From: Aurelia coerulea
Lineage: Eukaryota; Cnidaria; Scyphozoa; Semaeostomeae; Ulmaridae
DNA: 64,000 nt
Assembly (NCBI GenBank): GCA_039566865.1
Contig: CM076949.1
Location: 6,911,501-6,975,500 of the forward strand
Direction of reading: 5' to 3'
Translations under genes and position numbers: made by a program
Notes under the pieces: generated by a model
The model's input: only the letters and a program-made list of their open reading frames with translations
Databases searched by the model: none
Told to the model about the DNA's origin: nothing
Shown: positions 1-64,000 of the stretch, piece after piece
Layout: every line of letters begins with the position of its first letter
How positions within the stretch are numbered: the stretch's first letter is position 1

Positions 1-571
1 GAAACGACTTCTTCAATTTGGGGATGTTAAGTCATGAAGGAACTGTAGTGTACATCTTGAAATACTTCTTTAAATTTAGCTAGTTGTGACCGATTTGGAT
101 TTTTAAATGAAGCCCAGCAGGTTCATGCACGTACATAAAATCTTTTTGCAGCTTTGCAGTCACCTAGCAGCCTTGGCAGTCAAGAATAAAGTTTGACTTG
201 TTCTAAGTCTGAGTTTAGCGCGGTTTATCGTCAGGCAAGGCAAGGACCAAGACTGAATATGCTGCCCTGGAGGAGGAGGGGAAGGAAGAAAGTTTTTCCT
301 TCCTAGATTCCTCCGTTACTACGCTCTCTGAGATTAAAGGGAGTACAAAGACCAGCATGCTTTGCGCGAAGTCAGCGATTTGCTCTGCACAGCTTCCAGA
401 GTAACTGACTGGACAAAATTCACAAAAACAAACGATGGCAAAGGCTGCTCGTCTTTGTACTCCCATTAAAACTGAGTCTCCGACATTAAAACTGAGACTT
501 GTAGCAAGTTAAGAATACAGTAGTACGATTTATATTGTTCCAATACATAATATCGTGATTATCCCTAAACT
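1..571. other. non-coding, nothing recognised
   Basis: No gene is supported here. A short open frame on the minus strand (215-466) has no recognisable domain. It lies between small inverted copies of GGGAGTACAAAGAC (about 338 and 451), which suggests a transposon-derived segment rather than an exon. Confidence 0.4.
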
Positions 572-685
572 CTGTCTCAAATTAGATGTCAGCTGAGATT
601 TGCGATAACGCAAAATTCCTTTCGAAAACACTTCTATTGTTGTTATTCACGGGCATTTGCATGTGACATCTAGTTTGAGATAGAC
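572..685. mobile_element. short MITE, family 'GTCTCAAATTAGATGTCA', copy 1
   Basis: The left end reads GTCTCAAATTAGATGTCA and the right end carries its inverted complement (TGACATCTAGTTTGAGAT). A related short element with the same ends lies at 31712-31816, and a lone left end is seen near 30392. It has no coding capacity, so it is a non-autonomous inverted-repeat element. I could not define a target duplication. Confidence 0.6.
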
Positions 686-1967
686 TACAGGTGGCGTTAT
701 CGGCTATATTTCCACAACTTGCTGCTGTTTAAAGGGAATGTAAGCATATAAAAATGGCTCAAGCCACTTGCGGTCAAACTCTAGCCTATCAAATGTCAGG
801 ATTTCCTGTTGACGTAGATCAGTTACCCAAATATGGTGCTGCACGTGTATCGGCCTATTATTCTTGCACGGATATTTCTATTGAAGGCTTATATATGCTT
901 AGATTCCCTTTAATTTCATTGTGCTAAAAGTTAAGTTCAGAATGCATCTTGTCGTGATTTGAAATGTTAGCTTTGCCCATGTTACAATGTAAGTGATGTT
1001 GCGTCGGTATTGTCAGCATCTTGCATCAGACTTCTGGCAAATTTTGGTCTTCTGTACCATGACACTGATCCTGCTTATTTTGCTTTTGAAGCTCATCCAT
1101 TCTTAATCTAATTAATTAATGTTTCGTTTCGCAGCAGGTGAAAGTGTGTTATTAATTTGTTTTGATTTTCTTTATGTTGTAAACTGTTAGTTCTATAATG
1201 CTTGTGAGATAATTTAAATATTGTTAGTGAGTGTATGCTGTCATAAATTTTTCAGCTTATACTTGAGTCTGTCTGTCTCAGCACCTGCATACTGTAGAGA
1301 TGTGTTGCTAGTTGTATAACAAATTTTAGCAAATTACAAAAATGATCAAATTACATGGTATAAAACTTCTCCATGAAAAAACTTTTTGGCACAATTTTCA
1401 TGCTTAGTTTTTTCAGTTTAATCAAAAATGCCAGAGAGTGACTGCCCATCTTGCCCTCTTGAAAATAGACTAAATCCACTATTTTCTTATTGTTTTGCCC
1501 TCAAATGTGCAGTTTTGACCCCCCTAAATATGTGCCCCATTCGGCCCCATTAGTTTTATGTCTAGCAATAAACTTTGCAGTTTATGAATTAGCCCAATAA
1601 ACGGTGTTGACTTCTTGACTTCCTTGCAAGATCTTTCTGAAAAAATGTTTTCTGTACATGCTACAAAAGTTTTATTAAAATTAAGTGAAGTTTCTAAAAA
1701 TCAGATGTTCATCATTTGCAATGAATGTTAACAAAGAAAACACCACAGATAATGTTTCTATCAATACAGGTATCTTCTATCTTCTGAACAGATAACAATT
1801 ACATTAGACTGCAACATTGCTGTTGCAGTATGATAGTGGTGATATCTATAGTTCCTTCTGAAAATTCAGAAAAATTACTTTACAAAAGAACTTTCTGTTT
1901 TACATGAACTCAGATACAGTACTTTTCTTTTTTACAAAAACTAAACTTACACGGCAAATTTTACTTT
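686..1967. other. AT-rich non-coding stretch downstream of the sirtuin gene
   Basis: No open frame with a domain, no tandem repeat and no clear transposon end was seen. The part next to 1968 would hold the 3' UTR of the sirtuin gene, which is transcribed leftwards. Confidence 0.4.
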
Positions 1968-3704
1968 TTAGTCATAACATATTTGACTCAACACTTCACC
2001 AGACACAGCTGAAATTTTAAAGTCCGCTAAATGATCACTTCTTGTTTTTCCAATGTTTAAAATTGCAATTGGCATTTTTCTTTCCTTTGCAGCTAATGAA
2101 ATTCTGTAACTAGAAAATGTTTCTGTGGACGAACCAATAATAAGCAGGGCATCACTTGCACATAATTTCTCGTTGACAAAATGTTTGACTTCACTTGGGA
2201 CATTGTCTCCAAAGAATACAATTTTTGGTTTCAGGACTCCATTGCATTTCTCACAGTTCACCATCTTGAATGATTCAATTAGATTGTCTTCTACGATAAT
2301 GTCGCCATCAGGAGCATCCTGACCATGTTTTATGCCAGCCCAATCTGGATTTAGTTTGTACAATTTCTCTTGCACTTCATTCCTGGAAATCTCTGACTTA
2401 CAGCTGAGGCATGAGACCCTATGAAGAAAAGAAATGTTTAACATTCATGCATAGGGTCTACAGAGGTAAAATGGGCAAGCTTGGGGTAAAATGAATGGGA
2501 GGGAAATTATTGAATAATTTTCATAAAAATTATTGCTCGCAGATTTTTGCAAATAATTCAACTTAACTTAATGCTGTGAATTTTGATTTAACAAATTTAC
2601 AATGTACCATTTTCCTATCATCAACACTATCTATTTTACCCCCCAGCCTACCACTCTACCCCTGCAAACCCTAATGAAAACTAAAAGCTGAAATGTCTAT
2701 TTCTGGCACAGCAGAGATTTTTCAGTAAAATCTAAATGATTTCCAAAATGCAGGAAAACCCTGAAGCAATAATAGTTAAGGTATTTGGACTAGAGCCATC
2801 TATCACTTGATACAAAGGAAAGAAAAAGTAGCTGTTTCACCAAGAAACTTATGAGATCTTCTTCATGTAACATACTTTTTTGTAACATACTTATTTGTTT
2901 AAGCATGAATTGATTGGTAGAAGGGTCTAATTTTGCACTGTTATGGCATGTACATTTGAAGAAAACACAGTTTGTACTGTAGTTGATCAAAGGTCTGTCA
3001 ATGCATTCTTATTGCTCAAGACAGCTGATGCTTTTTGTCTTGTTTTCTTTTGATAACTAAAAAATTGATGAGATTTCTTAAAAAACCAGGCTACTGTACA
3101 ATAACTTTAACAACAGCTCTCCGCTTTTAGATTGCTACCTTGAGGATGTTCCATGCAATTCAGTCACATCAATACTACCAGCTTTCTGATGCAGACCATC
3201 AACATTTTGGGTAACAAGCCAATGCATTTTCCCATCTTGCTCCATTTCAGCTAGACGTTTGTGCGTTCGGTTTGGTTGTTTGCTTGAGAATATCGGCCAG
3301 CCGGCGAAATTTCTTGCCCAATACTTGTGCCTTCTGGCTGGTTTCTTGAGGAAATCATCATGCAGGATAGGCCGTTGATCGCTAACCTCGTACAAACCGA
3401 TTCCTTCTGATCTGTAATCACGAATGCCTGATTCTGTTGAAACACCAGCTCCTGTTATTATGAACAGCCTCCTTGAGTTGAAAATGAATTCTTCAAGCCT
3501 ACCAATTTCTTCATCGGATGCTCTGGTGATCCCCACTTTTGGAACGAATTGTGTCGAATGTTGTCGGCGTTCTAAGTTTTTCAGCGTTGCTGCAACCCCT
3601 CCTTTCGATGAATTCATTGTTCCATCATGTAAAAATGTACTTACAATTTCAGAACTTCTTCTTGCAAGAACACAGAAATTTCTTTTACCCAAGCATGAAG
3701 TCAT
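1968..3704 (-). CDS. SIRT4: SIRT4-like mitochondrial NAD-dependent sirtuin, two exons
   Basis: Exon 1 is 3704-3139 and exon 2 is 2418-1968. The donor (AG|GTAGCA) and acceptor (TTCATAG|G) join a split Arg codon and give about 338 residues. Visible sirtuin motifs are GAGVSTESGIRDYRS (NAD-binding), TQNVDGLH (catalytic His region), ELHG, two CxxC zinc pairs (CLSC, CEKC), KPKIVFFGD, IIGSS and AILNIG. The spacing and wording match the SIRT4 subfamily (class II), including YWARNF, GW.IFSS.QPN and PDGD. The first ~70 residues are Arg/Ser-rich with few acids and fit a mitochondrial presequence. SIRT4 enzymes act in the matrix as lipoamidase, ADP-ribosyltransferase and deacylase. The start at 3704 is the first Met; a later Met (about 3617) would remove most of the presequence. 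All four zinc cysteines are intact, so the gene looks functional. Confidence 0.95.
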
Positions 3705-5682
3705 GTCGGAAGGTTTACGTTTACACTTTCAAATTATGAAACTTTTTTGTTGTTGTTTGGGGAGCCATATCCAATTTGCCTCTATTTGATATTGTAACCT
3801 CTACATGGGGAATTTAGCGGGAAAAAGAAAAAGAGAATTTTGTTTCGCGCTGGAAAGTTGGAATCGAGTGAGCATAACTTGAATTCAGTAAAGTTTCTAA
3901 AGGTAAGTTGATGTTATTTTGCTCAAACTTGTGAACTGCAAGTATTAAATTCCAAAATGGGACTATTTCAATCTCGTGGATGCTTCATATCTTTTGGTGA
4001 TAGCAGTTGACAGCACAGCACAGTCAGGAAACGCGCTAAAATGATGGATAGATAGAGCCGAGCGAGGGTTCAGTCCATCATTCAAGTTCAGTTCATTCAT
4101 TTTAAATTCCACTACATACAAGTGCTCAAAACATTAAACAACTTACGACAGTTTGAATAATTACAGGCTACCATTTAAAGATATATAAGCATGCAGACAG
4201 ACAAAATTATTGTTTTCGATTTCGGTTTGTTAACATATATTTCAATGATGCAGACAATGTTTACCATTTTCTATATAATCGAATTAAGATAGATGTATAC
4301 AAAGGGGTGCAAATGAAGGGGGTGTGGGAGGGGGTGTGACACCCCCAATAATTTCATAACCTGGTCCCAGTCGCTATCTCGGTCCCGATCCGGCTCTTAA
4401 CTTGAACCTGAATTTTTCAGGATACTCAAAATGCAAAGATTTTCTGTGCTAGCTGTCTTTTGCTTTTATCCTAGAAACTAAGTTTACAGGAAAGAAATCC
4501 TTGAGATTCCTTTAAAACCAAAGATAAAATGGCTGGGTATAAGTTGGGTTAGGGATGACTTCTGAGCCAAAGTAAAGGCTGTTTCTTCAATACTTTTCTT
4601 TGTGCTCCTATTTATGGAATAACTGTCAGAAAACTATCAAAGTTCCTTTGTTGCTAACAGCAAGCATGATATTGGGAGATGCATTCTAAGCCAAAGTAAA
4701 GGATGTTTCTTCAAAAATTTTCCTTGTGCTCCAATTCATAGGATAACTGTCACAAAACTATCAAAGTTTCCTCGCTGCTAACGGCAAGCATGATATTGGG
4801 AGGTGCATTCTACGCCAAAGTAAAGGGTGTGGCCCCAACAAATTTTCCTGGCCCCTAGACCCCTGCATTTCCATGCCTCCCTCTTAATTTACCTTGCATG
4901 CCTAAAAACATGGCTATTCTGCGAAGCTTTGACTGGATCATTCTGGGCAGATGGCCAGAGAACTTTATTTTTTCATACATTTGCAACAACAGTTATTTCG
5001 CAAAACTCGGCCCTGCTTGGAAGAAACTCGGTCCTTTGAGCACACACCCCCTCAAAAATACACACACACAATCCAAATCCATGTTCCTACCTAGTGTCCC
5101 CGAAAGGTTCTCATGTTTGAAACATTGCCAAATTTTTGATTGCATGGCCGTTCATCACATTGTCTTTTTTGGCAGGAAGATCAAAGACAAAATTTTTTTC
5201 CCAGGTGTAGTTGATCTTGTCATTGGTTATTGGTTTTAGAATAAGAAAATGCAGCTCTTGGTTTTGAAGCATTACCAGATTAATTTCTTTTTGAATAGCA
5301 ATTTTCTAGTTTGGTCACAAATGTCCAAAAGAGACGCAAACTATCATGGTAGACATGAAGGATCATGCAGAACCTCAATAGTATGGCTCTTATGTAAAAT
5401 TCAACCTGTTAATTTGTCCCCTTTAAAGTAATGGAACAAGCATGTTGTCATCATTTTATTTAGATTAGTCACAAAAGAGATCAAACCGAAAATTTTATGA
5501 TAAGTTTGATAAAGGAATTTTTTAAATGTTATATGGGAGTAATTTTTGGGGAGGGGGGGTCACCCCATCGATACAGTACATACAGGTACAGTATTTTGTT
5601 ATAAGAAACTGCCCATAAGAAAATCAACTCTCAGATCGCCGAAATATTAAGAAATTCCAGTACTGTAGTGGGAAAATATAGC
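3705..5682. other. intergenic region upstream of the sirtuin gene
   Basis: Apart from the tandem duplication at 4556-4826, no gene is supported. The first few hundred bases right of 3704 would contain the sirtuin promoter and 5' UTR; no TATA box or CpG-rich block stands out. The plus-strand open frames at 4827-5239 have no recognisable content. Confidence 0.4.
4556..4826. repeat. ~125 bp tandem duplication
   Basis: Two and a bit copies of a ~125 bp unit: the phrase GCCAAAGTAAAGG recurs near 4567, 4692 and 4814, with TATCAAAGTT and CAAGCATGATATTGGGA between. A degraded relative occurs in inverted orientation near 18510-18540, so the unit is probably part of a dispersed repeat. Confidence 0.7.
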
Positions 5683-5686
5683 TTAA

Positions 5687-5998
5687 AGGGGCTCTGTCGC
5701 CAAAATGTAAACAAAACGATGATTTTTGCAGTTTTTGGAAAGGTGATATCACACAGGATTTCATATTTTTTCAAAATAAAAGCGTTATTTTGAAGATGAA
5801 TCTTTGTACTTAACAGAGGAACAAGGCAAACATTCGTATCTTCTACGATTGCTCGGATATAAGTGGTTTTTAACAGTCACTTTTTGGTGGCTTGGGTGAA
5901 GCCACCAAATAAACTGCAGAAAACAATGGATGAACAATGGATAATTGGTGACACGTGCGAGTTTACGGCTTTGTTTATTGTTTGGCGATGGAGCCCCT
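5687..5998. mobile_element. foldback MITE with TTAA target site (piggyBac-like)
   Basis: The ends are AGGGGCTCTGTCGCCAAA and its inverted match TTTGGCGATGGAGCCCCT, flanked on both sides by TTAA (5683-5686 and 5999-6002). TTAA duplication is typical of the piggyBac superfamily. There is no transposase frame inside the 312 bp, so the element is non-autonomous. Confidence 0.75.
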
Positions 5999-6216
5999 TT
6001 AAGAAACTGTTTATTTTGACAAAGGGGATTCTTAACATATTTTTACTTTAATTACGTTAATTTTGCTCATTTCCAGTTTCATATCACTCGAAAGGTACTT
6101 GACTAAAATCTAGATCTAAAATCTAGATAATAGATCTATGTTAAAACAAAAGATAAAGACAAAGCGATCTGATGCCCTCAAGAATAGATTTCACACCTGC
6201 AACGCAGCCAACCTTA

Positions 6217-6682
6217 AAGGCACTGTGTCCATATATCAATAAGTTGCATGCACGAACAGTTAAAACTGCTGACACGATGCTGACATGCATGTAACTGTTC
6301 GAGAATTTGATTGGTTAAGGGCAGGCTGTTTTAAACTGATCACATGAAAATAAGAGCCTTGTTGTCGAAAGGAAAGGAAACCTATTCTGTCTGATAACAA
6401 TCACACAAAAGAAGAAAACAAGGACCTTTGAAAATTCTAGAACACTATTTCAAAAGGCAAGATTGCTGAATCCCTGCTGACGAATTCAAAAGAACTTGTC
6501 AAAACATGCCTTTATGTTTATTAATCTATCTTCTGTCTTTGAAGCAATCGTTTGACTAACAAACAACGCTTTGCAAGAAAAGACTTTGCAAGAAACAACG
6601 CTCACATGAAAAAGCGACGAAAGATCACATGTTTTCGAGATACCCCCCTCGAAGTCGTCTACCTACATGGACACAGTGCCTT
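6217..6682. mobile_element. inverted-repeat MITE, AAGGCACTGTGTCCA ends
   Basis: The left end AAGGCACTGTGTCCATA is matched inverted at the right end (TGGACACAGTGCCTT). The flanks are TTA on the left and TGA on the right, so a 3 bp target duplication with one change is possible. It has no coding content. It lies just 3' of the GPCR gene and may contribute to its 3' flank. Confidence 0.65.
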
Positions 6683-6806
6683 TGATGCTTTGCTTTCTCT
6701 GTTTATTTTGATTTCATTGAGTGCATTCTAAATATTTTCTTCAGAAAGGCAAATCGCTTTGTCTTTTCGCAAACCTGGATCTTTTGTTTCACAAAATTTA
6801 CTCTTG

Positions 6807-9800
6807 CTATGTAGATGACTTAATTGTTGAATTTGTCTGCACTGACCATGCTGATGATACCTCGTACATGCCCTTGCTTCCTGGCTTGTAAACAAAACCT
6901 GCTACGCAACGACAAAACCGCCTTGCTGCAACCTTCAGAAAGTTGTTGACGTCCTTGTGCAGCTTTGCGTACACAAGCGGATTGACGCAACCGTTAGCTG
7001 CTGCTGGAATGAACAGGACATAATTCAGTGTTATCAATGTCTTGTAGTTCAACTGTTTTGGGTTGTAGAAGTGAAGCATGTAGCTTAAGCTAAAATAGTA
7101 GCATCCATATGGGATTGTGAGGATGAAGAAAATTATGATGATGGTAACAAACATTTTCACGACTTTGGCGTTCTCCTTGTTTCGTTTGAGGACCGCTAGG
7201 TTGTTTGCATGTTGCACTGTATTGCGTTTCAAAGCACGTCCTGTCTTCCAATATGTGACTATAATGATAAGGTTAGGGATAACCCAAATGAACACAACCA
7301 AGAATCCGTTGAATATGACCAAGTTTTTGTTGCTGATAATCTTTGTATTGGAATCCCAACATATTTGACCATCAAGCCTTAAACGGAGGACAAGTGGAAT
7401 GGTGATTGTGATGGAGCATGTCCAGATTATAAGGACTGCAGCAGCTAAGGCCCAGCTAGATGGTCGTCGACCCATTGGTTTCGCAATTATCCTGAAAAGA
7501 AGAGAAGTTTCAGAGCTTCAATATTTTACTTTAAAATTGCTAGAATACTTGAATAATACGAAACCCAAAATTGAGCCGCGGATTACGGCACAAATATATA
7601 ATTTCATCATTAAGCCCTGTGAAAGAAAAGACAGCAAACATACTTTCAATATAAAGTTATTAGAACTACACATATGACTAGATTGCATTCTATGAGTGCT
7701 ATGCAAACCAAAGATATGTTTCTCTGCTCCTTAAATATTACTCCTTTTGGTTTGTGTTAGGGCCTTAAAACCAAAACGAGCAACATAAGCATCAAACTGG
7801 AAACGCACCCCAACAATCAAAACAAAGAACAACGGAAATTAAATGGAAGTACACATCTTAAACGAAAATACGCAACAGCGAACTACAACGGGCAAAAACG
7901 AGCATTTCAAAAACGATTAACAAAAAATAAGAAAAAAACAACAAAGAGTAGCCAATAGTAACGAAAATTAAATGGAAACACTCATCTAAAACGAAAATAA
8001 GCAACAGCGAACTACAACGGGCAAAAACGAGCATTTCGAAGACAAGCGACGAAAAACGAAAACTAGCAATATAAAGGACAAACCAGGCATTAGAGAATAG
8101 ATATAGTGGTAACCCAACGCATGCTTCTTTGTAAGACAAGCCACAGTATATGTTATCAAGTAGTTAACAAAACTAGCAATATAAGGGACAAAACCAAAAA
8201 TATTAAATGGAAATCAGGCATTAGAGAATAGATATAGCGGTAACCCAACGCATGCTTCTTTGTAAGACAAGCCACAGTATATGTTACAAGTAGTTAACAA
8301 AACTAGCAATATAAAGGACAAAACCAAAAATATTAAATGGAAATCAGGCATTAGAGAATAGATATAGCGGTAACCCAACGCATGCTTCTTTAAAAGACAA
8401 GACACAGTATATGTTATCAAGTAGTTAACAAAACTAGCAATATAAAGGACAAAACCAAAAATATTAAATGGAAATCAGGCATTAGAGAATAGATATAGCG
8501 GTAACCCAACGCATGCTTCTTTGTAAGACAAGCCACAGTATATGTTATCAAGTAGTTAACAAAACTAGCAATATAAAGGACAAAACCAAAAATATTAAAT
8601 GGAAATCAGGCATTAGAGAATAGATATAGCGGTAACCCAACGCATGCTTCTTTAAAAGACAAGCCACAGTATATGTTCACAAGTAGTTAACAAAACTAGC
8701 AATATAAAGGACAAAACCAAAAATACTAAATGGAAATCAGGCATTGGAGAATACATATAGCGGTAACCCAACGCATGCTTCTTTGTAAGACAAGCCACAG
8801 TATATGTTATCAAGTAGTTAACAAAACTAGCAATATAAAGGACAAAACCAAAAATATTAAATGGAAATCAGGCATTAGAGAATAGATATAGCGGTAACCC
8901 AACGCATGCTTCTTTGTAAGACAAGCCACAGTATATGTTATCAAGTCGTTAACAAAACTAGCAATATAAAGGACAAAACCAAAAATATTAAATGGAAATC
9001 AGGCATTAGAGAATAGATATAGCGGTAACCCAACGCATGCTTCTTTGTAAGACAAGCCACAGTATATGTTATCAAGTAGTTAACAAAACTAGCAATATAA
9101 AGGACAAAACCAAAAATATTAAATGGAAATCAGGCATTAGAGAATAGATATAGCGGTAACCCAACGCATGCTTCTTTGTAAGACAAGCCACAGTATATGT
9201 TATGAAGCAGTTAACAAAACTAGCAATATAAAGGACAAAACCGGAAATCAGGCGTAAGAGAATAGATATAGCGGTAACCCAACGCATGCTTTTTTGTAAG
9301 GCTTATTGGCTTTTCTTTATCAATTCCTATTGGTTAATTCAATCTGATTTCACGGAAGAGAGACTTTACTCCACCTCGCCTCTCAGCCCCGGGGCTGACA
9401 GGCGAGGTAAAAGTCCCATATAAACAGTGGCTGAAATTAACCTCGCCTGTTTGCCTGGCAGGTGATTTCTTTCCCTCATATAAACAGGCCCTTAGAGAGA
9501 TGTAAATTGATACCTATATCTATCCAAAGATATGAGAACAAGTGACCAGGCAGAAGCACAGATTGTAGCAGGCGAAACAACTGGTAAGGTTTGGCAGCCA
9601 ATTGGACCATAGATCCAACCAACGAGGTTAGTCACAAGGTCACTTAACATGACCAATGGGACAAAAACAGATGACAAGAAGTCAGCACACGCTAATGACA
9701 AAATGAAAACATCACTGCTGGTGCGATTTTGCTTGCGATATCCAATCACATAAAACACAACGCTGTTCCCGCAGATGCCAGACACGAACACTAGTCCGTA

Positions 9801-9944
9801 GAATACGTAACCGAATATCTTGGATGATTCACTGAATGGATTTGCAATGCCAGGTATCGATGTTGCATTGGTCGGTGAAATAGTTCTGCTTGTCTGTGTT
9901 AGAGTTGTGATGGAAAAATTGTAGAAGCTTTGGTTGAAGGCCAT
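6807..9944 (-). CDS. class A (rhodopsin-like) G-protein-coupled receptor, two exons
   Basis: Exon 1 is 9944-9514 and exon 2 is 7491-6807, joined through AG|GTATCA and TTTTCAG|G inside the Arg codon that follows DRY; total about 371 residues. Exon 1 encodes a glycosylatable N-terminus, TM1 (GICGNSVVFYVI), TM2 (LSLACADF), the TM3 cysteine (IGCQTLP) and DRYR. Exon 2 continues IIAKPMG and supplies TM4 to TM7 with the TM6 proline (ILTIPYG), the TM7 motif NPLVY and a Cys-containing tail (RRFCRC). An intron right after DRY is a common class A position. The usual CWxP tryptophan of TM6 is replaced (LTIP). The ligand cannot be named; a neuropeptide-type receptor is most likely. All seven helices are present, so the receptor looks intact. 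Confidence 0.9.
7855..9292. repeat. 131 bp tandem array inside the GPCR intron
   Basis: About ten copies of a ~131 bp unit. The phrase GGCATTAGAGAATAGATATA recurs near 8087, 8218, 8348, 8479, 8609, 8740, 8870, 9002 and 9133, with a variant near 9250. They are preceded by two copies of a different ~129 bp unit (ACGAAAATA..GCAACAGCGAACTACAACGG at 7861 and 7990). Copies differ by only a few bases, so the array is recent or homogenised. The minus-strand open frames here are artefacts of the repeat. A second block of the same unit lies at 11765-12262. Confidence 0.9.
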
Positions 9945-11764
9945 GCTGTGGAGTGGCTTGTGATGTTGGTTTCTTTAGCAATGCTTTTCAGATGCTTATG
10001 GTGTTGGTATCGCTAGCAAAGCTATACAGCTGTGTCTGATGCTAAATTTGAAATTCCTGACTTTATAAGCAAGGACGAAAAATGTTTTAGCTTTTGCGTG
10101 TTTGTTTACATTTTTTGCGTGTTTGTTAGCATAGGAATCATTTGTCGTACATAGCCGAGTGCCCGTGGCCCATGGCCGAAACCGCCAAGCCTCATTTTCA
10201 CGGACCAATCAGGTGACGAATAAGCGAAGAATTCAAAAGAAACCTGTGAAGATTTTTCTAAATTATACCTACCTTCATAAAACGCAACCAGGACAAAAAA
10301 CTACTGGAAATTTCCCGAATTTTTTTTAAGAAATCTACTTTTGATATGTTTGGGCACAAAAGTTTCGATGCCGGTCAAAATATCTCCAGTTTTCGCGGAG
10401 TTATAGCGCCTCAAACTCACCACCTTTGTACGTTTTCAGCGTTTCTGAGCTCCCAGCATTCTAAGTACATCATTCGTTCTTAAAATGTCTCCTAAAACAC
10501 ATCTAAAACATCACTAATTCCAATGAAGGCAATACCGTGGGCTTGGGAACCTTTTCTTGCTTCGCAGAAGACAAATCTGACCTGCTTCCTTGCGGCTTGT
10601 GTAAGACGCAGGTCATGCAGGTTAAGAAAATGTGGGTTAAATCGTGCGGCTCAAGACCATGGGCATACTGGCTTTCGGCTTACAGCCTACTGATGTTGTA
10701 AGTATGATAGTCTAAAGGATATCTGGTTACATTGTGATAAGAAACCTTCATAGTCTCGACTTTCGTTTCATTTGGGAAATTTTGAATGCAAATTATCATT
10801 TGTGCAAATAATGAGATTTGTTGCTAGGGGAAACCTCTCCAAAATTTATAAATCTCTGGGTGCTGCACGTAGTCCAAATGACAATCTCATCAAAATTATT
10901 TCAAAACTGAAGTAGAACAACGATCTGAGAGAGTTTTCAGTAAACCCGAAAATAAATTACCCCACGCAGCCAGACTCTCTTTCAGCTTTTAGCTGCTTGC
11001 TTTCAGTAAATTGTTAAGGTAGGTCACCTGTCGAGAATTTATAATCGTTGTTTTTGCAGATAGGATGATGACATTCTTACCACCGATCAAACATGTAATG
11101 CTGATTTCAAATATGCAGTCTATTTTTAGATACAATAATTGGTTTCCATGGAAACCAGAAAACAATAGACGTTTATCAGCACTGCTTAGTGTTCATAGAT
11201 ATTTTGTATCATTGCTTTAGAGGGTAAAACCCATACATCAAATGAAAGACTAGGTCCTTGAGAGTGATATAGGGTCATTATATTTGTTCAATTCAGCATT
11301 TGAAAAAAAGAACATGGATGAAAATGCCAAAATCAAGCAATTGTGAGAAGTTTTCTTCCGGAAGGAATAGTGCCTACTCAGTATTGCTTGATTAAATTGA
11401 AAAGCCAATGAGCCCATATCACTCCCCATTCTACCGGGTGAGTCAAAAAAAACGTGGGGTGTTTGGCAGACTGTGACATTGCTTGTAGCCAACCGATCGT
11501 CGTGAAATAAATTTGTCCATGCAGCAAAAGGTCTAACTTAGATTATAAGCCTTACCCCATTAAAATCGGTCACTTGGTGCATTAGTTAAAACGTATTTTT
11601 TTTGTAAGGCCTTGTATGGGAGTCTTGCAAACTGATGGAATCTTTAGCCAGCAAGGCCATTCAGCATTTTAGCCTTGCTATAAGCATTCAAATGTTGTAT
11701 ATACATTAGGTACCACTTCTTGCCTGACCAAGATCTATGTTCACTAAGCTTTGCAACTTTTGCA
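9945..11764. other. GPCR upstream region, mostly unannotated
   Basis: It contains the GPCR promoter side. A 130 bp piece at 10010-10135 is closely related to 12280-12420 (GCTGTGTCTGATGCTAAATTTG, then the start of the 21 bp minisatellite). An isolated left end of the CCGGGTGAGTCA MITE family sits at about 11436. No gene is supported in the rest. Confidence 0.4.
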
Positions 11765-12262
11765 AGGACCAAAAATATTGAATGGAAATCAGGCATTAGA
11801 GAATAGATATAGCGGTAACCCCACGCATGCTTCTTTAAAAGACAAGACATAGAATATGTTATCAAGTAGTTAACAAAACTAGCAATATAAAGGACAAAAC
11901 CAAAAATATTAAATGGAAATCAGGCATTAGAGAATAGATATAGCGGTAACCCAACGCATGCTTCTTTGTAAGACAAGACATAGTATATGTTATCAAGTAG
12001 TTAACAAAACTAGCAATATAAAGGACAAAACCAAAAATATTAAATGGAAATCAGGCATTAGAGAATAGATATAGCGGTAACCCAACGCATGCTTCTTTAA
12101 AAGACAAGACATAGTATATGTTATCAAGTAGTTAACAAAACTAGCAATATAAAGGACAAAACCAAAAATATTAAATGGAAATCAGGCATTAGAGAATAGA
12201 TATAGCGGTAACCCAACTTAGTAAGACAAGCCACAGTATATGTTATCAAGTAGTTAACAAAG
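11765..12262. repeat. 131 bp tandem array, second block
   Basis: Nearly four copies of the same ~131 bp unit that fills the GPCR intron (GGCATTAGAGAATAGATATA at about 11793, 11924, 12055 and 12186), same orientation. The last unit is cut short and followed directly by the 21 bp minisatellite block. Confidence 0.9.
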
Positions 12263-12279
12263 GATTCAGAGCCGCACCA

Positions 12280-13095
12280 GCTATGCAGCTGTGTCTGATG
12301 CTAAATTTGAAATTCCTGAATTTAAAAGCAAGGACGAAAAATGTTTTGGTTTTGCGTGTTTGTTTACATTTTTTGCATTTTTGTTTATATTTTGTGCGTG
12401 TTTGTTTACATTTTTCAGAGCAACGAATCACAAGGAGCAAGGACGAAAAATATTTTGGCTTTTGCGTGTTTGTTTACATTTTTTGCGTGTTTGTTTACAT
12501 TTTTTGCGTGTTTGTTTATATTTTGTGCGTGTTTGTTTACATTTTTTGCGTGTTTGTTTACATTTTGTGCGTGTTTGTTTGCATTTTTTGCGTGTTTGTT
12601 TATATTTTGTGCGTGTTTGTTTACATTTTTCAGAGGAACCAATCACAAGGAGCAAGGGCGAGAAATGTTTTGGTTTTGCGTGTTTCTTTACATTTTTTGC
12701 GTGTTTGTTTATATTTTGTGCGTGTTTGTTTACATTTTTCAGAGCAACCAATCACAAGGAGCAAGGACGAAAAATATTTTGGCTTTTGCGTGTTTGTTTA
12801 CATTTTTTGCGAGTTTGTTTATATTTTGTGCGTGTTTGTTTACATTTTTCAGAGGAACCAATCACAAGGAGCAAGGGCGAAAAATGTTTTGGCTTTTGCG
12901 TTTTGTTTGCATTTTTGCGTGTTTGTTTACATTTTTTGCGTGTTTGTTTATATTTTGTGCGTGTTTGTTTACATTTTTCAGAGGAACCAATCACAAGGAG
13001 CAAGGGCGAAAAATGTTTTGGCTTTTGCGTGTTTGTTTGCATTTTTTGCGTGTTGTTTATATTTTGGCGTGTTTGTCTACATTCTTCAGAGGAAC
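12280..13095. repeat. 21 bp minisatellite with higher-order units and forkhead-type sites
   Basis: Units of the form GCGTGTTTGTTTACATTTTTT repeat with a 21 bp step. They are grouped into larger blocks separated by CAGAGGAACCAATCACAAGG (about 12416, 12631, 12740, 12850, 12981, 13087). Because 21 is a multiple of three, all three plus frames and some minus frames stay open, which gives long but meaningless frames. By my count at least 12 units carry an exact TGTTTAC, the core forkhead-factor site; others are TGTTTAT or TGTTTGC. The spacer carries a CCAAT sequence. Confidence 0.85.
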
Positions 13096-13225
13096 CAATC
13101 ACAAGACTCTATTTGCAAAATGTGTAATAAGAGCTCAATTGAAACAGAATTTCACTTCTTTGCCGAGTGTAACCATTGCATTTTGGCCAGAAGGAAATTA
13201 TTCGATAGCTTACATTGGATGTCAG
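13096..13225 (+). pseudogene. C-terminal zinc-knuckle fragment of a LINE reverse transcriptase
   Basis: The frame that runs out of the minisatellite reads CKMCNKSSIETEFHFFAECN, the Cys-Cys-His-Cys knuckle found at the C-terminus of many non-LTR retrotransposon polyproteins. Nothing upstream is retained, so this is a short relic fused to the repeat. Confidence 0.6.
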
Positions 13226-13359
13226 GCAACCGTAGACGATAGGCTACGTGGACGAACCGTAGCTACAGGTTCTTTTTGCTCAACCGGTATCTAAATTGGG
13301 GGCTAGTCTAGAATCGCACACATCGATATGGTTTGGTAGGGTCTTGGCAAGGATCAGTA

Positions 13360-13935
13360 CAAGCACATGTGCGATTCTGTACAGCATAGGTTCCAAATCT
13401 TTAATTCTGCGTAAAAGGGTGGGTGTAAATTCTATGACCTATTTCTTCTGATTGAATGGCTTGAAGGAAACTTTTGATACTTATCTATAATTCTACTGTT
13501 GGACCTTTTAGAAGTTTTGAATATTTTTCGAAATTACAGCGTATCTTACATTTCAACTCATTTGAGGATGTGACATCATCAAATTTCTAAATCATAAACC
13601 AGAAGAGTGACAGACTTTTGCTTGATACCATATTGTAGACACATCCATAAACTATTATATGGCATTCTTCGAAATTATTTCATGTTGCGTCAAACAGTTT
13701 AGAAATTATGATAGTTTTGAGTTTTTTTGAAAATTTTTCTTGAATTCTTGAAAAAGAAGAAAAATTCTAATTTTGAAAATATTGAAGATTTCAGACAAGT
13801 CCAACGGTAGAATTATAGAGAAATAGCTAAAGTTTTGTTGAAGTCATTCAGTTCAAAGAAATAGGTCATTGAATTTTACACCAGCCTTTTTAAAGATTTG
13901 GAACCTATGCTATTCTGTAATAGCACCCTGAATTG
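13360..13935. mobile_element. long foldback element
   Basis: The left arm (about 13375-13502, with CATAGGTTCCAAATC, AAATTCTATGACCTATTTCTT and AATTCTACTGTTGGAC) is matched in inverted order by the right arm (about 13798-13925, with GTCCAACGGTAGAATT, AAATAGGTCATTGAATTT and GATTTGGAACCTATG). The arms are imperfect over ~130 bp, the spacer is AT-rich, and there is no coding content. I did not find a clear target duplication. Confidence 0.7.
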
Positions 13936-14201
13936 TCCATTGCGGTATTTTACTCAGGATGACCCTCCAAACGCTAAATGTCTTTTATGTTACCGGCAAT
14001 GAATAAAGCATAATTTTGTCGGCTTGATATGATAAAAATAATAATCAAAGCACTATGCTACCACCATGATTGTTAATGTTACCATTCAAAGATGTAAAGT
14101 TGTGGTCGAATGAATCAGATATAGCTACTTGCAAAAACCTTGAAATTGTTGTAAACTGCAGGGTTCATTGCTTAGTTAAATCGTGGGAATCATCTATTTA
14201 A

Positions 14202-14335
14202 AGACCCGTTGCTAACCATGATCCTTTGTGGCACCAAATTAGACTTTTTTGTTATCTAAAAGTCGTTTTGGGCCTAAATTCTCTTTGTCTTGCTTTTCAT
14301 TCTGCGCACAAAGGATCATGGTTGACAATGGGTCT
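14202..14335. mobile_element. 134 bp MITE with TTAA target site
   Basis: The ends AGACCCGTTGCTAACCATGA and inverted TCATGGTTGACAATGGGTCT make up nearly half of the element. Both flanks are TTAA (14198-14201 and 14336-14339). This fits a piggyBac-type non-autonomous element. The inverted arms would form a hairpin if transcribed. Confidence 0.75.
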
Positions 14336-14339
14336 TTAA

Positions 14340-15349
14340 TATTAATTCAATATCTTATCAGACTACGTAAAAGAAAGATTTATCTCGCAATGATGTTTCG
14401 TAGAAGCTGGAAGTGGCCGAAATACAAATACAAATGATCAAAAATGTTTTTCCTGTAGAGATGCAAAATTATGGAATAGCCTGTCAGCCGAGCCAAAGCA
14501 GGCAACCTCTCCCGAGCGGGGGGTTGGGGGGGGGGGTACTTGACTATAGGGAAGTGACGGGGTGTGTGGAAAATCTCTCCACACCCTGCACCCCGTCGCA
14601 TGAAAAATGGGCCAAAAGTATACCCTTTCGCATAAAAATTTTGCCTCTCAAAAACGCGATTTTTGCTTGTCGCACCTGTCGCACCAGTTTCGCACCATTT
14701 ACTAGTATTGAGACAACGTCGTCTTTAATCCTAGTGCAGACGTATTTTGGTTGTTGCTGTTTTGTATCTTTATTTTACGTCGATGAAAAATAATCTAGTC
14801 TACTACTATATACAAATTCCAGATGGCGAAGAGAGCATGAAGTTATCAGACTATTTGATCTATTGAATTGAAAATGGATGAGGTAGGTTTTAGAGGTTAC
14901 TTGGTTATGTAGTTTATTGATTTTCAGTTTTTCCTCAACTTTACTATTTAGAAAGAGAATTGTAGCATAAACTGCTGGAACTGCGTTCACAAGATACCGG
15001 CACAATTGAAAAAAAGAAAATATGACGGTTAAGCCTCCCCGAAAGTTCTCACCAAAATGACACATTCTTGCTGGCAGATTTTGAGAAAGGTAGATTTTGG
15101 GAACGGAACTCTAACCGGTACATTTTGAAATCGGCATCGTGTGAACACTCGAAAACGATGGAAACGGAACTTTTTTCAACGCTTTCAAACGAGGCTGAAC
15201 GATTCTTAATGTGTACGTAAATTTCTTTGGCATCAAATTCTTGGGTGAGCTCGTTACCGTAGAATTTGTTATCGTTTTCAAATTGTGCCGATTAGTCTTG
15301 GTATCAGGTGAACCGATGGAAAGTCAAACTTTTTTCAGCTGTTTTCAAT
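14340..15349. other. non-coding; G-run and unassigned sequence
   Basis: No gene is supported. A G-rich run at about 14515-14536 is followed by sequence of the low-complexity type often seen in dispersed repeats. The rest shows no domain-bearing frame or inverted ends. Confidence 0.35.
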
Positions 15350-18080
15350 AAACAGGTTTTATTCTTGGAGACTTCAATGTTGACCTCATTAATTATAATT
15401 CTCACACTCCAACTACAAATTATGTTAATTTCTTTTTCTCCAAGCAATTTCTCCCATATATCATTCATCCATCACGGATATCTGGGAATTCTTCTACCCT
15501 TATTGACAATATATTTTCTAATATTGCCGATAATGAAACTGTTAGTGGTAATATTCTGACTTAAATAACTGATCATTTTCCTCAGTTTCTGATTGTTAAA
15601 CAAGGAGGTATATCTTATAAGAATTTATCATATTATCAACATGATTTCTCTAAGCTCAACGAAGAGACTCTTCTGGATGATTTTGCTAACCTTGACCTTA
15701 CCTACTTACATGACCACTCTTTGGATGTAAATGCTAAATTCAACAGACTACTGTCCAGCCTTGATGATTTAGTCAAAACTCATGCACCTTTAAAGAAACT
15801 TACAAAGAGAGATATCAAGTTTAGAAATAAACCATGGATTAATCATAAAATTAAAAAGATGATGCGCATCAGAGATAGATTGTTTCGAAAGCTTAAGAAG
15901 AACAATGATCCATCTGTTTTAGATCTTTATGAGAACTTTAGAAATCGAGTTGCAGTTTCCTTGAAAGAAAGTAAAGCAAGTTATTTCTACAGCTATTTTC
16001 AGAAAAATAGTAACAACATGAAACAGCTCTGGTCAGGAATTAAATCTGTTATGAGTATTAAGAAATCAAGTAGTGTCAATGTGATAAATAAACTTAAAGA
16101 TTTAAATGGTAACATTACCTCAGATCCAACTGTTATTGCTAACATTTTTAATAAGTATTTTGTGAATGTTTCTCATAGTATCACAAAGAATATTCCAAGA
16201 CCTAACAAGTCACCTTTGGATTTCATGGGCAATAGAATGGAGAATTCTGTTTTTGTTACGCCTTCAGTTCCTTTTGAAATTTCTGATATAATTTCTCTTC
16301 TACAATCTGGAAAATCTCTAGGACCAAACGTTATTCCTTAAGATGAAGTTAGCAAAGGTAATCCCACTTTTCAAGAAAGGTTGTCCTTTTACAGCTTCTA
16401 ACTACAGACCTATCTCTCTTCTCTCTGTCTTCAGCAAAATCACTGAAAAAGTCAAGTATGAACGCCTCTATAATTTTTACAAAAGCATGAAATCTTGTAT
16501 GCTTTGCAATTTGGTTTTAGGGCTAACCATTCCATTAACCATGCCCTGGTCAGTTTAACAGAAGCTATCAAGAACTCTTTGGACAACAGAAAACTTGGTT
16601 GTGGAATTTTCATTGATTTACAAAAGGCATTTGACATTGTGAATCACAACATTCTTTTGATGAAACTTGAACTTTATGGAATTAGAGGAACTGTCTTAAG
16701 TTGGTTTAAATCCTACCTCTCAGATAGAAAGCAATTTGTCTCAGTGAATGGATCTAATTCTAACTCCCTCAATGTTACCTGTGGTGTCCCACAAGGCTCT
16801 GTCCTTGGCCCCCTACTTTTCCTAATTTACATCAATGATTTACCTCATTCATCATCCAAACTATCGTTCTATTTATTTGCTGACGATACTAACATTTATT
16901 GTGAAGCTGAAAATCTTAATCTGCTTCAAAGGACTGTTAATAAAGAGCTGAAAAAAGTGAAAATGTGGCTTGATATTAACAAATTGTCATTGAATATAGG
17001 CAAGACTAATTTTATTATCTTTAAGTCTCCCCAGCATTCTTCCTCTGAAATTGTCAGTATCAAAATTGGAAATCTTCCAGTTAAACAGACTAGCTATGTA
17101 AAATTTCTTGGCATTCTGTTGGATGAAAGTCTTTCATGGAAGTATCACTTGACTGAACTTTCTAAGAAGCTAGCTAGAACTTGTGGTATGTTTTTTAAAG
17201 TGAGACATTTCTTACCAATTGATATTTTGATTTGTCTTTACAATTCATTATTTTCACCTTTTCTACAATATGGAATATTAGTTTGGGGTCTTACTTATGA
17301 AACTCACATTAACCCTGTATTTTTATTACAGAAGAGGGTTTTGAGGGCAATTTCATTTGAGCACTTTACTTCTCCTTCTACTCCATTATTCAGTAACTTA
17401 AAAATTTTAAAGCTACATGATCTTTTTCATCTCAAATTGCTGCTTTGTGTATGAATGTGTAAATAAGATCTCTCCTGCTTATTTTCTTTCTTTGATTTAG
17501 TTGAATCTGTTCATCAATATGGTACTCGGCAAGTTACCAAGAATGATATTTTCCCAACTCGGAAAAACACTAATCAATATGGAATTAGGTCAGTACGTTA
17601 CTGTGGTGCAAAGATGTGGAATGCCATTCCAATAGAAATAAAGAAATCCCCATCTGTCATTAGTTTTCGTAAAAACTTGAAATCATACTTATTTGACAAA
17701 AATTACATCAACTGATCGTAGCTGTAAACAGCCATGAAAGAATGAATCAAACTGATCTTTACTCATTATTGCTAAAAGGGGGTGCTCTCTCCTCGATTAG
17801 GTTACCTACTGAGAGAGCTCCTCCTTAAGAAATTCCCCTGCATACAATTCCTGTTCTGTTTAGTTTTTCTTGCATCTTCGTTATATTTGGTAGTTTCTTC
17901 TCTGTAATTTTCCTTCTGTGTGTCTAACGTAGTTTTAATTTAAATTGTATTGTACTTTTGAATTGTATTTTGTTGATATTGTAAGGTTTGTTGTTATTTG
18001 ATTTTGAGTGAAATATATTTTTAGTTATGAATTTGTATGTAGTGGAATTTTAAAATTAAAGGAACTGAACTGAACTGAAA
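15350..18080 (+). mobile_element. decayed non-LTR retrotransposon (LINE), 5'-truncated, CR1/Jockey-like
   Basis: The element begins inside the apurinic endonuclease domain (ILGDFNVDL at about 15358, then TDHFPQF after an in-frame stop near 15562). It continues through the linker (WINHKIKKMMRIRDRLFRKL) and the reverse transcriptase: KVIPLFKKG and NYRPISLLS, GFRANHSINHAL, FIDLQKAFD, GVPQGSVLGPLLFLIYINDL and the catalytic FADD (about 16876). The C-terminal part ends LFDKNYIN at 17715. Defects are a stop and apparent deletion at 16340, frameshifts near 16490 and 17450, and the stop near 15562. It therefore cannot make an intact protein. The 3' end carries GAACTGAACTGAACTGAA at 18062, a short tandem tail as in CR1-type elements rather than poly(A). 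Confidence 0.9.
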
Positions 18081-18895
18081 GTCCTTTTTGTTTGTTAGGA
18101 GTGATAATAACATGGGTCACATGATGAGGCGTAAGCAGCACCTCAGGAGTGAGGGGGTCTGGGGCGTAGCCCCAAAAAAATCTTTTGTGACCACGCCCTT
18201 CAGACGCTCGGAAAATGAAGGAAACGCCCTTTTTACTTATATTTTGCATCGTAAACATGACTGCAATGAACACCACAAAAAAGCAGGATGTTTTGTTGAA
18301 TTTGCATTGAGAATTTATGATTTATACCCAGCATATCAAGTACGAATTACAAAATCGCTTTTCTTCTTTACTGTAAAATTGATTTGGCGCTAGTTGTTGT
18401 TGTGATATTCAGGAAATGCCTCTTGTCGCCACTTCATCGTTGTTTAGTCAGTAAATGGCATCTTTTGCAAGAATCTTTTGAAAGCAGGAAAATTTTGAAA
18501 ACTGACATGCTACTTTGGCTTAGAATGCCTCTCCCAACATCGTTCGAGCATTTCTTGGAAACCCAAAACATTTTCTCCACCAAACATTAGACAAAACCAT
18601 TCTCTCTTTGCTGTTCAAGAATCTCGAAGACCACCCCCTGACAGATCTGCCTGACCCCCTCCCTGAGGTAAAAATCTTATTGCATTTTTGTACAAATCTG
18701 GAGGACCATCTTTTTAAAAAGTGGGGGGTTCGGACCCCCCCCCCCATTCCCCCCCTTGGGTACGCCACTGGTACGCGGCAAAGCAGGTCTGTTTATCATG
18801 ACTCAATGCATTTAAAGGCACACATGGATGGGTCATACAGTACAGCATCCGAATTTACATGTTGCGTGAATTTAACAGTTTAGTTGGTTTGTATC
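18081..18895. other. non-coding with C/G-rich repeat-like pieces
   Basis: Contains GGGGCGTAGCCCCAAAAAAA (18161) and a C-run at 18735-18760. The phrase around 18161 has relatives near 4830 and 19960, so this is dispersed-repeat material. No gene is supported. Confidence 0.4.
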
Positions 18896-19060
18896 ATACC
18901 AGGTGTCCCAGAAAGAAGTATACAGATTTGGTTGGGGTCCAGCGAGGAGAATTTAGCTTTAGTTAATGGCTGATCACTCTCAAAAATGTTCCTCGATATT
19001 TGACTTGAACATAGACTGATTACAAGTTCGTAGTTATTGCTATTGATAGACTGATGGATT

Positions 19061-19061
<1 letters not shown>

Positions 19062-19099
<38 letters not shown>

Positions 19100-19100
19100 G
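19062..19100. repeat. (TTG)n microsatellite
   Basis: About 13 uninterrupted TTG triplets, lying in the left-arm insertion of the composite element. On the complementary strand it would read as poly-Asn codons but there is no gene context. Confidence 0.95.
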
Positions 19101-20414
19101 CTGCTGTGATAACTGGGACTATTTCGTGAGTCTAAGCTGAACATAGATTTCTCATTTGTTGATATTGGTGCTTTGAGAGCTGAAATATTTATCTTAAAAG
19201 TTAAAATTTGCCTCCATGTCCAAGCCAGGGCTTTGGCCTTTTGACCCAAGCAAATCCTTTAACACATCGAAATTTTAAACTGAAATCAAAGAAAAATTAA
19301 GAAACAGCACAATGGGTGACTTCTAGCAAACGTAGCATAATACTAGGCCCATTCGGCGTTGCTGCGCCATCCCTCCGCTTTCCCTTTAGCTTCGCTATAG
19401 TTCGTCTGAGTGGCAGTACTTAAGTGCAAAATGTATCTTCGTGTTAGTTTTTCTAATTGTTGTGGGTGCTTTGGTTGTTTAAATTGTTTCAGTTGAGTTG
19501 ATCTAGTGACGAGAGAACATGGAGGTCAAGAAGAGAGCAAATGTAGCAGTAAAGAAGAAGGCAACGAACAAGGTAACTGCTTTATAACTGACGGGTTTAG
19601 GTTTATAGATAAGTTTAAGAAATAAGAGGGAAACACAGGAACGCCGGAGAGGGGGGGGTGCGGGGGGGCAAGCGCCCCTCCTGCCCTTTCCTAACGGGGG
19701 CAAGGGGGGCAAAAGTGCCCTTTCAATGAAAAACAATAATTTACTTTGAAACTTGATAGAAAAGCCGCGATAGCTTCATTCCCTAATCAGGAACACACTA
19801 GTAACGAAAAATAACTGGCAATTGCAACTTCAAAATAAGCAATATGCGATTTTATACAATTCGGAATGAGGACATGTGGAGAAATAGCCGAAAAATTTTG
19901 TGAAAGAACATTATTAATGTTCGTTAAAACGTTTTTGATAGCATTTTAAGCCAATCTAAAGGGCGTGGTCACAAAAAATTTCCCGGGGGAGTACCCCCGG
20001 ACCCCCCAATTTTTAGGCTCGCTTCGCTCGCCTTCGGTCTCGATTGCCCTTACGTTCCTAGTCGCCCCCCTTGCCCTACCATCGCTCCGGCGTCCCTGGA
20101 AACGGAAGAACGTTTTGAGAGTTAACATTTAAAAAGTGAAGAGAAAATTGCGACTTTTTCAATTGCTGATCATTTTAAGCTCGGTGTTTCTTTATTTTTC
20201 ATAGATCCGATGAGAATTGACGAGAAACAGGAGAAAGGAGACGATGGTGGATCAGGGTAGACGAAGAAGTGAAGAGATGCGAACTAACAGATGATTGAAG
20301 ACATTTCAACTGTTTCAATAGTTTCTGCGAAGGAGCCTCATTTCGAAAATTCAAACAACTGAGAAAAAAGTTGGGTGAGAAAAATCTTTATATCTTTCAG
20401 TAGTAATGTGTCTT

Positions 20415-20614
20415 GGGCACAGGTAATGGGGAAAATTTAGTATTAAAGTAGCGAGTACCTCTCTTTTTACTTTACTGTTTGCCAAATTTGCCAAGGTTCA
20501 CAAGCATCATCGTGGTTGGCATTATAATCAAGACAAACTTGGAAAATTTGGCTAAGTAAACACTAAAGTAAAAAGAGAGGTACTTGTTACTTTCCTACTA
20601 ATTTTCCCCATTAC
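20415..20614. mobile_element. 200 bp foldback MITE with 9 bp target duplication
   Basis: The arms are GGTAATGGGGAAAATT...GTACCTCTCTTTTTACTTTA on the left and the inverted match TAAAGTAAAAAGAGAGGTAC...AATTTTCCCCATTAC on the right. The flanks share ATGTGTCTT (20406-20414 and 20615-20623). There is no coding content. A 9 bp duplication is usual for Mutator-like elements. Confidence 0.7.
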
Positions 20615-21135
20615 ATGTGTCTTAAGCTACCTCAGAAGCTTTTCGTATGTATGTAAGTAAATTATTCGACTAATACGAACTGGAAGTGAACATTTCATCT
20701 GTAGCATACGGTTCATACAAAGGTTTTTCAAATTTACGCTCCTCCGCAGAAATTCTTCAAAAGTTTATACTTCTTTTGGGACACCTGGTATCTGATGGAT
20801 TTTCCCCGCTCTTTCTTAAAGTATAACACTTTTGGTAACGTCCTTCCTTTCCCATTCATCTTGAGAAAAAAAATGCTATTAAATTCTATCAAAATTCAAA
20901 ATCTACACGAACTCAATAACTTCCCTCTGCAAATAATTAAACAGTGTTCATTGACGCCGATAATCATAAATTTACAAGTAATACTGCATTGACTAAAACA
21001 CCTAACTTATTTCAAATTTTATCAAGGATATTGTTGATTTGTTTGATTTGCTTCAAGAATTTGCTTAGGCCAAAATGCGAAAGCTATGGTTTGGAGGTGA
21101 CGCCAGATTTGATCTTTCAACATTAGTATTTCAAC

Positions 21136-21581
21136 ATAGACTGATGACATGGTCGTAGTTATCGCTATTGAAATACTGCCGGACGCTCCTAACTACGACT
21201 CATAATCAAACGCCATTATTTTGAAATTACATGACTGCCTCGTTTCGATAAGGGCCTAGGCAGAAAAGCACAAACATTTGTAGTTTTCAAATGAAACACA
21301 TTGATTTGAAAACTTCACAATAAATCAGTTAATGCTTAGCGAAAGCAGCAAAATAGTACCTACGTACAAAATTTGATATTGTCGCCAACTGTTTTCATGG
21401 TATTCTTGTTCATAAGACTTTATTCTGTCCGGCCAAGCTCCTTGAAACTCTGCTTTGAGCTTCGAGTTTCCGTTGATCAACATCAATCAATCGAATTTGC
21501 AGAGATTCTAATGGCGTTGTATTTGGTTCTATACTTAGTACATGACTGTGTATAGCAGCCTCGTTCCCAAGGGCGTTCAAA
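21136..21581. mobile_element. ~446 bp insertion flanked by 11 bp direct repeats
   Basis: AGTATTTCAAC occurs at 21125-21135 and again at 21582-21592, on either side of a block that interrupts the right arm of the composite element. The block starts ATAGACTGATGACATGGTCG, close to the start of the insertion in the left arm at 19015. That suggests two insertions of one family, in the same orientation. The class of element is unknown. Confidence 0.5.
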
Positions 21582-21742
21582 AGTATTTCAACACTCAAAG
21601 CGTCAATACCAACAAACGAGGTATATATGTTCAAGTTAACTAACAAGGAGCATTCTGAAATTGATCAACCATTGATTAAAGCAAAATTCTCATCGCTGGA
21701 CCCAACTAAATAAGTATACTTTTTTCCTGGGATACCATGTGC

Positions 21743-22223
21743 AAGAATTTTGGCTGGCGGTGCATTTCTGGTTGCTTAAAATCCCTATTGAAAACAAGGT
21801 GGGCTGCTTGATAATCCATGGCATTTGTTATCAAATTGTGTGTTTGTATCACCATAACATTGCTTTCACTCTCAATGGGGCATATTCACTTATATTGAAT
21901 TTTGATTTTGTTTCCCCTAAGTTTGATAAATTGTATCCGAGGTTTTATCAATCATCATCTATTTTTAATTTTGATAGTTGGGAGCGGTAACTCTGAAAAG
22001 TGCGTTTAAGTTTTTGATGTAACCAAAACTGAATAGATAACGCTGACGAATAATAATCGATCTTTGATTGTAACGATTTATCGGGCAAATCTGAAGAATA
22101 TGTTTAGTCTGATATTGTCACTATAGCTGACTGGAGTGTGGACGTGTTTGGATCAGTCGAATTGGAGTTCGGCTGCAAGCTGCCGTATATTTGCTAGCAA
22201 TCTGACTGACACAATACATCATC
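21743..22223. promoter_or_regulatory. putative 5' flank of dystroglycan-like head 1
   Basis: This is the non-coding stretch directly upstream of the first head's start codon. It ends in ACATCATCATGT. No TATA box or known operator is obvious; the assignment as promoter and 5' UTR rests only on position. Confidence 0.3.
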
Positions 22224-25200
22224 ATGTATCAAAAGATCTCAACAGTTAAATTACTTGTTTTCATCTATTTTGTATTTTCAGTCTTACCAATAAAGTCTGC
22301 TGCTGACTTCACAAGACATTCTCCTGAAGATGTCTGGAAAATTTTCAAGGATTCTAAAGGAGGTTTAGCTGTATACACGACATCCGATGGAAGCCATCTC
22401 AAGCTGAAAGTCAGATGTAATGGTACTAAGACTCTTTCTGCTTTTCAACTTAATAATTTGCCAAATAAACTATCGAAAACGAAGAAAAGAAACGGAGGGA
22501 ACGTAAAATTTGGCAAGAATGCAACCTCTGTTGTATTTCACCTCCAAAATTCTTCATATTCTAAATCTCTGCATATGACACCATTACCTGAGATCAATGT
22601 GAAAAAGAGCAAATTCGCGATTTACCTCGCTGTCAATTTCGGTAAAGAATTTCAGGGTACTATCATCATTGGTGACCAAACAAAAATCTGCAGTTGCTTC
22701 GAATTGCACGTGAAGAGTTCCAGAGGTTCCAGCCATTCAAGACGAAAACGCTCCGCATCGAACTACCCCTGCGAGGACTCTCAAAGGATCTCAAGAGCTG
22801 TCGTTGTACTTAACGTTGCATATGCTTCACTTTCGTCGCAAGAACGACAGGCAATTACGAGCAGAATGGCGTCTTACGCTGCCGTATCTCTCAGTTACGT
22901 CGATATCGTAAGGCATACTGGTTTCGTTTATGTGTTCTATCCAGCGACAATGCTAGAATTTATATCAGGCGATCACTTACTTACAGTGGCAAATAGCACG
23001 GTAATTATAGTGTTAAATAGTTTCTCATTTTATAATGGGTGTCCTGAAAAGTACTCCTGTTTGAAAAATCATCAAATTCTACTGCAAGGCAGATCTCCAT
23101 ATTTCTTTTTTGGCCATGTAGATAAAGGACCAAATTGGTTTCCCAGACATGGTTGATGTTGTAATTGGTTTTAAAATAAGCAAGTTTAACTCTTTTTAGG
23201 GCTGCCTGGTTTTGAATCATACTACAAAGAGTGTCGATGATTCCAAATCAACTTCTCTGTCCATTCGAGGCTCTTAATTTGCTCAAAAGTGACGGGAAGA
23301 AACGTGCACTATCTTAGGAGACTGCAAGGACAATAAAAAATCTGAAAATTTTGACTATAAGGCAAGATTTACGTTTTTCTTGGAAAGTATTACTCAAAAT
23401 ACTGCTTCTTTTGAGTGTGTAATACTTTTGTCTTTAAGCATAGAAAACAAACATGTTATCATCCATAAATGTTTTTGGCCATTGATATTACAAATCGAAA
23501 AGAGAATTTTATCATAGTTGTTATAATAGACTTTTGTGATTTTTTAAACAGGGGTACTATTTATTAGGACAGCCGATATGTCGGACGCAAAGACCTAGAC
23601 TTGTGACTTTTCGTCCCTTATTTCCATGCGTTCTTTGATTTGCTGATATCACTTGGTAATAGGACTCTTATAAAGTTAGGCCCATATGGATTGGTTCCAT
23701 ATTTACCAATCAAATTGCTAGAATTTAGTTTTCAACCAATAAGGAGGCGCTATTTAGACAGTTGTTGTTGTTGCGTACAAAAAACGGTTGATACGGCCAG
23801 AGTTCTCGTAGCTGTGATAGATTCATTTTGTTTCTACAGAGGAAGATTACTGCTTGAAAATTATATATTTTGCGATGAGTAGGTCAAGAAAACATTATTA
23901 TTTGTACTAAATGTTTGCTTTTCAATGTTGAAGCCCGTTAAACCAGACTTTAAAGCGATTTTGTTGATTGTACGAGAACTCTCGCTAGATTAGGCCATTT
24001 TGAAACAGGGGGCCCACTTAATAAGAGTAATGGTATGAGTCCCTATTGAGCAAGTGATATCAGCAAATCAAATAACGCAAGGAAACAAGGGATGAATAGT
24101 CATAAGTCTAGCAAAGACCTACAAACAAATAAAAGGATTTTGGATGAGTAATTTTGCGTTATTGCGAATCTCGGATGACTGAGATCACGCTTTACTGTAC
24201 CGTACCAGTACAGTTTTGATCCGCTGCAAAGTTGTTACGGTTCAAGTGTGTTTACACCGCCCTTGAACAAAGTTATGCTATCGATAGAAGGAACAAAATG
24301 TTTACGGATTAGCAGGATAGTGTAAACGTGAGGCTGATCGGTTACAATTTTGTTACAGATCCAAAGTTACCAGCACAGTGTAACCTTGTCTTTATGCGAG
24401 ACAGACTTTAGTAAAGCAGCAAATTTTACATTTTGGAAGGAAGCTTAAAATAGTTCCAAGCCTGTAGCTTGCTATCTTTTCATCAGATAATGTGTCCATC
24501 GAAGTACAGTCAATTTCACGTGATATTTCATGTGATCATTTTGGTAAAGGAGCTCACTGCGTGGCAAGGAGTGATCTAAGCAGACTGATGACTAGACTTA
24601 TGACGATGAGTCTCTTGTTTCTCTGTGCTCTTTGACTTCTTGATGGCGCTTCAGTCAACAGAGACTCATAATATTACTCTGAAAAACCTGACCCTATTTA
24701 GGCCTAATATGCTGGGATTCCTAGCATACCAATCAGAATGCGAGATTTGGCGAAGAACAATAAGTTTCGAACCTTCGATTCGATTGACGCAGCTTACTAA
24801 ATTTGAAGGAAGTTGCTGCAGCAGGTACTTGAATATTTCTCTGCTATGTCTTGGTCTTAAAAACATGGAAATTGCAGCATTAAAAGACTTATTTTGCACT
24901 CACCAGGTAAAGTGAACTTTCTTCTTCAGATGAATACCAAGTTTCGTTAATTAAGAGTCTGCTTACCGTGGTTTCTATCGCATTTCCTTTCTGAGGAGTG
25001 ACCGTTGAACAGAGCCGAAACAGTCGTTCGATCCAGATTCGATCAATCGAATGCAGAAGGTAGGGTCAGGTTTTTAACTGTTTCATTATGAGTCCCTGTG
25101 AGCAAGGTACCGCAGGGATACAAGGGACTCATCGTCATAAGTCTAACTGATGACTTACTTGCAATTGCGCTTTCGGAGCTGAAATTTAGTTTGCATGTGA

Positions 25201-25813
25201 TCATTTAAATTCTGCCAATCACTGTGTGCTCTTCATCAGCATCGTGTCAGCATATTTTGACAAAAGTGTATACGTGTTAGACACTCGATTAATAAGGTTT
25301 GACACCAATAAACGAAGTCTTAAACGCGATACTTCATAAGAACTCCAGCTTTAAATATACACGATTTCATAAAAACAGGCGGTCAAAAAAACTTAGGCCT
25401 AGCGTGACAACTACAACAACGATATCAAATCGAGGCTGATCGATGACGTAATCGATACTGAGAAAAGTGTCTCTTTGGGGGGTAAACATCAAAAAACAAA
25501 AACTACATGAAGCGTAAAATGCTAAACAATACGATTGTTCATACATTTCACATACGTGGCTGTACTGACATGGACATGCCTTTAAATTTATCATCTTTCG
25601 CTCAAGCAATAGAAAACTTGAAGCTTCTCTTTATCTGTTCTAGGTCCTCGAATATTTCGTAGCTTGCGGTGCCATATCAAGAACAGACAGCAAAGTGACG
25701 AAACTGAAAATTGATGCTGCTAGTGGCGCACTTAGTGCTGTTCTTCGTCATCCCGTCGCACGCGGTTTTGTCTTGATTGGTTACAAGGGATACTGGACAA
25801 CGCCCGCACCATT
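22224..25813 (+). CDS. dystroglycan-like N-terminal head 1 (two exons, open at 3' splice)
   Basis: Exon 1 is 22224-23000 (259 codons, donor ACG|GTAATT) and exon 2 is 25644-25813 (acceptor TTCTAG|GTC, donor ATT|GTGAGT). The start is the first Met, followed by a hydrophobic signal peptide (VKLLVFIYFVFSVLP). An Ig/cadherin-like domain (about residues 35-160, with Cys pair CNG..CSC) follows, then a dibasic furin-like site RRKR (about 173-176). The remaining part (VVVLNVAYASLSSQERQAI to GFVLIGY) matches alpha-dystroglycan domain 2, the S6-like fold, with its two Cys (YPCED, FVACG). The exon ends in TTPAP plus two bases, so it needs a further exon. The phase equals that of head 2 and fits the acceptor at 56093. 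Inferred role: matrix- or ligand-binding, secreted-side N-terminus. It could instead be a separate or dead paralogue. Confidence 0.75.
23596..24110. mobile_element. Mutator-like foldback element, copy A, in head 1 intron
   Basis: The terminal inverted repeat is about 59 bp: TAGACTTGTGACTTTTCGTC on the left and the inverted form ending GTCATAAGTCTA on the right, both leading into GATTTGCTGATATCACTTG. A 9 bp target duplication GCAAAGACC lies at 23587-23595 and 24111-24119. The element is 515 bp and has no transposase. A 9 bp duplication with long inverted ends fits the MULE class. Confidence 0.8.
24593..25145. mobile_element. Mutator-like foldback element, copy B, in head 1 intron
   Basis: The ends TAGACTTATGACGATGAGTC and inverted GACTCATCGTCATAAGTCTA show that it is the same family as the copy 500 bp upstream. 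A 9 bp target duplication ACTGATGAC lies at 24584-24592 and 25146-25154. The element is 553 bp with no transposase. The exact duplication implies a fairly recent insertion. Confidence 0.8.
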
Positions 25814-26229
25814 GTGAGTTTGACATTTATTTTGTTTTTCTCGTATTTGATCGTATTAGATAATGAGGGTAGCGCCACAAGAAGCCCAATCGTGTATTAA
25901 CTAAGAAGGAAATTTACGCTGCTGCTGTTTCATAACTGCAACGTAGAGGTAGCAGTATTTGTTCGATAATATAATAGATAAATGATTTTGGTACCAAAAA
26001 TAGCTGAGATGTTAAAAAATCCTTCTTTGGCTGACATTGCTTATTTCCCAGGGTCAGTTCCGTATTTACAGCCTTGAGGTTAGAACATTTAGACCAATCT
26101 TTTGGGTGTCGTCGGACCCACACTTCTCTGCAGTGTCAATTTTTATTTGGGAACCCACACGACTGTTATGACCATCGCTGGAAATCCTAGTTGCTCTGTA
26201 TCCACAGAATGGTTTTATCCTTTTCTTTT
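25814..26229. other. intron or downstream flank of head 1
   Basis: No gene or repeat end was recognised. If head 1 splices to 56093 this is the start of a ~30 kb intron. Confidence 0.35.
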
Positions 26230-26820
26230 TCTTTTTTTTTTCATATAATTTATTCTAAATAAAATTTACAATACACACTACGAACTACAATGCTTAAAAA
26301 ACTACTGTACAATACTACTAGGACGATCCACCCTAGGGGGCAAAAGACTGTGCCTACCCCAAGGCCATTAAATAAAGATAATAAAAGAAAAGAAACTACT
26401 TTAACTACACGACAAAATTGAATGGCTTATGAAGGGTAAATGGGTAAGTGGCTACAGAAATTCACTTGAATCGACCAGTTTCATGGATAAAATGTAGTGT
26501 AAGCTCAAGAATATGTCTATTTAGTGAAATGGGAAAATCTTTATTGCCATTGTGATAAAGCTTCATTTGCAAGATCTACATGTCCAAATGGTCGTATTAA
26601 TGCATCGATTCCAGCGAAGAGGTCTCGTCTTTGTACATCAAAGGAGAGGCAGAGCAACAAGAAGTGTTCCGTATCTCTAATACTATCATTTGTCGGATTC
26701 ATTCCTTGAAAATATGCAATCCGTATCGTGTTTTCATGAATCAGTTTTAGTAACGCAAGTTGGTTTCCATCCATTTTCGCATTTGTAGTTATTTCCCTGA
26801 CCATTTGTTGCCAAATATAG
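26230..26820 (-). pseudogene. LINE 3' end fragment (zinc-knuckle region and 3' UTR)
   Basis: The minus frame 26804-26541 reads MNPTNDSIRDTEHFLLLC, then SFDVQRRDLFAGIDALIRP, closely related to the plus-strand LINE piece at 37035-37800. Sequence left of it (26240-26400, TTTACAATACAC..ACTACGA) resembles 30255-30400 and would be the element's 3' UTR. 5'-truncated and inactive. Confidence 0.7.
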
Positions 26821-27121
26821 ACAAATCAAATGCCACTGTTTCGTGCATAATTAACAACCATCAATTCACAATCTTGCTTGCACTTTTTTGTTTAAAGATT
26901 TGCAAAATCAGAAAATAAGGCAAGCAGGTAGATGCTCTCGTTGCTATATAGCCAACTTTGAATAAATTGAATAAAAATGCATGCAAAGGATATGAATCTA
27001 GCTATAAATAGCTGTTGATGTCATTTGCCAATAATCCTGCGCGATTCGATTTGTTTAAATCTTTGTCAACAACATTTTATTTAGCAGTCGTGCAGTTGGA
27101 AACGAAGTTCCCTATACGGTA

Positions 27122-27754
27122 CCGGGTGAGTCAAAAATGTTTACGCGTTTGGCGGGCTGTGGAATAAAAAGTGTGTGGCCGATATTCAAAACTAAGATGT
27201 TAAAGGGAATAGACATAGCTATATCTTGTAGCCGCTATAAATAGGCTGAAGAAACGCCCACAAATCCATTGTTTCTTCAGCTACACAATGAGACCGGATG
27301 CGCCAAAATGGTCGAGTATAATAGAATATATTTTTGACCTGGCCCGGGCCAGCTTTTAACTATGTCGATTCCCTTTAATCTATCAGGCAAAGGTTAACTG
27401 AGACAGGAAAATTTTGTTTGGTACAATCACTCATCTTTAATTCCACATTCCATTCTGGCCCATGATTTATTTGGCATTGAAATCTAATCCAATATTCAGT
27501 TTCAGAAATAGAATTTTGATTTGACTAGTACGTAAATCATGGACCAGAAGGGAAGGTGGAATTCTCGATTCCCTACAAAACCTCTTGCGGACATTTTCTA
27601 ATTTTTGGGTCTTTAAGATGAGTGATTTTACAAACCAAAATTTTTTCAACTAAGTTAACCTTTGATTGATACATTAAATTTCAGTTTTGCATATCGGCCA
27701 CATACTTTTTATCCCACAGCTCATCAAACATGTAAACTTTTTTAACTCACCCGG
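27122..27754. mobile_element. TA-flanked foldback MITE (Tc1/mariner-like)
   Basis: The ends CCGGGTGAGTCAAAAATGTT and inverted AACTTTTTTAACTCACCCGG are followed inwards by matching GTGTGTGGCCGATAT and ATATCGGCCACATAC. TA dinucleotides flank both sides (27120-27121, 27755-27756), as for the Tc1/mariner superfamily. There is no transposase in the 633 bp. A solitary end of the same family occurs at about 11436. Confidence 0.75.
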
Positions 27755-28574
27755 TATTTACCGGCAGTGAGCCAAAAATGTTTGAAAGGCTACTGCTTCC
27801 TAAATATGAATGCAGTGCTACTTTGGAATATCTTGTTGAATAGCCAACATTTTCAGTTCATTTTGGAGTATTTATTGGCTGATATCAATCACTTTTTTCC
27901 CGATTTTGACTACGACTCATGGACTTTCACATTGAAAATTGGGACGAAATTGTTTCCCTCGATTTCATGTCCGATATGGAAACCATAGCAACGCTGTACT
28001 ATAAGGCGATTAATGGCGGTGGGCCTAAATTGTCAGCTCAATCGTCAGATAATAAAACGCCTCAAAATTAAAGTTTTGAGTGACGTTAGCAATGAACAAA
28101 AGCCACAAGTATTCGCACGAATGTTTCTTTAATGTGAGAATTAACAAACCTTTCAGTTTCAACAAGAATTTCCTCATTTTGAAGGCAATCTTCATCTAGC
28201 AATAGTGCACGCCAACACGCTACGGCTCCTGAAATTTTCCAACTACCGAAAAGAGGCCATTAACCTCGTTTCCGAGGGCACAGAAAAACCTGTGCGCCCG
28301 TTGTTTATTTTCGTCCCACTTTTTGATGTGAAAGTCCATAAGTCCCAGTTTGAGCAAAAATATATATTGTTGTTGTTGTTGTCATTGCTGTTGCTGTTGT
28401 TGTTGCGATAGAGGATTTCCTGGAGAAATCCTTTCGAAAACCTTGAAAAGGGCCTAAAATCGCGATCCAATTTGCCCAATATTTCTACCTGACAGCAATG
28501 ACTTGAACGTGTTATCCTGATAATTCTTAGAATAATCAAGATAGCAAAGAGTGGCAATGAACACTTCTAATGAA
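27755..28574. other. non-coding with a (TTG)n-type microsatellite
   Basis: A TTG-rich run lies at about 28366-28410. Otherwise no domain-bearing frame or transposon end was recognised. Confidence 0.4.
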
Positions 28575-29182
28575 GCACCGGTTGTCCCAAAAAAAGTATA
28601 CAGATTTGGTTAACTCCAGCGATGTGAATTTAGCTGTAATCAATGGATAATCACTATCAAAATGTTCCTCGATAGTTAACTTGAACATAGATACCTCGTT
28701 TGTTGGTATTGGTGCGTTGAGAGCAGAAATATCAATCTTGAAAGCTCAAATTTGAATCCACGTGCAAACCAAAGCTTTGGCCTTTTGGCCTAAGCAAATT
28801 CCTGAAGCACATCGAAATTAAGAACTGAAATTAATGAAAATTAAGAAACTGCCCCATTGTTGACTAAGGATGACTTCTAGACAAAAAATAACTCAAGATC
28901 TAATAGTGCTCAAATTTCATCAAGGCTATCGTTGATTTCTACGCTGTTCCTTAAGAATTTGCTCAGGCCGAAAGGCTAAAGCTCTGGTTTGCAGGAAGAG
29001 GCAAATTTGAGCTTTCAAGATTAACAGGTCTGCTCTCAAAGCACAAATACCAACAAATGAGGTACCTATGTTCAAGTAAACTATCGAGGAACAATTTTAG
29101 AGTTATTAGACATTGATTGAAGCTAAATTCACGGCGCTGGAGTCAACCAAATCCGTATGCATTTTTTGGGACACATGGTACC
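28575..29182. mobile_element. intact copy of the 'GTGTCCCA..GTATAC' inverted-repeat element
   Basis: The left end ACCGGTTGTCCCAAAAAAAG and right end TTTTTTGGGACACATGGTAC are inverted matches. Inner arms agree over long stretches (left ATACCTCGTTTGTTGGTATTG, right CAATACCAACAAATGAGGTA in inverted sense). TGAAG flanks both sides, a possible 5 bp target duplication. It is the uninterrupted reference for the nested copy at 18898-21742. Confidence 0.7.
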
Positions 29183-29454
29183 TGAAGTTCCTTTTAAGCC
29201 GTCAAATCAAACAAAAGATGCATCAGCCAATTGTGCAATGTTTAGGCTGATCTAGTTTTTGGTCATGCTACTTTGGGCTATAATACTTTACTTTGAGCCA
29301 TACTTAGAGCAATAGAACCTCACTTTGAGCCATACTTAGAGCAATAGTACCTAAGAGAACTTACTGTACATGCTTACGTTTCACATCTTTTGACCATTAG
29401 GAAACTCTACTTGTAACAGTCATGACATTGAAGGTGTTAGATCTTTAACTTTAG

Positions 29455-29757
29455 TGCATTAAACGAGCACAGATTCCGGCATAACTTTGACTGTCTAGAC
29501 CCAATTTGTAATTGCGGAACTGGAAAAGAGGACAATGAATACTTTCTCCTGCACTTCCCACAGTTTGACTTGATGCGCGTAGATCTCTTGGTCAGCGTTC
29601 AGAAATCCCTGCCCTGGACATTAATGATATGGATACAACAGTCTTGTGGGATCTCCTTTCATATGGCAGTTCACACTTGAATATAATCACCAACAGAATG
29701 ATCATGGATGTCACCGATGCCACTATATTATACATTAAGACAACTCAACGCTTTTAG
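29455..29757 (+). pseudogene. LINE C-terminal fragment
   Basis: Reads EHRFRHNFDCLDPICNCGTG, then KEDNEYFLLHFPQFDLMR: the Cys-rich knuckle at the end of a non-LTR polyprotein. The last knuckle Cys is replaced and there is a frameshift near 29610, so it is a relic. Confidence 0.65.
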
Positions 29758-29759
29758 TG

Positions 29760-31285
29760 AATCTACAACGTGCGTTGCAGCAGCTACCCCCTTTTACTTT
29801 TGTTGTACAGTAAGAACCCGCAAAATAGAAACCACTTTATAAGAAACCTCAGGCTGCTTTTTTTTAGAAATGGTGCCTTCATATACGAAACTTCTCAGCC
29901 TGATTTTAGGAAGATTTCTTACAGGAGGAACCTATTTTCTAGATATTTTATCCAAAAGCATCTCCATCTATATACTTGGCATGTATGCTATGGTTGAGCA
30001 ATTTTAGAGGTAACAAGAACACACTGTTCGAACTCTGGGTTTTGTTTAAATATTTAAGTTGTTTACTAAATTGTTAACATTATTAACTATGTGATAAGAA
30101 ACCTTTCAACCTGTTTCCAGATTAATGACCTTTAAAAAAGAAACTAAACAGGCTGTTTGAAAAAAGTGGTTTCTTTTTTACGGGTTCTTGCTGTACTATA
30201 TTTACTTTGTAATGGCTAGTTTATTGCAATTGTCTCTCTCTTTTTTTTTATATTCAATCAAAATTTTACAATACAAGTTACTTTTTAACACTACTTACGA
30301 AACTACTTTACGATACTACAAAAACGATACCTTGGAGAACAAAAGTCTATGGCAACTCCGCAGCCCTTTCATAAAACTAAAGACTAAAAGTTTATCTCAA
30401 ATTAGACGTCATCTAGTGAAACAATTGAATGTAAGTGTCTCTCATAGTGGGAACACGATGACCTTGGGTCTTTTTCCGCTACGAGGGGCACAGTTAAATG
30501 TAAATAGTAGTTGTAGTCATTTTCAAATTGATAAATAAGAAAATAAGAAAAACATCTTTTGATTACGATTGAAAAACTATGACTCATTCAGGAAAGCTGG
30601 TACTAATGAATTTTATCAAAATGTGATAAAATGAATCATTGGAACCATTAGTATATCATTCATGTATTGTTATGCATATTTGATTCGATAAACTTCCATG
30701 AATAGTTAATTTGAATTACGATGCTGAAATAGTAAATTTCTTATTTCTATCAAAAGACATGATCAGCAAGATAAAACAAACAAGAACCGCCATGAGAGAT
30801 TTGATTCTTACTTTAGCTGCATAAAGAGCCTCTACATGGATCAAATTTTAGTTGATGCAACAAGTGCAGGGATCGATGGAATTTAGAGCGATTATACCGC
30901 AAAAGCTCTATTAAGCCCCCGTGGGGCTTATTTAATTTTGGACACTTTTTAGTCCTTTTTGCACCACATTTTGCGGTTTAGATATACAATTTTAAGAGTT
31001 GAATACATGAATTCGACAAAGTTTTAACTCAAAACACATCGAAATTAACATGCAAACGTATTTAGCTCAATAAATGGAGAATCTTTGGTAACGTCTGGAA
31101 GTTGATACAAGTGGGGGGGGGGGCTATATGGGCTATAATAGCAATCGGCTATATGCCGTAGGGGCTGATTGTGCCACAGTCGGTCAACGCTCGTTTATCA
31201 TACAAAAGATATCACTTTCTGGTATACTTTCTGCGTTAATCCAGGCGAGATGTTCCTGAACGATTGTCTTCGTCTGGGTCAACAT
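29760..31285. other. non-coding; LINE 3' UTR-like piece and unassigned DNA
   Basis: Part (30255-30400) resembles the 3' UTR of the minus-strand LINE fragment near 26300 but lies without coding sequence. A G-run occurs at 31110-31120. Inverted copies of an AAACCACTTT/AAAGTGGTTTC-type phrase occur at about 29830 and 30165. No gene is supported. Confidence 0.4.
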
Positions 31286-31289
31286 TTAA

Positions 31290-31560
31290 AGCTTTTCCTT
31301 CCCTGTGCAGCCAGTCTAGTTAGCCATCCTTGTGGCTATGACTTCATGTGAAAGCGAGCAAATTTTGAAAAAACAAACTTATGTGACAAAAATTGACAAA
31401 TTTACCTTGTCATGGGTTTTTGGTTGATATTTGTCCAGCTTTTCTCGCTCTAGGCAGCCCCTCTAGTTTTACATCTTCGTCACTATGACGTCATGTGTAG
31501 AGCCAGGAAATTTTTGAAAGCGAGCTTATATGACAAACATAAGATCCTTTTGGATGATTA
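31290..31560. repeat. repeat block with TGACGTCA motif, first cluster
   Basis: Two diverged copies, about 160 bp apart, of a unit containing GCAGCC..TCTAGTT, CGTCACTATGACGTCATGTG and AAGCGAGC..ATATGACAAA. One copy carries an exact palindromic cyclic-AMP response element (TGACGTCA, about 31488); the other has TGACTTCA. A related cluster lies at 32850-33130. Confidence 0.65.
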
Positions 31561-31711
31561 CAAAGTCCGTCCTGAGCTAAGCAAGCATAAGAAAATCTGA
31601 AAATTGATTTCTTCATAACCCCAAATGATCGTTGATGCTGTTTTTAGCTACAGTCAGAGAGATGAGTGTGTCTGCTAAAGTCGCCTTCAATAGAAAATCA
31701 AGCGTCTTGTA

Positions 31712-31816
31712 TGTCTCAAATTAGATGTCATGTGAGATTTGCGATAATGCAAAATTACTTATGTTTATGCAGAACCCTGCAGAACGTTTCTATTCGCGGG
31801 CATCTAGTTTGAGACA
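31712..31816. mobile_element. short MITE, family 'GTCTCAAATTAGATGTCA', copy 2
   Basis: The left end TGTCTCAAATTAGATGTCAT is mirrored by ATCTAGTTTGAGACA at the right end; 105 bp. The interior is related to the copy at 572-685 (GAGATTTGCGATAA). Confidence 0.65.
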
Positions 31817-32379
31817 AGCAGTCACGAAAATAACCTTTGTGCAGGTTCACATGCATGAAGATGTTTTGGTTCAGTGTGATCACGTGCCTTCCCCCAGTCA
31901 ATGGGGCCATTGTTTGCTGGAATTCTGCACCTTTCCTCTCAACTTCACCTGCGACGTTTGCATCCGTAGCTGTGTAGGAGGGCGGTCCTTCTACCTTCGG
32001 TGATACTGCGAATGCAAGCCTCTGTGCAGGCCGCCGGTTACATCATCCTCCAAGGTTGACTTATTTGCATAATGAGTACTATCAATAAGTGGCTAATGAT
32101 GCGTTCGTTCTAGAAAACGATTGTTTTAACATCATTAAGCTGCTAATGAAGTCAAGAACGTGCCAATTTGTTGTTGTGCCAGGGTAAACATCATGGTGAT
32201 TTATCCATCTTACGGTGTCAAATCTGTCCAACATGAAATAAGCCGACGTCAAATGTTGCTATAGGATCGCAGGAAACTTCTGTCTTGTATGCGCTTTCTG
32301 TGCGCTTTCTTTATTTCAGTGCCAATTAGCAGAGATAAAACGTTAATTAATCGCTATAACGAGCGTGACGGAAGTGGGT

Positions 32380-32830
32380 TACTTACTTACTTACTTTCTT
32401 TCTTTCTTTCTCACTGACTGACATCGAAGCCCCTTCTTAGATTACAAAGTGGACTTTGTAATCAAAAATGATCACTCTGAGAAAATGCCAAGTATCAGGG
32501 AGACACATTTTCTTTGCAACGTAGAGCAAGTTCACAAGAAGCAAGCCACTTGATCTTGGGTTGTTAAGCAACATCTGGGGGAGGGGGTGTGCTTTATAGA
32601 CTAGTTTTGAATTTGCAAATTCATGTTCAGGTCGTGCTTCTCAGAGGATTGAACGATCCAAAGAAAACTTTGGACGCAAGGGGCTCTTTGTACTACAATT
32701 CTATCGGTATTGTATCTTTGTACTTACTTACTTCTTTCTTTCTCACTTTCTTTCTTTCTTACTTTCTTTCTTTCTGACTGACATCGGAGCCCCTTCTTAG
32801 ATTACAAAGGACTTTGTAATAAAAAAAGTG
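32380..32830. repeat. duplicated segment with CTTT/CTTA microsatellite
   Basis: TTACTTAC..CTTTCTTTC runs at about 32379-32411 and 32717-32773 are each followed by the same sequence, GACTGACATCGRAGCCCCTT then CTTAGATTACAAAG. This indicates two copies ~360 bp apart. There is no gene. Confidence 0.7.
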
Positions 32831-32849
32831 TACTTTGTTGTTAGTTTTT

Positions 32850-33130
32850 AGGGAGTGGTTTTCCAGCTTTTCACTCCCTGGGCAGCCCTCTTGTTTTACA
32901 TCCTCGTCACTATGACGTCATGTGTAATTCCAGCAAATTTTGCAAGACAAGCTCAGGTGACAGAAATAAATTTACTTTGACATGAGTTTAAGTCGATGAT
33001 CTTTTCCATCTTTCCTCCTCCGTGTACCCTTTTGTTCTCTATTCTCGTCGCTATGATGTCATGTGTAAAATCAGCAAATTTTGCAAGACAAGCTGATGTG
33101 ACAAAAATCGATAAATCTACTTTTTCCATC
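32850..33130. repeat. repeat block with TGACGTCA motif, second cluster
   Basis: Two copies of the same unit as at 31290-31560. One has the exact palindrome TGACGTCA (about 32912), the other TGATGTCA (about 33055); both are followed by CAGCAAATTTTGCAAGACAAGCT. The block lies 0.4-0.7 kb upstream of the head 2 start codon. A CRE-like role is inference. Confidence 0.65.
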
Positions 33131-33344
33131 GGTTTTTGGTAGGTGGTGGCTGATTCACTTATTCAGAAATAGCAGATAACTTTATGATTCATAAAATCTA
33201 TTCGGATAATTTATTAATTATTGCTTAGTCAATCGAGTTTACTTTTCCTAATTGATTTGCTGTGGTTGAAGATGCTGTGCAAAACAAGTAACAATAAATA
33301 TTTGATTGCAAGAACTATCTTAAAATAGTGATATCATTGCTTCT

Positions 33345-33546
33345 AGCAGTTTATTGAAAATGGTTTGGATGAAGGGTTGATTTTCGAGGATACTTCAAAG
33401 TCTGGCAGTTTTCTTAAATTGTTTGCAAGAAGTGTTGAATATTGAGGATACTTTAAAATCGTGCAGTTCTCTGAAATGGTTTGGGAGAGGTTTTGATCAC
33501 CGATACGTGAGAATCTGATACGAGGACAGATGCTTGAAAATCTGCC
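33345..33546. promoter_or_regulatory. putative 5' flank and UTR of head 2, with internal ~75 bp repeats
   Basis: Directly upstream of the head 2 start. GAGGATACTTCAAAGTCTGGCAG and GAGGATACTTTAAAATCGTGC are diverged copies about 70 bp apart, each followed by TTTTCT or TTCTCT and a TGGTTTG/TTGTTTG phrase. No TATA box is obvious. Assigned by position only. Confidence 0.35.
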
Positions 33547-34817
33547 ATGCAGTCAATTATGAAATGCTCTATTTTCCTGCTGCTGCCTTTATGGCTCAGT
33601 TGCTTCATATTACTGAGTGAGTCTCGAGGGATTGCCTTGCAAGATGATACGAATGATGCCATCAAATTCATCAGTAATGCAAGAGACAACATGAAATTTA
33701 GAGATTTGGAGTTTCCCCGGCAGCGTGTAACTCATGAGGTCGTAACCGAAGACGGTCTTTATTTTCATCTGCCTGTAAACTGTTCCATGTCAAACGATGC
33801 ATTGGCCTTCGATACTGACGACTTCCAAGAGATCCCTTGGTTGAAGCTTTCTAATGATGGACTCATCGCTCATGGATTTGTTGACGTCAAAGAGACTAAA
33901 CCAACTAGTACCATCTGTCTTGGAAATAGCTCTGCTGTTTGTGCTTGTATCGAGATGCATTGCGAAGGATGCGCCACACAGAGCGCAACGAAAATGGTTT
34001 CTATTAGTGGCACAGAGAGGGAGGACAAATTTGCTACCAAGAGTGCCGATTTAAGTACGACAACGCGTGCAGCAGAGAGCATCGAAGAACATGCCACGAA
34101 AAGGTTTGCAGGGAAGTTGATGAGGAACGAAGCATCAAATGCCATAAAAAGGGGATCGGTCACTGTCTCAATAAGTGGCACAGAGAGTGCTGCCAAAATT
34201 GCTTCCAAGAGTTCCAACCTAGGTGTGGCAAGGCAAGGAGCAAATAGTACCAAAGAAGGAATCATAAAACGGTTTGAAGGGAATCTCTTGAGCAGTGAAG
34301 AAAAAAGTGCTTTGACAAAGGCTAAAACGAATGTCACGGAAAGTGCCACAAGGGTTACAAGACATCGACCAAGGCGTGATGTAGCAGATTTGCAGTACCA
34401 AATCAGCTGTGGAGGCTCATCTAAAGTCACGGAAGGGGTCATACTCTTGAACGCAAATTTTCACAACATGTCCTCACAAGAAAAAGCTCAAATAGTATCA
34501 CAGGTATCAACTTACACAGAGGTAGGAAAAAGAAATATCATACTCAAAGAAAACCATGGTAATTTTTATAAAACTGAACTGTTAAACCCAAGTTTCATTG
34601 CTTTTGGTCTTGGTGACTCAACAGGTCAGATAGCAGAAACGACTATTATCAAGTTCCTTTTGGGCTGCGACAGTGTCCCCGGTACTGATAGTCGGATTGC
34701 AAAGATCAGAGCAGATAGCCCTTCTGGTACATTAACAGGGATTTTTGGCCACAAAATCATTGGTTGGTATGTCATTGCTGGGACATTTGTGCCAATAACT
34801 ACAACTGCTCCACCGAG
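33547..34817 (+). CDS. dystroglycan-like N-terminal head 2 (single exon, open at 3' splice)
   Basis: The start at 33547 gives a signal peptide (SIFLLLPLWLSCFILL). An Ig-like region follows (about residues 40-140, GLYFHLPVN to CACIEMHCEGC), then a Ser/Thr/Lys-rich linker made of two ~60-residue repeats that each begin VSISGTE. The furin-like RPRR is at about 274-277. The rest (GVILLNANFHNMSSQEKAQI, then FLLGCDS, then GHKIIGWYVI) matches alpha-dystroglycan domain 2 with its two Cys. The exon ends TTTAPP plus two bases at AG|GTAAAA. Joining to the acceptor at 56093 restores the frame (AG+C, Ser) and continues a Thr-rich linker, so this is very likely the 5' exon of the giant protein; the intron would be 21.3 kb. 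It differs strongly from head 1, and the equivalent of head 1's intron is absent here. Confidence 0.85.
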
Positions 34818-34959
34818 GTAAAATATCTTTCTTAATGAGTAATTTGTGGGTTTTATCAGTGGCCCGGCGCAGCGTTGCCCGTGTCGATGAATGGCCTACG
34901 TCTGTCGCAAACAGGCACGTAGTAGGAAGCATTTTAATCCTGGATGGGCCCAAACTTCA

Positions 34960-35650
34960 AGAGCGACCGAAAGTACAACCAAAAACTATATAGTGAAAAT
35001 GTTTTTGGTCATAGAACTATCATTATACTGCAAAACACTTCATGCTTGGTATCATTTAAAACATATTTGAAATCTGAATTTGAATCTTTCAAGCATTATG
35101 GTTGACTTAAGGTGGCTCAGTCACTTAGGAATTATTTGAAGTTTTTTGTTTATCTTTCTTGCAAAACAAATTTGGCTCCCTATGAAACTGTGATGCCTTC
35201 TGATTAGGAATCTGCAAGCAGAATACGGTGAAAGTCGTTCCTTATGAAACAGTGAGGTCCAGAATAGCCCCTGGTCGAGGTCATTCATGTCAAATTTTAT
35301 TAAGAAAGTATAGGAGCAAAAAACTGACCACAGTGCTTTCGGTGACAGGCGATGGTCAAACCAGTCAATTTATGCAAAATCTAACTTCATATTACTGTTT
35401 GCGAAGACCTGCGCGTTCGAATGGTGTATAGCAGGTTTGAAAAATTTGTGAAGCTAAAAATTTCCTGAAATTTATATGGGTCTAAACCCCCCTTAAGTAA
35501 ACAACATTTTACAATGCTTGCAAGAATCAAGTTCCACTCGCTAAGCTCTCTCGAATGATATCTAGCTTGCATTATTTTGGAAAATAATCGTAATTCTATG
35601 GCCAAAAACAGTTTTACTCTATATGGTTTTTGGTTGTACTTTGCAGTTAC
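34960..35650. mobile_element. inverted-repeat element in the large intron
   Basis: AAGTACAACCAAAAACTATA at about 34970 and the inverted TATATGGTTTTTGGTTGTACTT at 35621 form arms of about 50 bp. Their inner parts also match (TTTTTGGTCATAGAACT / AATTCTATGGCCAAAAA). The outer ends and target duplication are not resolved. Confidence 0.5.
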
Positions 35651-35689
35651 GTCCACTAAATATTTTTTCCCTCCGCCCTAAGAGATAGT

Positions 35690-35765
35690 AGGTTGTCCTA
35701 GTGGTTAGCGCTCTCGCCTTCTGTGAGGAAGGTTGCGAGTTCGTGCCCTTGGCTGGCGGCCGCGC
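35690..35765 (+). mobile_element. tRNA-derived SINE head
   Basis: GTTGTCCTAGTGGTTAGCGC (A box-like) is followed about 35 bp later by GCGAGTTCGTGCCC (B box-like), the spacing of a tRNA-type RNA polymerase III promoter. The acceptor stem does not close, so it is a SINE relic rather than a working tRNA gene. Confidence 0.5.
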
Positions 35766-36447
35766 CTGGGGTAGTGCTACCGTTCATCCTAAAAAGTTCT
35801 GCATGCTTCTGTCCTCGGAGAAAAGCTTAAAGTCCCGGCTTAAAGTCCTTGGGATAACTTGCTTGTAGAAGTGTTCTAATCGGCTCTGCTCGGTAATGGA
35901 GTCCTTGTGGGTTTTTTCGACCAGACGATACACTAAAGAAATCGTTCTTTCGTACGCAAAGGAAGGCAAATCCGAAGATATGTCAGACTGATTGCAAACT
36001 GACAGGATACTGATACTTCGATGCTTAGCAGCAAAGCATTTCGATACAAAATTGTAACGTTTTCACAGAGAATTAAGAAAACGAGGGCTTCTTGCAAGAG
36101 TGCTCTTTTTGTGTGCTTCTTTTAGTATTATAGCAAGGTTTATTCAACTTGAGTTAGAGCACAATTGACATCTTCCTTACGAGCGAAAGGCAAATCTTGC
36201 GATGTTAAACTCATACATTCAAGCTGGATTTCCACCAGGTGGAAAAGATTGTTCTACGGTCCTATCGTTCTGCAGCAAAGGATTTCGCTCCTTGATTGAC
36301 ATCTCGTTGGATTTAGCCAATGAAATCAGTTGAAGCGTAGCGCGTGACTTCTTGCACCGGGAAAGGACATTATTTGTACCAGTGATTATGTTGGTTGTCA
36401 TATTGCGTTGTCAATTTACTTTAGATTCCATTTACCCTCATATGTAA

Positions 36448-36828
36448 GACCCCGTTTACACTATGCCGGTACGAAATGAATACGACTTGCAACTGTGCCG
36501 TACTGGCCTCCCGTTTACACTATGCCGGCATAGTTTTCAATTGAATACGGCATGAAAAGAATATGGCATGCTAACTGGCTTCGTCGCTCATTCGGCATAG
36601 TGTAAACGGCGAATACGGCATTCATTTCATGTCGGATTCACATCGAGGCGATAATCTGGCAAGTGAGAGTATGCGCCTTGACAAATCCTCGCTCTGCGCA
36701 TTGTCAAAACCTATCGTATTCATTTTGTGCCGCCATAGTGTAAACGGTGATTCCATTTCAACAGAAAAACCAAGACGGCACAGTTTTATGCCGTATTCAT
36801 TTTGTACCGGCATAGTGTAAACGGGGTC
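36448..36828. mobile_element. PIF/Harbinger-like MITE (TAA target site)
   Basis: The ends GACCCCGTTTACACTATGCC and inverted GGCATAGTGTAAACGGGGTC are flanked by TAA on each side (36445-36447, 36829-36831). The inner sequence repeats the CACTATGCCGG phrase several times. The 3 bp TAA duplication is typical of the PIF/Harbinger group. There is no transposase. Confidence 0.75.
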
Positions 36829-36954
36829 TAATACCCAGGCCACTCACCAATTTTAATATATCATATCGGGGTGTGTCAAAAAGTCTTACATCTTTTGAAA
36901 ATTTTTGCAATCAGTCTGATAAATCTATCTCCAACTTTTGCATTCGTTCTTTCA

Positions 36955-37028
36955 TTCTCTCATTCATTCATTCATTCATTCATTCATTCATTCATTCATT
37001 CATTCATGTCATTCATTCGTTCATTGCT
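36955..37028. repeat. (TTCA)n microsatellite
   Basis: Over a dozen tandem CATT/TTCA tetranucleotides, ending directly at the 5' junction of the LINE fragment that starts near 37035. Confidence 0.9.
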
Positions 37029-37034
37029 CTCTTT

Positions 37035-37800
37035 TGAGTAGTCTGTTCAGTATTCTGCTGCTTTGGCCGTAACAGGAACATGGGGGGAACATTCCGAGAG
37101 AAGCTGTAGACACAGAGCTAAGCTGGGAGACACGAAGTTCCCGAAGAGGGAGTAGGCGGCTTACCTTGTGCTATAAGTTTTTAAATGATCTTAGCCCTGA
37201 GTATACAATAGATCCAATACCCCCTCTTCATCATTCGCAGTACCGTCTACGCGACCAGGATGTCATAGGGTGATTAAAGGCAAGGATAGAAGAATTCAAG
37301 TCTAGCTTCTATCCTAACTGTTTATCCGAATGGAACAAGCTTGAGCCTGAATTTGAGACATGCACCTTCTGTTGCTGTTTTTAAGAATAGGATCTTATCA
37401 ATAATCCGCCCCCCCCCCCTGCAAAATCTGTCTTTGGAATTCACGATCCAAAAGGATTATCCTACCTCACTCTACTTAGAGTTGGTCTCAGCAAGTTGAA
37501 TTTCCACAAATTCAAGCATAATTTTAGGGATACCATCAACCCAATGTGCCCAACAAACGATGGCATTGAGGATACGGAGCACTTTATGTTGCTCTGCCCT
37601 TCTTTTGATGTTCAACGGCAAAATCTTCTCGCCGGAATTGCTGAATTACTACGACCATATATGCAAATCACCAAAATTCCAAATGATACTCTGACGCAGC
37701 TTTTACTATATGGTGATCAAGACTTTTCTAATGACTTGAACAGAAATATACTCGAATTGACGTTACGTTTCATTCACAAAACTAGTCGGTTTGACTAAGA
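37035..37800 (+). pseudogene. LINE reverse-transcriptase C-terminal fragment
   Basis: Reads VQYSAALAVTGT, SRRLTLCYKFLNDLSPEYTI, RLRDQD and SSFYPNCLSEWNKLEPE, then after a stop and shift LLRVGLSKLNFHKFKHNFRD, the knuckle MCPTNDGIEDTEHFMLLCP, and ends KTSRFD at 37797. This is the post-RT region of a non-LTR element whose 5' part is missing. Stops near 37275 and 37382 inactivate it. The minus-strand piece at 26541 is from the same family. Confidence 0.8.
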
Positions 37801-38221
37801 TCCTGTGTAGCTTCAGTGCCAAGCAACCACCAAATCCCTTAACTTAAATGATCCGTTTCTTTGTAAGTTCTGTTTCACATTGGATGCCGGGCATAGTTTG
37901 CGACCTCAAGCCCATGAAGAGCTGTGCTCGTGACATTTTTAAATTTCATCACAAACATGACCAGCATTTGATGTTAGGCAGAATCTAATAAAGTATCCAT
38001 TAGGTTTTAATCGTTCGTAATCGTAGTGTACCTAATTGTATGTACTTTAACGTTGCGTATCTTTTCTATTGGATATGGGGTAGTCATTGTCCTTCGCTCC
38101 CCTTGGCATCGTCGCTGTATAGTGTTGTACAGTATTAGGAAGGTATAGTAGAATGTAAGATTTATCGTAGCTAATTTAGGCCTACTACGCATGCTGCATC
38201 AAGGCATTGACCCCTATTTTA

Positions 38222-38582
38222 AAGGGGCTGTACAACCCGTCCTCTCTGCGTGGCACTGCGAGACAAATCATCGATTGTGTGTAGGCTAAACAAAACACAG
38301 CCAATGATGATTTCATACAGAGAATAGTAATCCAAAGTATCTGCGAAAATCTCTGTAATCGAAGCTTTGATGGAGGATTTGTTTAATTGGTTCAACGCCG
38401 AATATTTGAAAGGTTTAATGGATATCAAAAGTTCCATCACATTTCATAGACACAAACAAGAAAACACTGCGATCAAACTTACGCAGAAGCTGCGATGAGA
38501 CTGGCCGCCATTTAAATCTGAAGGCTATAGTCACATGCGCGGGCTGTACCGCGGATTTATTAGCAAAATCTTGTACAGCCCC
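38222..38582. mobile_element. possible inverted-repeat element
   Basis: GGGGCTGTACAA at 38223 and inverted TTGTACAGCCCC at 38571 could be the ends of a ~360 bp element. The arms are short and no target duplication is visible. Confidence 0.3.
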
Positions 38583-38830
38583 AACGTCCCTTCCGAAGGA
38601 GGACCGCGAAGTGAGTTGCTTTGTCAGGCATTTGGAAAGTCACCGATCCAGATTTTGACCGCGCACACGACCACGCTTAACTTAAGTTACCTATCGGAAA
38701 TTGTATTTAAGTCGCTCGGCCATTCACCCCATTGGGGCCCCAATCGAAATGCATCACTCATAATTATCGAAGGGGGCTCTTCGAGAAAACCTCATCAAAA
38801 CAAGTCAAAGTTATTGCATTTTCTATGCTG

Positions 38831-39453
38831 CTATAGTTTTTTGAAGATTTTCATAGAAGTAACTGACCCTAGCGCTCGCTCCCTGCTATGGATGGCTTTG
38901 ACTGCTTGAACTTTTAGTATGATGAAATGGGTATCTTTGTCAAGTTTCCCAAAGATACAATTAACTTTGTTGTCAATTAAAGTCACACTGGTTGTGATGT
39001 TGAAATCACTAACAAGAGACCTGGCCTCTGAACAATTACCAAGCCTTTGTGCTCTTGGATCATACTTTGTTTCGAGAATAAAGGGAGTCAGGTCATTATC
39101 ACCTTCGTGAATTTCAGTGTACATCAAAATTATTGAAGCCTGCCTAATTATATTCTTTACTATTGTCTTATTCATCCAATCAGTGCCACACGTCAGTATG
39201 CCTTTGACCCAATTGAATTTCTTTAATCTAAATCACCGATACTGTTGTCAAAGCAGAAAGATTTAATATAATTGCATTCATCAGTCATGAATATTGTCAC
39301 AAGCAGGTTATAAACAAAGTTTAAGTGTACCGTCTTTTGTGGTATTAACCATTGTCTTATTGGATGAATAGATGCTGGTGCTTGAGAATGCCAAACCAGT
39401 TGCGGGTTAGAAGAAAAACCATTTGCTGTCAAAATATTTGACTCATTTGCCAT
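38831..39453 (-). pseudogene. unrecognised protein-like frame with one frameshift
   Basis: Two adjacent minus-strand frames, 39453-39223 (starting MANESNILTANGF) and about 39229-38831 (FNWVKGILTCGTDW to MKIFKKL), read as one protein of about 205 residues if a single frame change near 39225 is allowed. Composition is protein-like (FILETKYDPRAQRLGNCSEA, SLVSDFNITT), but I recognise no family. It sits immediately next to the satellite array. It may be a captured gene, a transposon ORF or chance. Confidence 0.3.
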
Positions 39454-39495
39454 TTTGATTATAGTTAAACCAGGTCATTCATGCGCTAAGCACCT

Positions 39496-42400
39496 CCAAG
39501 TTTAAAAACACACTAACTAATGCAACCTTTATCATATATATATATATACTATACGCCTATGACCCTGTACTCGGCCTGTACTTTAAGTATAACACAAGCC
39601 ATAGACTAGTTACGAAATTCAAAATACAATATTGTAAGCTTAAAGAAATTCACCAACTGACTTCAAATTTGAAAACACACTGACTAATGCAACCTTTTAT
39701 CATATAAATATATATACTATACGCCTATGACCCTGTACTCGGCCTGTACTTTAAGTATAACACAAGCCATATACTAGTTACGAAATTCAAAATACAATAT
39801 TGTAAGCTTCAAGAAATTCACCAACTGACTTCAAATTTGAAAACACACTGACTAATGCAACCTTTTATCATATAAATATATATACTATACGCCTATGACC
39901 CTGTACTCGGCCTGTACTTTAAGTATAACACAAGCCATAGACTAGTTACGAAATTCAAAATACAATATTGTAAGCTTCAAGAAATTCACCAACTGACTTC
40001 AAATTTGAAAACACACTGACTAATGCAACCTTTTATCATATAAATATATATACTATACGCCTATGACCTTGTACTCGGCTTGTACTTTAAGTATAACACA
40101 AGCCATAGACTAGTTACGAAATTCAAAATACAATATTGTAAGCTTCAAGAAATTCACCAACTGACTTCAAATTTGAAAACACACTGACTAATGCAACCTT
40201 TTATCATATAAATATATATACTATACGCCTATGACCCTGTACTCGGCCTGTACTTTAAGTATAACACAAGCCATAGACTAGTTACGAAATTCAAAATACA
40301 ATATTGTAAGCTTCAAGAAATTCACCAACTGACTTCAAATTTGAAAACACACTGACTAATGCAACCTTTTATCATATAAATATATATACTATACGCCTAT
40401 GACCCTGTACTCGGCCTGTGCTTTAAGTATAACACAAGCCATAGACTAGTTACGAAATTCAAAATACAATATTGTAAGCTTCAAGAAATTCACCAACTGA
40501 CTTCAAATTTGAAAACACACTGACTAATGCAACCTTTTATCATATAAATATATATCTATACGCCTATGACCCTGTACTCGGCCTGTGCTTTAAGTATAAC
40601 ACAAGCCATAGACTAGTTACGAAATTCAAAATACAATATTGTAAGCTTCAAGAAATTCACCAACTGACTTCAAATTTGAAAACACACTGACTAATGCAAC
40701 CTTTTATCATATAAATATATATACTATACGCCTATGACCCTGTACTCGGCCTGTACTTTAAGTATAACACAAGCCATAGACTAGTTACGAAATTCAAAAT
40801 ACAATATTGTAAGCTTCAAGAAATTCACCAACTGACTTCAAATTTGAAAACACACTGACTAATGCAACCTTTTATCATATAAATATATATACTATACGCC
40901 TATGACCCTGTACTCGGCCTGTGCTTTAAGTATAACACAAGCCATATACTAGTTATGAAATTCAAAATACAATATTGTAAGCTTCAAGAAATTCACCAAC
41001 TGACTTCAAATTTGAAAACACACTGACTAATGCAACCTTTTATCATATAAATATATATACTATACGCCTATGACCCTGTACTCGGCCTGTGCTTTAAGTA
41101 TAACACAAGCCATATACTAGTTATGAAATTCAAAATACAATATTGTAAGCTTCAAGAAATTCACCAACTGACTTCAAATTTGAAAACACACTGACTAATG
41201 CAACCTTTTATCATATAAATATATATACTATACGCCTATGACCCTGTACTCGGCCTGTACTTTAAGTATAACACAAGCCATATACTAGTTACGAAATTCA
41301 AAATACAATATTGTAAGCTTCAAGAAATTCACCAACTGACTTCAAATTTGAAAACACACTGACTAATGCAACCTTTTATCATATAAATATATATACTATA
41401 CGCCTATGACCTTGTACTCGGCCTGTACTTTAAGTATAACACAAGCCATAGACTAGTTACGAAATTCAAAATACAATATTGTAAGCTTCAAGAAATTCAC
41501 CAACTGACTTCAAATTTGAAAACACACTAACTAATGCAACCTTTATCATATAAATATATATACTATACGCCTATGACCCTGTACTCGGCCTGTACTTTAA
41601 GTATAACACAAGCCATAGACTAGTTACGAAATTCAAAATACAATATTGTAAGCTTCAAGAAATTCACCAACTGACTTCAAATTTGAAAACACACTGACTA
41701 ATGCAACCTTTTATCATATAAATATATATACTATACGCCTATGACCTTGTACTCGGCCTGTACTTTAAGTATAACACAAGCCATATACTAGTTACGAAAT
41801 TCAAAATACAATATTGTAAGCTTCAAGAAATTCACCAACTGACTTCAAATTTGAAAACACACTGACTAATGCAACCTTTTATCATATAAATATATATCTA
41901 TACGCCTATGACCCTGTACTCGGCCTGTGCTTTAAGTATAACACAAGCCATAGACTAGTTACGAAATTCAAAATACAATATTGTAAGCTTCAAGAAATTC
42001 ACCAACTGACTTCAAATTTGAAAACACACTGACTAATGCAACCTTTTATCATATAAATATATATACTATACGCCTATGACCTTGTACTCGGCTTGTACTT
42101 TAAGTATAACACAAGCCATAGACTAGTTACGAAATTCAAAATACAATATTGTAAGCTTCAAGAAATTCACCAACTGACTTCAAATTTGAAAACACACTGA
42201 CTAATGCAACCTTTTATCATATAAATATATATACTATACGCCTATGACCTTGTACTCGGCTTGTACTTTAAGTATAACACAAGCCATAGACTAGTTACGA
42301 AATTCAAAATACAATATTGTAAGCTTCAAGAAATTCACCAACTGACTTCAAATTTGAAAACACACTGACTAATGCAACCTTTTATCATATAAATATATAT

Positions 42401-45400
42401 CTATACGCCTATGACCCTGTACTCGGCCTGTGCTTTAAGTATAACACAAGCCATAGACTAGTTACGAAATTCAAAATACAATATTGTAAGCTTCAAGAAA
42501 TTCACCAACTGACTTCAAATTTGAAAACACACTGACTAATGCAACCTTTTATCATATAAATATATATACTATACGCCTATGACCTCGGCCTGTACTCTTG
42601 GCCTGGCCTGTACTTTAAGTATAACACAAGCCATATACTAGTTACGAAATTCAAAATACAATATTGTAAGCTTCAAGAAATTCACCAACTGACTTCAAAT
42701 TTGAAAACACACTGACTAATGCAACCTTTTATCATATAAATATATATACTATACGCCTATGACCTTGTACTCGGCCTGTACTTTAAGTATAACACAAGCC
42801 ATAGACTAGTTACGAAATTCAAAATACAATATTGTAAGCTTCAAGAAATTCACCAACTGACTTCAAATTTGAAAACACACTGACTAATGCAACCTTTTAT
42901 CATATAAATATATATACTATACGCCTATGACCCTGTACTCGGCCTGTACTTTAAGTATAACACAAGCCATATACTAGTTACGAAATTCAAAATACAATAT
43001 TGTAAGCTTCAAGAAATTCACCAACTGACTTCAAATTTGAAAACACACTGACTAATGCAACCTTTTATCATATAAATATATATACTATACGCCTATGACC
43101 TTGTACTCGGCTTGTACTTTAAGTATAACACAAGCCATATACTAGTTACGAAATTCAAAATACAATATTGTAAGCTTCAAGAAATTCACCAACTGACTTC
43201 AAATTTGAAAACACACTGACTAATGCAACCTTTTATCATATAAATATATATACTATACGCCTATGACCCTGTACTCGGCCTGTACTTTAAGTATAACACA
43301 AGCCATAGACTAGTTACGAAATTCAAAATACAATATTGTAAGCTTCAAGAAATTCACCAACTGACTTCAAATTTGAAAACACACTGACTAATGCAACCTT
43401 TTATCATATAAATATATATACTATACGCCTATGACCCTGTACTCGGCCTGTACTTTAAGTATAACACAAGCCATATACTAGTTACGAAATTCAAAATACA
43501 ATATTGTAAGCTTCAAGAAATTCACCAACTGACTTCAAATTTGAAAACACACTGACTAATGCAACCTTTTATCATATAAATATATATACTATACGCCTAT
43601 GACCTTGTACTCGGCCTGTACTTTAAGTATAACACAAGCCATAGACTAGTTACGAAATTCAAAATACAATATTGTAAGCTTCAAGAAATTCACCAACTGA
43701 CTTCAAATTTGAAAACACACTGACTAATGCAACCTTTTATCATATAAATATATATACTATACGCCTATGACCCTGTACTCGGCCTGTACTTTAAGTATAA
43801 CACAAGCCATATACTAGTTACGAAATTCAAAATACAATATTGTAAGCTTCAAGAAATTCACCAACTGACTTCAAATTTGAAAACACACTGACTAATGCAA
43901 CCTTTTATCATATAAATATATATACTATACGCCTATGACCTTGTACTCGGCCTGTGCTTTAAGTATAACACAAGCCATAGACTAGTTACGAAATTCAAAA
44001 TACAATATTGTAAGCTTCAAGAAATTCACCAACTGACTTCAAATTTGAAAACACACTGACTAATGCAACCTTTTATCATATAAATATATATACTATACGC
44101 CTATGACCCTGTACTCGGCCTGTGCTTTAAGTATAACACAAGCCATATACTAGTTACGAAATTCAAAATACAATATTGTAAGCTTCAAGAAATTCACCAA
44201 CTGACTTCAAATTTGAAAACACACTGACTAATGCAACCTTTTATCATATAAATATATATACTATACGCCTATGACCTTGTACTCGGCTTGTACTTTAAGT
44301 ATAACACAAGCCATAGACTAGTTACGAAATTCAAAATACAATATTGTAAGCTTCAAGAAATTCACCAACTGACTTCAAATTTGAAAACACACTAACTAAT
44401 GCAACCTTTATCATATAAATATATATACTATACGCCTATGACCCTGTACTCGGCCTGTACTTTAAGTATAACACAAGCCATAGACTAGTTACGAAATTCA
44501 AAATACAATATTGTAAGCTTCAAGAAATTCACCAACTGACTTCAAATTTGAAAACACACTGACTAATGCAACCTTTTATCATATAAATATATATACTATA
44601 CGCCTATGACCCTGTACTCGGCCTGTACTTTAAGTATAACACAAGCCATAGACTAGTTACGAAATTCAAAATACAATATTGTAAGCTTCAAGAAATTCAC
44701 CAACTGACTTCAAATTTGAAAACACACTGACTAATGCAACCTTTTATCATATAAATATATATACTATACGCCTATGACCCTGTACTCGGCCTGTACTTTA
44801 AGTATAACACAAGCCATAGACTAGTTACGAAATTCAAAATACAATATTGTAAGCTTCAAGAAATTCACCAACTGACTTCAAATTTGAAAACACACTGACT
44901 AATGCAACCTTTTATCATATAAATATATATACTATACGCCTATGACCCTGTACTCGGCCTGTACTTTAAGTATAACACAAGCCATAGACTAGTTACGAAA
45001 TTCAAAATACAATATTGTAAGCTTCAAGAAATTCACCAACTGACTTCAAATTTGAAAACACACTGACTAATGCAACCTTTTATCATATAAATATATATAC
45101 TATACGCCTATGACCCTGTACTCGGCCTGTACTTTAAGTATAACACAAGCCATAGACTAGTTACGAAATTCAAAATACAATATTGTAAGCTTCAAGAAAT
45201 TCACCAACTGACTTCAAATTTGAAAACACACTGACTAATGCAACCTTTTATCATATAAATATATATACTATACGCCTATGACCTTGTACTCGGCCTGTAC
45301 TTTAAGTATAACACAAGCCATATACTAGTTACGAAATTCAAAATACAATATTGTAAGCTTCAAGAAATTCACCAACTGACTTCAAATTTGAAAACACACT

Positions 45401-46437
45401 GACTAATGCAACCTTTTATCATATAAATATATATACTATACGCCTATGACCTTGTACTCGGCTTGTACTTTAAGTATAACACAAGCCATATACTAGTTAC
45501 GAAATTCAAAATACAATATTGTAAGCTTCAAGAAATTCACCAACTGACTTCAAATTTGAAAACACACTGACTAATGCAACCTTTTATCATATAAATATAT
45601 ATACTATACGCCTATGACCTTGTACTCGGCTTGTACTTTAAGTATAACACAAGCCATAGACTAGTTACGAAATTCAAAATACAATATTGTAAGCTTCAAG
45701 AAATTCACCAACTGACTTCAAATTTGAAAACACACTGACTAATGCAACCTTTTATCATATAAATATATATACTATACGCCTATGACCTTGTACTCGGCCT
45801 GTACTTTAAGTATAACACAAGCCATATACTAGTTACGAAATTCAAAATACAATATTGTAAGCTTCAAGAAATTCACCAACTGACTTCAAATTTGAAAACA
45901 CACTGACTAATGCAACCTTTTATCATATAAATATATATACTATACGCCTATGACCTTGTACTCGGCCTGTACTTTAAGTATAACACAAGCCATAGACTAG
46001 TTACGAAATTCAAAATACAATATTGTAAGCTTCAAGAAATTCACCAACTGACTTCAAATTTAAAAACACACTAACTAATGCAACCTTTTATCATATAGAT
46101 ATATATACTATACGCCTATGACCCTGTACTCGGCCTGTACTTTTAGTATAACACAAGCCATAGACTAGTTACGAAATTCAAAATACAATATTGTAAGCTT
46201 CAAGAAATTCACCAACTGACTTCAAATTTGAAAACACACTGACTAATGCAACCTTTTATCATATAAATATATATACTATACGCCTATGACCTTGTACTCG
46301 GCCTGTACTTTAAGTATAACACAAGCCATAGACTAGTTACGAAATTCAAAATACAATATTGTAAGCTTCAAGAAATTCACCAACTGACTTCAAGTTTGAA
46401 AACACACTGACTGATGCAACCCTTTATCAAATAAATG
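39496..46437. repeat. 168 bp satellite array, about 41 copies
   Basis: A 168 bp unit (ATACTATACGCCTATGACC ... AAATTCAAAATACAATATTG ... CACACTGACTAATGCAACC) is repeated head to tail with very few changes. Variants at a few positions (CCCTG/CCTTG, GTACTTT/GTGCTTT, CATAGAC/CATATAC, TATATACTATA/TATATCTATA) recur in patterns, which implies local duplication of multi-unit blocks. Edge copies are more diverged, as expected for homogenised satellites. It has no coding potential and lies inside the proposed large intron of the dystroglycan-like gene. Confidence 0.97.
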
Positions 46438-46441
46438 TATA

Positions 46442-47021
46442 CAGGGTGTCCCAAAGAATTGTGCGCCGTTTGCCCAAAGATTGAAACAAAAGGGCAAAAG
46501 ATTTTCGCCAAATTTTTATATGATGTTGCTCTTCAGAAGTACAAATAAAGTGTGCTGCCGTCCCCGTAAACATCCGTTGAAAAATGATTAAGTTATGACC
46601 TTCAGAAGACCAAATTTGCCCGATGACTGATTTTGTCTTACTATTTTGCAGTGATAAGTAGCTTCACGCGAGGTAAGAAACAGTTTCTGTGAGGTCAGAA
46701 AAAGTGGAACTCTCTGAGGATTATCGGAATTTTTACGAGAACTATGACATTGGAGGCTGCTGTTTTCATTTTCAATCGATGAGGCTATTTATCACTGCAA
46801 AATAGTAAAACCAAATGGCCGACCGCTAGTTTCAGTCATTGGGCAAATTTGGTCTCCTGAAGGTCATAGCTCCATCATTTTTCAACGGATTTTAAAGGGG
46901 ATGGTAGCAAACTTTAATTGAATATTTCAAGAGCACCATCATGCAAAAGTTTGGCGAGAATCTTTTGCCTTTTTGTCGCAATCTTCAGACAAACGGAGCA
47001 CAATATTTTTGGGACACCCTG
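46442..47021. mobile_element. TA-flanked foldback MITE inserted in the satellite edge
   Basis: The ends CAGGGTGTCCCAAA and inverted TTTGGGACACCCTG carry TA on both sides (46440-46441, 47022-47023). The two arms match over >150 bp (AAAAGATTTTCGCCAAA / TTTGGCGAGAATCTTTT). Satellite sequence continues on the right (CCCCTATGACCC, GATAACACAA), so this is an insertion into a satellite unit. Tc1/mariner-like by target site. Confidence 0.8.
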
Positions 47022-47072
47022 TAGATACATACATATGTACCCCTATGACCCGATAATACGAGGATAACACAA
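47022..47072. repeat. diverged satellite remnant between MITE and LINE
   Basis: TACCCCTATGACCCGATAATACGAGGATAACACAA (in pieces: CCCCTATGACCC, GGATAACACAA) matches the middle of the 168 bp unit, with decay. Confidence 0.65.
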
Positions 47073-47074
47073 TT

Positions 47075-47142
<68 letters not shown>

Positions 47143-47863
47143 TATTATTATTAAATATCTATTTAAAGTAGGCTAAAAAATGAATAGCTAAATTGCAGCA
47201 AATTAAGGCCCACTATTTACAATATACATAATTTACAATAAAACTAAAATTAATATATATTACAGGACAAACCAGAGTTAAAATCTATCATGTTAGAAAC
47301 CCAACTTGCGGGATATATACTTTGCAAAGCCTACAGTTGCATGTTCCACCATTCCAATATCTAATTCGTTTTTTGAACATAGGAAGGCTGTTTAATTGTT
47401 TTAGTTCTTGCGGTAAATGCTGCCACAGTTTATTTCCAAGGTAAGTAATGGACTCAACTCCAAAGGACGTAGTTCGTACTTTTGGCAGCTGAGCGTCATT
47501 ACCATGCCTTAGGCAGTACCTAATATTTCGTTGCATGAAAATATCATTCATGAATGGTGGATTCAGACCGCATTTTGTTTTATAAATTTCAGTCATGAGC
47601 AACTGTAGGTTTCTTACATGGATTGGCACCGATTTAGATTGCTCCAGGAGAAAACCGAAATCATTCTCGTAATCTTTATATGCAATGCGTAATGCCCTTT
47701 CTTGAATATGATTTATTCTATGATTCAAAGCTCTATCATAGAACATCCAAACAAGAGGACAGTAGCTGAAATGGGACAAAACAAACGCCCTCATTAACTG
47801 CTGCAGTTTTTCAGTGTCCATGTATCGTGAAATTCGAGCAAGAGCGTGGAGTTTTTGGCAAGC
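47073..47863 (-). mobile_element. 5'-truncated LINE, minus strand, with (AAT)n tail
   Basis: The frame 47870-47288 reads QKLHALARISRYMDTEKLQQ, LMRAFVLSHFSYCPLVWMFY, INHIQERALRIAYKDYENDF, IYKTKCGLNPPFMNDIF and TTSFGVESITYLGNKLWQHL, ending NCRLCKVYIPQVGFLT. This is the C-terminal part of a non-LTR polyprotein of a type frequent in cnidarians. The 3' end is a long (TTA)n run at 47078-47152, i.e. an AAT tail on the element's strand. The frame is uninterrupted but lacks endonuclease and RT core, so it is inactive. It is inserted in a satellite unit. Confidence 0.9.
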
Positions 47864-47972
47864 CATAGACGACTTACGAAATTCAAAATACAATATTGTA
47901 ATGTTCAAGAAATTCACTAATTAACTTCAAACTTGAAAACACACTGACCAATGCAATCTTTTATCAAATGGC
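47863..47972. repeat. satellite remnant right of the LINE
   Basis: AAATTCAAAATACAATATTG and GAAAACACACTGACCAATGC continue the 168 bp unit that was interrupted at 47073. It is more diverged than the main array. Confidence 0.85.
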
Positions 47973-49060
47973 TCCATTATCAGGGCGATTTCAATCATGT
48001 AAGGGAAACTGCTGAGGCTGGGACAAGCTGTAACATTTTAGCAAAAATGTAATTTTCTGTCTGCTTTGCATTGAATTCGAAGGAACTCATCTCTGACTGA
48101 TCCCGAGTGCTGTATCCTAAATCATGTATGAATTCAATAGAGCTCTATTTGCCATCAGCCAACAGGCTAACTTGCGTCTACATATTGCAGAGCAGAAGAA
48201 ATCCGATATAAAAGTGATCCAATACAAATCAAATTCGCTTTTGTATCAGAATCAAAATTGTTGCGGACAGTGGAACAAAATCGTATTGGATCACTTTGAG
48301 CTCGTGAAAACATGTAGATGGGAGGCGGATCTGCAACATTTTCGCCACCATGTCAACCGGGTGGGGTCTAAGGTTGGTAGAAAGTTAGCGGATTAATGTG
48401 CCTAGGATAAGCACTAACTCAAGAAAGGTTCTTTTCTTGGGAAATGTACACCAGTGTGATTATTAATTGAATCAAAGGTAGTCTGGTAACACTTGTCTGT
48501 AAGATGATACCTCATGTGTAAGGTTTGCCTACTCTTGTCGCTTGAACTTGTTTCAGGTTCATTTTTCACTTAGATTTCGATGGCTGATGTTAGCTTTTGG
48601 AATTCTACGCCCTTTTGTTGTGACATCACGTTTAAGTAGATATGAATCATCAGGAATAACAGTCCACCAGCTGACAACGGAAAAGTCGTATGAAGCTACA
48701 ATCTTGGACAAAAGTGCTGAGATACTTTGCTTTCAGGAGGAAATTGAGGGCGTATTCTTTTAGGCATCTGAAGTCTGCGAAGTCTACCGTTTTCGGTAGA
48801 ATAGCACCAAAAGAATAGGATTGTAGCTTCTACCAAACTCTACCGTTTTCAGAAGATGCCCAAAAGAATACGCTCTCTGAGAGTTAAGGCCCCGTTCCCC
48901 CATTGCAAAATTGAGGGAGGGGGTCTTTAGCAGTGGAAGGTAATAATTTGCATGCAAGGAAGGTATTTACGACACAAACGCACTTGTCTCAACGCCTTTT
49001 GTCTAGGACTGTAGGATTCACACATCTCAATGCAGAATGTCTTTCCCTGCAGCAAATGCA
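47973..49060. other. non-coding part of large intron
   Basis: A small inverted phrase GTGATCCAATAC (48214) / GTATTGGATCAC (48283) and an inverted pair around 48770-48870 (TCTACCGTTTTCGG..AAAAGAATA) suggest decayed foldback DNA. The plus frame 48124-48396 has no recognisable domain. Confidence 0.4.
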
Positions 49061-49067
49061 AAATCGT

Positions 49068-49450
49068 AACGTATTTTCACTGGATTACGCACCCCTGCTA
49101 CCAAAACCGACTAAGATATGGAGAGCGCACCAGAGATGCTGTTTTCGGTAGCAAGGTTGCTGATAACCAGCGAACCGTCACTGCGGGAGGAGGGATGGGT
49201 CGATTTTTCGCTTTGTCGCCGAGATTGTTGCTTGGAATGCACTAGGCGTGGTCCAGCTCATGCTTAAATACGATGAATCCCCTTGGGGCCTTAAATTCAC
49301 GCGCAGAGGGCTACGTGAAGCACGATTAGCCACTTGGGACTTAGCCCTTTTGTTATTCGGAGTTTGTAATCCAGTGAAAATAGTAACGTATTTTCACTGG
49401 ATTACGCACCCCTGCTACCAAAACCGACTAAGATATGGAGAGCGCACCAT
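49068..49450. repeat. duplicated 60-bp segment bracketing a dispersed 166-bp segment
   Basis: GTATTTTCACTGGATTACGC..GGAGAGCGCACC occurs at about 49069-49131 and again at 49389-49447. Between them lies a 166 bp stretch (49220-49385, GAGATTGTTGCTTGGAATGC to CCAGTGAAAATAGT) that is repeated at 55852-56017. Confidence 0.8.
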
Positions 49451-50600
49451 CAATTGCTGTTTTTACCGGGCACACAAAGTGAAACTGTGATCTTTGTATA
49501 CAATCAATAAGTATCCTGATGATAAATACGTTGATCCTAGCATATACTATCCATAACTCAAGAGTAGGTTTAGGAGTAGGTCACCAATATATACCAGGGC
49601 CCGATTGTTAAAAACTGATATAAGGCTAATACCAGATTGGAACAATACAAATGACTACCGAATCATGCCTTAATCCAAGATTAGCGCCAATCGTGGTTTG
49701 AACAACCCGACCCAGGAGACAATTTTTCATCTGGCATTGTATTTTATTTTTTTATTTTATTTTTTTTGCACAATACAATCTGTTGTTAAATATGTGCTCC
49801 AAGGAAAGAGTTGTTTGCAGCCTCAAAAGGCAGTTTCTCTCTAAAATTCTGTCCAGCCTCTTCCGCTGCAGTAGAAGAATTGAAGAGCAAGGAGCAAACA
49901 TCGTTTTATTAGTAGGTGACGTTCAGCTTTTGACTAAGATTGAAGAGGTAATTTTTGTTAAGTGGGATATTTTTTCCACCCTAGTTGTTCCAAAAGTGTC
50001 ATAGATATTGAAATCGACAATAACATCATCACTACATTGATAGATCTCCTTGGAGAAGGTAATTAACGATTTGTGGAAGGCTATTGTTCTCTGATCGGTG
50101 ATTAGTAACAATATTTATCCGACCAAATAGTCATGTGATTCGAGAGAAAAGCTTTGTTTCTGAGAATGAGAACTCTTCCCCAGCCCGTGTTAGATGCATC
50201 TGTAGAGATTTCTATGTTGAAAACTTTTTTTTTTCGTTTTACAGTTCGGGATTTTTTGTTTTTTTGTTTGTTTTTTGTTTAGCATTTGCCGAAGCTTGCA
50301 TTATTTGTTTGGTTTAGAGCATCACTGCTGGTACTGCAAGAGTAAATAATGTTGCTTTTCCTGTAAAGGACTGAAGTATATGAAGGCAGATGTACTTTGA
50401 ACTCAAGATAGACTCTCGAAACAACGCAAGAGCTGCTTTTTGTCTTGAGAATGCATGTTTCACGGAGATTAGCCCCAACAACACAAATACGTTGCTGTAG
50501 TTACAGGATAGACTCTGCAAGGCCTATAAAGTAGACACACGAAACTAATGTTAACGCTGTGATGATAAAAAGGGGCTGATTCAGTAACTTCTAAATTTGA
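49451..50600. other. non-coding part of large intron
   Basis: T-rich runs at 49740-49770 and 50226-50280; no domain-bearing frame or clear transposon ends. Confidence 0.35.
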
Positions 50601-50863
50601 TCATGACTCCGTTAGATTCCTTGGTGACTGCAACTGGCCAATGTGCCTGTCGTCGATGTACTGCGTTAAAGGTACTCCCTGCGATCGAATGAAATGGGAG
50701 GCTCCAAGGCCGATCGTTTGATATACGCAGGAGCTTGGGTTCCACCCAAAAGGTAGCGTATTATATAATGACATACCCTCCTTTCCAAGACAAATCAAAA
50801 TATTCTCTACTATCTTGTGTAATTTTTAGGTGGTCGTAGCCTGAATTATCGTTCAATTTTGTC

Positions 50864-50865
<2 letters not shown>
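50601..50865 (-). pseudogene. reverse-transcriptase fragment, DIRS/Ty3-like
   Basis: The minus strand reads TKLNDNSGYDHLKITQDSRE, YFDLSWKGGYV, then after a one-base shift LPFGWNPSSCVYQTIGLGAS, HFIRSQGVPLTQ and the catalytic YIDDRH. The order is that of an LTR or tyrosine-recombinase (DIRS-type) reverse transcriptase palm. The frameshift and short length make it dead. Confidence 0.65.

Positions 50866-50894
<29 letters not shown>
50866..50894. repeat. A homopolymer (~28 bp)
   Basis: An uninterrupted run of A abuts the reverse-transcriptase fragment. It may be the tail of another retroposed sequence inserted there, or a slippage tract. Confidence 0.9.
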
Positions 50895-50899
<5 letters not shown>

Positions 50900-51248
50900 T
50901 GGTCAACATTTTCGTCCATGAAAGGAGAAAAAAGCTGATCATGGCGCATTCTTGGCTTTTTGGTTTTTATTGTAATAGTCGTGGTGGAATACAGTATCCA
51001 TGTTCACCCCAGATTGAAAATGAACCGTTGTGGAGGCGTTCCAGAATTTTCATGGAGATAAACTCTTCAAAATTGATACAGCTAGGGTTATTAGGAAAAG
51101 ACAGGCTAGGGTGATTTATCAGAATGATAAATCTTTCCTTTGAACGAACCTTGAAATGGTGCATGACATCAAAACAGAAACACAATGGTTGATACATTTT
51201 CAGGACTTCTCCCCGTTAGTGGTAGTTGAGGAGAATAGTCTGCCATAC

Positions 51249-51267
51249 ATTATCATTATTATCATTA

Positions 51268-51311
<44 letters not shown>

Positions 51312-51545
51312 CATTTTTATTCCTATTATTATCATTACTGTTAGTATTACTATCATTACTATCACTACGATTACCATTACTACTACTACTTGTATTACTA
51401 TTATTATTATTATCATTACTGAAGAAGATTTTATATCGAAACGTCTGCCCTGAAACAATTGTTTTTTTATTATATTATTATCATTATTATCATATTCATC
51501 ATTATTATCATATTTATCATAATTATTATTATTTTTAATCATTTT
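51249..51545. repeat. ATT/ATC-type microsatellite region
   Basis: Long runs of TTA/ATC/ACT triplets in two blocks (51249-51420 and 51466-51545). The open frames across it (Ile/Tyr- or Asn/Asp-rich) are artefacts. Confidence 0.95.
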
Positions 51546-53190
51546 TAATCGGACACTGTATATCATAGAACTTACTGTGGGATTTGAATCGAACTCGAAT
51601 GAGAATGCTTTACGGAAAAAGCAAAAATATTCAGAACTCGTCGAAAACTCTTTCGCGAAAATACGATGCTGTTAGATTTGGCAATGTATCCATGGGTTCT
51701 TTGGGAATGTTTGAAACCAGTTGTGATACTTTTTCAATGTTAAACAAACTCAGAACGATCCAGGGCTAAAAGGATTATGTGCTAAAAAGTATAACAAACA
51801 TTATGATTCGTTGCACGTATTACATATTTTGTATACGAAACAAGCCATGGAATAACCAGCTCACCTCGAACTCTGAAGAATTACAGAATCTTAACTAAAC
51901 TCCTGAGTGCTAGCAGTCATATCTTTGCGTTGACAAAGAGAGAAGAATGAAGAATGAAGTAGAATGACCGGCTCTTTTATACTTAATTTGTGTATTGTAA
52001 ATTTTGTTATATCTTTTACTAAGAAGAATTTTTAAACCATTATAAATGTATAGATTTTGATTTTTAAAATGAAAGAAGTTCCCATCATTAATACCTTTAT
52101 AGTAGGCGTTAAAAGTTGTAGCTAAATTGCAGCTAATTGATGCCTACTAAAACAAGAATTAAATTTTTATTAAGTACAAAATAAAATAGATCTAATTAAT
52201 ATGTTAAGCTGTAATTAAAACAGCACACCTAATAACTTTTCCTCTGTACTCTCTATGAATGTTGTAGTTCAAATTTTTATCGATAAATCGTTGCTTTTTG
52301 TACCAAAAATCACACACTGGCACTTATCGCCACAGCTTCTTGCAGTTATTTTAAAACCACTCTGAAAGGATAGGGAGTCGTTTAAAAACGATTGATTATA
52401 TTTCATGATTGCGATATAATTTTGTGACTAATAAATTAGGATTCAAGCAGTCAATGGCTTTGGAAAGGTCCATAACTACGGTCTCAGCATTGTTTCCACT
52501 GCCCAATGCCTCTCTGCAGTTTGCAATAATTTCCTTCATGCAGTTTTTCTGCTATCTAATTGATTGAAAAGATCTCCAACCACAAAATTAATCAGGATTT
52601 CGAAAAGCCAAATCTAGTAAGGAGTATTTTTGAAAACCGTCTTTTATATCTTTTATCAGGTAGAGAAAAATTCTGAAAGACTGAGCAAGAGGGTAACCCC
52701 TTATAGTCACACCAAGATATTTCTCTTCGAGAACATTCCATGCTGTTCAGTTCTTCCATGATTGTATCGAAAGATAGGTTTTTTGGTGAAGACTAAAAAA
52801 GAGATTGGGAACTAAGAAAAAAAAACTTTTTGTAAAACCTTTTTTGGGGGTACCCTCCAGCTCAGCCATTCAGAACTATCGCACGAGGCCATGTATTAGA
52901 TCTTTAGTAAGATCCCCAAATGGCTGAGATGGAGCGTGTGGACAAGAGTTTTTGTGGAAGACGTTGACGGAAAAGAGCCTCCAGCTTCGTCTGCCAAATT
53001 TGAAGGCAACGAATAGAGATATAACAGCAGTTGTATGCAACAAAGGAAAGCATGTATCGAAACGCAAGAAATAGTTGAAAGTTTAATATCAAAACAAATT
53101 TTTTGTTATTTTTTTCAAATTTTTCAGCCTCCCTGTGTAGGGGGAACGGCCTCCTTCTAAAACACTGTCTTTTTATATTTAATTTTCTGA
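51546..53190. other. non-coding; LINE 3' UTR relic within
   Basis: At about 52095-52200, GTAGGCGTT..GTAGCTAAATTGCAGC..TTGATGCC resembles the 3' UTR of the LINE at 47160-47215, same orientation. The remainder, including 52200-53190, holds frames without recognisable domains. Confidence 0.4.
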
Positions 53191-53200
53191 ATTCATTTTT

Positions 53201-54150
53201 AGGCCGTAAGCGAATGATTAAGCTTTAACGGCAAAAGAGCATAACAAACAAACCTGTAATCTGTCTTTAGGCCGTAAGCGAATGATTAAGCTTCAACGGC
53301 AAAGAGAATAAAGTAACTTAATCTGTTTTCAGGCCGTAAGCGAATGATTAAGCTTCAACGGCAAAAGAGAATAAAAGTAAGCTAATCAATTTTTGGGAGT
53401 AAGCGAATGATTAAGCTTCAACGGCAAAAGAGAATAAAAGTAACCTGATTAATTTTTAGGCCGTGAACAAATGATTAAGCTTTAACGGCAAAAGAGAATA
53501 AAAGTAACCTAATCAATTTTTAGGCAGTAAGCGAATGATTAAGCTTCAACGGCAAAAGAGAATAAAAGTAACCTAATCAATTTTTAGGCCGTGAACGAAT
53601 GATTAAGCTTTAACGGCAAAAGAGAACAAAAGTAACCTAATCAATTTTCAGGCCGTAAGCGAATGATTAAGCTTTAACGGCAAAAGAGAATAAAAGTAAC
53701 CTAATCGATTTTTTAGGCCGTAAGCGAATGATTAAGCTTTAACGGCAAAAAGAGAATAAAAGTAACCTAATCAATTTTTAGGCCGTAAGCGAATGATTAA
53801 GCTTCAACGGCAAAAGAGAATAAAAGTAACCTAATCAATTTTTAGGCCGTAAGCGAATGATCAAGCTTCAACGGCAAAAGAGAATAAAAGTAACCTAATC
53901 GATTTTTTAGGCCGTAAGCGAAATGATTAAGCTTCAACGGCAAAAGAGAATAAAAGTAACCTAATCTATATTTAGGCCGTAAGCGAATGATTAAGCTGCA
54001 ACGGCAAAAGAGAATAAAAGTAACTTAATCTGTTTTCAGGCCGTACGCGAAGGATTAAGCTTCAACGGCAAAAGAGAATAAAAGTAGCCTAATCTATATT
54101 TAGGCCGTAAGCGAATGATTAAGCTTCAAACGGCAAAAAGGGGAATAGAA
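53201..54150. repeat. ~62 bp tandem array
   Basis: About 15 copies of AGGCCGTAAGCGAATGATTA, AGCTTCAACGGCAAAAGAGA, ATAAAAGTAACCTAATC. Starts are seen at 53201, 53269, 53331 and then every ~62 bp. Diverged relative to the 168 bp satellite. The core GATTAAGCTTCAACGG is shared with the next array. Confidence 0.93.
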
Positions 54151-54154
54151 GATA

Positions 54155-54985
54155 ACCTACTCGAATGATTAAGCTTCAACGGAAGCGAACGAATCAATTT
54201 TCAATGGACGCAAATGAATTAAGCTTCAACGGAAGCGAACAAATTAAACTTCAACGGAAGCGAACGAATTAAGCTTCTACAGAAGCGAACGAATTAAGCT
54301 TCAACGGAAGCGAACGATTTAAGCTTCAACGGAAGCGAACGAATCAATCTTCAATGGACGTAAACAAATTAAGCTTCAATGGAAGCGAACAAAATTAAGC
54401 TTCAACGGAAGCGAATAAATCAAGCTTCAAACGGAAGCGAACGAATTAAGCTTCATCGGAAGCGAACGAATTAAGCTTCAACGGAAGCGAACGAATCTAT
54501 CTTCAATGGACGCACAGGAATTAAGCTTCAACGGAAGCGAACAAATTAAGCTTCAACGGAAGCGAACGATTTAAGCTTCAACGGAAGCGAACGAATCAAT
54601 CTTCAATGGACGTAAACGAATTAAGCTTCATGCTATCCCTGCCATTTTAAACTAGGGGTATTTTTATACTAGATCTTTAGTTTTTATTACCATTTCATAC
54701 ATGTAAATAGCCTTTCTTTCCTTTATTACATTTTTAATTTTTACTTTGTATGGCAAAATTTTACATACATACATACATTCAATGGAAGCGAACAGAATTA
54801 AGCTTCAATGGAAGCGAACAAATTAAGCTTCAAACGGAAACGAACGAATTAAGCTTCATCGGAAGCGAACGAATTAAGCTTCGACGGAAGCGAACGAACC
54901 TATCTTCAATGGACGCACACGAATTAAGCTTCAACAGAAGCGAACGACTTAAGCTTCAACGGAAGCGAACAAATTAAGCTTTTAA
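54155..54985. repeat. ~25 bp tandem array derived from the 62 bp core
   Basis: Many copies of AAGCTTCAACGGAAGCGAAC with a ~25 bp step and variants such as TTCAATGGACG, interrupted at 54640-54775 by unrelated sequence. The open frame at 54750-54977 is repeat-derived. A distant relative, CGCAAGCAGAAGGTTAAGCTTTAGCGG, lies at 55085. Confidence 0.9.
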
Positions 54986-55850
54986 CGGAAGCGATTTCAG
55001 TGCCATGATAAAATAAAAACTACTAAAATGTTAAATAATAAATTGTTTGTTTGTATGTTTGTATGTTTGTTTGTTTTTTACGACCGCAAGCAGAAGGTTA
55101 AGCTTTAGCGGTTTACGAGCAAAGTTGAGAGGCATATCACTCTGGAAAAAATCTCGTACGCCTTAGGCAAAAAGACAACCTATTTGAGTAAAAAACATTA
55201 AAATATCCCTTAAAAACCTGTAGTAAAACAAAAATTAGAATAAAGGTCTCGTACGGTTTTGAAGAATGATACACCCCTCAGAAAGAATAAATATCCTACA
55301 ATACGTTTTGTGAACATTTATTGCACGTGCCTTACTAAAACCTCAATTACCCTTTTCTTGTTTTTCAGTTAGAGTGAAATTTACGAGTAGGCCTAGCCCT
55401 TTTTTGTGACCCTATAGAACTGCTGCAACACCCTGAAGTAAACTTTTTGAAAAACGAGTCTTAACGAAAGACAAAAAGAAGAAAACCAAAAACTGTGTGT
55501 CGAAATAGAATGCGTTGAAAAAACAAAGGGCAGCTGTATAAGAGCTAGTGAAAATAAACCTTCTTAAAAACTCGCTGTGTCTAGGCCTATGCACCAAAAT
55601 GGCAGTGAAATATCACACGTGCAGCTATGAGAACAGCAAGAAACTGCCAAAAAATGAAAACAAAACTCACGTTGTTCGGGGCAGGTGCATTTGCAACTGC
55701 TGGATTTGGTATTGCTGCTGGTTGTTGAGCAGGTTTTCCTTGATTTTATAAAACTGCAGTGACTTCAGCATCAGAAATCTGCACTGGCTGCTGTGCTTGC
55801 TGTGTCGTGGCAGTGACGGTTCGCTCTGTTTCGATTTTGAGATGCAGTTC
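54986..55850. other. non-coding part of large intron
   Basis: A TTTGTATG-type short repeat at 55045-55075; otherwise no supported gene. The open frames here lack recognisable domains. Confidence 0.4.
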
Positions 55851-55851
55851 G

Positions 55852-56017
55852 CAGAGATTGTTGCTTGGAATGCACTAGGCGTGGTCCAGCTCATGCTTAA
55901 ATACGATGAATCCCCTTGGGGCCTTAAATTCACGCGCAGAGGGCTACGTGAAGCACGATTAGCCACTTGGGACTTAGCCCTTTTGTTATTCGGAGTTTGT
56001 AATCCAGTGAAAATAGT
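55852..56017. repeat. second copy of the 166 bp segment
   Basis: By eye identical or nearly identical to 49220-49385, same orientation. It ends only 76 bp before the exon at 56093. It is either a recent transposon fragment or a segmental duplication. Confidence 0.85.
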
Positions 56018-56092
56018 CTTAATCACTAGACAACAGTTGCATGTTTTAATCCTCACAAGGGTGTAGATACTGACTTATTTTTTCCATCGTAG

Positions 56093-56471
56093 CACAACAA
56101 CGGCTGCAGGTCCACAACCACCCTCCGTTAACAAGATACCAACAATCATCATCTCAAATACGACGTTCCGATTTGAGTTTCAAATCCCAGCAAATACATT
56201 TGTTGACAAAGAGGATGGAAACACGCGCAATCTCAATCTGTACTTGTACAATTCAGCTGGCAGTGTGTTATCAAAAGCCTCCTGGATCAGTCTACAAACA
56301 ACTCAACAGATATTAAGGATGTATTCCTCCAAGGCTATAGTCGCAGCACAGCCAACCGGGGGTTACACATACAGACTGAGCGCTATTGATTCGAGTGGAA
56401 GGGAAAGTCATACTGATGTTCAAGTTTCATTTAATCGACCAATCAGTTCGCCGGGATATCTCCGAACAATG
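56093..56471 (+). CDS. exon: Thr linker and first CADG domain of the giant dystroglycan-like protein
   Basis: Acceptor ATCGTAG|C and donor ATG|GTAAGC. The first base completes the codon left open by either head. The exon reads TTTAAGPQPPS, then the CADG signature FEFQIPANTFVDKEDGNTRN, WISLQTTQQILRMYS, YRLSAIDSSGRES. This is the dystroglycan-type cadherin-like fold, with the Asp/Glu calcium-type loop (DKEDGN) and the TD/ID-S-G-S strand. The exon ends in phase 0, matching the phase-0 acceptor at 57784. An internal ATG at 56244 is not a start. Confidence 0.88.
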
Positions 56472-56694
56472 GTAAGCTGAGTTCATCTTTTCGTAAATCT
56501 TTGTTGATTTTTTATTGGAAGAATCAATTTTAAACATTTTCATCGGAAAAATAAAGGTGAACCCTAACCAGCCTTATGTATGTTCTCTTTTCAAAATGTG
56601 CTGTCGAAGAAGAATCCTTCATACTTTAATTGTACCGTGATATCTGTTTCGATGTATCTATTGTCTAGAAAAGTCAGATTCTAAAGAAAATGAT

Positions 56695-56826
56695 TCGATT
56701 TGATTGATGTTGATTTGATTTGATTTGATTTGATCTGATTTGATCTGATCTGATCTGATTTGATTTGATTTGATTTGATTTGATTTGATTTGATTTGATT
56801 TGATTTGATTTGATTTGATTTGATTA
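56695..56826. repeat. (TTTGA)n pentanucleotide microsatellite
   Basis: About 25 tandem TGATT units with a few TGATC variants, lying in the 1.3 kb intron between the first CADG exon and the giant exon. Confidence 0.97.
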
Positions 56827-57783
56827 GTATCTTTATAGACGATGTTCCAATCACCAAGAGGTGTTTTTCATGGGGCTCCTCGAAAAGTAAAAATTGCAAT
56901 GCAGTTATGAAAATAGCAATTAAAAGTATGCCTAAACCTAATAGAATCTTACACAGCTAAAAGCGATTACAGTTTTCAGTGAAATTTATAATTGTTCATT
57001 CCATTCTTTAAAAAGAAATAGTTTTGAAGATCTTTGTTTCTCCCACTTAGTTCTTGAGTTCGGTAATCTGAATTCTTGCAACTTTGAGTTTTTGCTGCCG
57101 AAGGCAGCCTTAACTATTCTTCTTCAATCAACGAGCGAAATTAGCCTGTCTGCCTGTCTGCCGGCTGTCTGCCGTCAGGCTATGTAGATAGACGGGCCAG
57201 CTCACGGCTGCGGTTCTCGGTCTCGCGGCTTGTGAGGATTTATCCAACAAACAACAACAAAAGTTCTCAAACAAAAGATAATGAGTTCTTCCTGCCTACT
57301 TAACTACCTAACTACGTCAATGGACGACAAAGGTTTATTCCTGACAATGCAGGACTCAATATTATGGACCACGGAACCAAGAGCCTTGGACTCGGGAACT
57401 AGAAACTGGCGGAGGAGAGTAACTCAATATTCTAAATCATTTACCTTTGAAGCATTACCCAACTGTAAATTCAAACATGATACACGTTTCCTTAGCAATA
57501 ATCGTTCAATTACTTTCGATAAAATTGACCTCGCTACAGTCGCATTTGGTACAAATAGTAATCGGCAGCAGTCGCTGACTGATGTTATATCTAGTATTGG
57601 TATATATTTCATTACCCCTCTTGCTGTGTGTGTTCACGTTAGTGTACAGACTCTTCCTTACATATGAACCCCTGTGTTCCAACTTGCAAGTCATCTTCTC
57701 AAGCAAAAATATGTTGTTTGTTTCCTGTATCTTCTAACTACAGCAGCCAGGCTAATTATGACATTTTTCTTCGTTTCATATAG
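56827..57783. other. intron before the giant exon
   Basis: A CTGTCTGCC-rich patch at 57150-57180; the plus frame 57281-57667 has no domain. The intron ends TTTCATATAG at 57783. Confidence 0.6.
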
Positions 57784-60700
57784 CTCCTCACTTCAACAAC
57801 AACGGTGGTAGTTACCAGTTTCTTTGATGTCGACATCTTATTCCTGCTTCAATCCAAGATGGCGGCTTACCTCAACATCAAGGCAACGGATATCTTCACA
57901 TCAGTATTTACTGTAGCAAGAAGTGGCAATGCAATGTTGGCTATCACTTACACATTCAGCACACGAGGCCTCGCACAACCAACATGCAATGAGACGGCTG
58001 TCTCCAACCTCCGATCCAAAATGGCTGGATCTGCTGCGCAGGAAGCTTTCACAACAGCCTTGCGACCACAATTCATTGTCACATCGCTGTCAGGAGAAAA
58101 TTTCCAAGGTCCGTGCAGCTATCTTTCTAGCAATCCGGCTACAATCGGCGTGGTTATTAACAGCTTGGGATTACAGATTGGTAAAGTCTTCTCGTTTGCT
58201 ATCCCAGCCACTACGTATTTATCCCCCGCAGGGACGAACATGAGATTAAGTCTTCAGCTCAGATTTGCAAACAACACAAATCTACCATCGAATTACTGGA
58301 TGGGCCTAAGTCAGAAGTACCTCGATCAAAATGTAAAGATGGAAGGTGTTGCAACATGGAGATCAGTATCCCAGCAATCGTCGTTTACATTCAAGCTTGT
58401 GGGTTTAACACCATTGTTGGTTGAAACTTCTCAAAATGTTCTATTCAATGTGCAGAAAAGTGTCACTACGATTCTGTTCTCAGTTGTGATGACCCAGTCG
58501 TCGGCTATAACGATTTCAACCGTTTCATTCATCAACTTATTCGAGTCTTACATGAGTTCGTACTTGGGTGTGTCGTCATCAAGCTTCGTCATCATTGATT
58601 TCGTTGTGTCATCAAACACCATTCTTTCATGGACCTTATCCACTCTGTCATCACCCCCCTGCCAGACCTCTGAAATCAACAACGTTAAAGCTAAGCTGTT
58701 AAAAAGCGACGGGAGTGTGAATGATGATTTGCGTGCAGGACTTATAAGCCAAGTCAACTTTACGCCTTCCAATGTAAAATTCAACACATTCGGAAGCTGT
58801 GATGTGCCTAGAATCAATATACAAATACCAACACTGCAGATACCGAGATACGATGCTTTGAATTACGTTGTACCGTCAAATGCTTTTATAGATGGCAGAG
58901 ATGGTACTAATCTGAAGTTAGAGCTAAATCAAGAGAATGGCAGCACACTTCCAGCGAATTCTTGGATCTGGTTTGATAGAAATACAAGAACAATCTCAGG
59001 AATGCCTTATGATTTATCTAGCACAAAAACCTTCAAATATGTGCTCAGAGCAACAGATTCAGATGGTTCCTCAGTTCAGCAAACCGTTACAATTTCACTT
59101 GGATGGACAGCTCCTGCTTACAATGCTTTCTTCCATATTGAATTCAGCTATCTCCCATCAACGTTACCAATAGCCAAAATCACCACAACATTTCTCCGAC
59201 AACTAAAAGCATACTTCAAGCAGTCTGCTGCACAGAATATCATTATCTTCCAGCCAACGTTGATTAACAGTAAAGTCAGCTTATATTACCAAAACACGTC
59301 CCTGCGAGCTGATATTTGTGATCCTGGTAGTGCGTACATAATGGGGATGATAGGTGACACCGCACAACAATCCAAACCAAAACAAACCTTTATTTCTGCA
59401 ATGCAGCCAAATTTCACGATCACACTGGTCGAAGAAAAACAAAAGAAGCCTGAATGTTTGATTAAGAATAAATTCGGTCCAGCTTTTGCTCCAATTAATA
59501 CAGGTGTCTTTGCTTTTTGGTCGAGTGTAAAGACTGTGCCATACTGTGGTGTAAGTACGTATCTCGTTCCAGCGGGTACATTTCTGGACGAGGAAGATGG
59601 CAACACAAGGAATCTAAAGCTGAATTTAACAAGCACTAATAGCAAGCAACTTCCCATGAATAACTGGGTGACTATTAATGGTACCTCGCAAACTCTATAT
59701 GCAGTTGCTGATGACGGTGTTCACTCTAGCTTGGGAGGAAGTATTGTGAGCTACAGACTGACAGCTACTGACAGTGGCGGTAAGTCAGATGGTATAGAAT
59801 TGAAATTTACTGTCAGTGGTCCACCACCATCCGGATATTACAACATCACCATGACGCTGAATGTATTACAGCTTGGAAATCAACCATATCCTTTACAGAT
59901 CGCACCACTGCTTGCAAGTTTGCAGAATATGTTTCCAAAGGGACTTGGTGTACAGGTACGCTCGTATAATGTCATCGGCAAAATCAATGTTGGTCATCAG
60001 GCAGTATTCGTATGGAGCCCTTGTAATATGCTAAACAACCGCTGCAATGCAACTGCTATTGAACTTATCAGATCAAAAATTTTCACTGCAAGCACGAATA
60101 CCATGAACCCGAATCTGAACTCATTGATTGACAGGAGATTTCAAGTGACAAATGTCATAGAATCACGTAGTGGCCCATGTAAACAAGACCCTCCAGTTGT
60201 ACTTAGAAATGTGCCAACACTCAGCATCAAATTCTGTGGTCCGTTTTCATACAAGATCCCGGCGAATACTTTCAAAGACAACCAAGATGGTAATACTTCA
60301 AAACTAGCATTGAAACTCTTGCAAACAAACGGAAATGCAATCCCGGGGGGATTCTGGCTGCAATTTGATTCGAGCAAACAAGAGATAACCGCAGTATTAA
60401 CCAAAGTGCAATCATCTTCAAGTTACCCAAAACAGCATGTTTTCATGTTAGTGGCTACCGACTCAACCGAGCTGTCTGTGAACACAACAGTCATCGTTCG
60501 AATAGATGGCACTTTCCCAACCTATAGCCATGAATTTTCACTTCAAACTATTTACTCTTTATCTTCAAATTCACATCTACTCTACGAGTTTGCAACGAAA
60601 TTCCGTAGCTTCCTTGGAGACAGTGGACAAAACTTCCTTGCCATAAGTATGACCCCAGCAGCAGGTAATAAAGTCATTATAACTTGGTCAAACTGTTCAC

Positions 60701-63700
60701 TTCGATATAACCCTTGTGATGTATTGAAAATCAAGCAGGTCAGGGACAAACTGCAGACCAATAGTGGTACTATAAGTAATGCATTCACACAAGCCATGGC
60801 ACCAACGTTCAGCCAACTCTTCCTAACAGAGAAGAACCATGGACCTTGTCTTGTGGATAGACCTCCGGTAGTTGCCGCTCCATTTGGCCCTATTTCTGTG
60901 ACAACCTGTGAGACGTTTAAAGCAACGATTCCACAAGGGACTTTTACCGACAATGAACAAGGCAATGCTCGTAACCTGGACATGAAAATAAAAGGTAATA
61001 CGAACAATTGGATAAGTTTCGACCGTTCAAAGCAAGAGATCTCCATAATTGCAACGAATCAAATCGCAGCAAGCTTATCGTCGAAATCAGTCACTGTTGT
61101 TTTGTCTGCGACTGATGCCAGCCAACAAGAAGCTCAACAAAATCTTGTCATAAACATCACCCCCGTCTCAAAACCTGTTACCCAGAAGATTACAATGCGA
61201 TACCGTCTGCGTTCATTGCCAGCCGGTGGGAATTTTGTTTCAGTGTACAATGCTATGAGGAATGATATTGTGAAATATTTCACTTCTACTAATGTTGTAA
61301 ATTCAATTGAATATGGCACACTCCCAACTAGTTTACAGTTGAACACGTTGCTTACAGCAGAATGGAGTAGTTGTTCATTATCACGTGACTCCTGTGATAC
61401 TAGCTCGATTAGAACGATGACATCAATGATCTTAAACAATGGTGCCGTGACTCAAGCTTTCAAACAGGCCTTGCAGCCATATATTGAGATATCAACCGTG
61501 ACATTTTCATATCAAGGTCGCTGCAAAGAACAAATTTCCCCACCTGTTGTGCAAAATCCACTGCCAATCTTCAACCTGAGTTTCTGCGGTTATCAAGTTT
61601 TCAAAATTCCCGCCAATACTTTTTACGATTCACTAGATGGCTATGCACCAAACATGACATTGAGTATATTGAACACAAGTGGTCAAGTTGCTACTGAAAA
61701 ATGGATGTATTTCAATCAAGCCACGCAGACGATTACCATCATACTATCTGACGATGCCTTGCCCAAGTTAATTCCTCCCACAGTACTTCAATATAAAATC
61801 AAAGCTGTCACCAAAAGAGGTCTTTCTGTAATGGATGATTTACGGTTCAGCATTACTGAACCACACAAGAATGTGAGTTTCTCAATCAAAGTAAACTTCG
61901 CGTATCTGGACACGAGTCAACCAAACAGAAACATAATTCTGTCCATTTTTATGGACCGGGCTGCATCATATTTAGGTGGTAGATCAAGCGACATTCACTT
62001 TGCGTCAATTACTGAGACAAAGTTATCAATTGGTACATATTTTGTGGTCGACTTTGCCAATTGCAGTGTCCGGTATGAACCTTGTGACAAAGCAATATTA
62101 CTAAATACACGAAACAAGGTATATGATGAAAGTGGAACACTTCCAGCTTTCAAGGCTGCTTTTGGTTCTAAGTTCCAAATCACTTATGTGCAGTTGAAAA
62201 CATTTGGTCCATGCAATATCAGAAATACGGCACCTTACGTGAAAACGCCACTAACGAAGATTCAAGTTCGGGCGTGCTCTGACTTCAACTACACGATACC
62301 CGCTGGCACCTTTATGGATGAAGAGGACTCTAACCTACAATTATCTGTCACAAAGATTAACGGGCTGCCGGTCAGTGGAAGCTATGAGTGGGTGGGAATC
62401 AACCCTGGGGCGCACGTGCTCGTGGGCATTGTGACCGACTCTGTCATTTCGAGGCAGCCTTCTGGTGGTTATAAACTGACAATCCGTGCAACGGATAGTG
62501 GAAAACTGTCAGCAGAGACTCAATTAATCGTCCAAATTGTTGACAGCATGCCTCAGAAATTGTATCAGTTCACAATGAAGCTGACTGCTAAATCGACAAT
62601 GAGCAGTCAGTTTTTTGAAGAACTAAGGGTCATTCAACTGCTAAACAGATACTTTGATTCGAGATTTACACATGTAATGGGTTCTGTTGTGACATCAAAC
62701 ACAATCACATTGAGAAGCAGCATCTGCAGTTTACCAAATAAATGCGATGAGACATTGGCATCTTCATATTTTAACAGACTTGTCACTGCAGAGAAAACCG
62801 TACCTCAGGCACTAGCTAATTTCTTTGCTGGCTATACTGTTACCTCTGTGTCCGTTTATAGAAATCCATTATGTCTCGTTCCACTAAACCCACCCGTTCC
62901 TTCAATGGCAACTTGGAGAATTACTGGCTCTTACTGCGGAGGATTTCGGGTCACGGTACCAATTGATCTTTTCAATGACAAAGAGGATGGGAACACCAGA
63001 AACCTTGCTTTGGAACTGTATCAGAATTCAAAAGACCCAATAAATTCGAAGTTTTGGGTACAGTTGAACAAGACTTCACAAGAAATTTACGGCTATCCAA
63101 CAAGAAAGCTAACTATAGCGTACACAACTTCCACACGGATTTCACTGGTCGCAAAGGATAGCACTGGGCAGGAAGGATCTGTCAATGTTGTGTTTTCTTT
63201 CACACAGCACCCTGTACCAAAATATGTCTATAAGGTCGTCTTTGAGAGCGTTTACAGTACTACTGTTGATGAAGTTACACTATTTTCTACCAAGATGAGA
63301 TCATTTCTCCATGACAAGTCAACATCCAGTTTTGGTCTCATTGACCATCCCAGCATATCCAGCACTACTCATTTCATAGAATTTGCTAACTGCTCTGTTT
63401 CATACAATCCTTGCGACATATATGGATTAACAACCGTAAAGAATCGCTTATTAACAAGCAGTAACTTACCAACTCCTGAATTCAAGGCAGCAATAAGGCC
63501 GTTTGCCATCAGTTACGGGACAGTACAACTCACAAGTCCATGCTCTACCGCTGCTACCAACCCGCCTATTGTTGTCAATAGAATAAATTATCTGAATATA
63601 TCCTATTGGTCAATCTTTACATTCCAGATTGCTACAAATACATTTTACGACACCGAAGATGGGAACACGAGGCGCCTAACTTTACATCTTACAAATGGCA

Positions 63701-64000
63701 ATAATCAAGCTCTGTCTTCCAATTTCTGGATGCAACTAAACACAAAAACGCAAATGATAACAGCTTATGCGTACTCCTCTCTAGCCTTATCACAACCATC
63801 GTTGGGATACTCCTTCATATTGACTGCAACAGACAGCACCAGCCTATCAGCCTCTAATTCATTCTATGCAAGACTTTATGGGCCTTACAAGATCTTTAAC
63901 GATTGTCAGATCAAAATTAAATTCAATGTAGGTGCCTCCTTGACAACAAGCAGCAACAACGCATTAGCCGACCGCGTGATCAAGTCCTTACAATCCTACT
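57784..64000 (+). CDS. giant exon: tandem CADG + SEA-like/DAG1 units of a mega-dystroglycan (3'-partial)
   Basis: Open from the acceptor at 57784 to the window end in one frame, >2,070 codons. It begins with the SEA-like half of the first unit, then carries nine more CADG domains, starting at about 58165, 58838, 59540, 60226, 60904, 61582, 62272, 62932 and 63607 (step ~680 bp). Clear CADG signatures are IPANTFKDNQDGNTS, VPAGTFLDEEDGNTRNL, VPIDLFNDKEDGNTRNL and IATNTFYDTEDGNTRRL; the first (AIPATTYLSPAGTN) is degenerate. Each is followed by W..F/L..Q.I and a TATDS-type strand, then by ~120 residues with NCS....NPCD (e.g. FANCSVRYEPCD), AF..A..P.F and GPC. That is the order of dystroglycan's membrane-proximal DAG1 region, including its disulphide cysteines. 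Many N-glycosylation sequons are visible. Transmembrane and cytoplasmic parts are not reached. Inferred role: very long extracellular adhesion stalk. Confidence 0.9.

Follow-up and report, generated by a model that had tools for sequence, protein, structure and literature searches.

The locus that we term mega1, which runs through and beyond the window, i.e., the 64,000 nucleotides of Aurelia coerulea DNA analyzed here, probably encodes a giant adhesion receptor that crosses the membrane once and belongs to the dystroglycan superfamily, and in which a signal peptide, an S6 head, 20 CADG+SEA units, a transmembrane (TM) segment, a Cys-rich juxtamembrane segment and a tail with PPLY and RRxS-like motifs would form a long-reach link between outside and inside. 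At the level of sequence, it is established which parts are present, how they are arranged and that relatives conserve the order of the units. Dystroglycan is usually seen as a single conserved receptor in which one Ig+SEA unit lies next to the membrane. In this genome, the unit has become the brick of multi-unit loci, and twenty bricks are kept in a conserved order at about 50% identity.

The original prediction held that an uninterrupted frame of more than 6.2 kb, together with the preceding exon, encodes tandem units. This was borne out: the frame at 57784-63999 encodes 2072 aa without interruption and continues past the window end, and exon 2 (56093..56471, + strand), which carries the CADG of unit 1 (profile E 1.0e-35) and has fitting splice sites and phase, is spliced in phase to exon 3, the joined sequence resembling protein P0002 of another source. 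Followed across the genome contig, the mega1 frame is open throughout its 4467 aa and ends at 71187 (window numbering, as for all mega1 coordinates here). Exon 3 spans 13,365 bp in full (57784-71148, + strand); its window part (57784..64000) encodes SEA 1, units 2-9, and the CADG and SEA start of unit 10, and units 11-20 lie beyond. CADG 1-10 and SEA 1-9 are thus complete inside the window, the end of which cuts unit 10. Exons 2 and 3 together encode 20 tandem CADG+SEA units, so that the predicted tandem array is real but the figure of at least ten units was too low; two introns and further exons also belong to the gene, which extends past the two exons first described. A profile built from only units 5, 6 and 7 found all 20 repeats in the mega1 frame (each E ≤ 1.1e-8), and with an iterated profile the repeats scored from E 2.7e-19 to 1.1e-75. 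In the control, 50 shuffled copies of the frame gave one match at E ≤ 1. Within mega1, unit-to-unit identity averages 20.4% (range 10.8-31.3%).

Sequence and profile comparisons support the assignment of these units to the dystroglycan IG2/SEA (CADG+SEA) module, as had been proposed. In the window part of exon 3, the HMM search recommended alongside the prediction recovered Pfam DAG1 (E 9.2e-32) and He_PIG (E 2.4e-14). A profile built from eight of the window units matched the PDB beta-dystroglycan 8yt8_O at E 4.4e-29, with profile positions 1-225 aligned on chain positions 4-221 of 289, i.e., over the whole unit. One window sequence alone matched the same chain at E 7.9e-10, and a profile of three mega1 units matched the fish dystroglycan P0054 at 5e-22. 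When mega1 units were scored singly, no more than 5 of 19 matched Pfam DAG1 at E ≤ 0.01. The DAG1 and beta-dystroglycan matches rule out an array of ordinary cadherin or He_PIG repeats only. The cysteine pair predicted for each unit, corresponding to the classical SEA pair (Cys669-Cys713 of DAG1), is present in all nine units that are complete in the window; overall, just 14 of the 20 units have it, and a stricter count found both cysteines in 97 of 192 mega1-type units; their co-occurrence gave a Fisher p of 0.08 in a first alignment and of 6e-6 in a larger one.

Two ordinary single-unit dystroglycans of the same genome, dgA and dgB, have Gly-Ser at the aligned columns of the maturation site, whereas none of the 20 mega1 units does, the membrane-proximal unit included. 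Likewise, the mega1 frame contains no G[ST] with three hydrophobic residues after it. Single units could still be cleaved, given the Gly-Thr in the aligned columns of unit 7 and, in unit 8, a GSVV that precedes the aligned site by a few residues. The SEA units would, however, mostly not be autocleaved, and the ectodomain would therefore be one chain, an arrangement that would show SEA domains serving as structural units without a cleavage site.

Upstream of the array, exon 1 (33547..34817, + strand) is in phase with exon 2 and encodes a start codon, a signal peptide, an uncertain IG1-like stretch, the basic motif RHRPRR and an alpha-dystroglycan S6 domain (34408-34776). The S6 profile (PF18424) matched exon 1 at 27.4 bits in the genome search (cut-off 26.1) and at 26.0 bits, just below, in hmmscan. 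The search of the 574-Mb genome gave three matches (3 candidates scored): two precede 20-unit arrays of the same strand by approximately 21 kb, and the third is in the canonical dystroglycan dgA. The paralog par3 carries a homologous head exon upstream, where PF18424 scores 46.8 bits. The likeness to IG1 was seen by eye only, the Pfam Ig domain giving no match in exon 1. Inspection of the translation by eye placed RHRPRR before S6 and found no furin site between S6 and a mucin-like region; no mucin-like region was found between head and IG2 either, CADG 1 beginning within about 30 residues after S6.

Beyond the window lie exon 4 (71519-71783), which encodes the TM segment, and three tail exons (74480-75728, 77769-78217 and 80216-80708); since the phases of exons 4 and 5 do not join, one more exon probably lies between them. 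The predicted protein comprises 5093 aa from exons 1-4 plus a tail of about 730 aa. Besides the signal peptide there is only one TM segment: hydropathy over 19 residues peaks there (3.44, residue 5040), followed by the signal peptide (2.15). A TM helix and a PPxY motif had been suggested as features to look for past position 64000: the TM segment does follow the array, and the tail holds PPLY, at an internal position, together with a Cys-rich juxtamembrane segment, many RRxS-like motifs and a C-terminal DSNV. PPLY is aligned across mega1, P0002, P0021 and P0022, and no PPxY was found in the tails of P0023-P0028. Such a tail would couple the receptor to WW-domain and basophilic-kinase signaling. 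The membrane anchor also bears on the view that mega1 is a structural or shed matrix protein, with the array released as an extracellular building block and anchored only transiently. The 60 N-glycosylation sequons in the array, RHRPRR in exon 1 and the long repeat architecture would all suit such a protein; we nevertheless consider it unlikely, given the TM and Cys-rich juxtamembrane segments, a long tail with motifs aligned in P0002 and in P0021 and P0022, the retention of TM segments in the paralogs par3 and C16, and the membrane-proximal unit without a GS site.

A receptor of this kind could instead be the animal's own dystroglycan, i.e., an enlarged version of the six-module Nematostella protein acting between laminin and dystrophin. 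The shared module, the S6 head and the single TM segment are compatible with this, as are the dystrophin-family EF-hand_2 exons in the genome and the tandem modules of Nematostella dystroglycan (Adams and Brancaccio, 2015, PMC4582122). We regard this explanation as improbable, however: dgA is the best genome match of the Oculina five-module dystroglycan (5.6e-38) and matches DAG1 over nearly the whole model (3-288 of 290), the cytoplasmic part as well, and dgB, elsewhere in the genome, is a second dystroglycan. By contrast, neither the TM exon nor the three tail exons of mega1 gave a DAG1 match to the beta-dystroglycan cytoplasmic domain, and mega1 ends in DSNV whereas PPAYVPP is the C-terminus of 19 of 21 Oculina-type proteins (the exceptions being P0006 and the fragment P0051); the lack of aligned GS and of a mucin-like stretch argues in the same direction. 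The differing C-termini, the Oculina and DAG1 matches of dgA and the tail exons without DAG1 led us to reject mega1 as a plain orthologue of Oculina-type dystroglycan. The proposed adhesion protein with a stalk lengthened from the dystroglycan ectodomain therefore holds for modules and TM segment, but mega1 is not simply a dystroglycan with more repeats. Our preferred reading, a giant adhesion receptor, would keep a dystroglycan-like outside-inside link but reach farther and be wired differently at its two ends.

The original prediction knew of no protein with such an architecture, yet Nematostella vectensis dystroglycan is reported to have six tandem IG2_MAT_NU modules, and a longer stalk from the extra modules is suggested there (Adams and Brancaccio, 2015, PMC4582122). 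The Nematostella protein resembles mega1 in its tandem CADG/IG2+SEA modules, their mutual divergence and a maturation site that is not conserved, and differs in module count, 6 against 20 (PMC4582122). Oculina-type proteins (5-7 units), probable kin of the Nematostella protein, are set apart from mega1 by their C-terminus and by an extra cysteine pair, described below, that is found in none of their units. Vertebrate DAG1 (PDB 8yt8, 9c3c, 8uf4) shares with mega1 the CADG+SEA sequence, the SEA Cys pair, the S6 N-terminal domain and a single TM segment; it has one unit to the 20 of mega1, and its mucin-like region, GS autocleavage and dystrophin-binding C-terminus were not found in mega1. Thus, tandem repetition of the module is already known, and mega1 exceeds the six copies described before with 20, most of which carry the extra Cys pair.

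At least four multi-unit loci exist in this one genome, which holds, besides dgA and dgB, two paralogs in the unit register of mega1 and a 16-unit giant, mega2. par3 repeats the order of head exon, array, TM and tail. The co-orthologs P0019 and P0020, on other contigs, have 20 units each and are 49-51% identical to mega1 over about 4450 aa, and for each the same-number mega1 unit is the best match for 20 of 20 units. Unit order is also kept in P0001, P0004, P0021 and P0022, and most units cluster with the same-number unit of relatives. Since the order 1-20 is kept at approximately 50% identity, the array is old and not a recent expansion. Twenty units are not universal, because P0002 and P0003 contain just 11 units (1-9, 19 and 20), from which it follows that unit blocks can be lost. 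This conservation makes it highly improbable that mega1 is a rapidly varying recognition receptor (e.g., for allorecognition) with repeats turning over, a proposal that could draw on the several paralogs, the low mean identity among mega1 units and the candidate alternative heads. The idea of an artefact of assembly, a pseudogene or a recently expanded repeat, for which the frame break in unit 5 of par3 might be cited, is refuted for mega1 by the 4467 open codons, the divergence of the units and the 20-unit co-orthologs.

Most units of the giants carry an extra Cys pair, which is predicted, from its pattern of occurrence, to form a new disulfide joining CADG to SEA. Among 410 units, 220 have both cysteines, 7 have one alone and 183 have neither; this count leaves aside five bacterial-type proteins (P0007, P0012, P0029, P0030 and P0031) and units not spanning profile positions 12-205, with one par3 half unit retained. 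Both cysteines occur in 217 of 281 giant-type units and in 3 of 6 units of P0005, compared with 0 of 104 Oculina-type units and 0 of 19 other dystroglycan rows (two of which duplicate P0008), i.e., 0 of 123 ordinary or Oculina-type rows combined. An extra disulfide in most middle units would tie CADG to SEA and so produce a stiff rod, with the head well away from the cell; at full extension, usual domain sizes would put that distance at roughly 100-150 nm. If the rod is rigid, the earlier suggestion that extra modules set the head at a fixed distance from the cell becomes testable. mega2 (C7:1728667-1743417, a 4917-aa frame) and P0014-P0017 share with mega1 the giant CADG+SEA array, the TM segment and the extra Cys pair, with 16 units detected in each and 15 in shared order; they differ from it in their unit set and, by eye, in an S/T-rich stretch and PPPPYSPP in the tail. 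No S6 head (PF18424) was found for mega2.

Tentatively, the giants may constitute a distinct receptor class whose rod is old and fixed in length. A second, CADG-to-SEA disulfide would lock nearly every middle unit and leave the end units (1-3 and 20 in mega1; 2, 3 and 20 in par3) unclamped, so that the ectodomain would act as a calibrated molecular ruler, on which mega1 may mount either of two alternative S6 heads (exons at 22224-25813 or 33547-34817). The exons of the second head would be A1 and A2, both candidates read from their translations and splice signals. A1 (22224..23000, + strand) lies in an intact ORF (22206-23156) with a GT donor at 23001 in phase 0, and encodes a signal peptide (by eye), RRKR and the first part of a second S6-like module; its match to exon 1 has E 1.4e-7 pairwise but only 0.027 in the genome search, and PF18424 gave no match in A1. 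A2 (25644..25813, + strand), with an AG acceptor and a GTGAGT donor, would encode the end of that module; it weakly matches exon 1 residues 366-422 (E 0.045) and ends in phase 2, as exon 2 needs. Intron 1, downstream of exon 1, contains a noncoding 168-bp satellite of 41.3 copies (39497..46441, + strand).

The frame at 57784-63999 is open to the end of the window, which spans C7:6911501-6975500 in a genome of 574 Mb, and is part of a 4467-aa open frame of the giant gene mega1. With a profile built from three units, 20 repeats were found in this frame, each at E<=1.1e-8 and with unit starts spaced 213-274 residues apart; 50 shuffled copies of the frame gave 1 match at E<=1. The original prediction of a CADG plus DAG1 unit in at least ten tandem copies thus holds as regards tandem dystroglycan units, the array in the full frame numbering 20. 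An iterated profile matched the mega1 units at E values of 2.7e-19 to 1.1e-75. Identity between units averages 20.4% (range 10.8-31.3, 190 pairs).

When the translated window part was compared with Pfam, the HMM check that had been proposed, DAG1 matched at 9.2e-32 beside He_PIG at 2.4e-14, so that matches are not limited to He_PIG or cadherin repeats. A single sequence matched the PDB beta-dystroglycan chain 8yt8_O at E 7.9e-10, and a profile of eight window units matched it at E 4.4e-29 with the whole unit covered (profile 1-225, chain 4-221 of 289). The three-unit profile also matched fish dystroglycan (P0054, E 5e-22). Judged by these similarities, the mega1 units are dystroglycan modules. 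Scanned unit by unit, Pfam DAG1 reached E<=0.01 in only 5/19 and the Pfam cut-off in 3/19; therefore, most units are too diverged for detection by Pfam alone.

Exon 1 (33547-34817, forward strand, as are all mega1 exons) codes for both a signal peptide and the S6 N-terminal domain of alpha-dystroglycan, and ends in a phase that suits exon 2. Exon 2 (56093-56471) encodes the CADG of unit 1 (E 1.0e-35, iterated profile), exon 3 (57784-71148, 13,365 bp; window numbering continued past 64000) the remaining array and exon 4 (71519-71783) the transmembrane (TM) segment, all three with splice sites. The exon 2/3 and 3/4 junctions match the reading of P0002, a related protein of another source. Joined in phase, exons 1-4 give 5093 aa (565 kDa), in which the signal peptide is accompanied by a single strong transmembrane segment. 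Three tail exons with splice sites (74480-75728, 77769-78217 and 80216-80708) join in phase to give ~730 aa. Exon 4 is out of phase with the first of these, and therefore one small exon between the two is probably missing. The TM helix and PPxY-type tail motif sought beyond 64000 are thus present, the latter as PPLY, and the tail aligns with those of P0002, P0021 and P0022 through the TM, a cysteine-rich juxtamembrane segment and PPLY. Tail PPxY is absent from P0023-P0028.

By sequence, mega1 is related to dystroglycan, yet it fails several features that define dystroglycan. The Gly-Ser maturation site, found in dgA and dgB, the single-unit dystroglycans of the same genome (each with TM and PPPY), occurs at the aligned columns in 0/20 mega1 units, and a pattern search for G[ST] followed by three hydrophobic residues found none in the whole frame. 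The near cases are Gly-Thr at the aligned columns of unit 7 and GSVV a few residues upstream in unit 8. The mega1 TM and tail exons lack a DAG1 match, of which dgA has one, and in the translation the head leads into the array with nothing mucin-like in between. Near the Gly-Ser place, the last unit carries N-A-S in mega1, P0002 and P0003 and N-Y-T in P0024-P0028, followed by hydrophobic residues, i.e., a glycosylation sequon at the position where dystroglycan is cleaved; the search pattern used did not match P0019-P0023.

mega1 is real, intact and old. All 20 units recur in its paralog par3 (C7:17525234-17542383, reverse strand), where the frame is broken in unit 5 and unit 15 contains a gap; TM and tail matches follow downstream in the order of mega1. 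The break, noted at the loci C7:17530620-17537615 and 17537320-17540244 (L016, L017), is either an assembly error or a real lesion; P0001, 87-88% identical to par3a and par3b, reads through it. We assigned units in proteins from other sources by the best match of each against mega1, mega2, dgA and dgB units. The same unit number as in mega1 was obtained for P0019 (20/20), P0020 (20/20) and P0001 (15/15), and P0004 has units 2-12 in order (11/11). For P0022 and P0021, at ~26% overall identity, the expected unit (3-20) was the best match in 15/18 and 13/18. P0019 and P0020 are 49-51% identical to mega1 across ~4450 aa; both stand slightly nearer to par3b and par3c (52-57%) and are therefore co-orthologs. 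P0002 and P0003 lack units 10-18: their arrays consist only of units 1-9 joined to units 19 and 20, which reflects either an array that is naturally shorter or units skipped in the gene model.

The 16-unit giant mega2 (C7:1728667-1743417; L013, L014) is a single 4917-aa frame with, by eye, a signal peptide, a TM and PPPPYSPP in a tail that has no Pfam match; P0014-P0017 have 16 units each, 15 in order shared with mega2. An 11-unit frame with a TM segment (C16:4988501-4997500) best matches mega1 units 9-15 and 17-20. Oculina-type dystroglycans (P0006 and P0032-P0051, 21 proteins, P0033 being from the stony coral Oculina patagonica) have 5-7 units, the fragment P0051 excepted, and end in PPAYVPP in 19/21; a genome search found no array of this type with comparable identity in A. 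coerulea. Other dystroglycan-like units lie at C1:10450705, C1:10516453 and C6:787536-792286.

Many units carry two extra cysteines, to which the first strand of CADG and the 'NCS' segment of SEA contribute one each. Over 410 units, both are present in 220, a single one in 7 and none in 183. Both occur in 152/192 mega1-type units, 65/89 mega2-type units and 3/6 of P0005, and in 0/104 Oculina-type units and 0/19 other dystroglycan rows (two of these being duplicates and two carrying one of the cysteines); the significance of the co-occurrence is inflated by kinship among the sequences. On a tree of 115 units, changes number 12 and 10 for the two columns taken singly but only 13 jointly, and such recurrent gain or loss of both together supports a predicted disulfide. 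The pair is missing in mega1 units 1-3 and 20 and in par3 units 2, 3 and 20. The classical SEA cysteine pair is complete in only 97/192 mega1-type units, which runs against a tidy reading.

The S6 domain of exon 1 scores 27.4 bits with PF18424 in the genome search (cut-off 26.1) and 26.0 bits in hmmscan. Across the whole genome, PF18424 has three matches (three candidates scored): exon 1, an exon ~21 kb upstream of par3, and the canonical dystroglycan dgA. A second S6-like module, A1 + A2 (22224-23000 + 25644-25813, forward strand), has splice sites and likewise ends in a phase suited to exon 2. It resembles exon 1 only weakly (E 1.4e-7 pairwise; 0.027 and 0.045 genome-wide), and PF18424 did not match it in hmmscan or the genome search. 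It could be an alternative head of mega1, or possibly a duplicate of the first exon pair.

We infer that mega1 most likely acts as a long-reach adhesion receptor, its chain probably mostly uncleaved, in which cysteine-clamped units would form a stiff rod with the S6 head placed at the tip. The tail PPLY may bind WW-domain proteins, and RRxS-like motifs may recruit kinases; dystrophin-family EF-hand_2 exons exist in the genome. The original prediction knew of no described protein of this shape, but the accessible text of Adams & Brancaccio (2015; PMC4582122) reports that several phyla have two dystroglycan modules and that Nematostella has six, without conservation of the maturation site in the latter, and proposes that the repeats would hold the head at a greater distance from the cell. 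In the accessible text of Brancaccio & Adams (2017; PMC5216574), the repeats sit in one large exon, as in mega1 except for the CADG of unit 1. The portions consulted of PMC10293626, PMC7853314, PMC8382919 and PMC9917425 contain no description of a giant of the mega1 kind, and a literature search of open-licence papers found none on a 16- or 20-unit form.

Intron 1 contains a 168-bp satellite (39497-46441; 41.3 copies, 98% match, GC skew near -0.33), and minisatellites of 64 bp and 25 bp lie at 53195-54994. The window also holds a Rhodopsin-family 7TM exon (6807-7517, reverse strand, PF00001) and a reverse-transcriptase fragment (16474-17454, forward strand, PF00078).

Follow-up and report, generated by a model that had tools for sequence, protein, structure and literature searches.

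A tandem array of dystroglycan-type units in Aurelia coerulea, probably the outer half of a long-armed receptor

Dystroglycan joins cells to the basement membrane, and its failure leads to muscular dystrophies. In the 64,000-nucleotide stretch of Aurelia coerulea DNA analysed here (called the window, with all positions counted from its first letter), the last 8 kb encode a long series of domains which recall the extracellular part of this receptor. The question raised by the locus is which kind of protein this series belongs to. The reading that we favour as probable is that the window holds the outer half of a single-pass receptor of the dystroglycan family, with ten CADG-SEA units, a long arm and an alpha-dystroglycan-like head.

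Domains of the repeat array

By ORF reading, an uninterrupted open frame of 2072 aa extends from 57784 up to 64000, where the window ends. Together with the exon preceding it, which encodes one CADG domain, this agrees with the original prediction of an uninterrupted frame of more than 6.2 kb and a CADG-bearing exon. Profiles that we built for CADG and SEA detected nine domains of either kind in the big exon, the SEA-like ones being complete, and matched the CADG of the preceding exon (56093-56471), which was outside the training set, with E=3.8e-27. In total, the window contains ten CADG and nine complete SEA-like domains. Ten CADG domains had indeed been announced, each with a second domain behind it, but the tenth SEA-like domain is interrupted at 64000. 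Among the 1581 six-frame ORFs of at least 25 aa, the same profiles found no further ORF at E<0.1 (best 0.14 and 0.23). The features are as follows.

56093..56471, + strand: exon 2, Thr/Pro linker and CADG 1 (profile match; acceptor TAG/C in phase 2, donor ATG/GTAAGC in phase 0)
57784..64000, + strand: exon 3, open at the window end, with SEA 1, units 2-9, CADG 10 and the start of SEA 10 (ORF, Pfam, PDB, profiles)
57784..58119, + strand: SEA-like domain 1, its first strand likely encoded in exon 2 (left-out E=1.2e-11)
58120..58806, + strand: unit 2, CADG and SEA-like (single-piece Pfam scan, leave-one-out)
58807..59502, + strand: unit 3 (single-piece Pfam scan, leave-one-out)
59503..60192, + strand: unit 4, the first with the extra Cys pair (Cys count, leave-one-out)
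60193..60861, + strand: unit 5, the modelled unit (predicted structure, fold search)
60862..61542, + strand: unit 6 (single-piece Pfam scan, leave-one-out)
61543..62232, + strand: unit 7 (single-piece Pfam scan, leave-one-out)
62233..62892, + strand: unit 8, with the weakest SEA-like domain (left-out E=1.2e-4)
62893..63561, + strand: unit 9 (single-piece Pfam scan, leave-one-out)
63562..64000, + strand: unit 10, whole CADG and a SEA-like domain interrupted by the window end (profiles)

Since such profiles recover their own training set, a leave-one-out test was run on the big exon, every domain being searched with the profile built from the remaining ones. All nine CADG (E≤1.7e-8) and all nine SEA-like domains (E≤1.2e-4) were recovered, and shuffled copies of the domains gave E≥12 or no match. 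Against Pfam, the whole frame matched DAG1 (PF05454) with E=9.2e-32 and 111 bits (cut-off 23.3), as the original prediction had anticipated, and He_PIG with E=2.4e-14. In a phmmer search against the PDB, dystroglycan came out on top (8yt8_O, E=7.9e-10), with an alignment spanning a CADG and its SEA-like domain. When the nine SEA-bearing pieces were scanned singly, DAG1 was above its curated cut-off in three (u2, u5, u7), below it in two (u6, u9) and unlisted in four (S1, u3, u4, u8). The single units are diverged, and the dystroglycan case is carried by the whole frame and the fold. Mutual identity of the window units is 20-31%; a BLASTP of the frame against itself listed no off-diagonal match, which is uninformative because units of such identity lie inside the self-match. 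Of the dystroglycan-type SEA cysteine pair, which had also been foreseen, the first Cys was found in 9/9 window units and the second at the aligned column in 8/9, that of u3 being shifted by one residue (by eye). Over all 170 units, the first Cys is present in 131 and the second in 156.

Structure prediction covered one single unit (unit 5). The fold search with this model ranked dystroglycan first, across the entire unit, in alignment with dystroglycan residues 495-715; the EC-MAD parts of Protocadherin-15 and Cadherin-23 occupied ranks 7-11 and 20. The expected likeness to the dystroglycan ectodomain was thereby borne out for the unit modelled. The dystroglycan module of IG2 (CADG) and SEA-like domain (MAT_NU/DAG1) is present in the window frame, and, judged by sequence and predicted fold, the units are of the dystroglycan CADG plus SEA-like/DAG1 type. 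Each of them would fold as a single block, as the one next to the membrane does in mammalian dystroglycan.

A generic cadherin/He_PIG repeat protein unrelated to dystroglycan, the case that would have spoken against the original prediction, could draw on the He_PIG match and on a sub-threshold Pfam Cadherin match, and is already contradicted by the DAG1 match (E=9e-32) and by the first rank of dystroglycan over the entire unit, so that we regard it as hardly credible. A classical cadherin was also rejected, the Cadherin score of the whole frame being 19.9 bits, below the cut-off of 28.8.

The upstream exon and its probable link with the array

An S6-domain exon, absent from the earlier reading, was found far upstream on the same strand as the array, in an ORF at 33538-34821 with a signal-peptide-like start.

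33547..34817, + strand: likely first coding exon (ORF, splice context, Pfam, PDB, three relatives)
34366..34377, + strand: RPRR furin-like site, ahead of S6 (sequence; conserved in 4/4 rows)
34408..34776, + strand: S6-like alpha-dystroglycan N-terminal domain 2, a_DG1_N2 (residues 291-413 of P0009)
34818..56092, + strand: likely intron 1, 21 kb (repeats; transposon remnants by eye)

The likely exon 1 encodes in order a signal peptide, a beta-rich stretch at the IG1 position, a linker of ~130 residues, RPRR, S6 and the start of a Thr/Pro linker. Its S6 domain matched Pfam a_DG1_N2 with E=9.5e-6 and 26.0 bits, 0.1 under the cut-off of 26.1, and scored lower in the three relatives of this exon (P0023-P0025, with 99, 73 and 72% identity), at 24.6, 18.8 and 20.9 bits. 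Against the PDB, exon 1 matched alpha-dystroglycan with E=4.2e-4. The dystroglycan S6 domain is present, but on a separate exon whose join to the array we infer. RPRR is the sole R-x-K/R-R match in the joined protein; in vertebrate dystroglycan the furin-like site comes after S6. For IG1, no sequence match was obtained in exon 1, and the profile comparison with the octocoral N-terminus was negative. A structure model of the N-terminus, based on 4 rows only and with a pLDDT of 36, has beta strands at the IG1 position. Between the beta-rich stretch and S6, the linker at 33995-34330 looks by eye like a repeat of ~50 residues (VSISGTE...) present twice.

From the start codon to S6, the coding region of exon 1 is one open frame, and P0023-P0025 are likewise single ORFs. 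The accessible text of Brancaccio and Adams (2017; PMC5216574) reports that the dystroglycan genes of 35 species universally have an intron within IG1, and that the dystroglycan modules are not exon-based. A gene without intron from the start codon through S6 departs from the IG1 intron reported there as universal.

The likely donor of exon 1, AG/GTAAAA in phase 2, matches the phase-2 acceptor at 56093, and the junction 56471/57784 is in phase 0. The joined frame has 2622 codons and zero stops. At the exon 1/exon 2 junction the protein reads ITTTAPPS-TTTAAGPQPP, the Thr/Pro linker running through; where a mucin-like region would be expected, only this linker of ~20 residues was seen.

The unspliced exon 1, however, has an in-frame TAA at 34819-34821, where the ORFs of the three relatives stop at the identical residue. 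Two neighbouring genes were weighed, a secreted alpha-dystroglycan head ending at this TAA and a repeat protein starting near 56 kb, separated by 21 kb that include a satellite array of 7 kb. As the stop overlaps the donor, the shared ORF end of the relatives is equally compatible with a true stop and with splicing, and the phase of that donor is the one of the exon 2 acceptor. In exon 2, no start codon precedes the CADG, the first Met of the frame being residue 85, inside that domain, and the continuity of the Thr/Pro linker across the join also argues against separate genes. Within 1.5 kb 3' of exon 1 no poly(A) signal (AATAAA/ATTAAA) occurs, with ~2.4 expected at the window average. P0019 has a signal-peptide-like start immediately before unit 7, so head-less arrays may exist; the octocoral protein P0021 combines head and array in a single record. 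Overall, two genes appear improbable, and exon 1 likely belongs to the array gene.

In intron 1, a simple scan found 10 candidate phase-2 exons, of which not one is S/T/P-rich or reaches 100 codons. The likely intron also contains a 168-bp tandem repeat (satellite) at 39497-46441, with ~41 copies and a 98% match, and two ORFs at 37391-37798 (+) and 47288-47920 (-) which by eye resemble remnants of non-LTR elements. A ~55-residue peptide (EIVAWNALGVVQLMLKYDESPWGLKFTRRG...) is found in both intronic ORFs at 49167-49490 and 55752-56066, and represents a dispersed repeat. Elsewhere in the window, a reverse transcriptase ORF (16474-17454, RVT_1 E=1.9e-28) and, on the minus strand, a fragment of a Rhodopsin-family receptor (6807-7517, 7tm_1 E=3.1e-15) were detected.

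Relatives of the array, arm length and cytoplasmic tail

The array relatives come from two protein searches, the first of which scored the 7988 candidates sharing most words and returned 8 proteins. Four matches, P0004, P0005, P0007 and P0008 (E 1.2e-68, 6.5e-40, 7.8e-13 and 1.8e-8), were left out, as they show He_PIG with no DAG1 listed; P0004 and P0007 are named bacterial. P0001 is 51% identical over 99% of the query and spans units 1-15, P0003 and P0010-P0018 reach from unit 9 to the membrane, and P0019 comprises units 7-19 and a tail of ~685 residues. In all 12 proteins covering unit 15 and the next (P0002, P0003, P0010-P0019), the CADG numbered 15 is without SEA partner, and the unit numbers of P0019 derive from this landmark. 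A single membrane span follows the last unit in P0003, P0010-P0019 and P0020-P0022; P0001 and P0002 stop earlier. In the present gene, the last unit, the span and the tail would all lie past 64000. The signal-peptide-like stretch of P0019 occupies its residues 1-30 and suggests either a head-less short form or a gene-model artefact.

A tree was built from 79 units of nine of the 18 unit-bearing proteins, using a short search with SH-aLRT support only. Window units 2-9 each paired with the P0001 unit of the same number (8/8, SH-aLRT 93-100), window units 7-9 grouped with P0019 units 7-9, and P0001 units 10-14 with units 10-14 of P0003, P0018 and P0019; window unit 1 had no placed partner. This unit-by-unit pairing indicates an old array with ordered units. 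A recent expansion of the array was rejected on the same pairing of units 2-9. The octocoral units are not one-to-one with the window units, and the last of them falls weakly (SH-aLRT 82, drawn open) into one group with the P0022 units and unit 19. In the composite assembled from the relatives, 19 CADG and 18 SEA-like domains precede a single membrane span; this is the predicted extent of the full arm, a rod of roughly 4,700-5,300 residues by our own estimate from overlapping relatives. Everything beyond unit 10 in the present gene we infer from these proteins.

Tandem modules as such are known. In the accessible text of Adams and Brancaccio (2015; PMC4582122), six tandem IG2_MAT_NU modules are described for Nematostella dystroglycan and two for those of arthropods, Saccoglossus and Trichoplax, and the enlargement is proposed to stiffen and lengthen the dystroglycan arm. 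The view that no protein of such shape had been described is hereby overturned; an adhesion protein with a lengthened stalk remains the best reading of the units, and its shape is not unprecedented. The published amplification leaves room for an ordinary dystroglycan ortholog of the lineage, with the usual link from matrix to dystrophin and more modules, as in Nematostella. The grouping of the last octocoral and 19-unit-array units with P0022, which has a dystroglycan tail, would fit such an ortholog. The tails of the array relatives do not: PPxY, the tail motif that the original prediction expected, is absent from all 11 of this type which reach the cytoplasm (P0003, P0010-P0019), the long tail of P0019 included. 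Ten of these 11 tails resemble ORF calls that may stop at an intron and lack 3' exons, and P0019, which begins at unit 7, is the one resembling a gene model. PPxY is found in the tails of P0020 and P0021, and P0022 ends with LPPAYVPP. The DAG1 match of P0022 covers 2-267 of 290 and extends into the tail. In P0001, P0003, P0010 and P0017-P0019, the best DAG1 stretch goes no further than profile position 110 and so stops short of the tail portion. A loss of dystrophin coupling in the 19-unit type is suggested by these sequences, and the ordinary ortholog is considered rather unlikely.

Extra cysteines, known systems and proposed role

The G-S self-cleavage site is found in 0/9 window units and, at the aligned place, in 1/170 units (P0001 unit 9). 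The site is not decisive for dystroglycan membership, because it is also missing from Nematostella and nematode dystroglycans, according to the accessible text of PMC4582122. Two extra cysteines were noted, one in the lead strand of CADG and one in the SEA-like domain, just past the W/F of the strand after the place of the missing maturation site. Among the window units, both are present in 4-9 and neither in 1-3 (Fisher p 0.012); shifting the CADG/SEA partner by one unit produces one or two mismatches. The count was done on 158/170 SEA rows from 18 proteins, the others having no usable CADG start; 114 units have both cysteines, 40 neither and 4 one only, these units being related and not independent. 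The four exceptions are octocoral unit 2 (twice), P0014 unit 12 and P0016 unit 16. Both cysteines are gone together from unit 11 of P0011-P0014 and P0016, from unit 11 of P0019 and from unit 16 of P0015, and by eye these look like separate losses, at least three in number. Against a staple, P0003 and P0019 retain the lead Cys of CADG 15, the domain without SEA partner. Disulfide pairing between neighbouring units fits slightly worse than pairing within the same unit; the margin is small, frequently one or two units in a protein. Given the missing G-S site in nine units and the co-varying cysteines in both domains of most units, one covalent chain is predicted, with a disulfide staple within each unit.

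By its published description, the dystroglycan of Nematostella vectensis (PMC4582122, accessible text) resembles the array in its tandem CADG and SEA-like modules, a short mucin region and the lack of a maturation site; its last module being closest to the human one is listed as a further likeness. It has six modules versus ten in the window and 19 in the composite. The array exceeds the six published modules, on a tandem-module principle that was already known, and no dystroglycan with more than six was found in the accessible parts of the literature searched, a statement that extends no further. Array dystroglycans were not mentioned in the accessible parts of papers on red coral, Nomura's jellyfish, reef-coral calcification and glycan enzymes.

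P0021 (Dendronephthya gigantea LOC114525338) shares the general plan, with IG1 (alpha-dystroglycan, E=1.1e-8), ten CADG (one partial) and ten SEA domains in one polypeptide, and one membrane span. It differs by the PPxY of its tail, by units that match the window units in no one-to-one manner, and by a longer Ser/Thr-rich stretch ahead of the units (by eye); no S6 was found in it by Pfam or PDB search. Vertebrate dystroglycan (DAG1; PDB 8yt8, 8uf4, 9c3c, 1u2c) shares the unit fold, S6 and the SEA Cys pair, but has one unit, a long mucin stalk, G-S self-cleavage, a dystrophin-binding PPxY tail, and N where the array units have the extra SEA Cys. The arthropod protein P0006 (Chironomus Dg) is tandem like the array, but with two units and the extra Cys pair in neither. 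In the EC-MAD of Protocadherin-15 and Cadherin-23 and in the Notch NRR, a cadherin-like or other domain also adjoins a SEA-like domain, and several of these are proteolytic switches; they differ in being a single membrane-adjacent copy, with no tandem array. SEA-like domains with an adjoining domain, dystroglycan included, are described as proteolytic switches in the accessible text of PMC6586460.

In the reading favoured here, of a single-pass receptor whose outer half lies in the window, the long repeated arm would carry its head, made of S6 and a short linker of Thr and Pro, well away from the membrane and toward the matrix. The head is predicted to bind matrix through glycans on this linker, and the arm to set reach and stiffness. 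Within the arm, the units would form one covalent chain with a disulfide inside each, taking the place of the alpha/beta joint, which in vertebrates is non-covalent. The tail, having no dystrophin motif in the relatives, would be a putative anchor to something other than dystrophin. More tentatively, and with less confidence than for the receptor itself, the uncleaved, stapled rod of 19 units may represent a second class of cnidarian dystroglycan, which kept the head and lost dystrophin, and in which each unit copies a force-sensitive proteolytic switch.

An array dystroglycan of this kind would show a covalent replacement of the alpha/beta joint, and would test dystroglycan function without dystrophin. 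Its ten to nineteen copies would provide a natural variant series of a fold for which stability and cleavage are relevant to disease.
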